A DNA stretch of 64,000 nt. It comes from Styela clava (Eukaryota > Chordata > Ascidiacea > Stolidobranchia > Styelidae). The first letter of the stretch is position 1. Every line of letters starts with the position of its first letter. Made by a program: the position numbers and the translations under genes. Below the pieces are notes generated by a model. The model searched no databases and had not been told where the DNA came from. It worked only from the letters and a program-made list of their open reading frames with translations. Positions 1-64,000 of the stretch are shown in pieces. The DNA lies in contig NC_135261.1 in the NCBI RefSeq assembly GCF_964204865.1, positions 9,176,001 through 9,240,000 of the forward strand. Direction: 5' to 3'.

Positions 1-3000
1 AAATTTTCTCATTGCTTCAACCACCGGTGATGAGCTATGTGCTTCATGGTATCTTGTCTGACATCGTTACTATTTACTATGAGTAAATAAAACAAAAAGA
101 TCATACTCAAATATACACACAAGGTAGCGGTCTTAACTGAGCACGCAGTTTGCTGAAAAGATCGGCAGAACGTCACGACGGACTGCTATTTGGTGGCGCG
201 TTATACACAAAACATGCTAGACTTGGGCTAAAATATCTATAAATATTGAAAAATGGAAATAAAATATAAGCAATAGCCTTTTAATAACTTCTGCATTGAA
301 AAGCGATTTATTTCACAATAAAAACATCCATTTCAATTCCAACCTGAACAAGAACAACAATTTTGCCAATCGATCAATAATTTGCCGTCGAGTCCAATAA
401 CTCCCTAAATTTCAGTATGTGCACTATTTCCATATGCACAATACCGCCTATATATTTTGAAATGTACACTCACATTCTGGAACTATGGAAACTAGGTTGA
501 CATGTTCAAGATACTTGCTTATTTAAGTGAGGCAAAGTTAACAATACAACATAAAATAACAATGCCTATACATTTTGAGCCATCTATAGAATTAATTTTT
601 GTGCCTATAAATCGCCAGTAACAATGAACTGAACTGTTCCGTTGTTCGCAGGGTATAAAAGACCTTTCACCGATTGGTACTAACAGAAAATAATATCTAA
701 ATTCTAAGCTGTTAAATTCATGAGACTGAACTGAAATCGAATCAAATATACAGCCTTAGTTCGGCTTTTGAAACATATATACAAAGCTAACGACTTAAAA
801 TCATGTTGCGAACAAAGTTTTGATTTGTCGGTTTCAATCTCTGACAAAGACAGACACAAAAAGTTCGACCTACTTGCAAATTTGAATGGTATGCGTGGAA
901 TACGTGTTGTATCATTCTTACGTAAAAACAAGTTAATTCTGCGAAAAGCTAAAGGGGAAATTAAGCCTGTTTCAGAATGGTAGCGGAGTTCTTCAATTCC
1001 ATTAAAACCTTTACACTATCGCCGAAAACCCTAAACAAACGGGTGTTAAAATTTGACCTCTTTGTGACACTGCTATAGTGCCCTCGATAAGTACATGATC
1101 TAAGACCTTTGGCTTTTTTGTGAAGAATAAACTATACCCACTTGTCACAATTTGAATAAATTTAAATTTTATTGTGACTTTCTTTTCTGAATTAATTGCT
1201 ATAAAGTTTTTGGGCAATGGGCAAATTTGCTACTCTGTACGTATAATTCGCTAGCACACGAACACTATAATACTCACAAGCACTTGGCTTTCATACAATG
1301 AATGCTCAGTATTATTACAAGATGCGCTGAATAATATGAGCTTACGATGACTTTTTCAAGAATAGACGCGATCAATAGATCTTGGTATGTTTCCGCTGTG
1401 ACAGACATGCAAAGCAAAAGATATCCAGTAGCGCCATTTTTTTAGGAAAAGGTTATAAACAAATTTGATAATTTCATTGGAGTTTTCTGTAATGTATTTT
1501 TATTCATATGTAAGTGATTTGAACATGGTCTTCGGTGGATATCATTAATGCGAGTTATATGAGAAATTATGATTGCGTATATATGATTGATAAGAAAATA
1601 AGTTCAATAAACAGGATTTCATCGTTCCCGAGAACTTATAAAACCATCGAAGGAGAGAAACCAAGCTGCATGCGCTATGGGAGCTTATATTAGGCCTAAC
1701 ATTTGATAATATGACAGCCAGCGACCTTTCCAATAGGCTAATCGATAATTTGTTCTAAGCGGAACATGGGGAATAATGTTGTAGACAAAAGCCCATTCAA
1801 GTAGCAAAATTTTACATATGAGTAATATACAAATTCGCTAGAATGAAAATTCTCACTTGTGCTTAAAATGTATGTATACGGAACTTGAGATATACGAAGT
1901 ACTATTCTAAAATGAATCGACTATCGCATACAATACTATAATGATAAATAACTGTATAAAATACAGTACTTTACAATAAAATATGTTTTTTAATATCGAA
2001 AGCACTAATGCTCACACTGAACTTCGTTGTATTTATGGTGTAGCAGTAGCACTGAATATTTGTTAGACTCGATGATTTTGAATTGTGAAAACCTAGTTAA
2101 TTTAACTACAACAATTCTGATTCTAAATGCTTGGAATGAAAGTTTTTAAATGTAGTTGTGGCCAATATATTTACAACTGGTATGGTCCTCACTGATCTAC
2201 GAACACGAATACTTGACATCCAGCAGGTCAACTACGTGCGGTATATACGGCAACACGTTCATTTTCTATATGTCAAAGGTTTAGCGAACTGTGAGTAAGC
2301 GAATCAATAATAAACCTAAGGTAGTCTAAGCAGACAATTCCCAGTGGATATACTAATAAATAACGATTGATTAAATTAACCAACATAGAGTTTTATTACG
2401 AAAATATGGCGCTGGCATATAAAAAATACCTATATTCACAACAAAAACAAGATACTGAAAATGGAATTTAGTCTGGCGGCGACATTTAAATTCACAGACA
2501 CGTATCACAATCGGTCTTTATACATTATTTTATACTGAGCGCTATATCTAAACTGTTGAGCACAAACTTCACATTGTTTGGCGAAGTAACAATCGTACGT
2601 TTAATATTCTGTGCAGTGTGCACTAACAAACGCTTTGGAGACGCCAACGTTCTAATGAATATATAATAGATTAGACAGAAAAAGAATATTTATGTCAGGA
2701 TATGAGTCAATGCTATACCGCCTTCCTTGCAGACCCACGTACACAATCACTTGTGAACGATCGAAAACCGTAATCTCAAAAACATAAGATAACATAACCC
2801 GAGTATATAGTATATCAGACATCTATGGACACAAATGTTTTGTAGGATGTAGCCGCTGATCTTACCACGCGGAATATACTTTGAATTTCCACGTTTAGTG
2901 TTACATATGTTGAGCATTATACCATTTTAATTCAATATTTATAACTGTGAATATTACTTCAAAGAAAGTTACACTTGCATGATTTTCACTGCAGACCTAC

Positions 3001-4411
3001 CTGAATATAACTTATATCCTCAATTTTTATTCAGTTTCAATCGCTTTTCTTGGAACTAAGAACTTAGATCTTACATAAGACCTTCGCTGTAGACTTGATG
3101 ATATCTCTATGACCACAAGTTTGATTTATTAATATCATTTCTTCTGGGACGAGATATAAAAGTTCGTTCGTGGAATTCTGCCACCGCGCTAGTAAATAAT
3201 GCATGACTCCCGTTGAAGCATATTCATTAAAGTGCACATCGGATAAGGACGATTGAAAACTTGCGCCTGATCGAGTTTCTGGTATTTCATTAGTGCATTG
3301 TTGAATTTGCTTAATAAAAGTAAAGTCAATGTTACTACCATTTTAAAGTTATCCAATAAGCACATTTCATCTTTATATAACCTGACTTCTATATCTGATT
3401 CGTTCCGTAAGTTGCAGATAAAAATGTGACTCAACATTCTGTGAGACAAACTGACATTCAAGTTTCACACGGCGAAATACGAAAGCAGTTGCCGCTTGCG
3501 CTCTATTTCCGAATATCATCGCTGTTATGAGTAATAAATATAAGTAAACGATTGAAAATGGAGAAAGCTTTGAATACCCACAAATAGGCTGATAGATTCA
3601 AATTATATTTTCTCCATAAACTACTACAGTATCAAACAGTTTTCAATAAACAAAGACAATCAAGAAATATAAATAGCATTGTGTATCTTTGCAATAAATG
3701 AATGTTAAATATCATAAATTTCAACGGCAACATTTTTATATCATTCACATTCACTAAGAATTGCATAATCAACAAGAGAAAAATTCGAGTACCGCTTTCG
3801 ACTAGTTTATTTTTTAATTTCCCCACTTTCAATAGGTTTCGTTATATGATTTCCGCATAAAAATTTCCCTTGACCTTCCGCCATCTCACTCGACTCTGTC
3901 TAAAAACTTGAACTGTCAGCGTCGGGGTTATACTGGTAATTTTCTATGAAAAACATAGTGGTTTTTGCTTCAAGTATATTCTAGAGTCAAGAATGAGGTG
4001 ATAACGGAAGTTAAATGTGTGTTGTAAATTACTGAGAACCACCCACCTCATCTCTGCTCAATGGAAATCGACCTATTTAGTAAGCTGAAAGCAAAATCGA
4101 CAGGGTACAAGATGAATTCCACGCCATCCGCCGGTACATTTGGAAGTGATGTAATTTTTTAGCACTGCATTGGTAGCCGAATACCTCCAGTTGCGGTCCT
4201 GATATATACACCGCATAGTTCGCAGAATGTATTGTGAAATCGATTCTTTTCCTGCAAGACCACCAGATCAAACATAAGCCAATACTTGCGTTAACGTGTG
4301 AAACGTGATATTATTTGTTTACAATATTTGTATTTATCAAAATTCTATTTAAGCTTTCGTCGACAGAAATATTCTTTCGCTGGATTCGATTATATAATAT
4401 CGTTGAAAATT
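1..4411. other. No supported gene
   Basis: AT-rich sequence on both strands. Short open frames up to about 90 codons occur (for example 3189-3461 minus), but none shows a recognisable domain, a signal peptide followed by a donor site, or a duplicated copy elsewhere in the window. I see no clear transposon ends and no RNA gene here. Confidence 0.5.
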
Positions 4412-4903
4412 CTAGCAACACCTTATTTCACCCACATTATTCTCGAAATTGCTGAATAAATAAGATAAGGGATGAGAGCAAAAACCCTTCGATCTAGGTT
4501 TCGAGTAGAATTGAAGCAAGTACGTGTTGCAAGTTGATTTTAAATCTGGACCAACCCGAGAGAAGGGAAGAAAATGTCGTTGAGGAATAAACTTATATAC
4601 GAAAAAGCTAGAACTAACTGATGACCGAGTATACCGATGAAAAACTTTTTGTGATAGACTAACTGACACATTGTTGTACGAATTTTTAGACAATAACCAA
4701 TTTGAAGTGAACATAAAACAAACAGTATAAATGAATACCTGATGAAATGTACAAATGTGATGACTATCGATTGATTTCAACAATGCACCACAAAAAGAAA
4801 TAAAAAATTCCACACTCACGCAAATGAATGGGGATAATTTAAGACAGATGACAGTATATTCAGAAAATATTCCACAAAGAAATCTATTCAAATTGAATAT
4901 CAA
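4412..4903 (-). CDS. Unrecognised 163-codon open frame, coding status doubtful
   Basis: This is the longest open frame in the left third of the window that is not transposon-related. In DNA this AT-rich a stop-free run of 163 codons is unusual but not impossible. The translation is rich in Phe, Ser and Cys and has two hydrophobic stretches, around residues 15-42 and 55-70, that could be membrane segments. I recognise no domain. There is no TATA-like element or clear Kozak context close to the first ATG, and no duplicate in the window supports selection. It could be an exon of a gene whose other exons I missed, or a chance frame. I cannot assign a function. Confidence 0.2.
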   Translation of the reverse strand: MIFNLNRFLCGIFSEYTVICLKLSPFICVSVEFFISFCGALLKSIDSHHICTFHQVFIYTVCFMFTSNWLLSKNSYNNVSVSLSQKVFHRYTRSSVSSSFFVYKFIPQRHFLPFSRVGPDLKSTCNTYLLQFYSKPRSKGFCSHPLSYLFSNFENNVGEIRCC

Positions 4904-7900
4904 TCTTAGTCATTATTGCGATATAGTGTAATAAGTATAATTCTGAGAAACAAATTCATCTATGGTGACAAGTTTTCACTAGTGATCGCTGATTAGAATC
5001 ATATGGTGTTCGATAAAAAATGTCCTGGAGTCACGAACATTTACAGATACTAAACACTTCATTCACTCACAGTGCCTCATTAACAAGACTCTACGATGTC
5101 AGTTTACTTAAGCCTAATAATAATTTGCCAATATAGTCCTTATATATATATATATATCAACAAACACGTGTGGCTGCATATTGTGGCGCCGTCCCACACA
5201 GGAATTCGCTTTATTCATTGATGCGTAACGTAAACAAAAGTGGTCCGCCAAGCGCTCCACTGGGGCGACCGCGCATTAGATTTCGAACTCGAAAAAGAGC
5301 GCAGGGTTTCGGTTGCACCCAGGAATATAAGTTTGGTGACGATTTATTGCCCGTCGTATAAGGCGAACAGCGAACGAGCCAAATTAATATGAGAATCGGC
5401 GTATTTATTGAATATCATTCTGACAATATTTGAAGCTAATTTTTATTTACAATGCAACATCGACCGTGCTTCAAGTACACTTGCTAAAAAGGAAAAGGAT
5501 CATCAATCATCAACGTCTATTTTGGTTTTCACGTACACTACGAGCACAACCTTAAACTGCAGTACACAGACATGAGGAAGATACTGACGTTAACCTTAAC
5601 GAGACCAAACCTTTTCTGCAGTATGACCTACCCTAACTCAAGACAATAGTTTGCCATAAAATTACCCACGTTCGAATCAAAGCACGAGAATTCACTTTTC
5701 TAATATTACTTACAAAACTGATTAATCGGCCAGTTAAATAAACATTACGAAATCTGAGTGCAAGCCATAACTTCTTCATACTAACTTGAAGGTATGAGTT
5801 CCGCTCATCGGCGTCGTTGTCCATTTTCGTTTGTACTGTGTCATCGAAATGATATTGGAAATGCATGCGATGTAGTTGTATGAAGCAGTTTGAAATATAT
5901 CAGGCCATCACGACAACTACCTATACAGAGACTACGGAACTAACTAAAACTATTCTAAACAATGTGCTGCCGATAACTTTCCAGCTCAGCAAACACGACG
6001 AATGACGTGAGCGTCGTTGAGGTGAATCGCTCCGAGTCAGTATTTATAAATATAGCATAGGCAATATGATAAAGGGTCAACTCATTGGTTGGAAATCCAT
6101 TGTCTGGTGGAAAAATACACGGCGCCTATTTACTCTGCGCCATAACATTGTTTGTTTGTCGGTGAATCATGCTGATACTGTCGAATACCAGTAATATCTG
6201 TTAAAGAATATTATCGATTGATACCGTAACTTGGTTGGAATAGAACGTTGAATGAACAGTAAGTACGGCTATAGGTTTTCAAATGCGAGATCATAGATTT
6301 CATAGTTCTAACATCATTTTAATCTTATCGTATGTTCATTCTGTTGCAATATTGGCTAGTTAAAGCGCAAGTACAAAAATCAGGTGTCTCGGTACCATGA
6401 ATGCCTTTGCCAGACCACATGGGAACTTCGATTTGGGCCCCGATCACCATTTGCCAAAAACACGGCCATCATAGCGTCACGGCGTTGTATCTAGAGCGCT
6501 GCGTCGCTTGATGGGTTTAATAGATATTCCGCGGAACGATGAAAGTTCCGATACTTTACCATGTTAAAACTGTTTTCGTACGTGGTGGGTACAAACTGGT
6601 TAAATTGTTTAGTAATCATCATTTTGATCCATAAAGTGTACCTTAATCTGTATGAAAGTTTTGATAACTGATTTTACCCTAGTCTACTGCTCGTTTTCGA
6701 ACTGCAACTAAACTAAAACTCATTGCACCTTGAAATTCTGCATTAGATCATTATGTGAAGTAGGATTGCTGGAATCGTGCCCTCCAATCTTTGTTGCAAG
6801 GTGCTTCACGTATTTCATGATCGATTTCGGCTTTCTCCGACTTCTGAGTTTAAGAATCTCCATGTCCTACCTGAACTTGCAATCGCGTTAGAAGCTGTGG
6901 TTCGCCAGATGTTGCGTCGTCTTATCCTAATAAATATATCTACGGAATCCAACCCATCATCAATCGATAATTTATTCATATGGCACGCGGAATAACTCCA
7001 AAAGTATATGTTTTTATATTCATCAAATGTGTTGAGACTTTAATAAAGTTTATATGATTCAGTTATTCAAGACTACTCCAAGGCCCCAAGCTGCTCTGCT
7101 TCGTAGCTCACCGGAAAAGTTTCCTCCAGAATGTTTTGTTTGACTTTCCGCCCTAGGAAATTAATAAAATTTAATTTAATAAATACAATTAAAACCAAAA
7201 TTATTAACTGGAGTTTACAGTTGAAAAGTGGAACTTTGGATAAATTCCACTCTAACTATTGTTCTCGAGGCATGGTGGGTAAGAATGTTCTGAATACTTA
7301 ATATTGAATTATACTATTCTTTAATGTAGTGGATATGACAATTTTAGATTATAGTTATAATGATATATATTAGGTCCTATTTTGTGCAGTTGTGACTACG
7401 TGCCCATCACATGCGCTACAAGTAACCCCCATGAGATTTCAATATCGGAATATGAGACAGTTAGTACAGATATATCGATGGAGTGCGGAATTTACGTCTA
7501 CCGGTTATTTATTGTGATCCGTGGTCACCTACCATAACTTATTGTATTTGCCAGAAGGATGGAGTGAACGACATATAAAATCAGAAACGGAAGAAATTGA
7601 AAAAAAAACATGATGAAAGATTTCAAGGGATCCTGGAAATTTAATTTAAACTGACCAATGTCCACTTTTGCTAATCGATTTTTTTTATTGGTGATGAAAT
7701 ATCTTATATGATCAAACAAATCATGGAATGCAATCTCATATATCGTTGAATACATTATCTTAATGTATTTTATATTGACACTCCTACTCAAAAAAATCCG
7801 ATAAATGCACCCGATTTCGCCTTGAATTTTATACCATATTAAATCATAAATAGGAACCAGTGAATATATTGATTGTATTAAGATCAACGTAATCTACATA

Positions 7901-8104
7901 AATTTATAAGGTATCGAAAGGAAGTCCGCTATTCATTCTGGAGTTTTGTTCTATTTGTTTTCATGCAGAACCATATGTCGTAACACACAAGTACGGTACA
8001 GTACATAAACAAATAATGTTCTGCACTCCTGCATTTCACGGAAATAATCGTAAGACTGCATATAAATCCACACATAGGCTATATTATATGTTGTACCTTG
8101 GTTC
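4904..8104. other. No supported gene; one short GC-richer patch
   Basis: No domain or splice-supported exon was found. A TA run sits near 5140-5160. It is followed by a patch at about 5170-5361 that is visibly GC-richer than its surroundings and open in one plus frame (63 codons, basic, with a PPSAPLGRPR stretch). I could not connect it to any family. The 120-codon minus frame at 7525-7887 is strongly Ile/Tyr/Phe-biased and is best explained by base composition. Confidence 0.45.
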
Positions 8105-8422
8105 TTATTGATAACATCTGCTATAATTTACTAAGTTTATTTCAAAATAAATTGCGAATTGTATCTGCGCGATGATTTTACGAGTATTGTAGCTTTGTTC
8201 GAATAAATATGAAATAAGATAATATGTTGCACGTGTTAAATTCACACACACAACATAAACTGACGAGCATTTCCAAGTTGCCATACTTGCATTTTCTTTA
8301 GTTTCCGGAAACATGACACAAACTTTCAAAACTACATTGAACGATTTATTATTATTCTCGTGTATTGCCTTGTGAAGGCCCTCCAAGTTCCAAATTGAAC
8401 TCGCTCTCACAGGGGTTCCGGC
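8105..8422 (-). CDS. Possible second exon for the 8900-8981 signal-peptide exon (weak)
   Basis: Downstream on the minus strand of the signal-peptide exon at 8900-8981 there is an open frame of about 105 codons that can be entered in the required phase from an AG near 8423. Part of this stretch (about 8290-8400) has a diverged relative near 11510-11610, downstream of the second signal-peptide exon (12532-12610). In that relative the same frame is interrupted, so the pair does not show clear coding conservation. A short run (NLEGLHKA) loosely resembles the acidic tail of the peptide genes at 22223 and 30843 (GDLEKNLQA). I treat this as a candidate only; the true second exon may be elsewhere or lost. 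Confidence 0.2.
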   Translation of the reverse strand, partial: AGTPVRASSIWNLEGLHKAIHENNNKSFNVVLKVCVMFPETKENASMATWKCSSVYVVCVNLTRATYYLISYLFEQSYNTRKIIAQIQFAIYFEINLVNYSRCYQ

Positions 8423-8899
8423 TCGTAAAAATGATTAGCTTAAATTTGCCGTCTCTCGGACTTTAGTGACTGTACTCGAACTAGGTTACTTTACTTTTGA
8501 CACAAGACCTACAAAGAAGACCTTTGCCATTGATTCGCTGATTGAAATCCGAAAACAACTGGACTCTTCGCAGTCTCTGGATCTTGAATTAGCAGTAGTT
8601 TGGTTACAGCTAAGCTCACATCTGATTGATCAATGAATTGGGATAAAATATGTGATTGGCGTTCGATAAAACCGATATATTCACTATAAACTTATTCCTC
8701 CAACCAATCTAACTCAGCAGTACTTTCAAGATTCAAGTAAAAGAAAATGTGTTTATATTTATATTGAGCACTTGTGACAGTTAAGTGACTATATTAGTTA
8801 ACACATGTTAGGGCATCTATAGCAGTTGTTATATCAACATATTGTGGTGAACATTCCGGTATTTACGATTCCCCAATTATTAAGAATTTATGTTCTTAC

Positions 8900-8981
8900 C
8901 ACCTCCATATAATAATGCATTTGCAAACAGGCTGAAAATGACGTAAAACAACATCACAAAGAAATACAACTTCGAGAACAT
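8900..8981 (-). CDS. Signal-peptide first exon of a small secreted-precursor gene (copy 1)
   Basis: On the minus strand an ATG at 8981 opens 27 codons followed by a clean donor (GGTG|GTAAGAAC). The translation is a textbook signal peptide: a charged start (MFSKL), a hydrophobic core, and a small-residue end SLFANA that fits the Ala-X-Ala cleavage rule, then LLYGG. Exon length, the exon-end phase (phase 1) and the start MFSKL plus end S-L-F/L-A-N-A match the first exons at 12532-12610 and 22493-22574. This copy belongs to the same family but is diverged in its core. A second exon is not securely found, so the mature product is unknown. The copy could be functional with an unrecognised exon, or a relic. 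Confidence 0.5.
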
Positions 8982-9359
8982 GATATTTATCCTGAGCTGA
9001 TCCAGAATTTGAAATAAAACTGTAGAATCCCTACTGGAATCAATAAATTCCTAATTTCTAAAATGAAACATATTGGAAAATAATGAGCTTTTCAACAACT
9101 TGAAATAAAAGTCTTGGTCACTTTTCCATAAAGTTATATACACGTTGACGCGAGTAGACCATATGAAATTGGAAAAACAATAATATTAGCAACAAAAAAA
9201 AACTGCAACCACCATGTAATTACAGCGTACAAAATACCCATTTGAGGATGTGCTAACAAACACCAGTAATTAATAGTACTAATTGATAGTTGCTTATACG
9301 TAATACTACACGCACATATTAGATTTACAAGGTATACTGCTCCACCTCAGAGTGTATAC

Positions 9360-10554
9360 GAGAAATGTACCGATACCACTTTTGTCGCCGATACCGATAC
9401 CATCTAAAAACGCCGATACTGATACTACAAAAAGGCCGATATATATTACCGATATTACGATACCGATGCTATGTAATTATTACTTAATCAGGTGTGCTGT
9501 GTAGGGCAGACGGGTTAAAACAATGGTCTTTGAGCGTTGTTCATAGTACACATTATTTCAGATCGAAAAAAAGATATATCACATAATATGAAATCAATGT
9601 TTGGTTATTGCTTTAACTGATTAAGATACATTGTACAGTAACGCTAGTAATCTCGGTGTTCAATTAGAAAACTCATAAGCCGGGGTGTCCAATTTGAATT
9701 TAATGTTAATATCGCGACCTTCGAATATCGTTATTCGTGTTTAAAAGAATATCGAATATCACCCACACATTCTAGCGCCGCCGTCCTACGTTCAAATTAA
9801 AAGCATTTTACAAATATTTTATTTCGTGGCTAAGCGTAACCGTCGCCGCAATAAGTCAAAGCCAATATGAAGGAATGTCAATCAGTACCGACGAAAAGAA
9901 GGCCTACCTATAACCGTCGAGGATGTTTTTTTACTTTACTATTGCTATCATATATTTTGAGACAGTCTTGGGCTAGGCGGTCATGTCAATATATCTATAA
10001 AGAAATTGTGTAGTTAAACAAAATTAAAATTAATACCTGCGTAGAGGAATAATTGTGTCGCAATTTAGTCTATCGATGTCGATGGACTAAATGACACTCG
10101 TACTTCACGTCAAACAGTCAGAATTTATACCCGTGCCAGAAGTCCTTGTGCCGTTAATAAGGTCCCCAATTCCACTGTATGATTTAAAACTGGGCGCCTA
10201 GTTGCTTTTTGTTATGTGCTGTGTTGATATATTTCTTCATAATTACTATGTAATATTAATAATGTCAATATAAAAATTTGACAGCAAAAATAGCCAAATT
10301 AGTTGAGCTAGTTTGGCTGATAAATACCTAAAAACACGTGAATCCTATTCTCTCGCGGGGGTGAGGACATGTATGGCTCATTGCTCACGATCTCTCCAGA
10401 CGAAAAATAAATTGAAAAGAAGTATTCCAATTTATCTTTCAAAACATTCTTGATCATATCAAAAAGGTAAATATATCAGAAATACCGGCCTTAATCTAAC
10501 CGATACCGATACATAGCCGATACCGAAAAAATGGCCGATACCGATACATCTCTA
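9360..10554. mobile_element. Non-autonomous hAT-type element, copy A
   Basis: The element is flanked by a perfect 8-bp direct repeat, GTGTATAC (9352-9359 and 10555-10562), the target-site length of hAT transposons. The ends are inverted: GAGAAATGTACCGATACC on the left, and ...GGTATCGATACATCTCTA-like sequence on the right read as its complement. Both ends carry many sub-terminal CCGATACCGATAC units. No transposase frame is present. About 1.2 kb long; a second copy with closely matching internal sequence lies at 28143-29385. Confidence 0.85.
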
Positions 10555-12531
10555 GTGTATACGTCAACATTTTAGTTTGATTTTTTAAATTCTTTCCGAG
10601 AACAAGGTACAAAATTCGAAAATATAATATCTATCTCGCAGATGTTCGTTCAATTTTTTCGAACGGGGATTGAATCTTACAGACCTGTCTTTATCAATAC
10701 TGTGGGTATTGTGAAGATCGATAGATATTCAAAAGAGACGTAGGTAGTATAGACTAATAGAGCAAACATCGACTGTTTTGGTTGCAGAGATTATAAGAGA
10801 CTTGCTTTTGGCTCTTCGAATGAGAACTTTGCCAGAGTAAATTTGTGAAAACTGTCGTATTATTGAGATAAGTTATACACAGCTAGTATACTTCCTTTTC
10901 CAAACAACCGTCAAAACATCCACATATCAAGTTACTTATTGTTTCTTTTTTCGGAATAAGATATCAAATGCGGAAATAGCTTGGATAGCGTCTTATAAGG
11001 ACGCTTCAACGGCTGGTGCGAAAGAAGCATTGCAAGACGATGACTGTAACATTGAAAAACGACTGAACTGGCTTCTTCTAGTTACAACCAGATAGCTGCT
11101 TCGTTATAACAAAACTAATAAGTATTGGTTGGGCAAAGTTGTCGGCCCCACGGGAACGTTACGAAGCTTTTCCAAAAGAAAAAATGCTACAACAAACAGC
11201 ATCTCTATCCTAAATATCACAATATTCATTAGCATAAAAAGCATTAGAGCAAACACACCTAATTTAGCAATAAGTAAACTGTAGTTTGTATTCTCCCGGG
11301 TAATTTTGCCTATAGGCCTACAATAAACCTATTTTCAGATGTGCTACATCAAATATAGCGATAAAGTACGAATTAATTCATTTTGGTATTAGCCTATTGT
11401 ATTTCTGATGGACTAAAAAAAAATTGAAAATAATCTGGCACGTACAGATTGCTTCATTTCCTTTGTGTATTCTCATCATATCATTCTAATTTTTCATCTT
11501 TGTTGTTTCTTTAGTTTTCGGAGACATGGTACAACTTGTCAGCACGGTGGCTAATTGAATGATTCATTGCTCTGTTGTTTCATAGCGCCTACCATATTGA
11601 CTCTTAAAAATTCACAAGAAATGTCTCAAGATGTTCAGGTTGAACACCGAAACAAAGTTACATTCTCGCCTGACACGAATAGTATTATTTCTCCGGCAAA
11701 GACCGGCTTTACTCATTCCGAGACTTCCTCTCTAGTCAGGCATAAATGTGACTTCTTCGAGGACTAGCATACACGATACAACTGTCACAATCGCTATATC
11801 CTCAATTTCTTTGAGAAAATATCTACAATAGCAATAAAAAACGGCGTATGGAGCTTAGAATTTTGGTTGGGAAAAATCAAAATCTCTGCTGCATGGTAAC
11901 GTTAGCTGCATTTCACCCTTGATACAAACAATGAATTTGGGCAATTAGTCTACAACTACGAGTCTCATATTTTTTGCTCTATCTTATTTGCTGCATAATC
12001 AGTCTGAACGTAAATATACTACTACGGGTCTTAAGCCTGGTCAAGGTATCTATCTAATCTTACAAGTGGAGGCACAAAGTTCAAACGTGTAGATCAGGAA
12101 GGTCTCACACAGCGTAAAAGTCGGGCAGAGCCACGCGCATATATAAAAATCCCGCCATCCGCTCTGTGACCACACGGAACATCGTTGATCAATTCACAAC
12201 TGCACTGCAGAAGCGGCCTATTTCGGCCCTATCGTCCAGAGAGAGAAGACTGTCATGTCAGTCAACAAATTTCGTTCCCGTGCCCACAGATATATTTATA
12301 TATATATAACATAAAATCAAAAAACTTGGCAACAGTTGTTTTAATATATTTGCATTGAGCATTTGTGATATTATGAATGATTCTGGTAGCCAAAGTGGAG
12401 ATTATGTCATTAATTGTATCAAGGTTATAGTGGTTGTGCCAGGTATTGTGGGAAATAGCATTAGGACCGGCATATTCAGGCTTTCGTTTATGTTCATATA
12501 TATATATATATATATAAGTCTACGTTCTTAC

Positions 12532-12610
12532 CTTTGTATAATAATGCATTTGCAAACAGGCTGAAGATGGTGACAAACAACATCATAAGCATAGCCAACT
12601 TTGAGAACAT
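12532..12610 (-). CDS. Signal-peptide first exon of a small secreted-precursor gene (copy 2)
   Basis: The minus-strand ATG at 12610 opens 26 codons and ends at a strong donor (AAAG|GTAAGAAC). The product begins MFSKL, has a Met/Leu/Val-rich core and ends SLFANA followed by LLYK, so signal-peptidase cleavage after Ala22 is expected. The phase-1 exon end is the same as in the intact genes at 22223 and 30843. If it joined a second exon of the usual family type (starting GA-CGN), the junction would read Gly-Arg, a possible amidation/processing site, but I could not find that exon. A (TA)n run lies in the putative intron at about 12497-12516. Confidence 0.5.
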
Positions 12611-13970
12611 GATATTTGTCGTTGGGAGGATGAAAAATGTTTGCTGGAGGTAATTCATTTTTACTCACTAATACTTTGAGACACTTAATTAAAGTTATCG
12701 TAAAAAAAAACTATTTTCTGTATTAATAAAATCTTGGTAATTTTTGTTAAATGGAAAAGCTCCCGAAGTTATTCCAGTCATAAAAGTTAACAGAGATTTT
12801 TCCTAGCTATCCCAATTCCTAACAGACTCTAAACTTTTCTGTATCGCAAGATTGACACCGGGTCTAGGAACACCACCTTGTCTGAAGCGTACAAGAAAGC
12901 ACACACATTTATATTTCATAAACACGACAGTGCACACCTAGCTCAATAGTTTGTATATATGAATAACTTTTGGGAAATTCTCCTTATTACGTATAGATGA
13001 CCAAGAGCAGACTATTTCATTTTTAGCAAACACAGCACAAACTTATACAACAAATACAAAAGTGTTCTACCGCTACATATCTGGTAACTCAATAGGCAAC
13101 TCATTATAAAATAAAAAGCGTCTTTTTAAGCGTCAGTCGCGTTAAATACGCTTCAACGGATGGCGCGAAAACAATATCGTGTGTAGATGGGCCACGTGTA
13201 GCCGTTATTTTGAGGCAAAATTAAGCAAAACGAGTAGGGTGGTCATAGTGATGGCATGGGCACCTTAGAAAGCGTAAATGAGGTTTTGTTTTATATTTTT
13301 TTACGTTTTCAATATTTTTTTGTCAATACGGTTTTGTTAAAAAAAGGTAGAACATTACTATTACATGCGCTCGCATACATTTGTCCCTCACAGAACACGG
13401 GATATTATATGCTGTAACAAACAGTTCCAAAATCATACGTCGGGTGCGAAAGTACTTAGCTAAGTTATACGTAAGTGGGCAACTTAGATATTATTTGAAT
13501 TAATAATTCGAACATTCAGAATAGATTAACTTATCTGGAATTAACTTCTCGATGCTGTTATATTTTTGTATGCATGGGTACATTTTTATATACCACCTCA
13601 CGGGCCACATAAAAAGCTTTCGCGGGCCGCATGCGGGCAGTGGGCTACGTTATGCAGGCCGAAGTTAGACAGCAGTTTGGTGAGGACAACTGGAAGACAG
13701 CTTCTTAGCAAAATGTCACCTGCGGCAGCGTATTGGACCGAGGAAAACAAATGGGGTTGATTTGAAAGGTGCTGGTAATGTCTAATTGACTATCTCGGTA
13801 ACGAGATGAAAGTATACCTTTAATGACGGGTTTATGACCAATGGCTTTCTCAATAAATTATCGATGTGTGTAAACATTTCCTAAATGCCCACATACAACT
13901 AACTGTTCTACCTCTCCTTTTGAAAACAACATGAAACTTACTAGTATAATTGTACAAAGAGAGGTGAGTA
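12611..13970. other. No supported gene; remnant of a GC-rich hAT-like end near 13590-13690
   Basis: No coding exon was recognised. Around 13590-13690 a GC-rich stretch contains CGGGCCACAT and CGCGGGCCGCATGCGGG, the same kind of palindromic GGGCC motifs seen inside the hAT-like elements at 32914-33351 and 50067-50889. It is probably a decayed relative of those. Confidence 0.35.
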
Positions 13971-14446
13971 CCACATGATTCAATTACGGTGGGATAGGTT
14001 TGTTATTCCAGGATAATTTTCTTGGGGTTTCATTTTTATTACCGTCAGTGTTCATTTGGAATTGGATTGCCACAAATACTATACGAATAATTGTAATGGC
14101 TTACACTAAATACAGCGTACTTTAAAGATATTAACAAAATATAATGTGTTAAATTGCTTGATATAGTTTGTTAAATATTGCTCTTTAACCACGTTTTTTT
14201 AAACCTATTGATGATAGACTTTTAATGTGACTTTAAATATGTTTATTGAAGAAAAACTGAAGACATATACATGCACGTGAATAAATTACATAAAACCAAA
14301 ATATTTGAACATTAAGTTTGAATTAAACCATGTTTAAAATTGGCAAACCCCTTTCACTTAATTGGTTATAGTTTTGAACAATAAGTTATAACATTTAATT
14401 AAACAAATTTAATCACTAAAATTTTACTAGCATCAGTTTTCCGTTG

Positions 14447-16112
14447 TTAATATATTTTTTCGAAGTTTGTGCAGCCACCAAAATATAATTTCACTTGACT
14501 CCATCCACCTCCAATATCTGCTAGTTTGTTGTGGATACGAAGAATGTCCACTGGGGTTGGATGATTGTGTCTCATTGACGCCCAAACATATTTATCACCT
14601 GTACATTAATTCAAACAATCCAAATAAGAGATAAATTAGAAGTGTTTCTACAATTTGAATTGTTTGATAATTCCCACTTATGATTCGAGGCACACAACGT
14701 TTTTGCGGATTCAACATAATATTATCAAAAGTCAAATAACAAGGATGTTTTGGTCATTCTTCATGCGGTAATAACATTCTCATGTTTTTAAAAGAATGAA
14801 ATTTTTAATTTTGAAAAAGAATTGCTATGAATATTGAAAATGTCTTTTTGAGTTACATCTCCATCTTGTATAACTGGAGCGATATATGGTTAAAATGAAT
14901 CATTCATTGTTTACGTGATAATGATTCTAAATGTGACATGGTTTTTACGCTATATTTTAAATTGAGCCTATCAACAAAATTGTTTATAATTATCAAATCT
15001 TAATTAGTTAAGTATACGAAATCAATACTTACCTGCAGATGAGCATTGCATGTGCAGAATATAGTTTTCATAATCAGTCACTTCACTCATAGGCAAGGCA
15101 TAAAACTCGTGAACTTCTGAACATGAAATGGCAAATTAACAAATAAACTCATGTTGCAAAAGTACACCTTATCTTTTCGGAAAAGAAATGGAAAAATAAA
15201 TGTTTAACTTGATATGTTACCTTTTAAAGCCTCCTCATTTGCACCGTGGCTCTTTGCCTCGTTTATAAAGTAATGTTCTGTAAAAAAAAAAATCACCAAT
15301 ATATTACAGTAGAAAATATTACGCTTACTACTTTAAAGATTCATTTTAAATACCATATTTCTCGTCAGACATTGTGATGGACGTATCTCCGTAAAACCAA
15401 GCGTGCCCGGGTATAGGATCAGAAAACACTTTGCCACTGAAATTAAACATTATATATTTATAAAACATCGTAGAGGCATGTTACAAGATTAAATGTGTTA
15501 TTATGCTTGTTTTTGGTATGTGTCAACACATAGCACATATACTGAACATTTTCTTAGTAGTCGTACAGTGTTTTTTGTCTGTTCCGTGGAACAACATTGT
15601 TTTTTCGTGGTTTTTTCAAATGGCGATTCTTCGAAATAAGCTGTAACATGGCTCTCCAGTGATACATAAGTTGTCAATATTTAACCAATGTAAATTGTGT
15701 CGTTGAAATTAACGATCTGTGAGCGCACTGAAAATAATTTTCTAGAAATAATTCAGCCTCACTTTTCAACAGCGAGTACAATTTCTCCTGAAAGATATTC
15801 ACCATCATTTGATATTCTTTTCATGTCTTTCGTTACGTAACAGGGTACTTGTTGTTCAACTGGATCTTTGGAGTTGAGTACTTGATACCAAATACCGGGA
15901 ACCTAAATTTAAACACGGATAGATGTCGCAGATTTTTATTCGTATTTAAATTCCAAACCTTCCTATGTAATAAGAATATGTAAAGAAAAATGTTATCTTA
16001 CTTTGCTCACGTCTATTTTTTCAAAAACTGGTAAGGTGCATTCTTTATTGGATGTTGCTTTGCTAACTGCCAAGACACCAAGGTAAGTTAAAACAGCAAG
16101 TCTTGAAATCAT
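14447..16112 (-). CDS. Lipocalin-family secreted protein (minus-strand paralogue)
   Basis: Six exons on the minus strand: 16002-16112, 15763-15902, 15354-15436, 15221-15277, 15033-15116 and 14447-14598. All have GT-AG junctions, and together they encode 208 aa. The start is chosen because it opens a signal peptide (MISRLAVLTYLGVLAVSKA). The mature part begins near SNKECTLPVF. Exon 2 carries the lipocalin hallmark G-X-W (VPGIWYQVL); the C-terminal exon holds a WSQVKLYFGGC run. Four cysteines (in KEC, VPCY, MQCSS and GGCTN) fit the two disulfides of many lipocalins. Family role: binding small hydrophobic ligands in a beta-barrel outside the cell; the ligand here is unknown. Compared with the plus-strand paralogue it has one extra residue (DGE for GE) and scattered substitutions. 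Instead of AATAAA, AGTAAA (complement at 14423-14428) sits about 20 bp after the stop. Confidence 0.88.
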
Positions 16113-16170
16113 TTTGTTTCCTGTCTTCGCCTCTTGAAACAGCTATGGTTTAATTGGACTGAACGTAGGA

Positions 16171-16180
16171 TATGTATAAA
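16171..16180 (-). promoter_or_regulatory. TATA-like box of the minus-strand lipocalin gene
   Basis: The minus-strand TTTATACATA lies about 59 bp upstream of the start codon, inside a 5' flank conserved with the paralogue (AAAATGTGTTTATA then CCTACGTTNAGTC). Confidence 0.55.
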
Positions 16181-17164
16181 CACATTTTGTGTTATGGTAT
16201 AAGATGTTGGCTTGGTTCACGTAACGTAATGGGTATTGATTAATATGTGAAGGAGAAGCCTTCTTGAGATGTTTTTAGATCGGCATTACATTTATATATA
16301 CATAGATATCAAATTTATTTATTTTCTCTTAAATATTGTGATTCTCAGCTTTATTCTAAGAACTCGAATCAAGGAGGTAATAAGCTAATTATTATATCAA
16401 ACTTCGCGTTGAAAATGCTTCTTACGCACTAGTTGGTATTGCAAGATCAACTGCATGCCTTCAATCAATCCAGATTACAGCGGAAATTTGAACTTTGTCC
16501 TACCTCATAATTCTTCGTCTTCTCGCAGTATGTTTACATGATGCAGCATACTATGTACAGTCGCGAACACGTTAGATTGAATATTTGGTTTAATCATATG
16601 CTCATTTAAATTCATTGCAATAGTTATACAATGCATGACATATATATATACATATGATTCAGAAATTTGCATAGGCATATACAAAATTCGCCTTAATTAT
16701 GGACAAAAAGACCCAAGCTTGAACCTCGCGGAATACCACATGATATTACTAGTAATTGGGAAGTCGAGTACTAATTCTTTGACGCAAGTAGCTCATCAAC
16801 ACTACAAATGACAAACATCCATTTAAAGTACGTTACTACTTACAAAATGCTAGCTACAATGACACATTTAAATTAGTAGAATATGCGTCAGAATCTAAAT
16901 AAATTCCAGGTAATCCTATACAATTATTGCATATTATTATCAAGATACACACACAAAAGTCATCTTTGCCAATTTTCTCAGCGGGTCATTATTTTAGTTT
17001 ATTTTTTCTGTTAGATTAGTTTCCTCTAGAATATCACAAGCATTCGTAACAGCGACAAAATGAATGATTAATAGTTGTGTTTGTGTTATTTGTCTTTGTG
17101 TTGGTATACAATCATAACACGGGTAGTTGGCTAAATATATAACGTTGGGATCAATTAATGCCAC

Positions 17165-17905
17165 GTTCAAAATAAAGTAATTAGGGTTACAGTGTATTAC
17201 CATTATGCAATTACTCGCGATTGAACAGCATTTCGTCACCAAAAGCAAACGAAAAGCAAGCTCTATCACAGTGCATATCAACCATTTTAGAAATGATAAA
17301 CTTTTTCAACAACTACTCAAAATCTGGTACACCCCAACCATTCTTCGTTTTTAATCGTTCAAAAAAATCAATGTTTAAAATATACACGTTGTTCTTGGGT
17401 GACCGACCATCCAGTTGTAAAAGGCGAGATAGTAACCTTGTCTCTTGTGCCCCTACCATTCGTGTAACCGCATCATTGGAGTGGAAAACCATTGAGGTTT
17501 TCGTGTAAGACTTGGGTACTCAGGAATTTTTAATAGTGCCTGATGTATTGACGTCTGCCTTGGAACCAAATCCGCTCTTAATTCAAGAAGTTTACCAAAA
17601 TCACGCGTTTTGCTAGGAAAAATCCAGACTTAACTGCATTTCCTCGAATTAATCTGACCAAACAATCTTAAGTTTCATATATATACGATAGGAATTGTGA
17701 CGCTTGAGTTTTTTCGGAAGACTGAAAAGTCGATGATATCGAGGCTTCTCGGCCTACAAACTGCTGCAAATTCTTCCTATCTCACAAAAAGGTTATCTGT
17801 CAACATATGAACATTTTGTTCCAACAGTAATGGATCATTTCTTTTTCTCTCGGAAAATTGAGCGTCCAGAAGGAAAAACACATTGTCACGCAAACATCGG
17901 CGAGA
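17165..17905 (+). repeat. Cluster-specific repeat R, copy 1
   Basis: The sequence is clearly related to 25285-26045 (same strand) and to the complements of 21565-21860 and 29620-29875. Shared markers include TTTCGTCACCAAAAGCAA, CAATGTTTAAAATA-CACNTTGTTCTTGGG and ACATATGAACATTTT. Short open frames appear in several copies but differ in frame and length, so I do not treat it as coding. It lies in the spacer between the lipocalin arms. It appears to travel with the small-peptide gene unit (exon 1, exon 2, downstream, R). Confidence 0.65.
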
Positions 17906-18974
17906 AGTTGTGGAATATAATTATAGGAAATCCGCAACCCAAATTTTCGACTGCCCATGAAGGAAAACTAAGATTGAAAAATGTTTCAAATTTCCCGTCT
18001 CTTGTGCCGACTGCGCGACTTGTCTTTCCTCGTAAATGTAAAGTGACAAAGAAACGAATGCGAGATTTGGGTTATCGTGACGAAGCCGGAAAATGTTTAG
18101 GAGCTTCGTGACAGATAAAATATGTTATATTGACACTGTTGACACTGCGTGTAGTTACCAAGGAAAATGATAGAATGCTCACTGAAAACGATCAACAATA
18201 TTTCGTGTGCAATGTAGCAATGTACTTTTTAATTCAATGTCGGTTTCAAACGAGCCAGCTTCGCATGTATACTTCCCAAAATCATGAAATTACAAAATGC
18301 AAAAGCTTTTCTGCTTGAGTTGTTACTGGTAAGTTGTCTGTCAGCGCTAGAACCCATGATAAAGTCTTTAGTAAATGTATGCATATTTTCAACTTTTACA
18401 TTTGAATTGAATAAATCAGGCAATACGCTATCACAGGATATAAACAAAGAGCCGCTTGAAAACGCTCGTAAGTATGACAGTTGACAGCTTCAAAAACATC
18501 AATATCTACTGACTTTGTCTAAACCAATCGACTAGAAAAAAAATAAGAGAGAATAAAACGGCAGCAGTATGTAAACTAAATATTCAATCGAACGTGTTCT
18601 CGACTATACATGGTATGCTGCATCATGTAAACATAATGCGGGAAGACGAAGAATTGAAGGACATGAGAAGTATCAAACGTACGATAGATGCCGAACTTAT
18701 TAAAGGCAAGCCATTGGTCTTACAATACCAACTAATGTATATAAGAAGCATTTTCAACGCGACGTTTAATATAATAATTAGCCCATGTACTTTTGACAAT
18801 CGCGTGAAAGACATGCACAACAAACGATTCAAAGTCCCAGTACTCTAAAATACACCTACTCAATATGATTCATCATCAAGGATTGTCATTTTTGTCGCAT
18901 TTTTGAGATTTTGAGAGAGAATAATTTATGAAAAAATAAATAAAATTTGACACATATAAATTTCATGCGCTCTG
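17906..18974. other. Spacer between lipocalin arms, no supported gene
   Basis: Several 60-95 codon open frames overlap on both strands, the longest being 18594-18848 plus. None has a recognisable domain or a paralogue in the window. Confidence 0.45.
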
Positions 18975-19070
18975 AAAAAATCTCAATAAGGCTTCTCCTC
19001 CACACAAATAATCAATACCCCTCATTACATTACGTAAATCAAGCCAACATACCATACACATAAAATGTGT

Positions 19071-19080
19071 TTATATATAA
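19071..19080 (+). promoter_or_regulatory. TATA-like box of the plus-strand lipocalin gene
   Basis: TTATATATAA lies about 58 bp before the ATG at 19138, the same spacing and flank as in the paralogue on the other arm. Confidence 0.6.
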
Positions 19081-19137
19081 CCTACGTTGAGTCTAATTTT
19101 ATCGTAGCTGTTTCAAGAGACGAAGACAAGAAACAAG

Positions 19138-20925
19138 ATGAATTCGAGACTTGCTGTTTTAGCTTACCTTGGTGTTTTGGTAGTTAGCAAAGCAACATCC
19201 AATAAAGAATGCACCTTACCAGTTTTTGAAAAAATGGACGTTAGCAAAGTACGGTAACATCTTTCCTTAAATATTTTATTAACAGAGCTAAGGATTGGAA
19301 TTTAAAAATACGAATTAAAATCTGTGACATCTAACCGTATCTTAATTTAGGTTCCAGGTATTTGGTATCAAGTACTCAACTCCAAAGATCCAGTTGAACA
19401 GCAAGTACCCTGTTTTGTAATGAAAGACACGAAAAGAATATCAAATGGTGAATATATTTCAGGAGAAATTGTACTCGCTGTTGAAAAGTAAGGCTGAATT
19501 ATTTTTATGCGTTCAGAGATCGTTAATTTCAACGCATCAATAATTTACATTGGTTAAATATTGACAGCTTCTGTATCACTAGAGAGTTGATGAAAATTAC
19601 AAGCCATGCTACAGCTTATTTCGAAAAATCACTATTTGAAAAAATCAAGGAAAAACAAATGTTGTTCCATTGAACACTGTACCACTACTAAGAAAATGAC
19701 ACATTTATTATGCGCTGTAAAATGCCTCTACGAGTCTACGATGTCTTATAAATAATGTTCAATTTCAGTGGCAAAGTGATTTCTGATCCTATACCTGGGC
19801 ATGTTTGGTTTCAAGGAGATACTTCTATCGTAACATCCGACGAGAAATATGGTATTTAAAATGAATCTTTTAAGTATTGAGCGTTATATTTTCTATTGTG
19901 ATATATTGAGGATTTTTTCTACAGAACATTACTTTATAGACGAGGCAAAAAGTCACGGTGCAAATGAGGAGGCTTTAAAGGGTAACATATCAAGTTATAC
20001 ATATACTTCTTCACATTCTTACAAGAGCTATCAAAATTTCGACCTCAAGAATATTGTTTTACCACTGTCCAACTAATTTCGGAAAAATAGTTTTGTTTTA
20101 TCCAAGTACATTTGCGAGACTGTATTCAACTAATGAATCTTAAAATCGGTTTTCAATTTTGATGGTATCGTTTCTGTTCTGTATATATATGATGTATTTT
20201 TGCAACATGGCTTTTCTTGATAATTTTCCTTTCCATGTTCAGAAGTTCACGAGTTCCACACCTTGCCTATGAGTGAAGTGACTGATTATGAAAACTATAT
20301 CCTTTTCATGCAATGCTCATCTGGAGGTAAATATTGTCTTTGTTGGTAAATAAATAAGATTTGACGCAGTTATAAACAATTTTGTTGATATGCTCAATTT
20401 AATATACAACGTTAAAACTATGTCATATTTAGAATCATTATCACGTAAACATAGAATGATTTCTTTTAACCCTATTCCGCTCAAATTATACAAGATGTAA
20501 CTCAAAAAGACATTTTCAATATTGATGGCAATTTTTTTTTCAAATGTAAAAATTTCATTTGTTGTAAAATCTGAGAATTTTAATACTGCATAAAGAATGA
20601 CCAAAACATACTAGTTATTTGACTTTTTATACTATCATGTTGAATCCGTAGAAATGTTAGCAAATGTGCCCCGACTTATGGGTGCGAAATAGCAAGCAAT
20701 TTTCGAAATAGTTCTGATTTATCTCTCATTAAATGATTAAATTGTATAAATCCATATGTAAATAAATTTGCAGGTGATAAATATGTTTGGGTGTCAATGA
20801 GACACAATCATCCAAACCCAGAGGACATTCTTCGTATTCACAACAAACTAGCAGATATTGGAGGTGGATGGAGTCAAGTAAAATTATATTTTGGTGGCTG
20901 CACAAACTTCGAAAAAATATATTAA
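19138..20925 (+). CDS. Lipocalin-family secreted protein (plus-strand paralogue)
   Basis: Six exons: 19138-19248, 19351-19487, 19769-19851, 19925-19981, 20243-20326 and 20774-20925. They join in frame to 207 aa. Residues 1 to about 20 form a signal peptide (MNSRLAVLAYLGVLVVS). Exon 2 starts with VPGIWYQVL, the G-X-W motif of the first lipocalin strand; the last exon has GGGWSQVKLYFGGC. Four cysteines sit at the same places as in the paralogue. The length fits a lipocalin, and the protein should be an extracellular carrier of a small lipophilic molecule; ligand unknown. Exon sizes match the minus-strand copy except for one codon in exon 2. The first donor reads AAA|GTACGG, a weaker donor than the GTAAGA of the paralogue. 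A canonical AATAAA follows the stop at 20944-20949. Confidence 0.9.
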
Positions 20926-20943
20926 CAATCGAAAACTGATGCC

Positions 20944-20949
20944 AATAAA
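20944..20949 (+). terminator. Polyadenylation signal AATAAA of the plus lipocalin gene
   Basis: AATAAA begins 19 bases after the stop codon. At the corresponding place the other copy has AGTAAA. Confidence 0.6.
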
Positions 20950-21564
20950 ATTTTAGTGAATAAATTTGTTCAATTAAATGTAATAATTCATTACTCAGAA
21001 CTATAACCAACTAAGGGGAAAGTGCTTTGTCATTTTTAAACATGGTTTAATTCAAACTTATTGTTCAAATATTTCAATTTTATTCAATTTATTTACGTGC
21101 ATGTATAGGTCTTCCGTTTTTCTTCAATAAACATATTCAGAGTCACATTGAAAAATCTATAATTAATAGGTGGAAAAACCTCTGTTAAAGAGCAAAATTT
21201 AATGCATTATATCAAGCAATTAAACACTTTGTATCTCATTCATTAACGTCAGCTCAGCTCATTCAGTGCATGCGATCACAAATGTTCGTATATTATTTGT
21301 GACAATTCATTTCCAAATGAACACTGACGGTAATAACTACCAAATCCCAAGAAAATTATACTGGAATAACAAATCCTGTTCTACCGTAACGTGATCACGT
21401 GGTGCTCGCCGCATTTTGTACTAATAACGGTTGGTGTCACGTAGTTTTCAAAAGAAGAGATAGATCAGTTAGATGTGTGTAAGCATAAATCTAAAAAAGC
21501 CCAAGGATTTTCTGCTCTAAAAGGCAAAGATGCGGTTACACGAATGTTGGGGGACAGTTTTAAC

Positions 21565-21860
21565 AACAACCTCGATTTTTTACAACTGGCTGGTGAAAAA
21601 CAAGAACAACGTGTATATCTTTGAAACATTGATTTTTCCGGTCGATTAAATATGAAGGATGAGTGGGGTGTACCAGATTTGAGAGGATGTTAAATTTCCA
21701 TTACCATTTCAAAAATGGTTGATGAGCACTGTGCCAGAGCTTTTTCGTTGCTTTTGGTGATGAAATGCAATAAACTGCAACCCCATACCGTATTTACTTG
21801 ATTCTAAATTTGGCATTAATTGATCTCAACATTAGATATTTGACCAGCTACTTATTATAT
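21565..21860 (-). repeat. Cluster-specific repeat R, copy 2 (inverted)
   Basis: Reverse complement of the first part of the R copies at 17165 and 25285, with shared GAGCACTGTGCCAGAGCTTTTT-type sequence and GCTTTTGGTGATGAAATGC. It lies just 3' of the small-peptide gene at 22223-22574. Confidence 0.65.
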
Positions 21861-22073
21861 GATCGATTTTATTTCAAGCAAGGTTGTGATGAAGTCAATT
21901 GCTTCCAAATATTAACCTCATTTTACCTTTTCTCTATCACTCTCATTCAGTCTCTCAAAATGAACTCAGGAACCTCGCAATTAGGCAAAATAAAACTAAC
22001 GTTTGATGTCAATTTTTAAGATCATTTTCTAAATGCCTATGTCTGTGGCGCCCTTTAAAATATTAAAACTTGA

Positions 22074-22220
22074 TATCAATAGCTTTTATTTATCATTATT
22101 GTAATATGTTTGATGAAATGTTATAACGAATAGCCATCTATAAATATCTATCAATAGCCTTTATTTATCATTATTGTAACATGTTTGATGAAATATTATA
22201 ACGAATAGCCATCTATAAAT
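22074..22220. repeat. 75-bp tandem duplication just 3' of the small-peptide gene
   Basis: Two direct copies (22074-22148 and 22149-22220) differ at only a few bases, both containing TTTATTTATCATTATTGTAA and ATAACGAATAGCCATCTATAAAT. Each copy holds the complement of AATAAA, so the gene has two possible polyadenylation signals. The related gene at 30843 has only one shorter version. Confidence 0.8.
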
Positions 22221-22222
22221 TA

Positions 22223-22574
22223 TTAATAAATTTGTCTGCTTCTTGGCTTGCTTAAAAAATTTTCTTCCAAATCTTCTTGCTCGATCTCATCATTACGTCC
22301 TAAAAAAATAAAATTTTCTGACTTGAAAAGTACAAAATAATTTAAGCATCGCAACATAGGGTAAATATTCTCCGAAATGCAATATCGAGACGTTTCGAAA
22401 TCGGGTGACACTGAATTGTTTCAACACTTTATTTTATAATTTTATATTATAGAAAATACATTAAGACCAGTTCAGTCTTCGTTACTACTTACTCAGTCCA
22501 AATAAGTATGCATTTGCAAGCAGGCTCAAATTGATCACAATAAACATAGTCGAAAGCAGTAACTTTGAAAACAT
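22223..22574 (-). CDS. Two-exon small secreted-peptide precursor, 52 aa (copy 3)
   Basis: Exon 1 is 22493-22574 and exon 2 is 22223-22299, minus strand, with donor CTGA|GTAAGT and acceptor TTTTTTTAG|GA. The precursor has a 22-residue signal peptide (MFSKLLL...SLLANA), then YLFGL, then Arg-Arg, then an acidic tail (NDEIEQEDLEENF) and a short altered C-terminus (LSKPRSRQIY). The first Arg of the pair is split across the splice junction (A|GA). This looks like a prepropeptide: signal, short core, dibasic convertase site, acidic propeptide, though the acidic part could equally be the active product. A TATA-like TTTATAAAC lies about 55 bp upstream (complement at 22628-22636). I recognise no known family. 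The C-terminus differs from the sister gene at 30843, probably because of the local tandem duplication. Confidence 0.72.
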
Positions 22575-22609
22575 TTTTGCAGGTGTTTTGTCAGAATATC
22601 TGAATAACT

Positions 22610-22850
22610 TAATGTATTTGTGCGATGTTTATAAACACAGAAAGTAAAAGAATAGATGTTTCAATATCGTTACGAGAACAAATGACCTTTGTTTGACGTG
22701 ATAGTCATTTTAATTTTATTGTTGTGTTTCCAACACAGTCACCTGAAAATGTTCACATGTTGGTAAACACAGAAAGTAAAAGAATAGCGTTACGAGAACA
22801 AAAGACCTTTGTTTGACGTGATAGTCATTTTAATCGATATAATATTGCAA
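22610..22850. repeat. Short direct repeat in the 5' flank of copy 3
   Basis: AAACACAGAAAGTAAAAGAATAG followed by GTTACGAGAACAAANGACC and GTTTGACGTGATAGTCATTTTA occurs twice about 130 bp apart. The first copy sits directly upstream of the TATA-like box, so promoter elements may have been duplicated. Confidence 0.6.
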
Positions 22851-23565
22851 TATTATACAAAGTGTTACAGTGCATGGCGGGAAAGCCTGATTGTATCGTA
22901 GTCGGAGATGGACATTTTTTGCAAAGCAATATTGTTGGTCTCAATTTTATTAACCAAACGTATTTTTCATGGTGAGTTGTATGGGCCTAAAAATATCATT
23001 CATCCACAATAAGTTTCAAGTTGTGAATAAATTTATACATAATTTATTATAAAATCTACTACATGTCCTTCCTCACGTATCTGCAAATCGGTAGATTTTC
23101 TGCGTGTTAGTCTGTAAAGGCATTCGTGGTTGTTTTGTGTATTATTTTCTTTACTACTACCATATTATTATGAGTTTGCCTTAGGGGTAGCTCCTTAAAT
23201 AATCTTTATTCTTTATTTAACTTAACTTTGAGTAGTTTTGCGTTTCGCTGGCAATAATGGTTATGGGAATATTCAGCCAAGTCTTCATCAACGAACACAA
23301 CAAAGAGAATCGCGATAATTATCATTTGCATAAATTGTCTCACTGTCTTAAAAAAAACTGCAGCTTCACCTCTCTTGGAAGGGATGCGTAGAAACTAAAA
23401 CAGGACTACTTCATTTGTATCTGTGTTTCTGTTTTTATTTGGCATTTTGCTTTTTCCTTTGCTCGCCCCTTGTCACAAACATGTCACGAATAATTAGTTT
23501 CATTTCGCTCTTAGTGGTTTCTCACGACACTTTGATAAAGTCGAATTTGGCGTGTCGTCTAACCG

Positions 23566-23745
23566 AAGTAACCATTACAGTAATCTGTGATTCATTGCCC
23601 CCAGATATGTATATATAATTCAGACCGCTCATTAGAAACTTAAGGTTTGCAAATCAATATTAGTTGAGTGCGTCATAAAACAACCAGAGAGCAACTTATT
23701 CAAGGGATCGATCGCAGGAAATCACAAATTACTGTAATGGTTACT
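23566..23745. mobile_element. Small palindromic MITE-like element
   Basis: The ends are inverted copies: AAGTAACCATTACAGTAAT on the left and ATTACTGTAATGGTTACTT on the right. It is about 180 bp with no coding capacity and interrupts the block that is continuous in the sister copy near 32450. Family not assigned. Confidence 0.6.
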
Positions 23746-24175
23746 TTGCATGTCCCATCACTAATTAATTAATAACTCACTAATTATACGACATAATTCA
23801 TCCAAAATCAATAGGCTTCTGGTCCGAGATATGATGAATGCACATGCAAACTTTGGAGCAGATTCAACCTCGTTTTCGTGAGATATCGCGTGCATCTAAC
23901 AGACAGAAAGACAAACAGACAAATACCTATCAACATACTTACCGATCAAGATCGATAAGAAATAACAAATTCGTCTCAATGTATTTTTTAGAATTACTTG
24001 GATGAGTGAAGTATTCAACGTGTCCAGATGGTTTATAATATAAAATTATAGAATAAAGTGTTCAAACAATTCCGTGTCACCCGATTTCAAAACTTCTCGA
24101 TTTCGCATTTCGGAAAATATTCAGGATATGTTGCGCTGCTCAACCTATTTTAATTCACAATGTTTAATTTTACAG

Positions 24176-24303
24176 GACACAGTGGCGAAATCGATCATTT
24201 GGAAGAAAATGTTCAAGCAAGCCAAGATGCAGAAACATTTGTTAATTCATTGATGACTATTCGTTATGGAACTTCATCTGCATATTACAATAATGATAAA
24301 TAA
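24176..24303 (+). pseudogene. Second exon only of the small-peptide gene family (copy 4)
   Basis: After an acceptor (TTTTACAG) the sequence encodes an acidic tail related to the intact genes (GEIDHLEENVQASQDAE), followed by a 17-residue extension before a stop at 24301. The position after the junction is His (CAC) where the intact genes have Arg, so the dibasic site would be lost. Intron-like sequence homologous to the intact genes is present back to about 23960, and then unrelated sequence begins. No first exon is found upstream on the plus strand. I call it a truncated relic, although splicing to a distant first exon cannot be excluded. Confidence 0.6.
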
Positions 24304-25284
24304 AAGATATTGTGATAACCTTTCATAGTTCAGAGGTCGCCACAGACAAGAGTTCTATTGTAGTGGCCAAAAACAATTTTGAGTATTGACATTAAAAATT
24401 AGTTTTATTTTTTTTAATTGCGAGGTTTCCGCGTTCATTTGGGAGACTGTGTGGGAGAGATAGAGAGAAAGTAATGGGGGTTTAATATTCGGAAGAAATT
24501 AGTTTCATCCCAACCTTGCTCGCTTAAAATACAATACAATTTTATTTCGATCTTTCGTCTACAACACAGAACACGAATAAACAAGAGAGCTACGCCCAAA
24601 TATATGGACACGTCTGTTCGCAGTACAGTACAGTGTACTGTATCGTCGATCAGCGTAAGGAAAAAATCGTAGCAAAGTACCGTAAGGACTTCGTTACGAA
24701 CCATCGACGTTCGATGGCACGTGATCAAAAAGAAGTGGAGTGTCGGCTATGCGTCCGCAGAACGTTCGGTGACGTCATAGCAAACAAAAACAAATCTCAC
24801 AGAGCTAACAGAAATATTTGAAATAAATAAAAGTAATAGCCTTCTGGAGAAAAATTTCATCTTTAACCAGTAAATATTTCGAAGCAATCGATCCAGTAAT
24901 GAAAGAGAAAAGCGGTTTTTTAGATTTTCCACTAGATGTCCAAAAGTGTCAAAGAACAACAACAACAAGACCAACATAATATTGAAACGATCGTTATGTC
25001 CACTACGTGTCTAAAAACACAGATAAGCACGACGGAAAGATCGGGAAAAAGGGCAAAACCTAGAGAAAGGTTTATATCGAACGCTGTAACCAGCGTTTGT
25101 GCCCATGCACTCACACGCACACAAGTGGGAAAACACATCACGAGTCACGACAGTCTTGCGGAAAATACATGAACATGAAAAAATAAAATTCACGGGCGAA
25201 GATTACTTGTAAAGTTGTAACTAATTTTGGTGAACGAATATGGTGAAGAATTCAAAATCAATTAGAAGTTATGTGAGGGTGCAT
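24304..25284. other. Shared downstream flank then unmatched insert
   Basis: Positions 24304-24560 match the sequence after the second exon at 26070 (GAGGTCGYCACAGACANGAGT; ATTGTAGTGGCCA). From about 24570 to 25284 the sequence has no partner in the window and holds overlapping 60-80 codon frames on both strands, with no recognised domain. A near-palindrome, GTACAGTACAGTGTACTGTA, lies at about 24622. Confidence 0.5.
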
Positions 25285-26045
25285 GTGGGTTGCAGTGTAT
25301 TACCGTTATACAATTACGCGCGACCAAAAATTTCATCACCAAAAGCAACGAAAAAGCTCTAGCACGGTGCTCGTCAACAATTTTTGAAATGGTACACCCT
25401 TTCAACTTCCACTCATAATCTGACACATTACACCCATCTATCATTTTTAATCGGTCGAAATATCAATGTTTAAAATACACACATTGTTCTTGGGTTTCAC
25501 CAGTCAGTTGTAAAAGAGAAGTAATAAACTTGTCTCGAATGCACCTAACATTCGTGTATGCTTACGTGTTTGTGATAGCGGAAAACCATTGAGCTTTTTG
25601 TGTGAGACTTGGGCACTTGAGAATTCGCCGTGGTTTTTATATGTATGTATTGGCCTCTGCCTTTTTGCCAACTTCGCTTTTAAATATTTCACCAAAATTC
25701 CTACTTTAACAACATAATTGACCTCATATACGTGTTTAGCTAGGATAATTCCAGATTTAGCTGCATTTTTTAAAGTTAATCTGACCAAACCCTCTCAAGT
25801 TTCATACGAGTACAGTTAAAAGGAATTGATGTACTGCAAAGGAAATTATGACACTTGAGGTTCATCTCGGAAAACTTAATATCGAGGCTTTCGGGCTACA
25901 AACTCCTAAAAATTCTAGGTATCTCACAAATAGGCTATTTGTCAACATATGAACATTTTATGCCAACCACCATGGGTCATTTTTTTTTCTCCCGGGAAAT
26001 TGACCGTCCAGAAAGAAAAGCATATTATTACGCAAACGTCGATAT
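25285..26045 (+). repeat. Cluster-specific repeat R, copy 3
   Basis: Co-linear with the copy at 17165-17905. It joins directly onto the last bases of the intron before the second exon at 26070, so a first exon has been deleted or never included here. Confidence 0.65.
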
Positions 26046-26069
26046 TTTTAACTCACAAATTTTTTTTAG

Positions 26070-26149
26070 GACGTTATGGTGAGATCGAGCAAGGAGATTT
26101 GGACGAAAAGTTCAAAGCAAGCAAAGAAGCAGCAAAATTTAATTCATAG
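26070..26149 (+). pseudogene. Second exon only of the small-peptide gene family (copy 5)
   Basis: The acceptor TTTTTTTTAG is followed by GA-CGT, then a 25-residue acidic tail (YGEIEQGDLDEKFKASKEAA) and stop. Length and phase are identical to the intact second exon at 30843-30922, and the residue forming the dibasic site (Arg) is kept. No first exon lies upstream; repeat R abuts the intron remnant instead. Either an orphan exon or part of a gene using a distant first exon. Confidence 0.6.
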
Positions 26150-26461
26150 ATAAAACTATTCGTTATCGAACTTCATCGGACAAAAATGATAAATAAAATC
26201 TATTGAGATCAAGCTTTAAAGTTTTAGAGGTCGTCACAGACATGAGTACTATTGTAGTGGCCAGCAATAATTCTGAAAATTGACATAAAAAAAATCAGTT
26301 TTATTCTTTTTAATTGCGAAGTTAACGCGTTCATTTTGAGAAACTGGATGGGAGTGATAGAGAGAAGGTAATGAGATGTTAATATTTGGAGGAAATAAGC
26401 TTCTTCCCAGCATTGCTCCCTTGAAATACAATACAATTTTATTTCGATCCTTCGTCTACAA

Positions 26462-27066
26462 CAGCGATTCCCAAAGTGGGTGACATCGCCCCCGGGGGCG
26501 AAACAGAGGGCAAAAATTATAAAGAGGCGACAGGGGGCGATTTTGCAGTCTCGAAAAGTCAAATATTGTGAAAATTGCCGAATGTTTTCCTCGGCATGAT
26601 GTGGGTATTTAGGTCGTGAAAGTGCCAAAAACACGTTATTATGTGATCATCTGAGACGAAAAAACATAAATTTTGTTTTAGGAGTACCGAGACAAATTGA
26701 AAACTCTATTTTAGACTGGAATAAATCGCAACATTTTGGAACTTTCTTTCGAAAACTTTACCGTACTCACCTGGAGGTGATTCATTCCGTTATCCGTTAT
26801 TAAATTACCGCCGGGTCGCACACGACTTTTTTTTTTTTATTGTGATTGTGATATAAATCCAATCAATGTAATAATGTAAAATTTCGTCGTCGACCTTGGG
26901 TATTGCTAACGGCGATATCTTGTAAATTCAATTCTAATTCTAATTATAATCGGGTAGTATACCATATATTTTTATGTACGGAGATTGGAGTATTTCAGAG
27001 CAATAATACTTTAATTTATTGTAAGTATAGGCGCAACGCCGAACTATTTTTGCACAGCTGACAAAT
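26462..27066. other. hAT-like terminal sequence and AT-rich DNA
   Basis: At 26462 the flank of the peptide unit breaks into CAGCGATTCCCAAAGTGGG followed by GC-rich CGCCCCCGGGGGCG. This is the style of a hAT-type terminal repeat. I could not find a convincing matching right end. Another hAT-style end, CAGTGGTTTCC followed by CGCCACCCC, occurs at about 27489. No gene was recognised. Confidence 0.4.
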
Positions 27067-27303
27067 CGGTACTCCCGAAGTATGTGAACCAAGATTGTGG
27101 ACACCGAAACGCAGTATGTGTACCAGGTTAGGGTTAGGCCATAATTTCAGGTACGAATACTATGGGAGTCACTTGGCTAGTCCCCGAACTCGTGATAGAA
27201 CTAAAATCAGAAAATTGGAATAAAATTACGACCTAACTCTAACCTGGTACACATACTACGTTCCGGTGTCCGCCATATTGGTTCACATACTTCGGGAGTA
27301 CCG
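27067..27303. mobile_element. Hairpin MITE with long inverted repeats
   Basis: CGGTACTCCCGAAGTATGTG at the left end is matched by the complement CACATACTTCGGGAGTACCG at the right end. The inverted identity runs far inward (GTGTACCAGGTTAGGGTTAG against CTAACTCTAACCTGGTACAC), so the whole 237 bp can fold into a hairpin. A half copy of the right side is at 34846-34921. Confidence 0.8.
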
Positions 27304-28142
27304 AAAAATCATCATAACCGAAAACATAGACAATTTTAACGAATGGCATAATCGCGAGCGAGGACCGTTCAATCGGAATTCCAGTTTCCTACTTCAGATA
27401 CAGACGTGCACCCTCGTGCACGAACTTGCGCTATTCGATTAAAACATGTATCCTGAACAAGAGGTATTTTAGTAACAGTCTTATAGGACAGTGGTTTCCA
27501 TTTTTTTTCGCCACCCCAATTTTCATAAAATCAAAGCCTACAGATACTCGCGACCCCATAACTAGAAACGTTCGGCAACTTCAAAAATCAGTATATCAGT
27601 TTAATTATCTCAATGGGAATAATGTACCTGTATACCGACCACCTGTATACCGCAAGTGGACGTTGACGGTGAGCACTGTCCCAAAAAATATATGAATGAG
27701 TCCGGCAATGCGCCGGAAAAACGGGGAAACCTCAGAAGATTTGATAACACATAGCATCGTATGAAAACCCACGGTGTAAAGATCTCTTAGATCAGAATTA
27801 TACCGGGTCTTGGAGAAACATAGACGGACTTGATAAAATATGGTAGACTGTAAGGAAGCGTAAAATACTTCAGAAATTGTAACATTGCTTCTAAATATAC
27901 ATATATTTAAAATCCTATTTAGTATATTTCAACAATGTCTTTTTTTAGTTCAATGTTAACATATTACAGATTGCTTCATTATTAAATCGAAAGTAAAACA
28001 GAGCATGAAAGTAAAATAGGAAAAAACGTGTAACGGAATAACATCATTTAAGTGCCTTTTATTCTGCTGGAACTTGATGTGGTTTTGTGTTTGACTGCTC
28101 GAAACGCTTCGAAATTATGTATGGATGTCTACATATTGCAAA

Positions 28143-29385
28143 TAGAGATGTACCGATACCACTTTTGATACCAGCTAAAAACGCCGATACCGATACCGAT
28201 ACGCCGATACTACAAAGAGGCCGATATTCCGATACCGATACTATGTAATTATTACTTAATTAGGTATGCTGTGTAGGGCAGACGGGTTAAAACAATGGTC
28301 TTTAAGCGTTTTTCATAGTACACATTATTTCAGATCGAAAAAAAGATATATATATCACATAATATGAAAATAATGTTTGGTATCCATATGCTGTAACTGA
28401 TTAAGATACATTGTACAGTAACGCTAGTAATCTCGGTGTTCAATTAGAAAACTCATAAGCCGAGATGTCCAATTTGAATTTAATGTTAATATCGCGAGCT
28501 TCGAATATCGTTATTCGTGTTTAAAAGAATATCGAATATCACCCACACATTCTAGCGCCGCCGTCCTACGTTCAAATTAAAAGCATTTTACAAATATTTA
28601 ATTTAGTGGCTAATCGTAATCGTCGACGCAATAAGTCAAAGCCAACATGAAAGAATATCAATCAGCACCGACAAAAAGAAGGCCCACCGATAACCGTTGA
28701 GGATGTTTTTTTACTCCACTATTTTATAATATTTTACAATCGCTATCATATATTTTGAGACAGTCTAGGGCTAGGCGGTCAAGTCAATATATCTATAAAG
28801 AAATCGTGTAGTTAAGCAGAATTAAAATTAATACCTGTGTAGTGGGATAATTGTGTCGGAATTTAGTTTGTCGATGTTGACGGACTAAATGACACTCGTA
28901 CTTGACGACAAACAGTCAGAATTTATAACCGTGCCGAAAGTCCATGTGCCGTTAATAAGGAAGGACCCCAATTCCACTGTATGATTTAAAACTGGGCGCC
29001 TAGTTGCTTTTTGTTATGTGCTGTGTTGATATATTTCTTCATAAAAACTATGTAATATTAAAAATGTCAATATGAAAATTTGACAGCGAAAATAGCCAAA
29101 TTAGTTGAGCTAGTTTAGCTGATAAATAGCTAAAAACACGTGAATCCTATTCTCTCGCAGGGGTGGGGACATGTATGGCTCATAGCTCACGATCTCTCCA
29201 GACAAAAATAAACTAAAAAGTAGTATTCCAACTTATATTTTAAAACATTCTGGACCATATCAAAAAGGTAAATATATCGGTAATATCGGCCCTAATCTAA
29301 CCGATACCGATACATGGCCGATACCGAAAAAATGGCCGATATTGCCGATACCGATACCCGATACCGATACATCGGTACATCTCTA
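28143..29385. mobile_element. Non-autonomous hAT-type element, copy B
   Basis: Same family as 9360-10554 and co-linear over most of its length. The ends TAGAGATGTACCGATACC and GGTACATCTCTA are inverted. Flanks ATTGCAAA and ATTGCAAT (7 of 8 identical) look like an 8-bp target duplication. Both ends have CCGATACCGATAC tandem units, more numerous on the right than in copy A. No transposase frame. Confidence 0.82.
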
Positions 29386-29619
29386 ATTGCAATGAGGCAA
29401 TGGGGACAAAAACACGTAGCCTATTCGTAGATTTTAGACACGTGCGCGATTTAAGAATGCGCTTTCGAGACTGATCGAAACCTAAATTGTGATTTCTCGA
29501 CCAAGACACCGCCTGGCAATCAATACTTGTCAAACACCTAATTAAGGGCCCATCGCCAAATAAACCAAATTTGCTTCGTATATTCGATAACTAAGCGGCC
29601 ACACTGATACAAAAAAAAT

Positions 29620-29875
29620 TGATTTTTTCGATCAATCATAAATGAAGGATATGGAGGAAGGAAATGGGGGGTGTACCAGATTTTGAGTGGACGTTGAAAA
29701 GGTGTACCATTTCAAAAATTGTTCACGAGCACTGTTCTAGAGCTTTTTCGTTGCTTTTTGTGATGAAATGCTGTTCAGTCGCGCGTAATTGTATAACGTT
29801 AATACACCCGGTACCGTCATTACTTGATTCTAAATTTGGCATCAATTAATCCCAACATTATATATTTGACAAGCT
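29620..29875 (-). repeat. Cluster-specific repeat R, copy 4 (inverted)
   Basis: Reverse-complement relative of the R copies at 17165 and 25285. Same orientation and position relative to the peptide gene as the copy at 21565. Confidence 0.6.
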
Positions 29876-29883
29876 ACTTATGA

Positions 29884-30619
29884 CAGGGGTGGGCACAAAT
29901 ATTTAGTATAAGAAACGCATGCTGCAAGTCAGAACTTTAAAAGAGCCGCACAATTTGTGAATTTATTAATATTATCAAAATACCATGAACAGAAAAGAAA
30001 TTCACACAAGAGTCTAATAACAATAAATAGATAAACAAGGCAGCTATGCTTAATAAATATGTGCAAAATTTGAGCTCATTTAATTTGTGTTTCCTTATAG
30101 CAGATTTACGAGGGTAGTCTCGTAAGAAGTTTTCATGATTCGTTTCATGGTGCTGTTTAACATTGTTGACTTTATTTTCACTTAGTAGCTTATGGCAGAT
30201 TAAGCACAAATGTTTATTCTCCTGACTGGAAAATGCGTATTCTTCTTCCCATTCTGACTTGACAACTCTGTTTTCATCTTCGCACTTTCGTTTTTTAATT
30301 GAGGACATATCGCACAGAAACTTGGATTAACTAACCGCAATCAAGCTGCAATACCGCCGACGCATCAATAGACATTGACCATTGTGACGAAAGATTTGCT
30401 GACTTGACTGACTTAAATTCAAAATTCAACGCTACAGCGATTTTCATACTGAAACATAATTTGTCTTAATCATTGACTAAAACTTCTTTACGACTTTTAA
30501 TAAATTAAAAAAGTTTACATTAAAGTTTTTCTCTTAGTTAAAGTTTGGATAATAATGTTAGCGAGAAGATCCGCACGAAAAGTCTGGCGAGCCGCGGTGT
30601 GCCAACCCCTCACCCATGA
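29884..30619 (-). mobile_element. Truncated hAT element with BED-type N-terminal transposase fragment
   Basis: The left end, CAGGGGTGGGCAC, and the right end, whose complement reads CATGGGTGAGGGGTTGGCAC, resemble hAT terminal repeats. The flanks ACTTATGA and TATTATGA match at 6 of 8 positions, and the insertion splits sequence continuous in the sister block near 21860. The minus-strand frame 29937-30308 starts MSSIKKRKCEDENR and has W-E-E-E-Y-A-F followed by a C-X2-C...H-X5-H BED-like finger, then runs into unrelated AT-rich codons. This is the N-terminal fragment typical of GTF2IRD2/ZBED-style hAT transposases, so the element is an internally deleted copy. Confidence 0.7.
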
Positions 30620-30629
30620 TATTATGATC

Positions 30630-32455
30630 GATTTCATTTCAAGCGAGCAATGTTTTTTAGATTTTTTTTTCCGTCAGTCGCATCTAATCTCTCAAAATGA
30701 AAGATGATACCTCATGATTAGACAGAATAAAACTGATTTTTGATGCCAGATTTCAGAATAGAACTCATGCCTGTGACGCCCTCCGAAATATTGACCAAAG
30801 ACGTTGATCTCAATATCTTTTATTTCTATAACGAATAGTCATCTATGAATTACATTTTGCTGCATCTTGGCTTGCTTGGAGATTTTTTTCCAAATCTCCT
30901 TGCTCGATCTCACCATTGCGTCCTATAAAAATAAAATTTGTGACTAAAAAATATAAAAATAAATTAAACAGCGCAACATATGCTAAATATTTTTCAAAAT
31001 TCGATATCGAGAAGTTTTGAAATCTGGTGAAACGGAATTGTTTGAACACTTTATTTTATAATTTTATGTTATAAACCACCTAAAAACGTTGAATTCTTTT
31101 GTCATTGAGGTAATTCTAAAAAATACATTAGGACAAGTTTGGAGTTTTTTATTCTATTATTGGATATATAGGAATTAAATCAGTTCGAGATAAACTAAAA
31201 TAATTTACGAGATATTGTTTCCATGAACTTATATGAGCTATCGTGTAAGAAGACTCATTCATTGCATGTATTCATTATTACTTACTCAGTTCCAATAATA
31301 ATGCACTCGCAAGCAGGCTCAAATTGATCACAATTAGCATAGTCGAAAGCAGTAACTTTAAAAACATTTTTGCAGGTGATTTGACAGAATATCTGAAGAA
31401 TTTGATGTATTTGTGTTTAGAGCACAGACACCTGAAAAATTTTACATGTTTGTTGACAAAAAAAAAAGATCGATGTCGAAATATTGTTACACGAACTAAC
31501 GACTTCATACATCAGAGTCATTTCAATCAATATATGATCGCAATGTTTACAAAGTGTTACAGTGCATGACGGTAAAGCCTAACTATATCGCAGTCGGAGA
31601 TGGACATTACATTGCAAGGAAAAATTGTTGGTCTCCATTTTATTAATCAACGTATTTTTATTGGTGAATTTTGTGGGCAGAAAAGTCTCATGCATCCAGA
31701 AAAACTTTCAAGTAGTGAAAACTTTTATACATGCTTTAATATAAAATCTTCGCATAGCGGAATTTCAATAACCTTGCCTATTTTTATTTTTTTTTAAATT
31801 GATTGCCACTTGATCAGTTCAATCATATTTGGTAACCTCAGCAACTATGAAGTTTTCATAACGTGAAGAAACTGTTGATTTCCTGGTCATTGCCCGTCGT
31901 CTTTTGAAATTTGTCAAATATCAAGTCAATCGGCAGTTACCATGCACTGAAAATCTACTAAATGTCCTTCATCACGTATCTTGCAAATCGGTAGATTTTG
32001 TACATTAGACTGTGAAGGCATTCGTGGTTGTTTTGCATATTATTTTTATTACTACTACCATATATTATGATTTTGCTTTGAGTGTATCTCCTTATATACT
32101 CTCTGTTCTTTATTAAACATAACTTTGACGAGTAGTTTTGCGTTGTTCTGCCAATAATGAGTATGGAAATATTTTGACAAATCTCCGTCAACAAACGCAA
32201 CAAAAAAAAATTGCGACTCTTATCATGAGCATAAATTGTCTTACTGCCTTATGAAAACTATAGCTTCAAATCTCTTACAAGGAAAGCGTATTAAATGAAA
32301 CCAAAACTACTTCATTTGTATATGTGTTTCTGTTTTTATTTAAATTTCTGCTTTTTTCTTTGCTCGTCCCTTGTCACGAATAACTAGTCTTGGTTGCTCT
32401 TCACGTTCTCACATATGACGTTGACAAAGTCGAATTTGGCGTGTCGTCTAGCCGA
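30630..32455. repeat. Segmental duplication block Q (pairs with 21870-23567)
   Basis: Co-linear with block P, same orientation. It includes the intact small-peptide gene at 30843-31367 and its 5' flank. Divergence is moderate, with numerous indels outside the exons. Confidence 0.8.
30843..31367 (-). CDS. Two-exon small secreted-peptide precursor, 53 aa (copy 6)
   Basis: Exon 1 is 31286-31367 (27 codons plus one base) and exon 2 is 30843-30922, minus strand. Donor CTGA|GTAAGT, acceptor TTTTTATAG|GA. The signal peptide MFLKLLL...SLLASA fits cleavage after Ala22. The remaining sequence is LLLEL, then Arg-Arg formed across the junction, then the acidic tail NGEIEQGDLEKNLQASQ and a C-terminus DAAKCNS with a single Cys. 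The dibasic pair is the expected site for a proprotein convertase. The single free Cys could allow dimer formation. The TATA-like box of the sister gene is degenerate here (TTTAGAGC where copy 3 has TTTATAAAC). The complement of AATAAA lies at 30819-30824, 19 bases after the stop. Family and function unknown. Confidence 0.72.
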
Positions 32456-32631
32456 AGTACTACAGAAGTCTTTCGTTTTTTTCTTCGATCAATCATTCAT
32501 AAAGATTTGTTCTTTTGTTGTATTGGCAGTTGGCACGCGCAACTGATATTGATTTGCAAAACTTACCGTAAGTTTCTCATGCGCTGTCTGAATTCTATAC
32601 CAATGTCTGAAGGCAGATGATTTTTCAACGT

Positions 32632-32648
32632 CTTTCTCTCTCTCTCTC

Positions 32649-32689
<41 letters not shown>

Positions 32690-32700
32690 CGCTCTCTCTC

Positions 32701-32766
<66 letters not shown>
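32632..32766. repeat. CT microsatellite, about 135 bp, followed by a TA run
   Basis: A nearly pure (CT)n tract with a few interruptions, followed at about 32781-32800 by (TA)n. The apparent open frame across it (Leu-Ser repeats) is a composition artefact. Confidence 0.95.
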
Positions 32767-32769
<3 letters not shown>

Positions 32770-32913
32770 AGGTCAAGATGTATATATATATATATATATA
32801 TTACCTATCAAATAGATGTTTCGATACATTTTATTATTCCCAGCAAAGAACACAAAAATTTAATTTTCTATAATTTATTTTATTCATACTTTATAGACAT
32901 ACTCGATATATTC

Positions 32914-33351
32914 CAGGGTTATCCAAGGTTGTCGTCCTCGGGGACCACATTATTACTTTTTGTATTGTTCGCGGGGCACAATAGTGCCAGGAGTACGTAA
33001 TAAAAGTTATAAAAAGAAAATGCCGGTTGGTATTGTCACCGACACAACTTGCTGACATATCAACCATGCATTGTGGTATTTTACCTACCACATCCAGTCA
33101 AAAATATGTTTACATTGGGCTGCTTTCTTTTCAACTCATGTTTACACAAAAAATTACAAATAACTACAATCAGCGTTGCTTCAGATAGTCATAACACTAG
33201 TCAATTAAGTAACATTAGTGATGTAACAACATGTCAAAAAGTTTTCTCAAAAGGTTATTTTTATGACGAAACAACACGACCCTGTTTACCCTCCCCAAAT
33301 GCGACGCGGGCCACAGATCATGAACCTTGAGCTTGGGTTTGGTCCACCCTG
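32914..33351. mobile_element. Short hAT-like element, same family as 50067-50889
   Basis: Begins CAGGGTTATCCAAGGTTGTC and ends GGTTTGGTCCACCCTG, giving imperfect inverted ends. Internal matches to the element at 50067 include ATTGTTCGCGGG, GACATTAGTGATGTAACA-like sequence and GCGACGCGGGCCACAGAT. The flanking 8-mers ATATATTC and GTATAGGC match only partly, so the insertion is old or its edges are shifted. No transposase. Confidence 0.65.
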
Positions 33352-36300
33352 GTATAGGCAATGCCGAACGTAAAAGATTCCGACCTTTAACAAGAGTAGC
33401 TCTTAAAAGATGTAAAATTGAAAGATAGCCTACTGATGTCAGTGGTATTGTAGATATCAATATTGAACGACTTGGATTGATTACCCAACTGTCTGATAAT
33501 AATTTATTGCAATGTGATACACATTGTCAAAGTAAGCGCAAGGGGAATACCGTAAATGAAAATGTTAAATAAAAATATTGAAGTCGGGTACATCATTTTG
33601 CGAATTGGGGATATAAATAAGTGGTTTTATAAATCAAACGACGTTTTAAGTTTGCGCAATCATCTCACGAAACTGCGAATGACTGATCTAACTTGGACGT
33701 TTTAAGGTGATATTTTGCCAGAGTATAATCTGTAACAATTCAGCAACAGTACATTTTTATTTATATATTTTTGCGTTGCGCTCTTCTTGCGTTCATCAAA
33801 CGCTTATCCAATTGACTTTTACCCCTTTCCTAATGTTTTTGCTCGACTGTTGCGGACTTGTATTATAAATTTCTAGTGCAGAGTTTTATTTAAGTCATTT
33901 TGTAATGTGGATAAAAAATAATGAAATAAATTGTGCAGAGCATACATAAACTAGTAACAACAAGTCGACTCTCACACTTGGTAGAGGAAATTACATGAAA
34001 TAACATATGATTTCGGTAGGATGATCCTATAGCGCAAGCGATTAATGTGAAAATTTGACATAAATTAGCGCATTGATATGTTATAGAGGCTGTAAAACAT
34101 AAATAAACTTTGAGAAACTTTTAAATGTATGTTCATCATAAACTTCTGATCTACTATAACATCAGTCAGAAATTCTATTGGTTCATTGGCACTGAATACA
34201 CTGATGAAAATTAACGATTGATTAATTTCGTCACGTGATGTTCCTTGAATGATTATTTTGTTGAATACTTGACCCATCATTTCAAGATAATTAATTTGAG
34301 CAATTATGTTCAGTCTGTCAAAAGAAAAATTAGGCTTATAGAAATCAAAGTATTTAAAGGCAGTTGGTGCAAGAAAGTACCTTCACTGTAAGCTTGACAT
34401 TTGGAAAACATCGGACATATATAATTCACTTGAAATAAAAGATTGTTATGATAACTTTTCTAATTTATGCCAAATTCATGTGAAAACAGAAAATATTTTT
34501 AACAAAATACTTTGATAAAGAGTGTCGTCTGATTCAACAACCCAATTTCACACCATGCCAAACATGCCATATACTGCTGGTGCTACAAACCGAAAAATTG
34601 TGTCGATTCGATGGTTCTCAACCACGGCGCAAATTTCACTTATCAATCCACGAATTCATTCTTTTCATCATTTATATAATTGAGGGTTAAAATTAAATCT
34701 AATTTAATACTTATCCATAATCCGACCATGCAAATAAAGTTACAACAAAATGTGATTGAAATATTACCTGCTATTCTGTTAATGTATGAAAAAATACCAT
34801 ATCAAATTTATAAAATGCAAGAAAAAGGGTAAAAAACCTAAAATTATTGCCTAACCCTAACCTAGTACACATATTACATTCCGATGTCCGCCATCTTGGT
34901 TCGCATACTTCGGGAGCCCCGATAAAAGTCTTAATATTATGAAAACCTATCGTAGAATCCATTATAAAAAAAATTGTTTCTAATTTAAAATACCTCATAC
35001 AATTGCTGAAACATTAAATTTAAAAAAAAAAAAGAGAAAAAATCTAATAAGATGGTTGATTCCAACGTTTTTAATAACTTTGAGGAATGTTTTCGCATTT
35101 AATAAAGTATAGTAATTATTTCTTGCGCTGTATTGAGGGAAATTCTAAAGAAAGTTTATGGGTTGTCATTTGATATTTTCTCGGGTCTATATTGCTTAAC
35201 TAATTTTTCCAACAATGTTCATAAACATGAAAAAAGAGCAAAAAAAATAAAAATTACAATTACATTTCACTAATGTGAAGTGAATGAAATAATAATAAAC
35301 ACAAAATATCATAAGGGCATTAACGGCAGATCTGTCTAACCTCGAAAACAACGTCTTTATATATAACAAAAATGCTCCCGATACAGTTACATTTTAATGA
35401 CAGAATAAATCAGGATGAATCATCTAAATTTGTTCGTTTGGCCTCAACATCTTCGAGGATCACTTCACTTGGAACGGGTAGAACGCGTCAATAAAATTTC
35501 GATCTTTTTGCCGTTTTAATATTTAATCCGCGAGTACGGACTTCACTTGTACAAATCAATGATACGCCGTTGCATGAAGTATTACTGTCATAATTGGACT
35601 GGTGATGCGGTGATCATACTAAATCTAATAGGACGAATATAAGAAAAATAACCGAATGGGGTGATTGGCTCCCAATTGGCGTTATAAGTTCGAACTTTTC
35701 CCATCGACAAAATGCTTGGTCTCTGAGTCTCTTATTTCACAATATTATAATAGATTGCGTTCTTCGTAACTAGTTCCATGTTTTCAGATGTGCTCTGTTA
35801 GCTGTTAGTGTTAATCGGTTTACCCACCGCGTACAACATTCTAGCAAACTTTCCTAAAAAATGGGAATATATATTAAATATATTCCTATTATAAGGCTTT
35901 TTCCAACAATGCGAAAAAGTTTGGGGTTCAGATATGCCCGAACACAGAGCCATGTGCCATGCTGCTAAGTGTGTGTTGTCATGTTATAACGCTTCTTAAT
36001 TCTAGCTTGATTTTTAAATGTAGATTGCTAAAAGTCTTTTTAATTCAATTTCAATGCTATTGTTTGTGTTTTCAAAATTTGAACGAACGAAAAGAAATAT
36101 CTCACGAACAAAAGATCATCGAAAAGAGATGAGAGCGATTTCTTGTACACAATAATTCAGTGCGATATGCCCTAATATCATGCAATAAGTTATTTGTTTT
36201 AAGGGGTAGAACGAAACCGAAGGGTGGATTTTGAACGTCAAGTTATAAGCTAACTAAATATATAATAAATGTAGACTATCTATCGCTGTAAAAATGGCTG

Positions 36301-36558
36301 CAAACACGACGTTGCACTATTTTGAACATTTTTTAAAAAACATAGCGATACACCAATTTGACGCGCAATATGCCGGCGCGACAAATATGCAAGGTCTTAA
36401 GGTCTTCTGGCACAGCTTGGAACTGAGCAAGTTTGTATTTTGATGCTTTACAGTCGAAAAATGTCATCTTGAAAATAAAAACGCTACTTGAAGCTCCCAT
36501 TGTTAAAACTTATTTATAACGATTAGAATGGCCAGTTGTCACTTTGGATGCAATTTAG
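33352..36558. other. No supported gene; MITE half-copy at 34846-34921
   Basis: Apart from the right half of the hairpin MITE (CCTAACCTAGTACACAT to CTTCGGGAGCCCCG at 34846-34921), I find no feature. Short minus frames (34065-34280; 34771-34998) have no recognised domain. Confidence 0.45.
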
Positions 36559-39500
36559 CAGTGGCGGCGCGTCAATAGGGCCAACCGGGGCAATGCCCCG
36601 GTTGTTTTTTCGGTATAATAAAAAATATTCGAAAAATACCTCAATATCGGTTGCACAGACTGTCTACACGCCATATTCTCCCGACATGGTTCATTTTTCG
36701 CTCGCAAAGCTTTCGCCGAACGTCGACGGGGCGACGCCGATTTTGCCCCGGTTGCTCATTGTATATCGTATTCTCTCTTTTATCTTCCACTCGCCGCGTT
36801 TGTCTCGTTTGTTTTCTGTTTCTTCTACTAAATCATCGGGGCCGATCGGGGCTAGCCCCGAAATTATGACGACACAATGCCGACGTTTCTTACAACAACG
36901 TGTTGACATATTCCGCATTCCTTCTCGTTCGTTGGTTGCTTGAAGAGTTGATAGTTTCCTCGCCTTCGTTTTTGTCGCTTGTTTCGCTATTTGAATCAGT
37001 TAGAGACCTTTAGTCCATTTGCTTTCGATTTTCCACATTCCTTTTGAGCTCCTCACTTCTTTCCGGCTTCGCATTTCTTAGCCTTAGACCTCATAATGAA
37101 TAAGGTTGATGCACTACTTCGCACTCCGTTTTCGCAGCTGCCGCTGGAACAAAAATTAGAGGTACAACGTCTTGGGCCTTATCAACCAAAAAATTGTTCA
37201 CTGGAACAATCCCATGACGGAGGAAAGCGTCGGCGTACATTCTGCGCAGAAACTTGGTATAAAAAACACGAATGGTTGTGTTACAGCGAGGACAAAAATG
37301 CACTTTTTTGTTTTTATTGCCTACTTTTTGCTACCGCCCGTGACTCACGTTGGTGTAAATTTGGTTTTAGAGATCTTAAACATCTTTCCGAGCGTGCCAG
37401 GGATCATCAATCTTCTATGGAGCATCTGGACAATGCAGTAAAATACCGAACATTCGGAAATGTTAATATTGCAGCACAGTTGGATGAAGGACGCGCGGTT
37501 TCTATTCGTCGGCACAATCAAAACGTCGAGAAAAACCGCCATGTTCTCGGTCGATTGATAGATGTTTTGAAGTTCATTGGTTGTCACGATCTGTCCCTCC
37601 GTGGGCGCGATGAACGGACTGGCTCTTCTAATAGAGGGGTATTTTTGGATATGGTGAAATACACCGCATCCCTAGATACAGTATTGAGAGATCATCTTGA
37701 TGCCGCAACTGTTTCGAAAGGGACATCTAAGGATATCCAAAATGATTTGCTCGACTCAATGTATAAAATTTATTTACAACATTTGGCTCTGGAAATTGAG
37801 AATTGCCAGTTCCTTTCGATTCAGTCTGACGAGACAACTGACATCACGTGCGTTTCCCAACTGGCTGTGATTTTTCGGTTTGTGAAAGATTGTGAACCTA
37901 CCGAGAGATTTCACAGCTTTGTACCAATCGTTGATCGCACGGCTTGCGGGATATCGGCTGTACTGAAAGAAGTGTTACAGCCTTACAACGCCAAGTCAAA
38001 ATTGATAGCTCAAACTTATGACGGCGCGGCAGTCATGAGTGGGTCGAAACATGGTGTTCAAGTTTAAATATAAAAGAAGATTTTCCTCATGCGCATTTTT
38101 TACATTGTTATGCACACCAATTTAACCTCGTTATTAAAAATATGTGTCTTGATACCCCTCTCGTCCGTATATTTTTCGCAAATGTTTCGGGGTTTTCTTC
38201 ATTTTTTTCCGTTTCGCCGAAGCGCTCTGACCTCCTTGCCAGATATGTAGCCGCCGTCTCCCAGCTTGTGCACCAACACGTTGGAACTTCCAATCACGCG
38301 TGGTGCAGGGCGTGTCCGAAATTAGGTCTGAGCTCATTGAGTGTTTAAATGGCATTCAGAGCTCTCCGGTTTGGGACGAACGCTCTGTAAGGGAGGCGGC
38401 AGGTCTAAAGCGTCTGCTAGAAGATGGTGAGTTTTCATTTTTTCTCCACAATATTCTATCACGTGGATGTATTATACGGCGCATTGCAGTCAAGGCTAAT
38501 GGATGGAGCGTCTGTGCAGTCGTGTATTTCAGACTTCTGCGATGCTGTATCTCGTATCCGGGAAACAATAAAATACGACGACACATGGAGTGCTTCTTTA
38601 CGCCGCGAGCAAACAACGCAGCGTTTGATTTTGTCTGCAAAGGAATGCTGTGACATTCTGGTGAATCAAATAGGCGATCGTCTGCGCACTGAACACCTTG
38701 CCGCGTTCTCTTCGATGAACCCCAAAATTTTTCAAAATTTGCACTTCAATTTCCCATCCATTTGTTGGCTACTGTCTCCAAATTTTACCCCATGATAAAC
38801 GTGGGTAAATTGGAAAATGAATTGCGATGTATATACACCAATAAAACTTTTTTGAACATCACATCAACTTGCGCGCTCTATGGGTTCCTCATAGATAACA
38901 CTCTAGTAACTACCTTTGCGGCGTCTGCAAAATTTCTGGACATCATTTTGACGACGCCTATTTCTTCCGCCGACGCAGAGCGAACATTCAGCACGCTGAA
39001 GCGTATTAAAACGTATCTCAGAAACACAATGAAGCAAGATAGATTAAATTCCTTGGCTGTTTTATCCATTCACAGAGACGTTATTTCTGGATGCATGACT
39101 TTAATCAGCGCGTCATTGAGAATTTTGCTTCCAAGAAACCGCGGCGTGTTGCATATATGTTCAAGCAGTAGAAGTCTAGCAGCATATATATCTATGAGTG
39201 AGCGACGCATGTCCTTATCTTTGCATTAACTTTCCTTTCTTTATAGTAACGTTTTAAACCTTATTTTAGGTTTTGTCTGCTTTCTCGAAGTTTCTGTTAA
39301 TATGTCATTGTATTTATCTGGGTAAATATTGCCTTTCCTTTTGAAAGAGGTTTCAAAATAAACTATGTCTATATTTATTAATCCCTTGACTTGGACCGGT
39401 TTTAAAGACACTTTCTTATCGTTAAAAATTGTCGCTTTTGCTGATTGGTTGTTACCGATGGAATGGTTTTTATACTCATAAAATGATGGGAGAACTTACA

Positions 39501-39585
39501 GCGCTCATCCTGTCCCCGTAGATGGGGGTGACTTGGTCCCGCAGTAGCTTGCCCCGGTTGTCAAAATGACCACGCGCCGCCACTG
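36559..39585 (+). mobile_element. hAT-superfamily transposon with complete ends (3027 bp)
   Basis: The left end CAGTGGCGGCGCGTCA is inverted at the right end (TGACCACGCGCCGCCACTG), and the element is flanked by a perfect 8-bp duplication CAATTTAG (36551-36558 and 39586-39593). GCCCCGGTTG-type words recur near both ends (36590-36605, 36745-36755, 39551-39560), as expected for sub-terminal transposase-binding repeats. It carries one transposase gene on the plus strand, frameshifted. Confidence 0.93.
37096..39171 (+). pseudogene. hAT transposase, ZMYM-like (TTF finger, DUF4371, hAT dimerisation), frameshifted
   Basis: The first open part (37096-38067) begins MNKVDALLRTPF. It contains a TTF-type finger (W-Y-K-K-H-E-W-L with C-F-Y-C following) and the DUF4371/RNase-H-like core with QSDETTDITC, where the DET aspartate is the usual catalytic position. 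The reading frame then shifts at about 38055-38065, 38270, 38425, 38750 and 39080. Conserved pieces appear in successive frames: FLHCYAHQFNL, TRWNFQSR, and the hAT C-terminal dimerisation block TPISSADAERTFSTLKRIKT. The final in-frame stop is at 39169-39171. Several independent shifts mean this copy should not make full transposase, unless some are sequencing errors. Confidence 0.88.
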
Positions 39586-40012
39586 CAATTTAGCATGGGT
39601 ATACCTACTTTAGAGACAATTCAATGCTTCTTGAAGAAGCGACTATTATCTGGAATAAAAAGCGCTAGAGTAGTCGATCTCGTTCTAGCTATAGTAGGCC
39701 CTTACTCTTATTCGTTCTGTCTGTCTGCTTGTCTGTCCGTCTACCCGTGTGACTGGCTGTAGCGTCTGAATCAGGGTGTGCAATTCAAATGAGGATATAT
39801 GCCAAAGTTTTTGAAATAATCTTGTCTCACGCCACGTTTGAATATTTGTTGGTATTGTAAATGAACTTCCGTAAAACACATAAAAAAAAACGTCAATAAA
39901 ACACATGATAGCGTATAACTATTTATTGAAACAATTTAATATTTTGAAAAATTATAGCTTTGAAGAGATTTTTGATGGACCAAAATATTTGACTTCAAAA
40001 GAGAAATATCGT
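39586..40012. other. 3' flank of the four-TM gene
   Basis: Contains the target duplication of the hAT element, a pyrimidine-rich CTGTCTGTCTGCTTG stretch near 39717 and the complement of AATAAA at 39922-39927, about 86 bp after the stop codon of the minus-strand gene starting at 42437. No other gene was seen. Confidence 0.5.
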
Positions 40013-42437
40013 TCATGACATAGAAAAAGTATCATCGTGATTGTCAGCATCATCTTTGAGAACTGCTATTTTTGCCGCAACAAGAGCAGATACAAGACAG
40101 AGTCCACCAGAAATGCAACCAAGCCTGAAACTATATCCTAGTGAGCTGTGCTTCACAAATCCTCTCAATACACCGTATATTGTTAGTCCCGACAGGATAA
40201 AAATAGCTGTAAAGTATATTAAACATTTGTATTAAAGTTGTAGATATAAGCAATGCCAACTGGGTTTGTTTCATTCCAGGTAGGCTCTCTTTTATGGAAC
40301 TTTGGTTTTAGTGTGTATTCATGCGTATATTTCTCAGTGTTCAAATTGAACGAATAATCAGAACAACAATATTACCAATGTTTGATAACTCGGGCCTGAG
40401 ACTTCAGTCGCGAATTGCAGGGACATCAGAGTCTTTAGTCCGTTGCAAGTTTAGTAAATTTGAAATACGATTTAAATCACTATGAAATTGAAAAAATATT
40501 GTTTTAAGGTACAAATCGTCACGCTAATAACCGAATTGCGCAAGTCATTTTTAGCAGTTTTGAGAAAAACGCAAAAAACTTCCTAATGATATTGCTATGC
40601 ATTTGAGAGTCAATAATTTGCCATAGTTCAATTTTTTGATTGTAGCCGGATTTAAGTTAATTTGTATGACGCAGTCATGTGACGTCATAATGGCGCACTG
40701 TGAATTAGGCCGAAATGTGTCTATGACTTGGGGACATACGCAATTTCGCAACTTGACCATATGCACCAGTCCTGAAAACCAAACAATCCGAAACGAATGT
40801 AATTCCCAGTATCTGCGATGTCTAATCCCTAAAATAGCTAATCTGTTTCAATTACATTATTTTTTATGTTTAAAAATATATATTTTATTAATATAACACG
40901 CTCTGCACACCCACCGAAATAAGACTAAGATTAAATATAAAGAATAAAACAGCAATGTACCCTTATAAAAAGACCAACCAAGGTGAATTGGACTCAGACA
41001 ATTAATATCACAAGTGCACGCCTTCCTATACTGTAGTATAAATTCAAATTTACAAGCGCTAAGCTAGAATCTGAGATGCAAAAACTCGAAAATCCTCCGC
41101 CGAGGTTATTTTGCCTTTGTGACGTCATAATAGTCTTGCGATAACTAGAATAATTCATTATGACGAAACAATTGAAGAAATTGGCATGTCATATAAAATG
41201 TACATTTTTATAGGTTTCGGAATTCCCAAAATAAAATCGGAGTTAACAGACTTGTGCGCAGCATTACATAAATACCTATTTTATTAAAAACTCAAAACCG
41301 CCAGAAATGACTTACGCAATTCGGTTATTAGCCTGACGATATGCAAAAGTCCCATATATAGGCATCAGCAATGTGAGACAGGAGTAGATACTTAAAAATC
41401 AAACTTCATTTCACGAGCCCAGTCTACTGCTGATACTTCTAATTGAGTGACCGGTGAAAATATCTGTAGGGCTATATATAGTTGCTCTTCATTTTTGGTG
41501 TAATTTTCCATTCTTGTTATGTTGAATGTGATGAGTGAATATATTAGATTTAACGTATTTCTTATTTGACGAGAAAAATTAATCTATAAAAAGTCGTTTT
41601 AAACGGTATCAGTATCAACTTACCAGAAGCAATACATAACTGGATAGTCAATATAATATGGTCCTTTTTTCCAATCATTGTCCGAATAGTGAGTGTAATT
41701 GCGCAGCAAAGTGAAATCGCAGAAAAGGCAAGAAGAACAGAAGTAAATATTTCGACAACTGTGAGTGCTAGAAAGATATCATATGAAATTGAAAGATTTT
41801 TGGGAACAATGCGGAATAATATAGATTAAATCATTAGTGAGGTTCGCGGGTTCTTGGATAATCGCGGGTCGTGATAGTCAGCGGACCGCTTTATTTTATC
41901 ACTTACAATATGTAGACGAAAACTGAGTGCTTAAATCAGAAAAAAGCTTCTTTAACGTATATATTCTGTATTGTTTCTTACTTATGATGCAAAATCAAGT
42001 AATCGTTTACATAATCTTTTATACGGCGTTGTATTCACTCTTTACTTCAAGTGAAGCCCAAGAATCCAACACTATAAAATGTATATAATTCGGAAAAAGC
42101 GCAGCAACGTCCTTTCAATACCGCCATCTCAATTTATTACGCCCCGAATGAGGGACATTAGAAATAAACCACTGTTATTTAATCAGCGATCCCAACATAA
42201 CTATGTTTAATACGTTTAACAACTATACCAAAATTGACGAAAATGTCGTTAAAAACTCTTACCTTTTCCGTAATAAATCTCTCCAAGATAAGTCAAGAAG
42301 ATTCCATCCATCCACGTCGTTATTCCATTTGCATCGATTGACGTAACCAACCAGCCTGGTGTTGCTAACGCTGCGACATTCAAAACCAAGGCCAATGATG
42401 AAACAAAAATTAGAAGATTACCGTAAAATTTATTCAT
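40013..42437 (-). CDS. Four-transmembrane protein of claudin/PMP22 style, 170 aa
   Basis: Three exons on the minus strand: 42263-42437, 41624-41767 and 40013-40206, all joined in phase 1 with GT-AG sites. The start MNKFYGN is the first ATG; a non-ATG extension upstream is unlikely. Four hydrophobic segments are visible: about residues 7-27 (NLLIFVSSLALVLNVAAL), 61-85 (VVEIFTSVLLAFSAISLC), 97-120 (ILTIQLCIASAIFILSGL) and 133-155 (FRLGCISGGLCLVSALVAA). The first loop has a Trp after the first helix (TPGWL) and a second Trp (TTWMD) but lacks the claudin W-GLW-C-C signature. The N- and C-termini are short, and the tail is acidic (KDDADNHDD). The topology suits the PMP22/EMP/claudin superfamily: a small plasma-membrane protein in cell contact or membrane organisation. 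The exact subfamily is not resolved. Confidence 0.75.
40515..41340. mobile_element. MITE with about 50-bp inverted ends in intron 2 of the four-TM gene
   Basis: The left end ATCGTCACGCTAATAACCGA and the complement of the right end, ATCGTCAGGCTAATAACCGA, are nearly identical for about 50 bases (to GTTTTGAG). Both halves also contain TGTGACGTCATAATNG (about 40677 and 41119), so the symmetry goes inward. There is no clear transposase. The 86-codon plus frame inside it (40636-40896) is not conserved with anything I know. Confidence 0.8.
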
Positions 42438-43173
42438 ATTTCCTTTTTTTGTCACAGATATAATATAGTTTCTAAAAATTGGAAAGTTTCATTTTTTTCA
42501 ATATACACACACATATAATATAACTTCCTACAGTGGGAGTGCCCTAAGTACACTAGAGGTTCTTAAAGTGCTCTACACAGCACCCCAAGGCTCTTCGAGA
42601 TAATCGTTTACTTATTAAAATACTGATTTTATAACTGATATCCAAAGAAGCAATAACGGCATTCATAAAATTCGACAACAGTAGCGTTCATTTAAATATG
42701 ACATTATCCATAAGTTGTAATAGATAATGCCATATTTTAACTACCTCCTTGTTGCCACATTTTGTCACTACTTTAATAATATGTTTGTTAAATTTGTGGG
42801 GGTCCATAAATAATAGTTAAATAAGTAGGAATTTCAAGGTAACGCCAAGATACATATTGTATCAAATATGAGAAGGTTATAGGAAAAGAAATATTATAAT
42901 TTGAACAAGCATTTAAAAAACATGTGCAGTGCAATAAAGAAAATGAAAACATTAATGCACTGGAAAAAATAGCTTATACGATGAATAGGGATACATCAAT
43001 AAAATAATGATAATATAATAATTCTATACAAAGGGAACATTTTCAAATTCTACACGCGATTTGTCTTTGTCTACTGCAATTACAATACAATAAAGTAAAT
43101 TAAATGTATACCACAATAAACTAAACTTAAAGCCATTGGTTAAAACAGAACCTAAATAGTTTGTGATCATAGT
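42438..43173. other. Intergenic region between the four-TM gene and the adhesion GPCR
   Basis: AT-rich, with no exon recognised. It holds the upstream region of the four-TM gene and the 3' flank of the GPCR gene. Confidence 0.5.
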
Positions 43174-46100
43174 TTATTGCTCAAGTTTACTCTCCACTAC
43201 AGACTCTCTTTTATCGAGTGTAGACTCATTATTTTCTTCAATCACACAAGTCTCCTGAGTGGCCACACTGTTTTTGCTCCATTTGTAAATATTAGCAGTG
43301 CTTTCGGTGGTGCTCGGAGTCTCATCATTCGAATTGCTACTGCTATTTACGACATACTTTTTGCCTTGTTTAATTACCTGAAGTAAAAGAGTATAATATT
43401 ATGATAAATGAAAAGTTACCGAGCATATGAAAAATAGAGAAAGCTGAAAGTAGTGTAAAATAGCGAAAAAAAGAGAAAAAAGAATAAGAGAACGAGACAA
43501 AGGAATAAATGCGAGTAAAACGAAAGAAGTAGAAACAGTAATAATATAAAGTATCTCTCACTTTCATCTTGCTGGTCATGTCGAATGAAAGTGGGGTAAA
43601 ATGTGATTTCAATGACTCGTAAATTTTCTCACGTAATTCAGCTCTTCGAATCATTGTGAATATGAAAAGAATGAATCCCTGTTTGACGAAACAGAAAGAA
43701 ATTACTTTAATCTCAAAGTTAAACAAAATTGTTTGATTTAAACCTATGTTTCTCCGTTCTGTCCAATCACAGAATTTAAGGATTACAGTGATATATATTT
43801 CTATGACAGATTATTATATAGACAGTATTGAATTACTGCTCGCCAAAACACAAACTGTACCTGCATCACATTTGTGATAGTGAAAAGCCACGCCAGCACA
43901 GCTCGATATATTTCATCAGTACTGGCCAACATAAGATATCCAAATATCCATGTTAATCCGAGGGTAGTAGCCATAGAAGCGGCAGCAGTCATCTCACGAG
44001 CATTACTACGACGATTGGTATGGGCTCTCATCTTATAAATATAAAAGTTCTTATCATTCGTAAATCATATAACACAAAAGCAAAGAGCAAATACTCGGAC
44101 ACATATGAACAATGAATAACTAAAATAGCTTGTATGGCCTGCTCAAAAATCTGTTATCAGATCGTTCGCAAATCAAGTCTCGTCGCTGCTGCCTTTTACA
44201 TCGGTACCGTTAATGCCTTATCTGGGCACCGCGTTTGTCAAAAAGATGGCGTGGCGCAACCGGCAATAACAACAATGTTGCAAAACGATCTACATGTACA
44301 TTTTGTGTTTAAAAATTTAAAACGGTAATTTCTTACCCTTTGACGTCGAGTAGCGAGGGAATAAATGACGAAAGTAAAGAAAATGTAGTTCATTAACAAC
44401 AAGATGCCAGCTGGAACCAGGAATCCAAATTTAAGAGAATTTCCGGTTATCCAACACATATTTTTAGACCTATAAGATGCGAGATTTTGCCCAATGCCTT
44501 GATCTTGTCGCTGCGGGCCTAAATCAACAAAAAACATTAATGTTGCATATTTAATTTTCACTAACATTTTATTGCGGAATCGTCAAAATGGAAACAAACA
44601 ACCATTTTAACTACCTTCTCCGTCACAGTAATTGCTTCCAGTCGGTTCAGTCTGTTTCGTTGTAAGATTTGAGAACAAGGTTACTATCACAGCAACAAGA
44701 GGTAAACCATATGCAAACACTGATGATTTTTTCAAAAAATTTCGATCGAATTCCGTAGACACCTAAAACGTAAAATATTTCATTATGTATATCTTTTTAT
44801 GTAACAATTTCACAAATATTAATTTAGATACATATTTGTTCTATATATTGATTTCCTGAATTCTTAGACTTTTGTATGGCCTTTCATATAAATAGGAAAA
44901 ACAAAATACACATACACGGAGTTACTCTGACAGCAACACTATTTCATTCAGATTTTCCCTAGTTGTAGAATGATTTTTTTTAATATTTTGTTTTAATTTA
45001 AGTTGACAAGCGTATCATATATCTTTATTAAAATTATATTCGTCATAATGAGCAATTTATTTCGGTATTTGAGCTTAATGGTGCACATCACTTGTAAATA
45101 TAACTATGATTTTACACTCACAACTGCCAATGATCTATACATGACGTAGCTATACACTGTTGTCCAACACCAGGTTGTAAGTAGTAGATAATGCAACAAA
45201 GCAGATACTGCAGTACAGGCATCACGATTTTCTGTTCTCGGTACGCCGACTAAAAATACCAGATAGACTGCCAATAACGTGATGCAAATATGTACGAATA
45301 CTATTATGGTTCGTTGTCGACTGGTTCGCGCTCCGGTTTTCCTAAATAAAAATAATAAAATCCTAACTTTTTATGATTGATATGATATAGTAGCTTCAAT
45401 TTTTGAAATATTCAGGCAATTATTCCCAGTGTGCAAGTAAATAAATACTCGTTTGCGATAAACTGTTTGTTTTGGTTAGAAACTATACCTATGGATCGTT
45501 TCGACAAATTGTTGTTGGTATTCATGTTGTTACTAAGACAAAAATGCCAACCTCAACAACTACGTCTTGTCTCATTGCTTTGGAATTCAAATTTAGAAAG
45601 TCAAAAGTTGAAAATAAATATTTCCATTGTAATTCCATTGTATTGTTTTTGACTAAATTTGTCGTGTCCTCCCTGAGTTCAAGACCAATATTTAACCTGA
45701 ATTTTGCTGTGAGTTTTGTCGTTGTTTTTTCTTTTAATTTCAGTTATGTATTCCGCCGAGTAAATGTTTTTTTTACAAACTGGCCGATAACTCCTTGTTA
45801 ATATATACATACATTGGTACGTTACTCTATCTTTCTGACTGTTAGATCTTTCGGAGAAACAACTAATCTAATCTGATTCTTTCTATTGTTTTTAAAACTG
45901 AAAACTCACTTGTCTGTCAAATTCAACCCAACCGTAATAATTAATCCAATAACGGATATAACGCATCCCGTTGTGGTTACGACAGATAATACAATATCAT
46001 CGTCAACGACTTCGTGTTCCTGAATAAAAATTGTAAGAAAATTAAAAAAATTATCACATTTTTATATCTTTTTTCTACTTTGTGTTATTTTTTATCTTTG

Positions 46101-49100
46101 CAATAAGACTTACCATTAATATGGCAAAACTAGTCATGTGATCACATCGACATGTTGGATGAGTCAAGTTTCCTACTAAGCAACATCCTTTTGTGGAAAA
46201 CGTAAGATTTTTCGGAACGTAGAAGGTACATTTCGGATACGATTTCAGCGACTAAAATAAATGAGGAGGGTTAAATGTCTAAATTTTACGATAATTTTAG
46301 CGAAATAGCCAATGTGGGAGCCGTCTTTAATATCGACTTTTATAGATTATTGGTGATTTAGAATTATATTCACTACTATGGAAAGCACCATTTTGTATCC
46401 TTGCCTTGGCCACCGACCATTTTAGTAAACACGGTGTTCATATAAGACATTGTAATTACATTCAAATATTGAATAATTTCACGATTATTTTGCCAACTTA
46501 CCTGAGTTTTTCCCGGAATTGGAATCGTCGTTCCTACTTCTGAATTCGTTTTCGTAGAAGAAAATTTTAGAGGTGTTTTGAGATCTTTCACTTTGACATT
46601 CACACCGAGTTCGACAGTGATAACCTGTAAAACACGAAATAAAACAACAAGGTCTCAGTTTTAGATGAAGAATCTTGCTACCCAAAAAAAAATTTTTTTT
46701 ATGAAAAATCGATTCGAAAAATATGAAACTTGTATAGGCTGAAGTTATTAAAAACATTTCTTTTCAATATTAATCACCCGATCGATTTTCTCTGAGGTTT
46801 GAAACAAAGTGTTTCCTGTATATTCCAATACAACAAGCCTGTCTTTAGAAGTTTGAGATTTAGCCTGATCTATTGCTTCCTTTGGAACAGATAGTTTGAC
46901 ATGTTCTGACGAATAGTGATATTCCAGTTTATCAGCTGGAAGATTGGTCGTTACCTTGGAAATAAAATATTTTTCTATATATAAAATAATTTTTTTCTAT
47001 CGATTAGGTATATTGCCATGGACTGGTAACCGTAGGCGGGGCCGTGGTTTTCCTTATGATTTAGTCTTCTTATCGGCTTTCTTCTTCTCGGAAGAAATTT
47101 AAAAATCTTATTTTATTAAAATAAAAAGCGTATTCCTAGTTATTTAATACCAAGCTTACAATCTATTAGATGAGTTTTACTTTTTAAATAAGAATTAATT
47201 TGAAAACAATTTGGCAGACTTACCTCAGCCCGGATATTCGTTGTTTCAACAACCACCGAGCTATTGGACAAAGAAACCTTTGCAGCAAAGACGTGCAAAG
47301 CCTCAGTCATAACTTGTGCTTCTTGAACTAAAGTTTGGTTTATTTTTGTTTTCGGAGCTGCTTGTTCTTGGGCCACTTTGAAGGATTCAGCAATCGAGTT
47401 GGCTGCGACTACAATTTCTCTGAGCGTTTGAACCGTCACCTGTATAGATTGAGCATAATCAATTCATTTGTTTAGTATTAATATACCATAAGATTGTTCA
47501 ACTTTAGGTTTAGGTCGAGAAATTTTTTCCAGTGAAGCATTTATTATACAGATATCGCCTTAGACATTATTTGTCGAACTTTTCTATCTTTGTTCTCAAA
47601 ACAGATTTTACGTCGTTTCACTAGATTAAGATTTTTTCACGCACTCGGGGTACCAACCTTTCTCGGTGGAAGCTACAATGCAGAACTGTCAAGATTGGTT
47701 ACAAAATACATGGCCCTCACGGACATAGCGCAATTTATTTGCAATGATAGCAAAAAAGAGCCTTCATCAGCGACTCTTTCAACAAGTACGTATGAGTGTA
47801 ATTTAATTATTCGTGGACACATTAGTGGACATAACGATCGTTTTGGTATTTTGTTATTGTTCTTGTTCTTTAACATAGTTATTAAAGTCGCTTTTTTCTT
47901 TGATTACTGGACCAATTGCTTTGAAATTTTCAGTGGTTAAAGATGGAATTTTTTTCCAGAGGGCTAAAACTTTTATTTATTTTTAAATTTCCTATAAATC
48001 CTATGAGAACTGTTATTTCATTCAAAATTTCATTGTATCAATTTTTACGCATGGGAACACTGTTTTAGCACTTATTTCAAGCGGTTCCGCCAAGCGTGAC
48101 GATTGATTCTGAAAATCCTTGCTACTGGAAACTTGGAAGTTTTTTGAGGGTATCGGTAACATTAAAGTACTGCTTCGCTCTGGTCTACGTGTCCATATAT
48201 TTGAGCATTGCTCTCTTGTTTTCTAATGTACTAACAATTTGATTTTAAGTATTGTGTTATATTAGTAGTAGATACGCGAACAACATTAAAAATAATTCAA
48301 TGGTTCTACTATTTACACATCAGAACAACGTTATTTTTCAGCAATTTCGAGGAGTGGGAAAAACGACTGATTTAAAAAAAAAAAAACTGCACTGGATTGG
48401 CCGTTTTTCTTCTGGACTTAAATTGTTGCCAATTGCTGACAGACTACAACTTAAATTATACTAGAAAACACAAATTTCTATACTTTTCAAAAGTTGTCAA
48501 TTTACCACATCTGTTTTGTTGGCAAGAGATGAAGAGGATATGTTAATGATCTTTATAAATGCTGTACGATCTTCTGCTGCAAGACTTTCACCAGATGAAA
48601 CCAACACATTTAGTTTAGAAACGCCTTCTTCAAGAACTCTTGCTTCTGCTGTTTCCCAATTCACCTTAAAACCAAAATGAAGGCCTTTTTTGCAAAAAAT
48701 TGATAATACGATTTTCAGTACTTAAAAGACGAAAAAAGTCTTTTTTTTTTAATTACCAATTTTACCATTTATTTTATATTTTTCTCTACGGGGTCCTATA
48801 CTTATCTTTAAAGGTTGCTGCTTTTACTCAATTCAATAACAAGCCTTCATATGACATTCGTTACAGTTCATTCAACGTTTGACTAAAATTTTGCTGGCAT
48901 TGCGGTTGCCATATTAGTCATAAAGGATTCGTGTCCATAACCTCCAGCATGTCTTTTTTATTATTTTATTAGATATGCGATCACATCATATGTTAAAGTC
49001 ATGGTAGTCTAACAATTACTAATTTTGTTCAGTTGCAATAGTAATTTTCTTAAAGCAAAATACGAACCTGCGCTGCAACAGAAGACAAGGTTTCATTGCA

Positions 49101-49719
49101 AGGTACCAGGTGGAAAGAGGTTTCATTGAAGCTAAATTTTTCGTTCTCTTTGCTACATGTAATCGATGCTTTTGCTCGTCCTGTGTGAAAACATGGACGT
49201 TTAAGATACGAATTTACGTAATTTGATCAATCAATTTTCAAAATTTACCTTTTCCACACAAAAACACAGTGTGAAATATGCAACTGGTAATACCAATGAC
49301 ACAACAATCTCTCTTATCTTGTTAAATATGCGAAATGTGAAAACATAAACTTATCATATAGTTCTTTCGAAACAACTCAGAAATAAGGCACAACTCTCAG
49401 CTGAATTTCAAACACGAAATATGCTAAAAATGATCGACTTTATACGTTTAATCTTGACACATTCTGGGATCTGTAGGATGTGATAAATGTAGGAAAATTG
49501 TTGCCCTTTAGTGTAAAACAATAACTCAATAACAATGGAACAAGTTTGTTAGTTCCTGTTTATTTACCTGAGGAACATTTTTCATTTGAAAATACAATAT
49601 TTCCGAACGAACTTCCATTGAAAATGTAATCTTCGCCATCAACAGTCAATGAAGTAGTTTCACAAAATCCTGAAATATTTCGTCGAAAATAAAATAAAGC
49701 ATCCGACGTAAATACATTG

Positions 49720-49797
<78 letters not shown>

Positions 49798-52700
49798 AGA
49801 ACGCTTCAGACTTCACTCCAAGCATGACCCAATACAGGTTTCCACTGATATCGAGAACTTACTATTTTTAGACCAGAATTGTTTCGGCCTGATATTGCCT
49901 GTAAAATTGATCAAACCTCAAGTGAGGTGGTGGACATGTTATTATAATATAAGATATTTAACCTTTCATGCCAAACTTCAAATACTAGGCAATTGTGCCA
50001 ACAAATGACATAAAACTATGTAGACTCATATCTGAACGGCAAAATAATGGATTCAATATTATAAATCAGGGTGGTACAAGGTTGTCGCTATTGCGGACCG
50101 CAAAATTATTTTTTGCATTGTTCGCGGGCCACAAAAGCGTCAGAAATATGTGAACAACAAACACTTTTATTGTGCATACAATTGATCATTGTTTTTCATT
50201 TATCAGGCTAAATCAAACAAAATACGCCAGAAAAATCACTGAAACATGCAAAAGTTTAGCTATATCTACATTTAATGTAAGATTTCAAACTCTTCATAAC
50301 GGAAAAAGTGCTCCCGCAAATGTAAGTGCTCTCGACCATCGATGGGGTTCTCAAAGCAAAATCCCTCAAAATTTGGAAATGCTCATTGCTCACATGATAA
50401 CAAAATGTCGTTTTAGATTATATTTGTCATAACTGCTGAATGATTGATTATCATATTTTACCAAATGTAAGGTACAGGAGAGTAATTACTAATTTTTCTG
50501 AAATATTAGAAGCATATTTTGTAATACTGTTTGGGCTGGTTGCAAAAACATCACCGAAACGAATTATATTCTTAGGCCATAACATTAATATTCAGTTATT
50601 ATAACTGTTGGAATATATTCCCAACCAATTAGATAGAAAGCTAGTGAACAATTTGGACTACCCAAGCCGACTCAATTCAACTTCGCTAGTTGCTTCAGCT
50701 AGCCGTGACACCAGTCAATTCAGTGACATTAGTGACGTAACAAGATGTCGAAAAAATTTTCTGTTATTTATATGACGAAACAACACCAAATGCGATTTTT
50801 CGATTACCCTTCAGCAAAGACGACGCGGGCCACAGATAATGACGCTGCGGGCCACATGTGGCCCGCGGGCCTGGGTTTGGACCACCCTGTTCTAAATATT
50901 TGTCTCGCTTTAACTCACCTATACAAGCAAGATTTCCAGAGAATCCAGGTTTGCAGCTGCAATGAAAAGTTCCGTCTTTCACAGAACAGTCCGAGTTTGC
51001 ACCACACGGGTTCGAATTTTCACACGTTTTGACTGTTAGAGACATGCAGTAGAAAAAATTTAAAAAAATTAAATTAACGTGTAATAGAGTATAGACAATT
51101 TCCTCGCACATATTATTCCTATCTGTTTACAGGTTAGAATTTTGGTCAATTGATTTTTTTGAATAATCATCGTTTTAGGTTTTGATACAATAATGAATAC
51201 ATAAGTTGGGACTATTACATACTTAACACACTTTCACTAGAGCAATAAAAACATTTGTGCAATGTTTTAATTGTGTATTTACGAGAAATAAAACAAATTT
51301 ATTGTAAAATGTGGGCACGAGTAAAAGTGTAGAATATGAGTGCTCAGAAAATCATGCCTGTTTCTGTAAATGATAATGATCTTAAAAGTCTCTTTAGCTC
51401 ACCTTCACAAAAAATTCCGTTTCCTAGATACATCGAGTTACATTTGCATGAGTACGAGCCTTCCGAATTAACGCAAGTAGCATTGGCATGGCAGTTGTGA
51501 ACATCAGAGGTACATTCGTTTATATCTGTAACAAACAGTCAGTGATTAGACCTGTATGCGGTTGTGGTTGTGTGGTCTCAGTGATTTTAGTTAGGCTTAG
51601 GAACTGAATTCTATGAGAATGTCTTTGTGAGATTAGTTAAACTTGTTACCTAACTTTCTTAGTGAGTTATTTTAATCTAGCGACTCTGTCCCATCTACGT
51701 AAGTTTACATCTGTAGATGCATAATAACATTAAGTTTTTTTAATCCAGCGTGAATTTTGACGCCAGGTGTCAATCCCAGCTTTTTTGAGGACTACAATAA
51801 TGGTTTAAAAATTTTACATGTAAATTTCGTAATGAGCACGAAAAGGCCCGGTTGAATTTTTGTTATCATTATGAGCGTTTTTTATAGAAGTTCAGGTCAA
51901 AAAGATTCATTTTTCATGAAAGTTTACGAGCTAGCTTCGACGGATTATCGTAATGAATACTATATCCCAGCTTTACAAATTACTAATTGTCCGAAGTCGA
52001 AGTTAGCTTCTACATGTTACAATTGCAGATTTTGTTAATTTTAGAAACCAAACTAGAAAAGGTGCTACGAGTTTCATGTATATATTTTAGTTTACCTGTA
52101 CAAGCAAGTCCTCCTGTAAATCCATCTTTGCACGAGCAGTGAAAACTTTCATCTTTTATAGAACATTCAGAATTTGGACCACATGGTTTTGAATTTTCGC
52201 ATGTTTTTTCTGTAGTACATTTCATAGACAGATTGATAAATAATTAGAATATTTTACTGAACAAATACAAATGATTACGGAATAGTCTTGTGCACGTTTT
52301 TGGAATAGATTATTGTAATAATAGTATTCAAGCATAAAAACAAGGCACATATCAATTACTATATCGTTATTACTATATCAGTTATCCATGGCAATCATCT
52401 TCTTTGAAAGCGACAAGGGAAGTTATTTGAAAATTGCATTGTTCAGATAGCCAACTACTATTTCCGAGAATGGTCCAATAAAACTGGACAAGCTGGCTAT
52501 CTTAAACATATCACATAGTTGGTTCTAATTATTGGACACGGAGTGGACATATGGACCGTTTCGTTATTATGTTGTTGTTGTTCTTTGTCACGAAAAAAAT
52601 CGCTTTTCTCTTTGAATATTGGACCAATTGCTTTGAAATTTTCAGTCCGTGAGGATTAAATTTTTTGCTAGAAAGCTATTACTATTATTTATTTCAAATA

Positions 52701-55700
52701 TTCCGGTGATCTGTATGGAATTCGTTTTTTGTGTGTGCTATGACGTCATCAAAATTTGCCACCACGTGGCGATTCCATAAACACATAATAGCGCATCACG
52801 TGATCAGCGACAATGCGGGTACTGGTAGCATCGCTCTCTTGTTTTAATCTTCGATATTATTGTGATGATGTCCAATTTAAATTTTAAGAATTTTTTTCCA
52901 ATTATATGTGCTTCAAAATCCAAAAGATGTAATAATGTGACTCTATCTTTAATCTGGTTTATCATTATTTTTAGCTTACCTTCGCAATGAGTTCCGTTAC
53001 CAAAATACATCGAATTACATGTGCATGAGTACGATCCCACTGTATTTGTGCACGTAGCATTAGCATGACACGTGTGAGTATTGGTAGTACACTCGTCAAC
53101 ATCTGAATAAAGATATAAATACAGAAGCTTCAATGTAAATATTTTTCAGTGTTTTCCAGTATCAAGAAGATGAGATAGAAGCAATCGTTTCGTTAATAAT
53201 ATGTTGGCTTCGATTTTTCATTTTGGTAGTTTCAAATTTTAATATGAACAGATCGAAACAAAGCATCGTCCGGATTGTTACGATTATGGAGACTTTGATT
53301 GTTATAATAGTTCACTCTTTACCTGTACAGGCTAACCCTCCTGTAAAACCAGCTTGGCAAGCGCAGTGAAAAGATTCCTTAATAATGGAGCAATCGGAAT
53401 TCGTTCCACACGGCTTGGAGTTTTCACACGTTTTTTCTAAAGAAACGAATTGTGTACTTTTTAGTGTTAAATTGTGCATATATATAGAGAAAATATTTTT
53501 ACAAAACTTATAACTCTGACATTGAAATCACATTGCATAGAATAGTATACTCAATTGATAGCGCTGTATACCATAGAATCATATATATATATATAATTTA
53601 ATGGTGGTTTCAACTAAGGATGTTTCGTTGGCTTGACAACAATTTTTCTATCGCCAGTCCGTGGTTCTAGTTTTGTCATCTCAACAAAAGGTATTTTTAC
53701 CGAACATCCAATAATACCCAAGCAAGTTAGCTTATAACATATATATAAAGTTATGCAATTCACATTTGTAAAAAGACTGGACTTAAAGAGTTAAACTTTT
53801 TCATTGGTGTCTTAAGGTTTCTTCGGGTTCAAAGGTTGCTTTGGGGGAAAATAAATGTGTCACGACGAAGACTCTCCAGTGATGACAAAAAATAAATTTG
53901 GAGACAATCTTCAGCTTACCTTTACAAAAAGTTCCATTTCCTAGATACATCGAGTTACATATACACGAGTACGAGCCTTCTGAATTAACGCAAGTAGCAT
54001 TGGCATGACAGTTGTGAACATTAGTGGTACACTCGTTAATATCTGCAATAAAATATCAGTCGTTCGATTTGTCAATAATTTGGTTAAATCGAGTACATCG
54101 TAAAATAACGTTAGCGTAGTTACAATATCGGAAAAACTTTCCGGAAGAAATGCCGCGTCTGGTGTAGTTTAGTACCACATGTACTTCCACTTGCCATGGC
54201 TCAACAATTTTTACATACTATGTCATCCCTAACTCCTGACTACGGCATCCAAAAATCACTACGACATCAATGTGACGTGTAAGGCCCTCCAAATTATACG
54301 GATGGTCGTCCAAAACGATTATCCGAGCTGGAGCAAGCTATTATTCTCGTCGCTACGATCCCGATATGAAAGAGATCGCTGGCGCCAGTGAGTTCGTTAT
54401 CGTCGGTGCAGATGCTATTTCGGGCGATCGAAGCTATACTTTGGTAAGCTCAATGGCGTAATTGTGACGTGGTAGGGACGTCATTTTTAGGTGGCATAGT
54501 CAGGTAAGGGTTAGGAATAACAGATGCATAAAAATAGGTATGCTACGCCCTCTAGAAGTACTTGTGGTACTAAATTACACTAGACCCAAAATGTCTTGCG
54601 CGAAGTGCAGCATGTACGTTTTTGTTATGGCTAAGATGTTCACAGATAAAATTCAATTACTCATATTTCATTCTACGTTGCCTAAGTAAAAAAATTAGCT
54701 ACAAAATGCAAGCCAACCTTCACAAAGAGTTCCGTTTCCTTGATAGCCAGGTTTACATGAGCATGTATATGATCCTTCTGTGTTTGTGCACAAGCCTTTC
54801 TGATGACAGTTGTTCGAGGAAGCATCACTACATTCGTCCACATCTAAAATGAAGTGTTATTTATTTCATGAGAGAATACATAAAAAAAAAATTTATACAG
54901 ATAAAACCACTCTTCTTGAAACTCGACCTATATGCCTAATTTTCAAACTGAGATATTATCGTCACTATAGTTTTTAGTTAGTTTACGTAGTTTTATATTG
55001 ACTTTATTCTTTACCTGCACACGCTAACCCTCCTGTAAAACCAGCTTTGCACGCGCAATGGAATGAACCGTTAATGATGGAGCAAATGGAATTTGGTCCA
55101 CATGGTTTGGAGTTTTCACATGTCTTTGCTGAAAAAACACGACGCATATAAAACATATGAAGATTAGATTTGGATAATGTAGTAAAGTAAAATATAAAGT
55201 ATGCTTGGGCTTTAATATGTATGAATTTTCTCAATAGAGGTAATCGGAGGATGAATATGGGGTAATATACGGACTTGATTGCTGTCTACGCATCGCAATG
55301 AACGCATCGTCCGTTTTACCTATGATTCCCGACAACTGCATTCTGTCATCGCAACCAAAAAGTGCAAAAATTGTCCAGAAAATTTTGTTCTAAAACTTTT
55401 ACAACAAATTGCTTTCAAGGAGTATTGTATGTGTACATCTACATTATAAAACACTACATAAAAGTAACCTACGTTTATAATTACCGAATAATGTTGTCCG
55501 GTAATGACTAGGCGTTGAGTCATCGCTAAATCTATATCGGTATAAAATGCAAATAAATGTACATCTTACCCTCGCAATATGTCCCATTTCCTAAGTACAT
55601 TGAGTTGCATATACATGAATGGAATCCTTGTGTATTAGAGCAAGTTGCGTTTTCGTGACAGTTATCCAAGTTCAAGGCGCATTCATCCACATCTGGTAAA

Positions 55701-58700
55701 TAGAATGCGTTTTGACGAATAGCAAAGTTTAGCGTACGGCAGAGTATAGTACCGATTTGACAATAAAAAAATATCGTTTTCATGACCGTTTTCGGTTTAA
55801 ATATCAACGGCGTAATAAACAAAAGGAAATGATTTTACATCCTGTGTTTTATTACATACAAAACATCGGATATTAATTTACATTAACAATAATAAAAATG
55901 CTGAATATTATACTATAATTTTACGGCTTCCAAAATGAACAAGTTCGTTCATTTTCTCTGATTTTCTTTTATTTTTTCTGATTTATACAACAATTGTCCA
56001 TCGACGATCGATCGAACGGGAAAAATTCCAATAAAACTCATAAAAAAGTCTAACGTAGGAGTGCTTGATACTGCTACTGAAATATTATTTTCGAAAAGTC
56101 TAATTACCAGTACAAGCAAGTCCTCCTGTATATCCAGATGTACAGCTACAATGAAAAGATCCATTTTGTAAAGAGCAAACAGAGTTTGGACCGCACGGTT
56201 TTGAATTTTCACACGTTTTGGCTGAAAAGATTGGAATGATTAAATAATTATTATGTATGTTGAAAACAACACATCCTTTTTCATACTCAAGCAGCGCTAA
56301 AATAAAGAATGCATTAGATGGAACATGTCCGATATCAACAAGTTTTCAGTATCGATATAGAGCCTTCTGAGCCAGTCCATACGATGATCAAATCTAGCCC
56401 ACCCGATAGGACATTTTAGAACTACTATGCGTGATGGACGTGTTCAATTGCTCCATTTAATGTATATTCTGTGCCATATAAGCCTGTTTTACTTGGCTTG
56501 GCAACAATAATTTAATAATTAGGTTGACTATGATAACAATTCATCAAAAATATGAGTGGGAGAAACGACCTGTGTCGCGTAAACATTAAATTAGTACAGT
56601 AATAACGTAGGCGAGGTGATTTTGTTTTGTATGCGTTACTTCCATCGAGCAAGACATTGCAAAGGAAAGCACGAATGAGAACTCAAATCTATTTAATAGT
56701 TGACATAATTCACCATCAACAAATACTAAAATAAAGTACCAAAGTCGTGGGAATGGTGGTTTCCTACAATAAAAATAAAAGGAGTTTTTAGACTTCAAAA
56801 CTACCGTGACCTAACTGTTAAGTTGATCAAATTAGAAGAGAACAAATTGATTGATCTATTTAATTAAAATTCATCTTTTCAAATTGAAAATATGAATTGA
56901 TTTTTTCAGGTTAGACAACTGAACCTGACTTTAACAAAATTTGCAGGAGACAGAACAGATAATGGAATCGGGTACAAGTTCAATGGTGCTATTTGTAATA
57001 TCTCTTCTAACAAATGGAAACAACATACTCATTTGATGAAAATAAAATATAAAGACATTTTGAGCAGTACCTTCACAATAAGTGCCGTTTCCCAAAAACA
57101 TTGTGTTGCAAACACACATATATGAGCCTTCAGTATTGGAGCATGTCGCATTTTGGTGACACTGGTACGTAGATGGTGAAGCACATTCATTGACATCTGT
57201 ATGCAAAGCAGATCGTTAGTTGTTGGGGAAAGTATCAGCAGTATTTTCTGATGTTGAAATTCATAATGAGACATTTCTGTACACGAAGTCGTAATATGGA
57301 TCAGTTTTCTAAATCGTCGTTGTTGTTAGTCTCGTTTGATGCGGGGAAAATACGCTTTTATATATGTAACAAATGGAGCAATCTATTTCAAATTTAAAGT
57401 ATTTAAAAAGTGGCGTAGTAGTCTTCAAAATGCTATTTCTTTTATTCCTCGTTTTCTGTGCTCAGCCACATTGCAGTATAAGTCACATAGGCTACTGAAG
57501 ACAGTTCAAAGTAGTGTATTAGTGTCTATACACCACGATGGGTCAGTTATTGGACCTTCCTGTTTATATATTTGAGCATTGCTTTCTTGTCCTAATTTGG
57601 GTATTTGCTTCTCTACCAAATAAAATTTATCAAAACAAGAAAATTAAATTTGAAATTTGAAACCTAATAAGTTTAGCTCGCGCTGTATTTCAAGGCGGTA
57701 TGTATGTATTATTTTCGTTGGCATATTAGATTTACGGTTATTGGATATGATATAACTGATGAGTAAACAATATCAAGCAAATAAGCAAGAAAACCGGATT
57801 AAGAATTATTGACAACGTCAAAAATTCTTTTCCAACCAAAGTACTTGTGATAAACCGAGAAAAAAGTCTTTCACCTATACAATGATATCCGTCTCCGTTA
57901 TATCCAGATTTACATGTGCACTTCATATTGGTTGGAGCAATGGTGGTACAGATTGCGTTTTTATGACATGGATTTGCATTGTCACAAGTCATCGCTTGGA
58001 AGAATACAATCAAAACTAGTTTATTACAAACAATTTGACCCTAATTATCATTTTTATTTTGACGAAACAAGGAACATTCGCGGATAAAAGACGGTTCAGC
58101 TAATAGTTCAACTAATCAACGATTTTAATTTATTAGTAATCTATTATATTCTATCTTCGATATATTCTTTACCTTCACAAAACGTTCCATTTCCAATGTA
58201 TCCAGAATTGCATTGACAATATTTGGGCTTCGGGTCTGTACTTCTCGAATCTTGACATTTTGCGTTTGCGTGGCATTCCGTGCATGTGGACACGTACACT
58301 AAAAAGTTTAAAATAATTGATTTTATTTTCTACAACACGTACTTCTAATTTATTAAACTGCGCCTAGAAGTTCTATTCCAAAAATACTCGAAATCTTGTT
58401 TTGTGTTTGGCTCGGCGTTGTGGCGGATCGTACTGGGCGTTAAGAATGCGCTCGTCCCACACCCCTTATTACCCTGTGTGGGTTCGCATGTTCCAATCCC
58501 GTGGGGATAATTAAGTGCGAGAGGATTGCTAGACTCTTTGTCGCGGAAGGGTGGTTCCTGTTACCGCTACCAAGTTCATTCATCTCAAACAAATAACTGA
58601 CTAACAAATCCTAACGACATTCCTCTCCCCCGGGATAACTATGTAAATTCTATCCTATAAAACAATTGAAATCTATAATAGTAATCTGCTACAAGAAATA

Positions 58701-58930
58701 TAATAAAAAGCTACTGGACGTTCAAAACAGAAATATGATAACGTTACCAAGATTTCAAGCGCACGATCTGGACTGCATAAAACATTGGTGTATGAATGTA
58801 GCTACAAAAAACTATAGTTTGGCCAATTACACTAATATATATATTTTAGTTTTCTACTAGTTTTACCTATGGCATCCACAGACTGGTGCAAGATGCAAGG
58901 CAACGCAGCTATCAGTAGTAGATAGCGCAT
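43174..58930 (-). CDS. Adhesion G protein-coupled receptor with 13 EGF-like modules, 1267 aa
   Basis: Twenty-eight exons on the minus strand. Exon 1 (58867-58930) gives a signal peptide ([16 protein letters not shown]). Thirteen EGF exons follow, 58173-58298 to 50919-51032 (listed separately). Exons 49568-49669 and 49068-49180 form a Cys-rich hormone-receptor-like segment (residues about 542-613). The GAIN region uses 48506-48664, 47224-47439, 46778-46954, 46502-46624 and the GPS exon 46114-46251. The seven helices come from 45910-46019 (TM1), 45122-45341, 44615-44762, 44337-44518, 43861-44031 ([10 protein letters not shown]6) and 43562-43678 (end of TM7). The tail exon is 43174-43377. Coding exons sum to 3804 bases, an exact multiple of three. 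Expected role: a cell-surface receptor with self-cleaved extracellular part; G-protein partner and ligand unknown. Closest style is the EGF-containing EMR/CD97 or latrophilin group, but orthology is not resolved. An AATAAA complement overlaps the stop codon. Confidence 0.93.
46114..46251 (-). other. GPS (autoproteolysis) exon of the adhesion GPCR
   Basis: A 46-codon exon, phase 0 at both ends. It shows the GPS cysteine pattern (KCTFY...GCC...[15 protein letters not shown]). The cleavage triad reads His-Met-Thr, so cleavage would fall between Met and Thr at about residues 877/878 of the receptor. The Trp pair usual in GPS motifs (C-x-F/Y-W and x-W-S) is absent: Tyr and Val stand in the first position and Phe-Ser-Thr-Lys in the second. 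Two N-glycosylation sites (NLT twice) are present. Confidence 0.85.
47760..48230 (+). repeat. Interspersed repeat S, copy 1 (GPCR intron)
   Basis: Shares TGGACCAATTGCTTTGAAAT followed by TTTCAGT and an end motif of the type TTTGAGCATTGCTCTCTTGT with copies at 52530-52850 and, in part, 57290-57595. Non-coding and probably a transposable-element relic; class not determined. Confidence 0.6.
49726..49790. repeat. TA microsatellite in a GPCR intron
   Basis: An uninterrupted (TA)n run of about 65 bp. The Ile-Tyr frame across it is an artefact. Confidence 0.95.
50067..50889. mobile_element. hAT-like element inserted in a GPCR intron
   Basis: Begins CAGGGTGGTACAAGG and ends CCTGGGTTTGGACCACCCTG, inverted ends typical of hAT elements. 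Flanks TTATAAAT (50059-50066) and TTCTAAAT (50890-50897) match at 7 of 8 bases. Near the right end is the palindrome GGGCCACATGTGGCCC. The 86-codon plus frame inside (50172-50432) is not a recognisable transposase domain. The right end lies only 30 bp from the EGF exon starting at 50919, so the insertion came close to a splice site. Confidence 0.85.
52530..52850 (+). repeat. Interspersed repeat S, copy 2 (GPCR intron)
   Basis: Co-linear with 47760-48230: GACCNTTTNGTTATTNTGTT, GGACCAATTGCTTTGAAATT, then GCATCGCTCTCTTGTTTT. Contains TATGACGTCATC near 52740. Confidence 0.6.
57290..57595 (+). repeat. Interspersed repeat S, copy 3 (GPCR intron, partial)
   Basis: Shares the start (ATATGGATCAGTTTTCTAAATCG-like) and the end (ATATTTGAGCATTGCTTTCTTGT) with the other S copies. 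The middle is different. Confidence 0.45.
58405..58610 (+). repeat. tRNA-related SINE candidate
   Basis: Just downstream of exon 1 in the first intron of the GPCR gene. It has an A-box-like TGGCGGATCGTACTGGGCG and, about 75 bp later, a B-box-like GGGTTCGCATGTTCCAATCC, both on the plus strand, followed by a GC-richer body ending near CATTCATCTCAAAC. The GC content differs sharply from the flanks. No second copy is in this window, so it is a candidate only. Confidence 0.45.
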
Positions 58931-61789
58931 GGCTAAACGTTTTTAGCACAGAAAGTCCCGGTGTGAGCTATATCATAAACCTAACGTCTTCAACAGGAAA
59001 TAATTCACACAAAATTAAAACAAAAACTGACCAGGAGCATGCTTTATAGACAAATTTATAGCCTGTTAGCTGATGACGTAAATCTCCCACACAGGATAAT
59101 ATTGCTTAATTCCAACGTACATGAAAAAACAATGATTTTTGTTTCAGACTACGTCACAAAATTAAAATATTAAGAAATTATGATTGGTGTTTCTGCCTTC
59201 ATTTTAGCGTCATTGTTAGAACACTGTAAGCATGTCGTAATATATTTTAGTACATCAAGCAACTGAATCAAATATCATTATAATATAAAAAGAAAAGATC
59301 GGGCGAATTGTTTCCTTGTGATTCGATTTTTGTTTTTATAAACCAAAGATATGATCAAGCATAAAACTGTAAATATCGATCAAGGAAGTAAATTGAGTTG
59401 TATTTTTCAACATCAAAAATTGAATCACTGGTATGATATAAGGCAAAGTAATACTACCACGCGTACGAGTTGTCTCTGAGTCAGACAAAACATGGAATGC
59501 ACTCCTACCAAATCAATTATCCTACTCGAAACTACCTATTTACCTTTTATAGTTGCAAAAAACACTGGTTAATACTATACCAATCCCATTCAGTCAAGCT
59601 ACCTGAATATGTAATTCCCAAAAAATATAAATACGATATCAGGCATTTTTGAATATATACCTGATGATATCAGAATCGAATCCAAAATACTTGGAATATA
59701 TATAAATATATGTACCGTAATTGTAAGTGACTTGAGACACAAAAAAATATTATTCTATTAACAATTCTATTATTTTACATTCAACAAGATTCAGATGGCG
59801 TCTAAAAAATAAAGAAAACAAATCGGACCGATCCTCCGCCGCAGTGACACTAGGACAAGATGAAATTATATCGTTGGCCTATGAGGATATGATTTATATT
59901 CATCCCGGGGACAAGGAATTAGTTCACATTTTTACCCAGTTATTATTTCAGATGAATGGACTCAAATAACTATTAGCTTTATACAACTGTTTTTGGGAGG
60001 ATTGACCTTTGACAGCAGGTAGCCACATGATAAAGATCGTCTTTATTACTCTCCTTTCCCATTCTAATCACATCGTATTTGATTAAATTAAAATTATAAT
60101 AAATTGCCTCGAATATCAGAAAAAACCTTTGCCTAGAAACCAAAGATATTTCAGAGCAATCATCGCGATAACCACACACATCCGTTACAAAACAGCCATT
60201 GGTGCTGGACGTCATGGTATTTACGGAATCGAAGGGGTTCCAAATTTACACCGGAGAAGTTTGAAATTGAACTTTGTTTTATCCAGAGATGAATCCCACC
60301 CTGACTGTTCACATAAATCCTTCCCCAACCCACTGGTTAACAAATAAACAGATAGTGTTTAGTAAAAATATATTGATCAGCACCTTTGGTGAAAATTAAT
60401 AATAAAGGAATTACTAAATGATAGATAGATAGTTAATTAAAAAACTCCACAATATGATAATACAAAAAAATTAAAAATGGAGATTTTTGAATAGCGAGCA
60501 AAATTTTTAAAAAAGTTCGAAACATGATGAGTATCATGTTCCCGCTCACCAACACGCATTCACAACAAAAAACACAAATCTTGTTGAACAAGGCTTGGGC
60601 CAAAACTAAACACACACAAAAATACGCGAATGTAATAATCTTTCGGGCTGTTGTATACTTTTAAAATACTCAAGCCAATAAGGACTAATTCGATCTGATA
60701 CAAAGACACAACGTGTGTAGGTGCAATGTGATAAGGTGGCGAGAAGTGTCAAAAAACCATGAAAACTTGATTGATTTGGCATTGGTGAAAATGTGATACA
60801 GTGAATCAATTTACATACAAACAAATCAAAACAATGCTGGTAAATTCTACGCTCAGGCAATTATGAAAACAATTATCATGAATACACTAACTGACTAATC
60901 ACTCGTAAATATGTAGTCTCATGGAATTAATGAAGCCAATGTTCTTAAAAACAGTAAACACACAAAACAAAAACAATAATACGCCATGAAATGAATATGA
61001 AAAAACATTATCAATTGGTATGGTTATATCAGATCGTTCAAATGCTCATTTAGTCTGTTATCAAAGTCATTGTGGAGAAAATTAGTACACATGTGATTAT
61101 GAAGTATTCCGATTCTGTTATATCTGTCCCCAGGAACATCTAATACAATGCCCATGATGGTGAAGATCGCCACAAAAATTCGACAAGCAAGGAGTTGATA
61201 ATCCTACACCGTCACCTTTGTAATCCCAGAAGCAAACTTGTGTTCCGTTAACCTCCAGTCTTTACCAAAAAATTAGCACTTTATCACCAAATATTTCTTT
61301 CAGCACCAATTTTTGTATCCAGGTATCATAGAATGCATGAGACATCATCAATTTACCAGTTTCAATCCATTTATTTGGGCTGAAGATCTTTAAACTAAAA
61401 TTTCTACAATGCACGGCACACTATACAGGTCGAGCAGCGAAAAACAGGTCCGACCCAGACGGCAGTCGGACGCTTCATAGTGGGTATTCCGTAGATTGAA
61501 AAATAAGACTGTAAGTTTTAGGAGTACATAATTGCCACCGAGAATCTTCATAATTTAGCTGAATTGAATATGACTTTCGTGCAGCAAATTTAAAAACTGC
61601 TTTGCACCCTATGAGAAAAATAAATCGCAAAAACAAAAATTACATATTAATTACCATATCCACGAGTGTTCTCAGATCATTTCCAATACAAGTTACCCAG
61701 GATATGTAGACAATAAAAGAATCAATGTTAGAAATACATTGTAGTATTAACATATTTCAGCAATTTCTCACATGCATTTAGATATTGCA
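58931..61789. other. Intergenic; no supported gene
   Basis: Upstream region of the GPCR and the likely 3' UTR side of the DUF1349 gene (complement of AATAAA at 61370-61375). A plus-strand open stretch near 59846-59970 (ending FTQLLFQMNGLK, stop) and one at 60129-60347 look less AT-biased than the surroundings, but neither could be tied to a family or to splice sites. They may be transposon fragments. Confidence 0.4.
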
Positions 61790-63804
61790 TTAAGCTGAAT
61801 GATCGTAACCTTTGTTTTCAAGTATATTAAAGTATTTAAAATCGACACAAACTCCTTTGGGTGCAATGCCAGCTCCTGCACCTTCAACTGATGATGGTCG
61901 ACAACACATTATTCCAGCTGTAACTGGACCTAAAAAAGGAAAGTAAATAAAATACACAGAATAGATATGGCATTTTATTGTCCTAGATTCCTGGTAACAT
62001 AAGCATGTTCCAATAGAGAAAATATGAGGGAGTGCTCTACTGGGATTTCACTATAGATTTGACCCAGTTTACAGCAAACCACTATGTGAAATCAAACTAC
62101 CTAGTTTTGTGGGGCATGCAATCAGTTTCACGGGGGTGCGATGGCATAGTTGGGTAAACTGTTGAACATATCGATGACAACATCTCATTCTCGAGTTCAA
62201 ATTTCATGGCGACCACTTTCCTAGGGTGTAATAAGTTGGGTAGCACAATACAGAAGCAGACAGACTCTGATTTTTTCAAAAATATATCCGCTTCTTCATC
62301 ATAAATTGCTAGTGCGTGTACAAGGCTATGTTCAGAGCGTCTCATAGAGAATAGACTCAATTAAAGCTTTAAATAAATCAATTACACGTCAGTAGTCAGA
62401 ACAGTAAGCACATCAAAGTTTGATGAGAGTACATGCTGAAAAATTTTATATAAGTCATGGGTCAGCCGAGTATGGGTAATTTAAATTAAATAACTTGAGT
62501 CTTTGATAAATCATGAATTATGTCGATTTCTACACGTTATCTAGCCAGATGCTCACCTGTGGTAGGCATATGGGCAATCCGAACAAAATCATAACTCTTT
62601 CCATCATTGTCACTTACTTCAATAACATAGCTGCATCCCTGCCTAGAAAATTTGGATCATAAGGCAAAGCAAACTAACATGATTAACTATAGAAAGCAAT
62701 AAACAGGAACATATATCAAAACTTAAGCATGGTGTCTAAGGGTGAAATACAAAAATACAGTTTTTATAGATATTGCCACAAGTATATTTATCGCCAAAAT
62801 TACCTACCTATATACTTTAAGGCAGATATCAGTATTATCGGGCCATGGTAACCTTGCTTTTGACCAATCAGAGTAATCATTTCTTGTTACAACCACACTT
62901 TGCCATGTCTTGCCGTCCACAAGTTCAACACCAGCTTTCAACCATGTGGTGTGATCCACTCCAATAAAAATACCAGCGTGGTCAAATTTGATCTAAATCA
63001 GAAATAGGAACGAAGATGAATGTTAATAACAGTACCCCCACTGTTCGCATACAGAGATTAGAGTTAGTAACAATGCATGTGTGTTTATTTCCTTCAAAAT
63101 ACATCAGCATCTGCATAATAAATATAGATCAGGGTGGTCCGAACTGCAGCCCGCATTATACATGTACAAGACTATAGTAGTTTAGGAATGCTACATTATA
63201 ATTTGACAATATATATGAAATTACAAAATTATACAAGTAGAACCGTTGAAGAATGCACCAGACAAAGATACAATACAACAACGGTATTTTATTAATAGAC
63301 ATCAATAATGACACGGCCATGTCCTAATAGATAGCTAATTAACAATATTTCTTAACAATTTTACAGAGGCATTTAAGTTTAGCAAGTTTAGGAAGGAACT
63401 AAAGAAGCTCAACTATCTTACTGATAATCCATGTATCAGCTTTGTTAATGATGTTGACTTCAAATATGATACGCGAAGCTATTATAATATTTAAACCGGA
63501 AAAATTCAATAAATACCAGGTTTTCAATGTAATTATGTCTACAAATAAACTACAGGGATTTGTTTTGCAAAAATTCACTAATCTTTACATCTAAAAATTC
63601 AGTTTGCTTTTTTTTCTCTGGATAAAAATGTGAAATTAAACTACTCAGGTCTTTACCGAGGCATTAAAGGCAAATCTGGTTTCTGCAACAAAGTTTTGTT
63701 CAGACATTTCCAGACCAAGAACATGACCATTGTATGCTTGCAGTAAAGGTTCATAATAGGTGTTTCTCCAAAAGTCTGTTTTATAGTTTGGTTCAATCTG
63801 TAGA
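61790..63804 (-). CDS. DUF1349 family protein (concanavalin-A-like), 3' part
   Basis: Four exons on the minus strand: 63657-63804, 62808-62992, 62557-62642 and 61790-61929, joined in frame to a stop at 61790. The encoded 152 or so residues match DUF1349, the 'regulation of enolase protein 1' family. Visible landmarks are T-D-F-W-R-N-T-Y-Y near the start, [59 protein letters not shown], and the C-terminal [14 protein letters not shown]...VDFKYFNIL. The family folds as a beta-jelly-roll; its biochemical role is poorly established. The first base of the 63657 exon completes a codon from an upstream exon, so the N-terminus lies beyond 63804 and probably outside the window. Confidence 0.85.
63128..63160. 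mobile_element. Solo hAT-like end in a DUF1349 intron
   Basis: CAGGGTGGTCCGAACTGCAG followed by CCCGC resembles the left ends of the elements at 32914 and 50067 (CAGGGTGGT). No matching right end was found nearby. Confidence 0.4.
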
Positions 63805-64000
63805 CTAAAAAAATAATCTATTTGAATATATGATGTACATAAATAGGTCAATAATATGGCCCCCACCTTCATGGGTATATACAAATATAAAAGAGACCAT
63901 TGTTGATAGGATTAATCCACATTAAATTTCTAGACAGCATGTCCATTGCCAACGTTTGAATATTAACATGCAAATTTGCCCTTTTGTTTTATTAAATCTT

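Follow-up and report, generated by a model that had tools for sequence, protein, structure and literature searches.

A cluster of small candidate secreted-precursor genes in Styela clava with a splice junction resembling that of clavanin genes

The window, a stretch of 64,000 nucleotides of Styela clava DNA, contained two small two-exon genes (genes 1 and 2), a pair of orphan second exons and two older copies of the same family. The features were located as follows.

7073..7152, minus strand: likely second exon of the 8900 copy, (G)RK-VKQNILEETFPVSYEAEQLGALE, with an ATTAAA 29 nt past the stop
8900..8981, minus strand: exon 1 of the 8900 copy, putative signal peptide plus LLYGG, donor GTAAGAAC
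12532..12610, minus strand: the 12532 copy, exon 1 only, putative signal peptide plus LLYK, donor GTAAGAAC
22160..22165, minus strand: AATAAA of gene 1, 58 nt past the stop
22223..22299, minus strand: exon 2 of gene 1, whose tail leaves the frame of the other copies in its second half
22493..22574, minus strand: exon 1 of gene 1, putative signal peptide plus YLFGL, phase-1 donor GTAAGTAG
24176..24303, plus strand: orphan second exon with RH instead of RR, a 6-base deletion and a longer frame
26070..26149, plus strand: orphan second exon, RRYGEIEQGDLDEKFKASKEAAKFNS
30819..30824, minus strand: AATAAA of gene 2, 19 nt past the stop
30843..30922, minus strand: exon 2 of gene 2, completing the split Arg and followed by a further Arg, the acidic tail NGEIEQGDLEKNLQASQDAAKCNS and the stop
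31286..31367, minus strand: exon 1 of gene 2, putative signal peptide plus LLLEL, phase-1 donor GTAAGTAA

The predicted precursors of genes 1 and 2 were 52 and 53 aa in length. Both genes had GTAAGT donors, acceptors ending in TTTTTTTAG and TTTTTATAG, and phase-1 introns of 193 and 363 bases, and the original prediction that the first Arg is coded A|GA across the intron was verified in both. In gene 1, NA was followed by YLFGL, the Arg coded A|GA, a further Arg and NDEIEQ, while gene 2 had SA at the position of NA. Both genes had been described as intact; the two two-exon structures were recovered, but the tail of gene 1 lost the frame of the other copies after ...LEEN, via a one-base length difference. 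The predicted EIEQxDLE tail was present in gene 1, gene 2 and the 26070 orphan, whereas the 24176 orphan reads EIDH--LE. Signal peptides were assigned by rule only (a basic n-region, a hydrophobic core and A-x-A) and were followed by a short pro-segment.

The orphan second exons and the two diverged first exons to the left (8981-8900 and 12610-12532), all of which had been predicted, were present. On its acceptor side the 26070 orphan fitted the pattern of a split Arg, a basic residue and an acidic segment, and an AATAAA was located 43 nt past its stop; in the 24176 orphan, the stop of the longer frame overlapped an AATAAA. No family-like first exon was found upstream of either orphan (13000-26070, plus strand). 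The only two signal-like candidates in this interval, 18356 and 22908, were not family-like, and by eye the latter was not kept in the corresponding stretch beside gene 2. For the 8900 copy, use of the stronger of two possible donors would produce ...LLYGG-G-R-K-acidic, the split residue being Gly and not Arg. The second exon at 7152-7073 was detected with an E value of 0.0057 within the window and 0.023 within 264 kb, and together with the 8900 exon it probably constitutes a third complete precursor, which is new relative to the original prediction. No resembling second exon was detected for the 12532 copy in 8982-12531 among the best 14 candidates of 10 to 60 aa, the best of which scored 30 versus 129 for the exon of the 8900 copy, itself a reference.

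A search rule combining a signal-like N-terminus with a phase-1 GTAAG or GTGAG donor, written after the genes had been seen, gave exactly four matches in the window, all of them family members, and a total of one match over 20 dinucleotide shuffles. A DNA profile of the first exons of genes 1 and 2 detected the 12610 copy (E 2.4e-6) and the 8941-8904 stretch (E 3.9e-4), and the reverse profile, made from the older first exons, detected 22574 (E 3.1e-6) and 31365 (E 1e-4). The protein-level signal between these clades was weaker, with E values of 0.005 and 0.06 in one direction and of 0.0036 and 2.5 in the reverse. Because the DNA profile of either clade finds the other, the first exons of both clades are considered homologous. 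Identity between the clades was limited to exon 1, with z values of 3.6 to 5.1 there and of -0.7 to 0.9 in the flanks. In each of the four first exons the frame and start were retained, as were a signal-like core and a strong donor, and an in-frame stop was present 57 to 147 nt upstream of each ATG. Polyadenylation signals were present after the stops of gene 1, gene 2 and the 26070 orphan (AATAAA) and of the 8900 copy (ATTAAA), and these lend weak support because the background of AATAAA in this DNA is ~0.002 per position and the copies do not count as independent cases. As gene models, the proposed secreted precursors are reasonably supported by the upstream stops, signal-like N-termini and splice sites, but several copies look broken, and no more than two, gene 2 and the 8900/7073 copy, seem to be fully intact. 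The remaining copies are truncated, have no second exon that could be found or have a tail that is out of frame.

Searches of databases yielded no Pfam family at E values up to 10 for any of the five proteins submitted and no Rfam match at gathering score within the window; gene 2, the sole precursor compared with the PDB, had no match there. A weak first-exon match (E 0.027) ∼97 kb to the left appeared to belong to an unrelated open frame. A whole-genome DNA search produced five matches, all of which were window copies, and missed the older copies. Whole-genome protein searches recovered only two of the four first exons and two of the five second exons, and since known members were missed, no claim is made for rarity across the genome. 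Glycosyl hydrolase 6 was present in the genome above the cut-off; in tunicates, this domain forms the end of the cellulose synthase, according to an excerpt of PMC7464555. Its presence indicated a tunicate, and the exact clavanin C gene indicated Styela. COX1 had no match in the assembly, and none of 18 contig pieces, two of which read N, matched Rfam.

Comparison of the recent copies provided Ka and Ks values of 0.11 and 0.12 for exon 1 of genes 1 and 2 (Fisher p 1.0), 0.15 and 0.07 for the tails of gene 2 and the 26070 orphan, and 0.09 and 0.15 for the first 42 tail bases of genes 1 and 2; no purifying selection was detectable in these exon 1 and tail pairs. Between the clades, a synonymous excess was observed for gene 2 with the 12532 copy (p 0.017) and with the 8900 copy (p 0.048), and the other two pairs had p values of 0.13 and 0.38.

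The clavanin C gene of this genome encodes exactly the 23 residues listed for this peptide in PMC8719109. Its spliced model consists of a signal peptide, NAKSLEE, an Arg coded A|GA at a phase-1 intron, Lys, SEEEK, clavanin and a tail, and another clavanin gene matches it in exons 1 and 2 and in the start of the third exon. Common to the two clavanin genes and gene 1 were N-A, five residues, an A|GA Arg, a basic residue and an acidic segment; the exceptions in the family were the RH of the 24176 orphan and the split Gly, then R-K, of the 8900 copy. A gapless scan against clavanin, utilizing only the pre-junction residues of the four family first-exon peptides, detected offset 5 as the best in all four, with a summed score of 55 versus 15 for the next offset. 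This offset superposed the junctions in register for three of the four peptides; the 12532 copy is one codon shorter, and therefore its N-A falls on N-A, yet its junction is one codon off. The score at offset 5 was reached by a proportion of 0.0013 (whole) or 0.0053 (regional) of 1500 shuffles, and the summed score at any offset was reached by 5.1% (whole) or 9.5% (regional). A set of 18 phase-1 ORF/donor rows with a signal-like start, taken from 264 kb, included three in register, all of which belonged to the family, and 0 of 13 unrelated signal-like rows (12 different starts; candidate exons only) were in register. In a MAFFT alignment, the clavanin core was placed as an insertion that the family lacks. 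When whole precursors were aligned locally to clavanin, the proportion of 1000 shuffles that matched the score was 0.003 for gene 2, 0.036 for gene 1 and 0.76 for the 8900 copy, and for the signal parts alone it was 0.315, 0.109 and 0.004, respectively; past the signal peptide, nothing was detected (0.73, 0.94 and 0.97). These comparisons are suggestive, short of proof, of homology between the family and clavanin. The resemblance is short and hydrophobic.

From the sequences, the splice signals, the homology among copies and the junction anatomy in common with clavanin, our tentative reading, which falls somewhat short of an even chance, is that local duplication gave rise to a small family of secreted prepropeptides, built on the clavanin precursor scaffold with the antimicrobial core absent and now in partial decay; for this family we infer a common ancestry with clavanin, a cell type, cleavages and a product as follows. 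The scaffold would begin with a signal peptide ending in (N/S)-A and a five-residue segment; the codon split by a phase-1 intron would, together with the codon after it, encode a basic pair ahead of an acidic segment. The precursor would enter the secretory pathway and be cut by signal peptidase after A-N-A or A-S-A, and a furin/PC-type protease would then cut at RR or RK, releasing a 23- to 24-residue anionic peptide (net -3 to -4) and a 5-residue hydrophobic stub. Production may take place in cells making clavanin-type peptides. The original suggestion of a hemocyte or defense role gains weight, though not proof, because the clavanin genes here have the same layout and split-Arg basic junction. 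The statement that the layout was known in no family was not supported, as this junction occurs in the clavanin genes and a pentapeptide case is already known from proctolin precursors. Should the clavanin link be true, it would illustrate how the precursor scaffold of an antimicrobial peptide loses or exchanges its active part, and a named gene set would exist in a genus with well-studied hemocyte peptides.

Other readings of the cluster were weighed against the same evidence. Decay, leaving remnants of a once-expressed and possibly clavanin-like secreted-peptide family whose functional product is gone, would account for the similar Ka and Ks of exon 1 in genes 1 and 2, the out-of-frame tail of gene 1, the two inverted orphan exons, the first exon whose second was not found, and the neighborhood repeats that adjoin or sit between copies. 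It is nevertheless somewhat unlikely, as none of the four first exons has lost its frame, its start, its signal-like core or its strong donor, cross-clade conservation is confined to exon 1 and gene 2 has a synonymous excess relative to both older copies; with decay alone, the locus would be a neat case of copies being duplicated and lost locally where repeats are abundant. A secreted peptide family that is lineage-specific and has no relation to clavanin, its junction being produced by convergence of common elements (signal exon, phase-1 intron and dibasic site), is unlikely: gene 1 and the two clavanin genes all combine Asn-Ala, exactly five residues, A|GA, a basic residue and an acidic segment, which argues against it, as does the lack of unrelated rows in register, whereas the any-offset values of 5 to 10%, the lack of similarity past the signal/pro region, and the absence of Pfam (5/5 proteins) and PDB (gene 2 only) matches are in its favor.

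It is quite unlikely that the clavanin scaffold is a modular exon cassette in Styela, in which the same front and split-Arg junction are joined to different terminal exons. One terminal exon would then encode a cationic antimicrobial helix and another a purely anionic peptide, which could antagonize or neutralize clavanins in hemocyte granules or be stored there together with them. The five-residue segment, proposed earlier as a candidate product, could be a proctolin-like bioactive peptide released by signal peptidase and basic-pair cleavage, and possibly amidated in the 8900 copy (LLYGG-GRK). The G-R-K of that copy and a layout like that of proctolin precursors, in which, according to an excerpt of PMC7179676, the pentapeptide directly follows the signal peptide and is in turn followed by a basic site, are consistent with this idea. 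The idea is weak because the segment is not conserved, being YLFGL in gene 1, LLLEL in gene 2, LLYGG in the 8900 copy and LLYK in the 12532 copy, whereas proctolin is nearly invariant in the same excerpt, and a pentapeptide product is accordingly very improbable.

With respect to known systems, the arthropod proctolin precursors described in that excerpt are 74 to 104 aa and have a monobasic Arg, and RYLPT right after the signal peptide was absent from all four family segments. Plicatamide and tunichromes are very short ascidian hemocyte peptides built on DOPA-type residues, as far as an excerpt of PMC3039461 describes them, whereas the family segments contain at most one Tyr, and a tunichrome-like product was rejected for this reason. 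An exact contiguous codon pattern for FFHLHFHY of the plicatamide precursor had 0 matches in the genome (control 0), and a contiguously encoded octapeptide was dropped because of this result. Botryllin, as described in an excerpt of PMC9966394, and the styelins resemble the family in being small secreted precursors, made in hemocytes and composed of a mature peptide and a propiece; the mature peptides have 31 to 37 residues, with botryllin strongly cationic, whereas the family has nothing cationic of that size. Clavanin differs from the family in its 23-residue His/Phe-rich cationic amphipathic core, absent from the family's complete precursors and orphan exons, in a signal sequence interrupted by an extra intron with a 20-base middle exon, where family exon 1 is continuous, in an unrelated tail, and in location on a different contig (C16, not C1). 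An AATAAA is located at the stop of the clavanin C gene (by eye) and shortly after the stops of gene 1, gene 2 and the 26070 orphan. The clavanin and clavaspirin prepropeptides and the family are alike in being small signal-peptide precursors.

Reading and translating the region, within C16:9176001-9240000, gave exact computed bounds for two two-exon genes, and sequence profiles located two orphan second exons, with no family-like first exon found upstream, and two diverged first exons, all as claimed in the original prediction.

22574-22493 and 22299-22223, minus strand: exons 1 and 2 of gene 1 (pentapeptide YLFGL)
31367-31286 and 30922-30843, minus strand: exons 1 and 2 of gene 2 (LLLEL)
24176 and 26070, plus strand: orphan second exons
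8981-8900 and 12610-12532, minus strand: older first exons (the 8900 and 12532 copies)
7152-7073, minus strand: probable exon 2 of the 8900 copy, 1.75 kb downstream of its first exon

Genes 1 and 2 each had a 27-residue exon 1 ending at a phase-1 GTAAGT donor, followed by a short intron with a T-rich acceptor. The terminal exon begins with GA, so the split codon is Arg and the next codon is Arg too; the predicted pair of arginines, the first divided by the intron, was thus recovered in both splice models. The codon is split at the putative cleavage site because a phase-1 intron sits there, and for no further reason. Both genes had been called intact, which held for their splice anatomy but not for the gene 1 tail, where a difference of one base in length shifts the second half out of frame relative to gene 2 and both orphans. 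The 24176 orphan carries RH and a two-codon deletion.

A profile of the four second exons matched a fifth at 7171-7094 on the minus strand (E of 0.0057 in the window and 0.023 in 264 kb). As the exon at 7152-7073 starts behind a proper acceptor in phase 1, encodes an acidic frame of suitable length and has an ATTAAA 29 nt past the stop, the 8900 copy is probably a third complete precursor, overlooked previously. Its product reads MFSKLYFFVMLFYVIFSLFANA-LLYGG-GRK-VKQNILEETFPVSYEAEQLGALE when donor GTAAGAAC is used; an alternative donor, weaker and three bases upstream, would give one residue fewer. Gly, not Arg, is split at this junction. No second exon resembling those of the other copies was found for the 12532 copy between 12532 and 8982.

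A rule combining a signal-like start with a phase-1 donor, drawn up after the genes had been seen, gave four matches in the window, all family members, versus one over 20 shuffles combined. Two-sequence DNA profiles of the younger (genes 1 and 2) and older (8900 and 12532) clades of first exons each recovered the exons of the other (E of 2.4e-6 and 3.9e-4; in reverse, 3.1e-6 and 1e-4), with weaker results from protein profiles (0.005 and 0.06; in reverse, 0.0036 and 2.5). This likeness was confined to exon 1 (z of 3.6-5.1 in 4/4 pairs) and was absent from the 78 bases on either side (z of -0.7 to 0.9), which suggests that the signal exon was once under constraint. Profiles detected no further convincing members in 200 kb of flanking sequence (best other E values of 0.4 and 0.027, the latter judged unrelated), and a DNA search of the 376.6-Mb assembly (379 contigs) returned only copies from the window, but whole-genome searches, this one and others, overlooked known members, so there may be copies farther afield. 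Overall, the family is real, small and partly broken.

Ka and Ks were 0.11 and 0.12 for exon 1 of genes 1 and 2, 0.09 and 0.15 for the first 42 bases of their tails, 0.15 and 0.07 for the tails of gene 2 and the 26070 orphan, and 0.19 and 0.23 for exon 1 of the older pair. Across clades, exon 1 gave a Ka of 0.34-0.41 and a Ks of 0.57-1.24, with a nominal synonymous excess in only two of the four pairs (p of 0.017 and 0.048; the others, 0.13 and 0.38). From these values, the recent copies look unconstrained and the older divergence mildly constrained. The five-residue segment was not conserved among copies.

Several other features were observed. An inverted duplication (13891-16602 and 18563-21480; arms ~80-86% identical in blocks) lies between the older and younger copies. 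A 1.2-kb repeat, 90% identical, carries short tandem units of GATACC type at either end; one copy separates the two older first exons (9396-10540) and the other separates gene 2 from the orphan exons (28167-29341). Upstream of the 24176 orphan and in opposite orientation to gene 1, a plus-strand signal-like ORF, MDIFCKAILLVSILLTKRIFH (22908-22971), ends at a GTGAGT donor. Just downstream of gene 2, a possibly transposon-related minus-strand ORF (29940-30326) has a Spin-doc-type zinc finger (PF18658, E of 1e-6). Plus-strand hAT transposase fragments span several ORFs at 37048-39229, with DUF4371 and hAT dimerisation domains above cut-offs. Minus-strand exons of an EGF-domain protein at 50767-58040 share similar DNA blocks; all five ORFs given matched EGF models, three above the curated cut-off. 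Elsewhere, hydrophobic open frames lie upstream of a Glycosyl hydrolase 6 domain (C9:16179895-16180164), consistent with a tunicate cellulose-synthase gene; in tunicates this domain forms part of cellulose synthase according to the accessible text of PMC7464555.

A clavanin A query, its sequence taken from the accessible text of PMC8719109, matched two genes on contig C1 at 83% and 87%, the latter being clavanin C exactly as listed there. With the Glycosyl hydrolase 6 domain, this match assigns the genome most likely to Styela, and by inference to S. clava.

C1:10538332-10538400, outside the window: clavanin C gene
C1:10574722-10574790, outside the window: second clavanin gene, a variant of clavanin C

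The two lie ~36 kb apart and have a common three-exon layout; spliced by script, the clavanin C gene has the signal part in its first exon, 20 bases in the middle one and the pro-segment, core and tail all in the last. The second junction of this gene, NAKSLEE-R(A/GA)-K-SEEEK (the slash marking the splice), and the junction of gene 1, NAYLFGL-R(A/GA)-R-NDEIEQ, agree in spacing and phase, in the codon that is split, in having a second basic residue and in the acidity that follows. When pre-junction residues were compared with clavanin at every gapless offset, the best offset was 5 for all four family peptides, superposing the junctions in three; the 12532 copy is shorter by one codon. The summed score at offset 5 was reached by 0.13% (whole) or 0.53% (regional) of 1,500 shuffles, but the same score, with any offset counted, by 5.1% or 9.5%. 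A control scan of 264 kb gave 18 signal-like rows carrying a phase-1 donor; three, all family, were in register, against none of the 13 unrelated ones (12 starts), and the remaining two were the 12610 ORF and one nested inside it. MAFFT placed the clavanin core as an insertion relative to the family. Against this junction and register match stand the parts after the signal peptide, which had no significant likeness to clavanin (0.73-0.97 of shuffles equally good), the Gly split in the 8900 copy where clavanin splits Arg, and the one additional intron of the clavanin gene; for whole precursors, the shuffle fraction was 0.003 for gene 2 and 0.036 for gene 1 but 0.76 for the 8900 copy. Shared ancestry is hence the likelier reading, short of proof.

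The cleavage, cell type and product of the precursors we infer: with cleavage by signal peptidase after A-N-A or A-S-A, and by a furin-type protease at RR/RK, they would yield a hydrophobic five-residue stub plus a 23-24-residue anionic peptide whose computed net charge is -3 to -4. For botryllin, an ascidian hemocyte peptide, the accessible part of PMC9966394 reports furin in granules, and its authors suppose a granule-stored propeptide that is cut once released. The layout had been thought to be without a known counterpart, but precedents exist in the clavanin genes, which have the same junction anatomy, and in proctolin precursors, where a pentapeptide is placed between signal peptide and basic site (PMC7179676, in the part accessible). 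Among the papers listed by searches of an open-licence library, no title or abstract opening named a core-less clavanin-like family. The best reading of the family is a clavanin-type precursor scaffold lacking the antimicrobial core, of interest for Styela immunity and the evolution of peptide genes and not a new kind of system.
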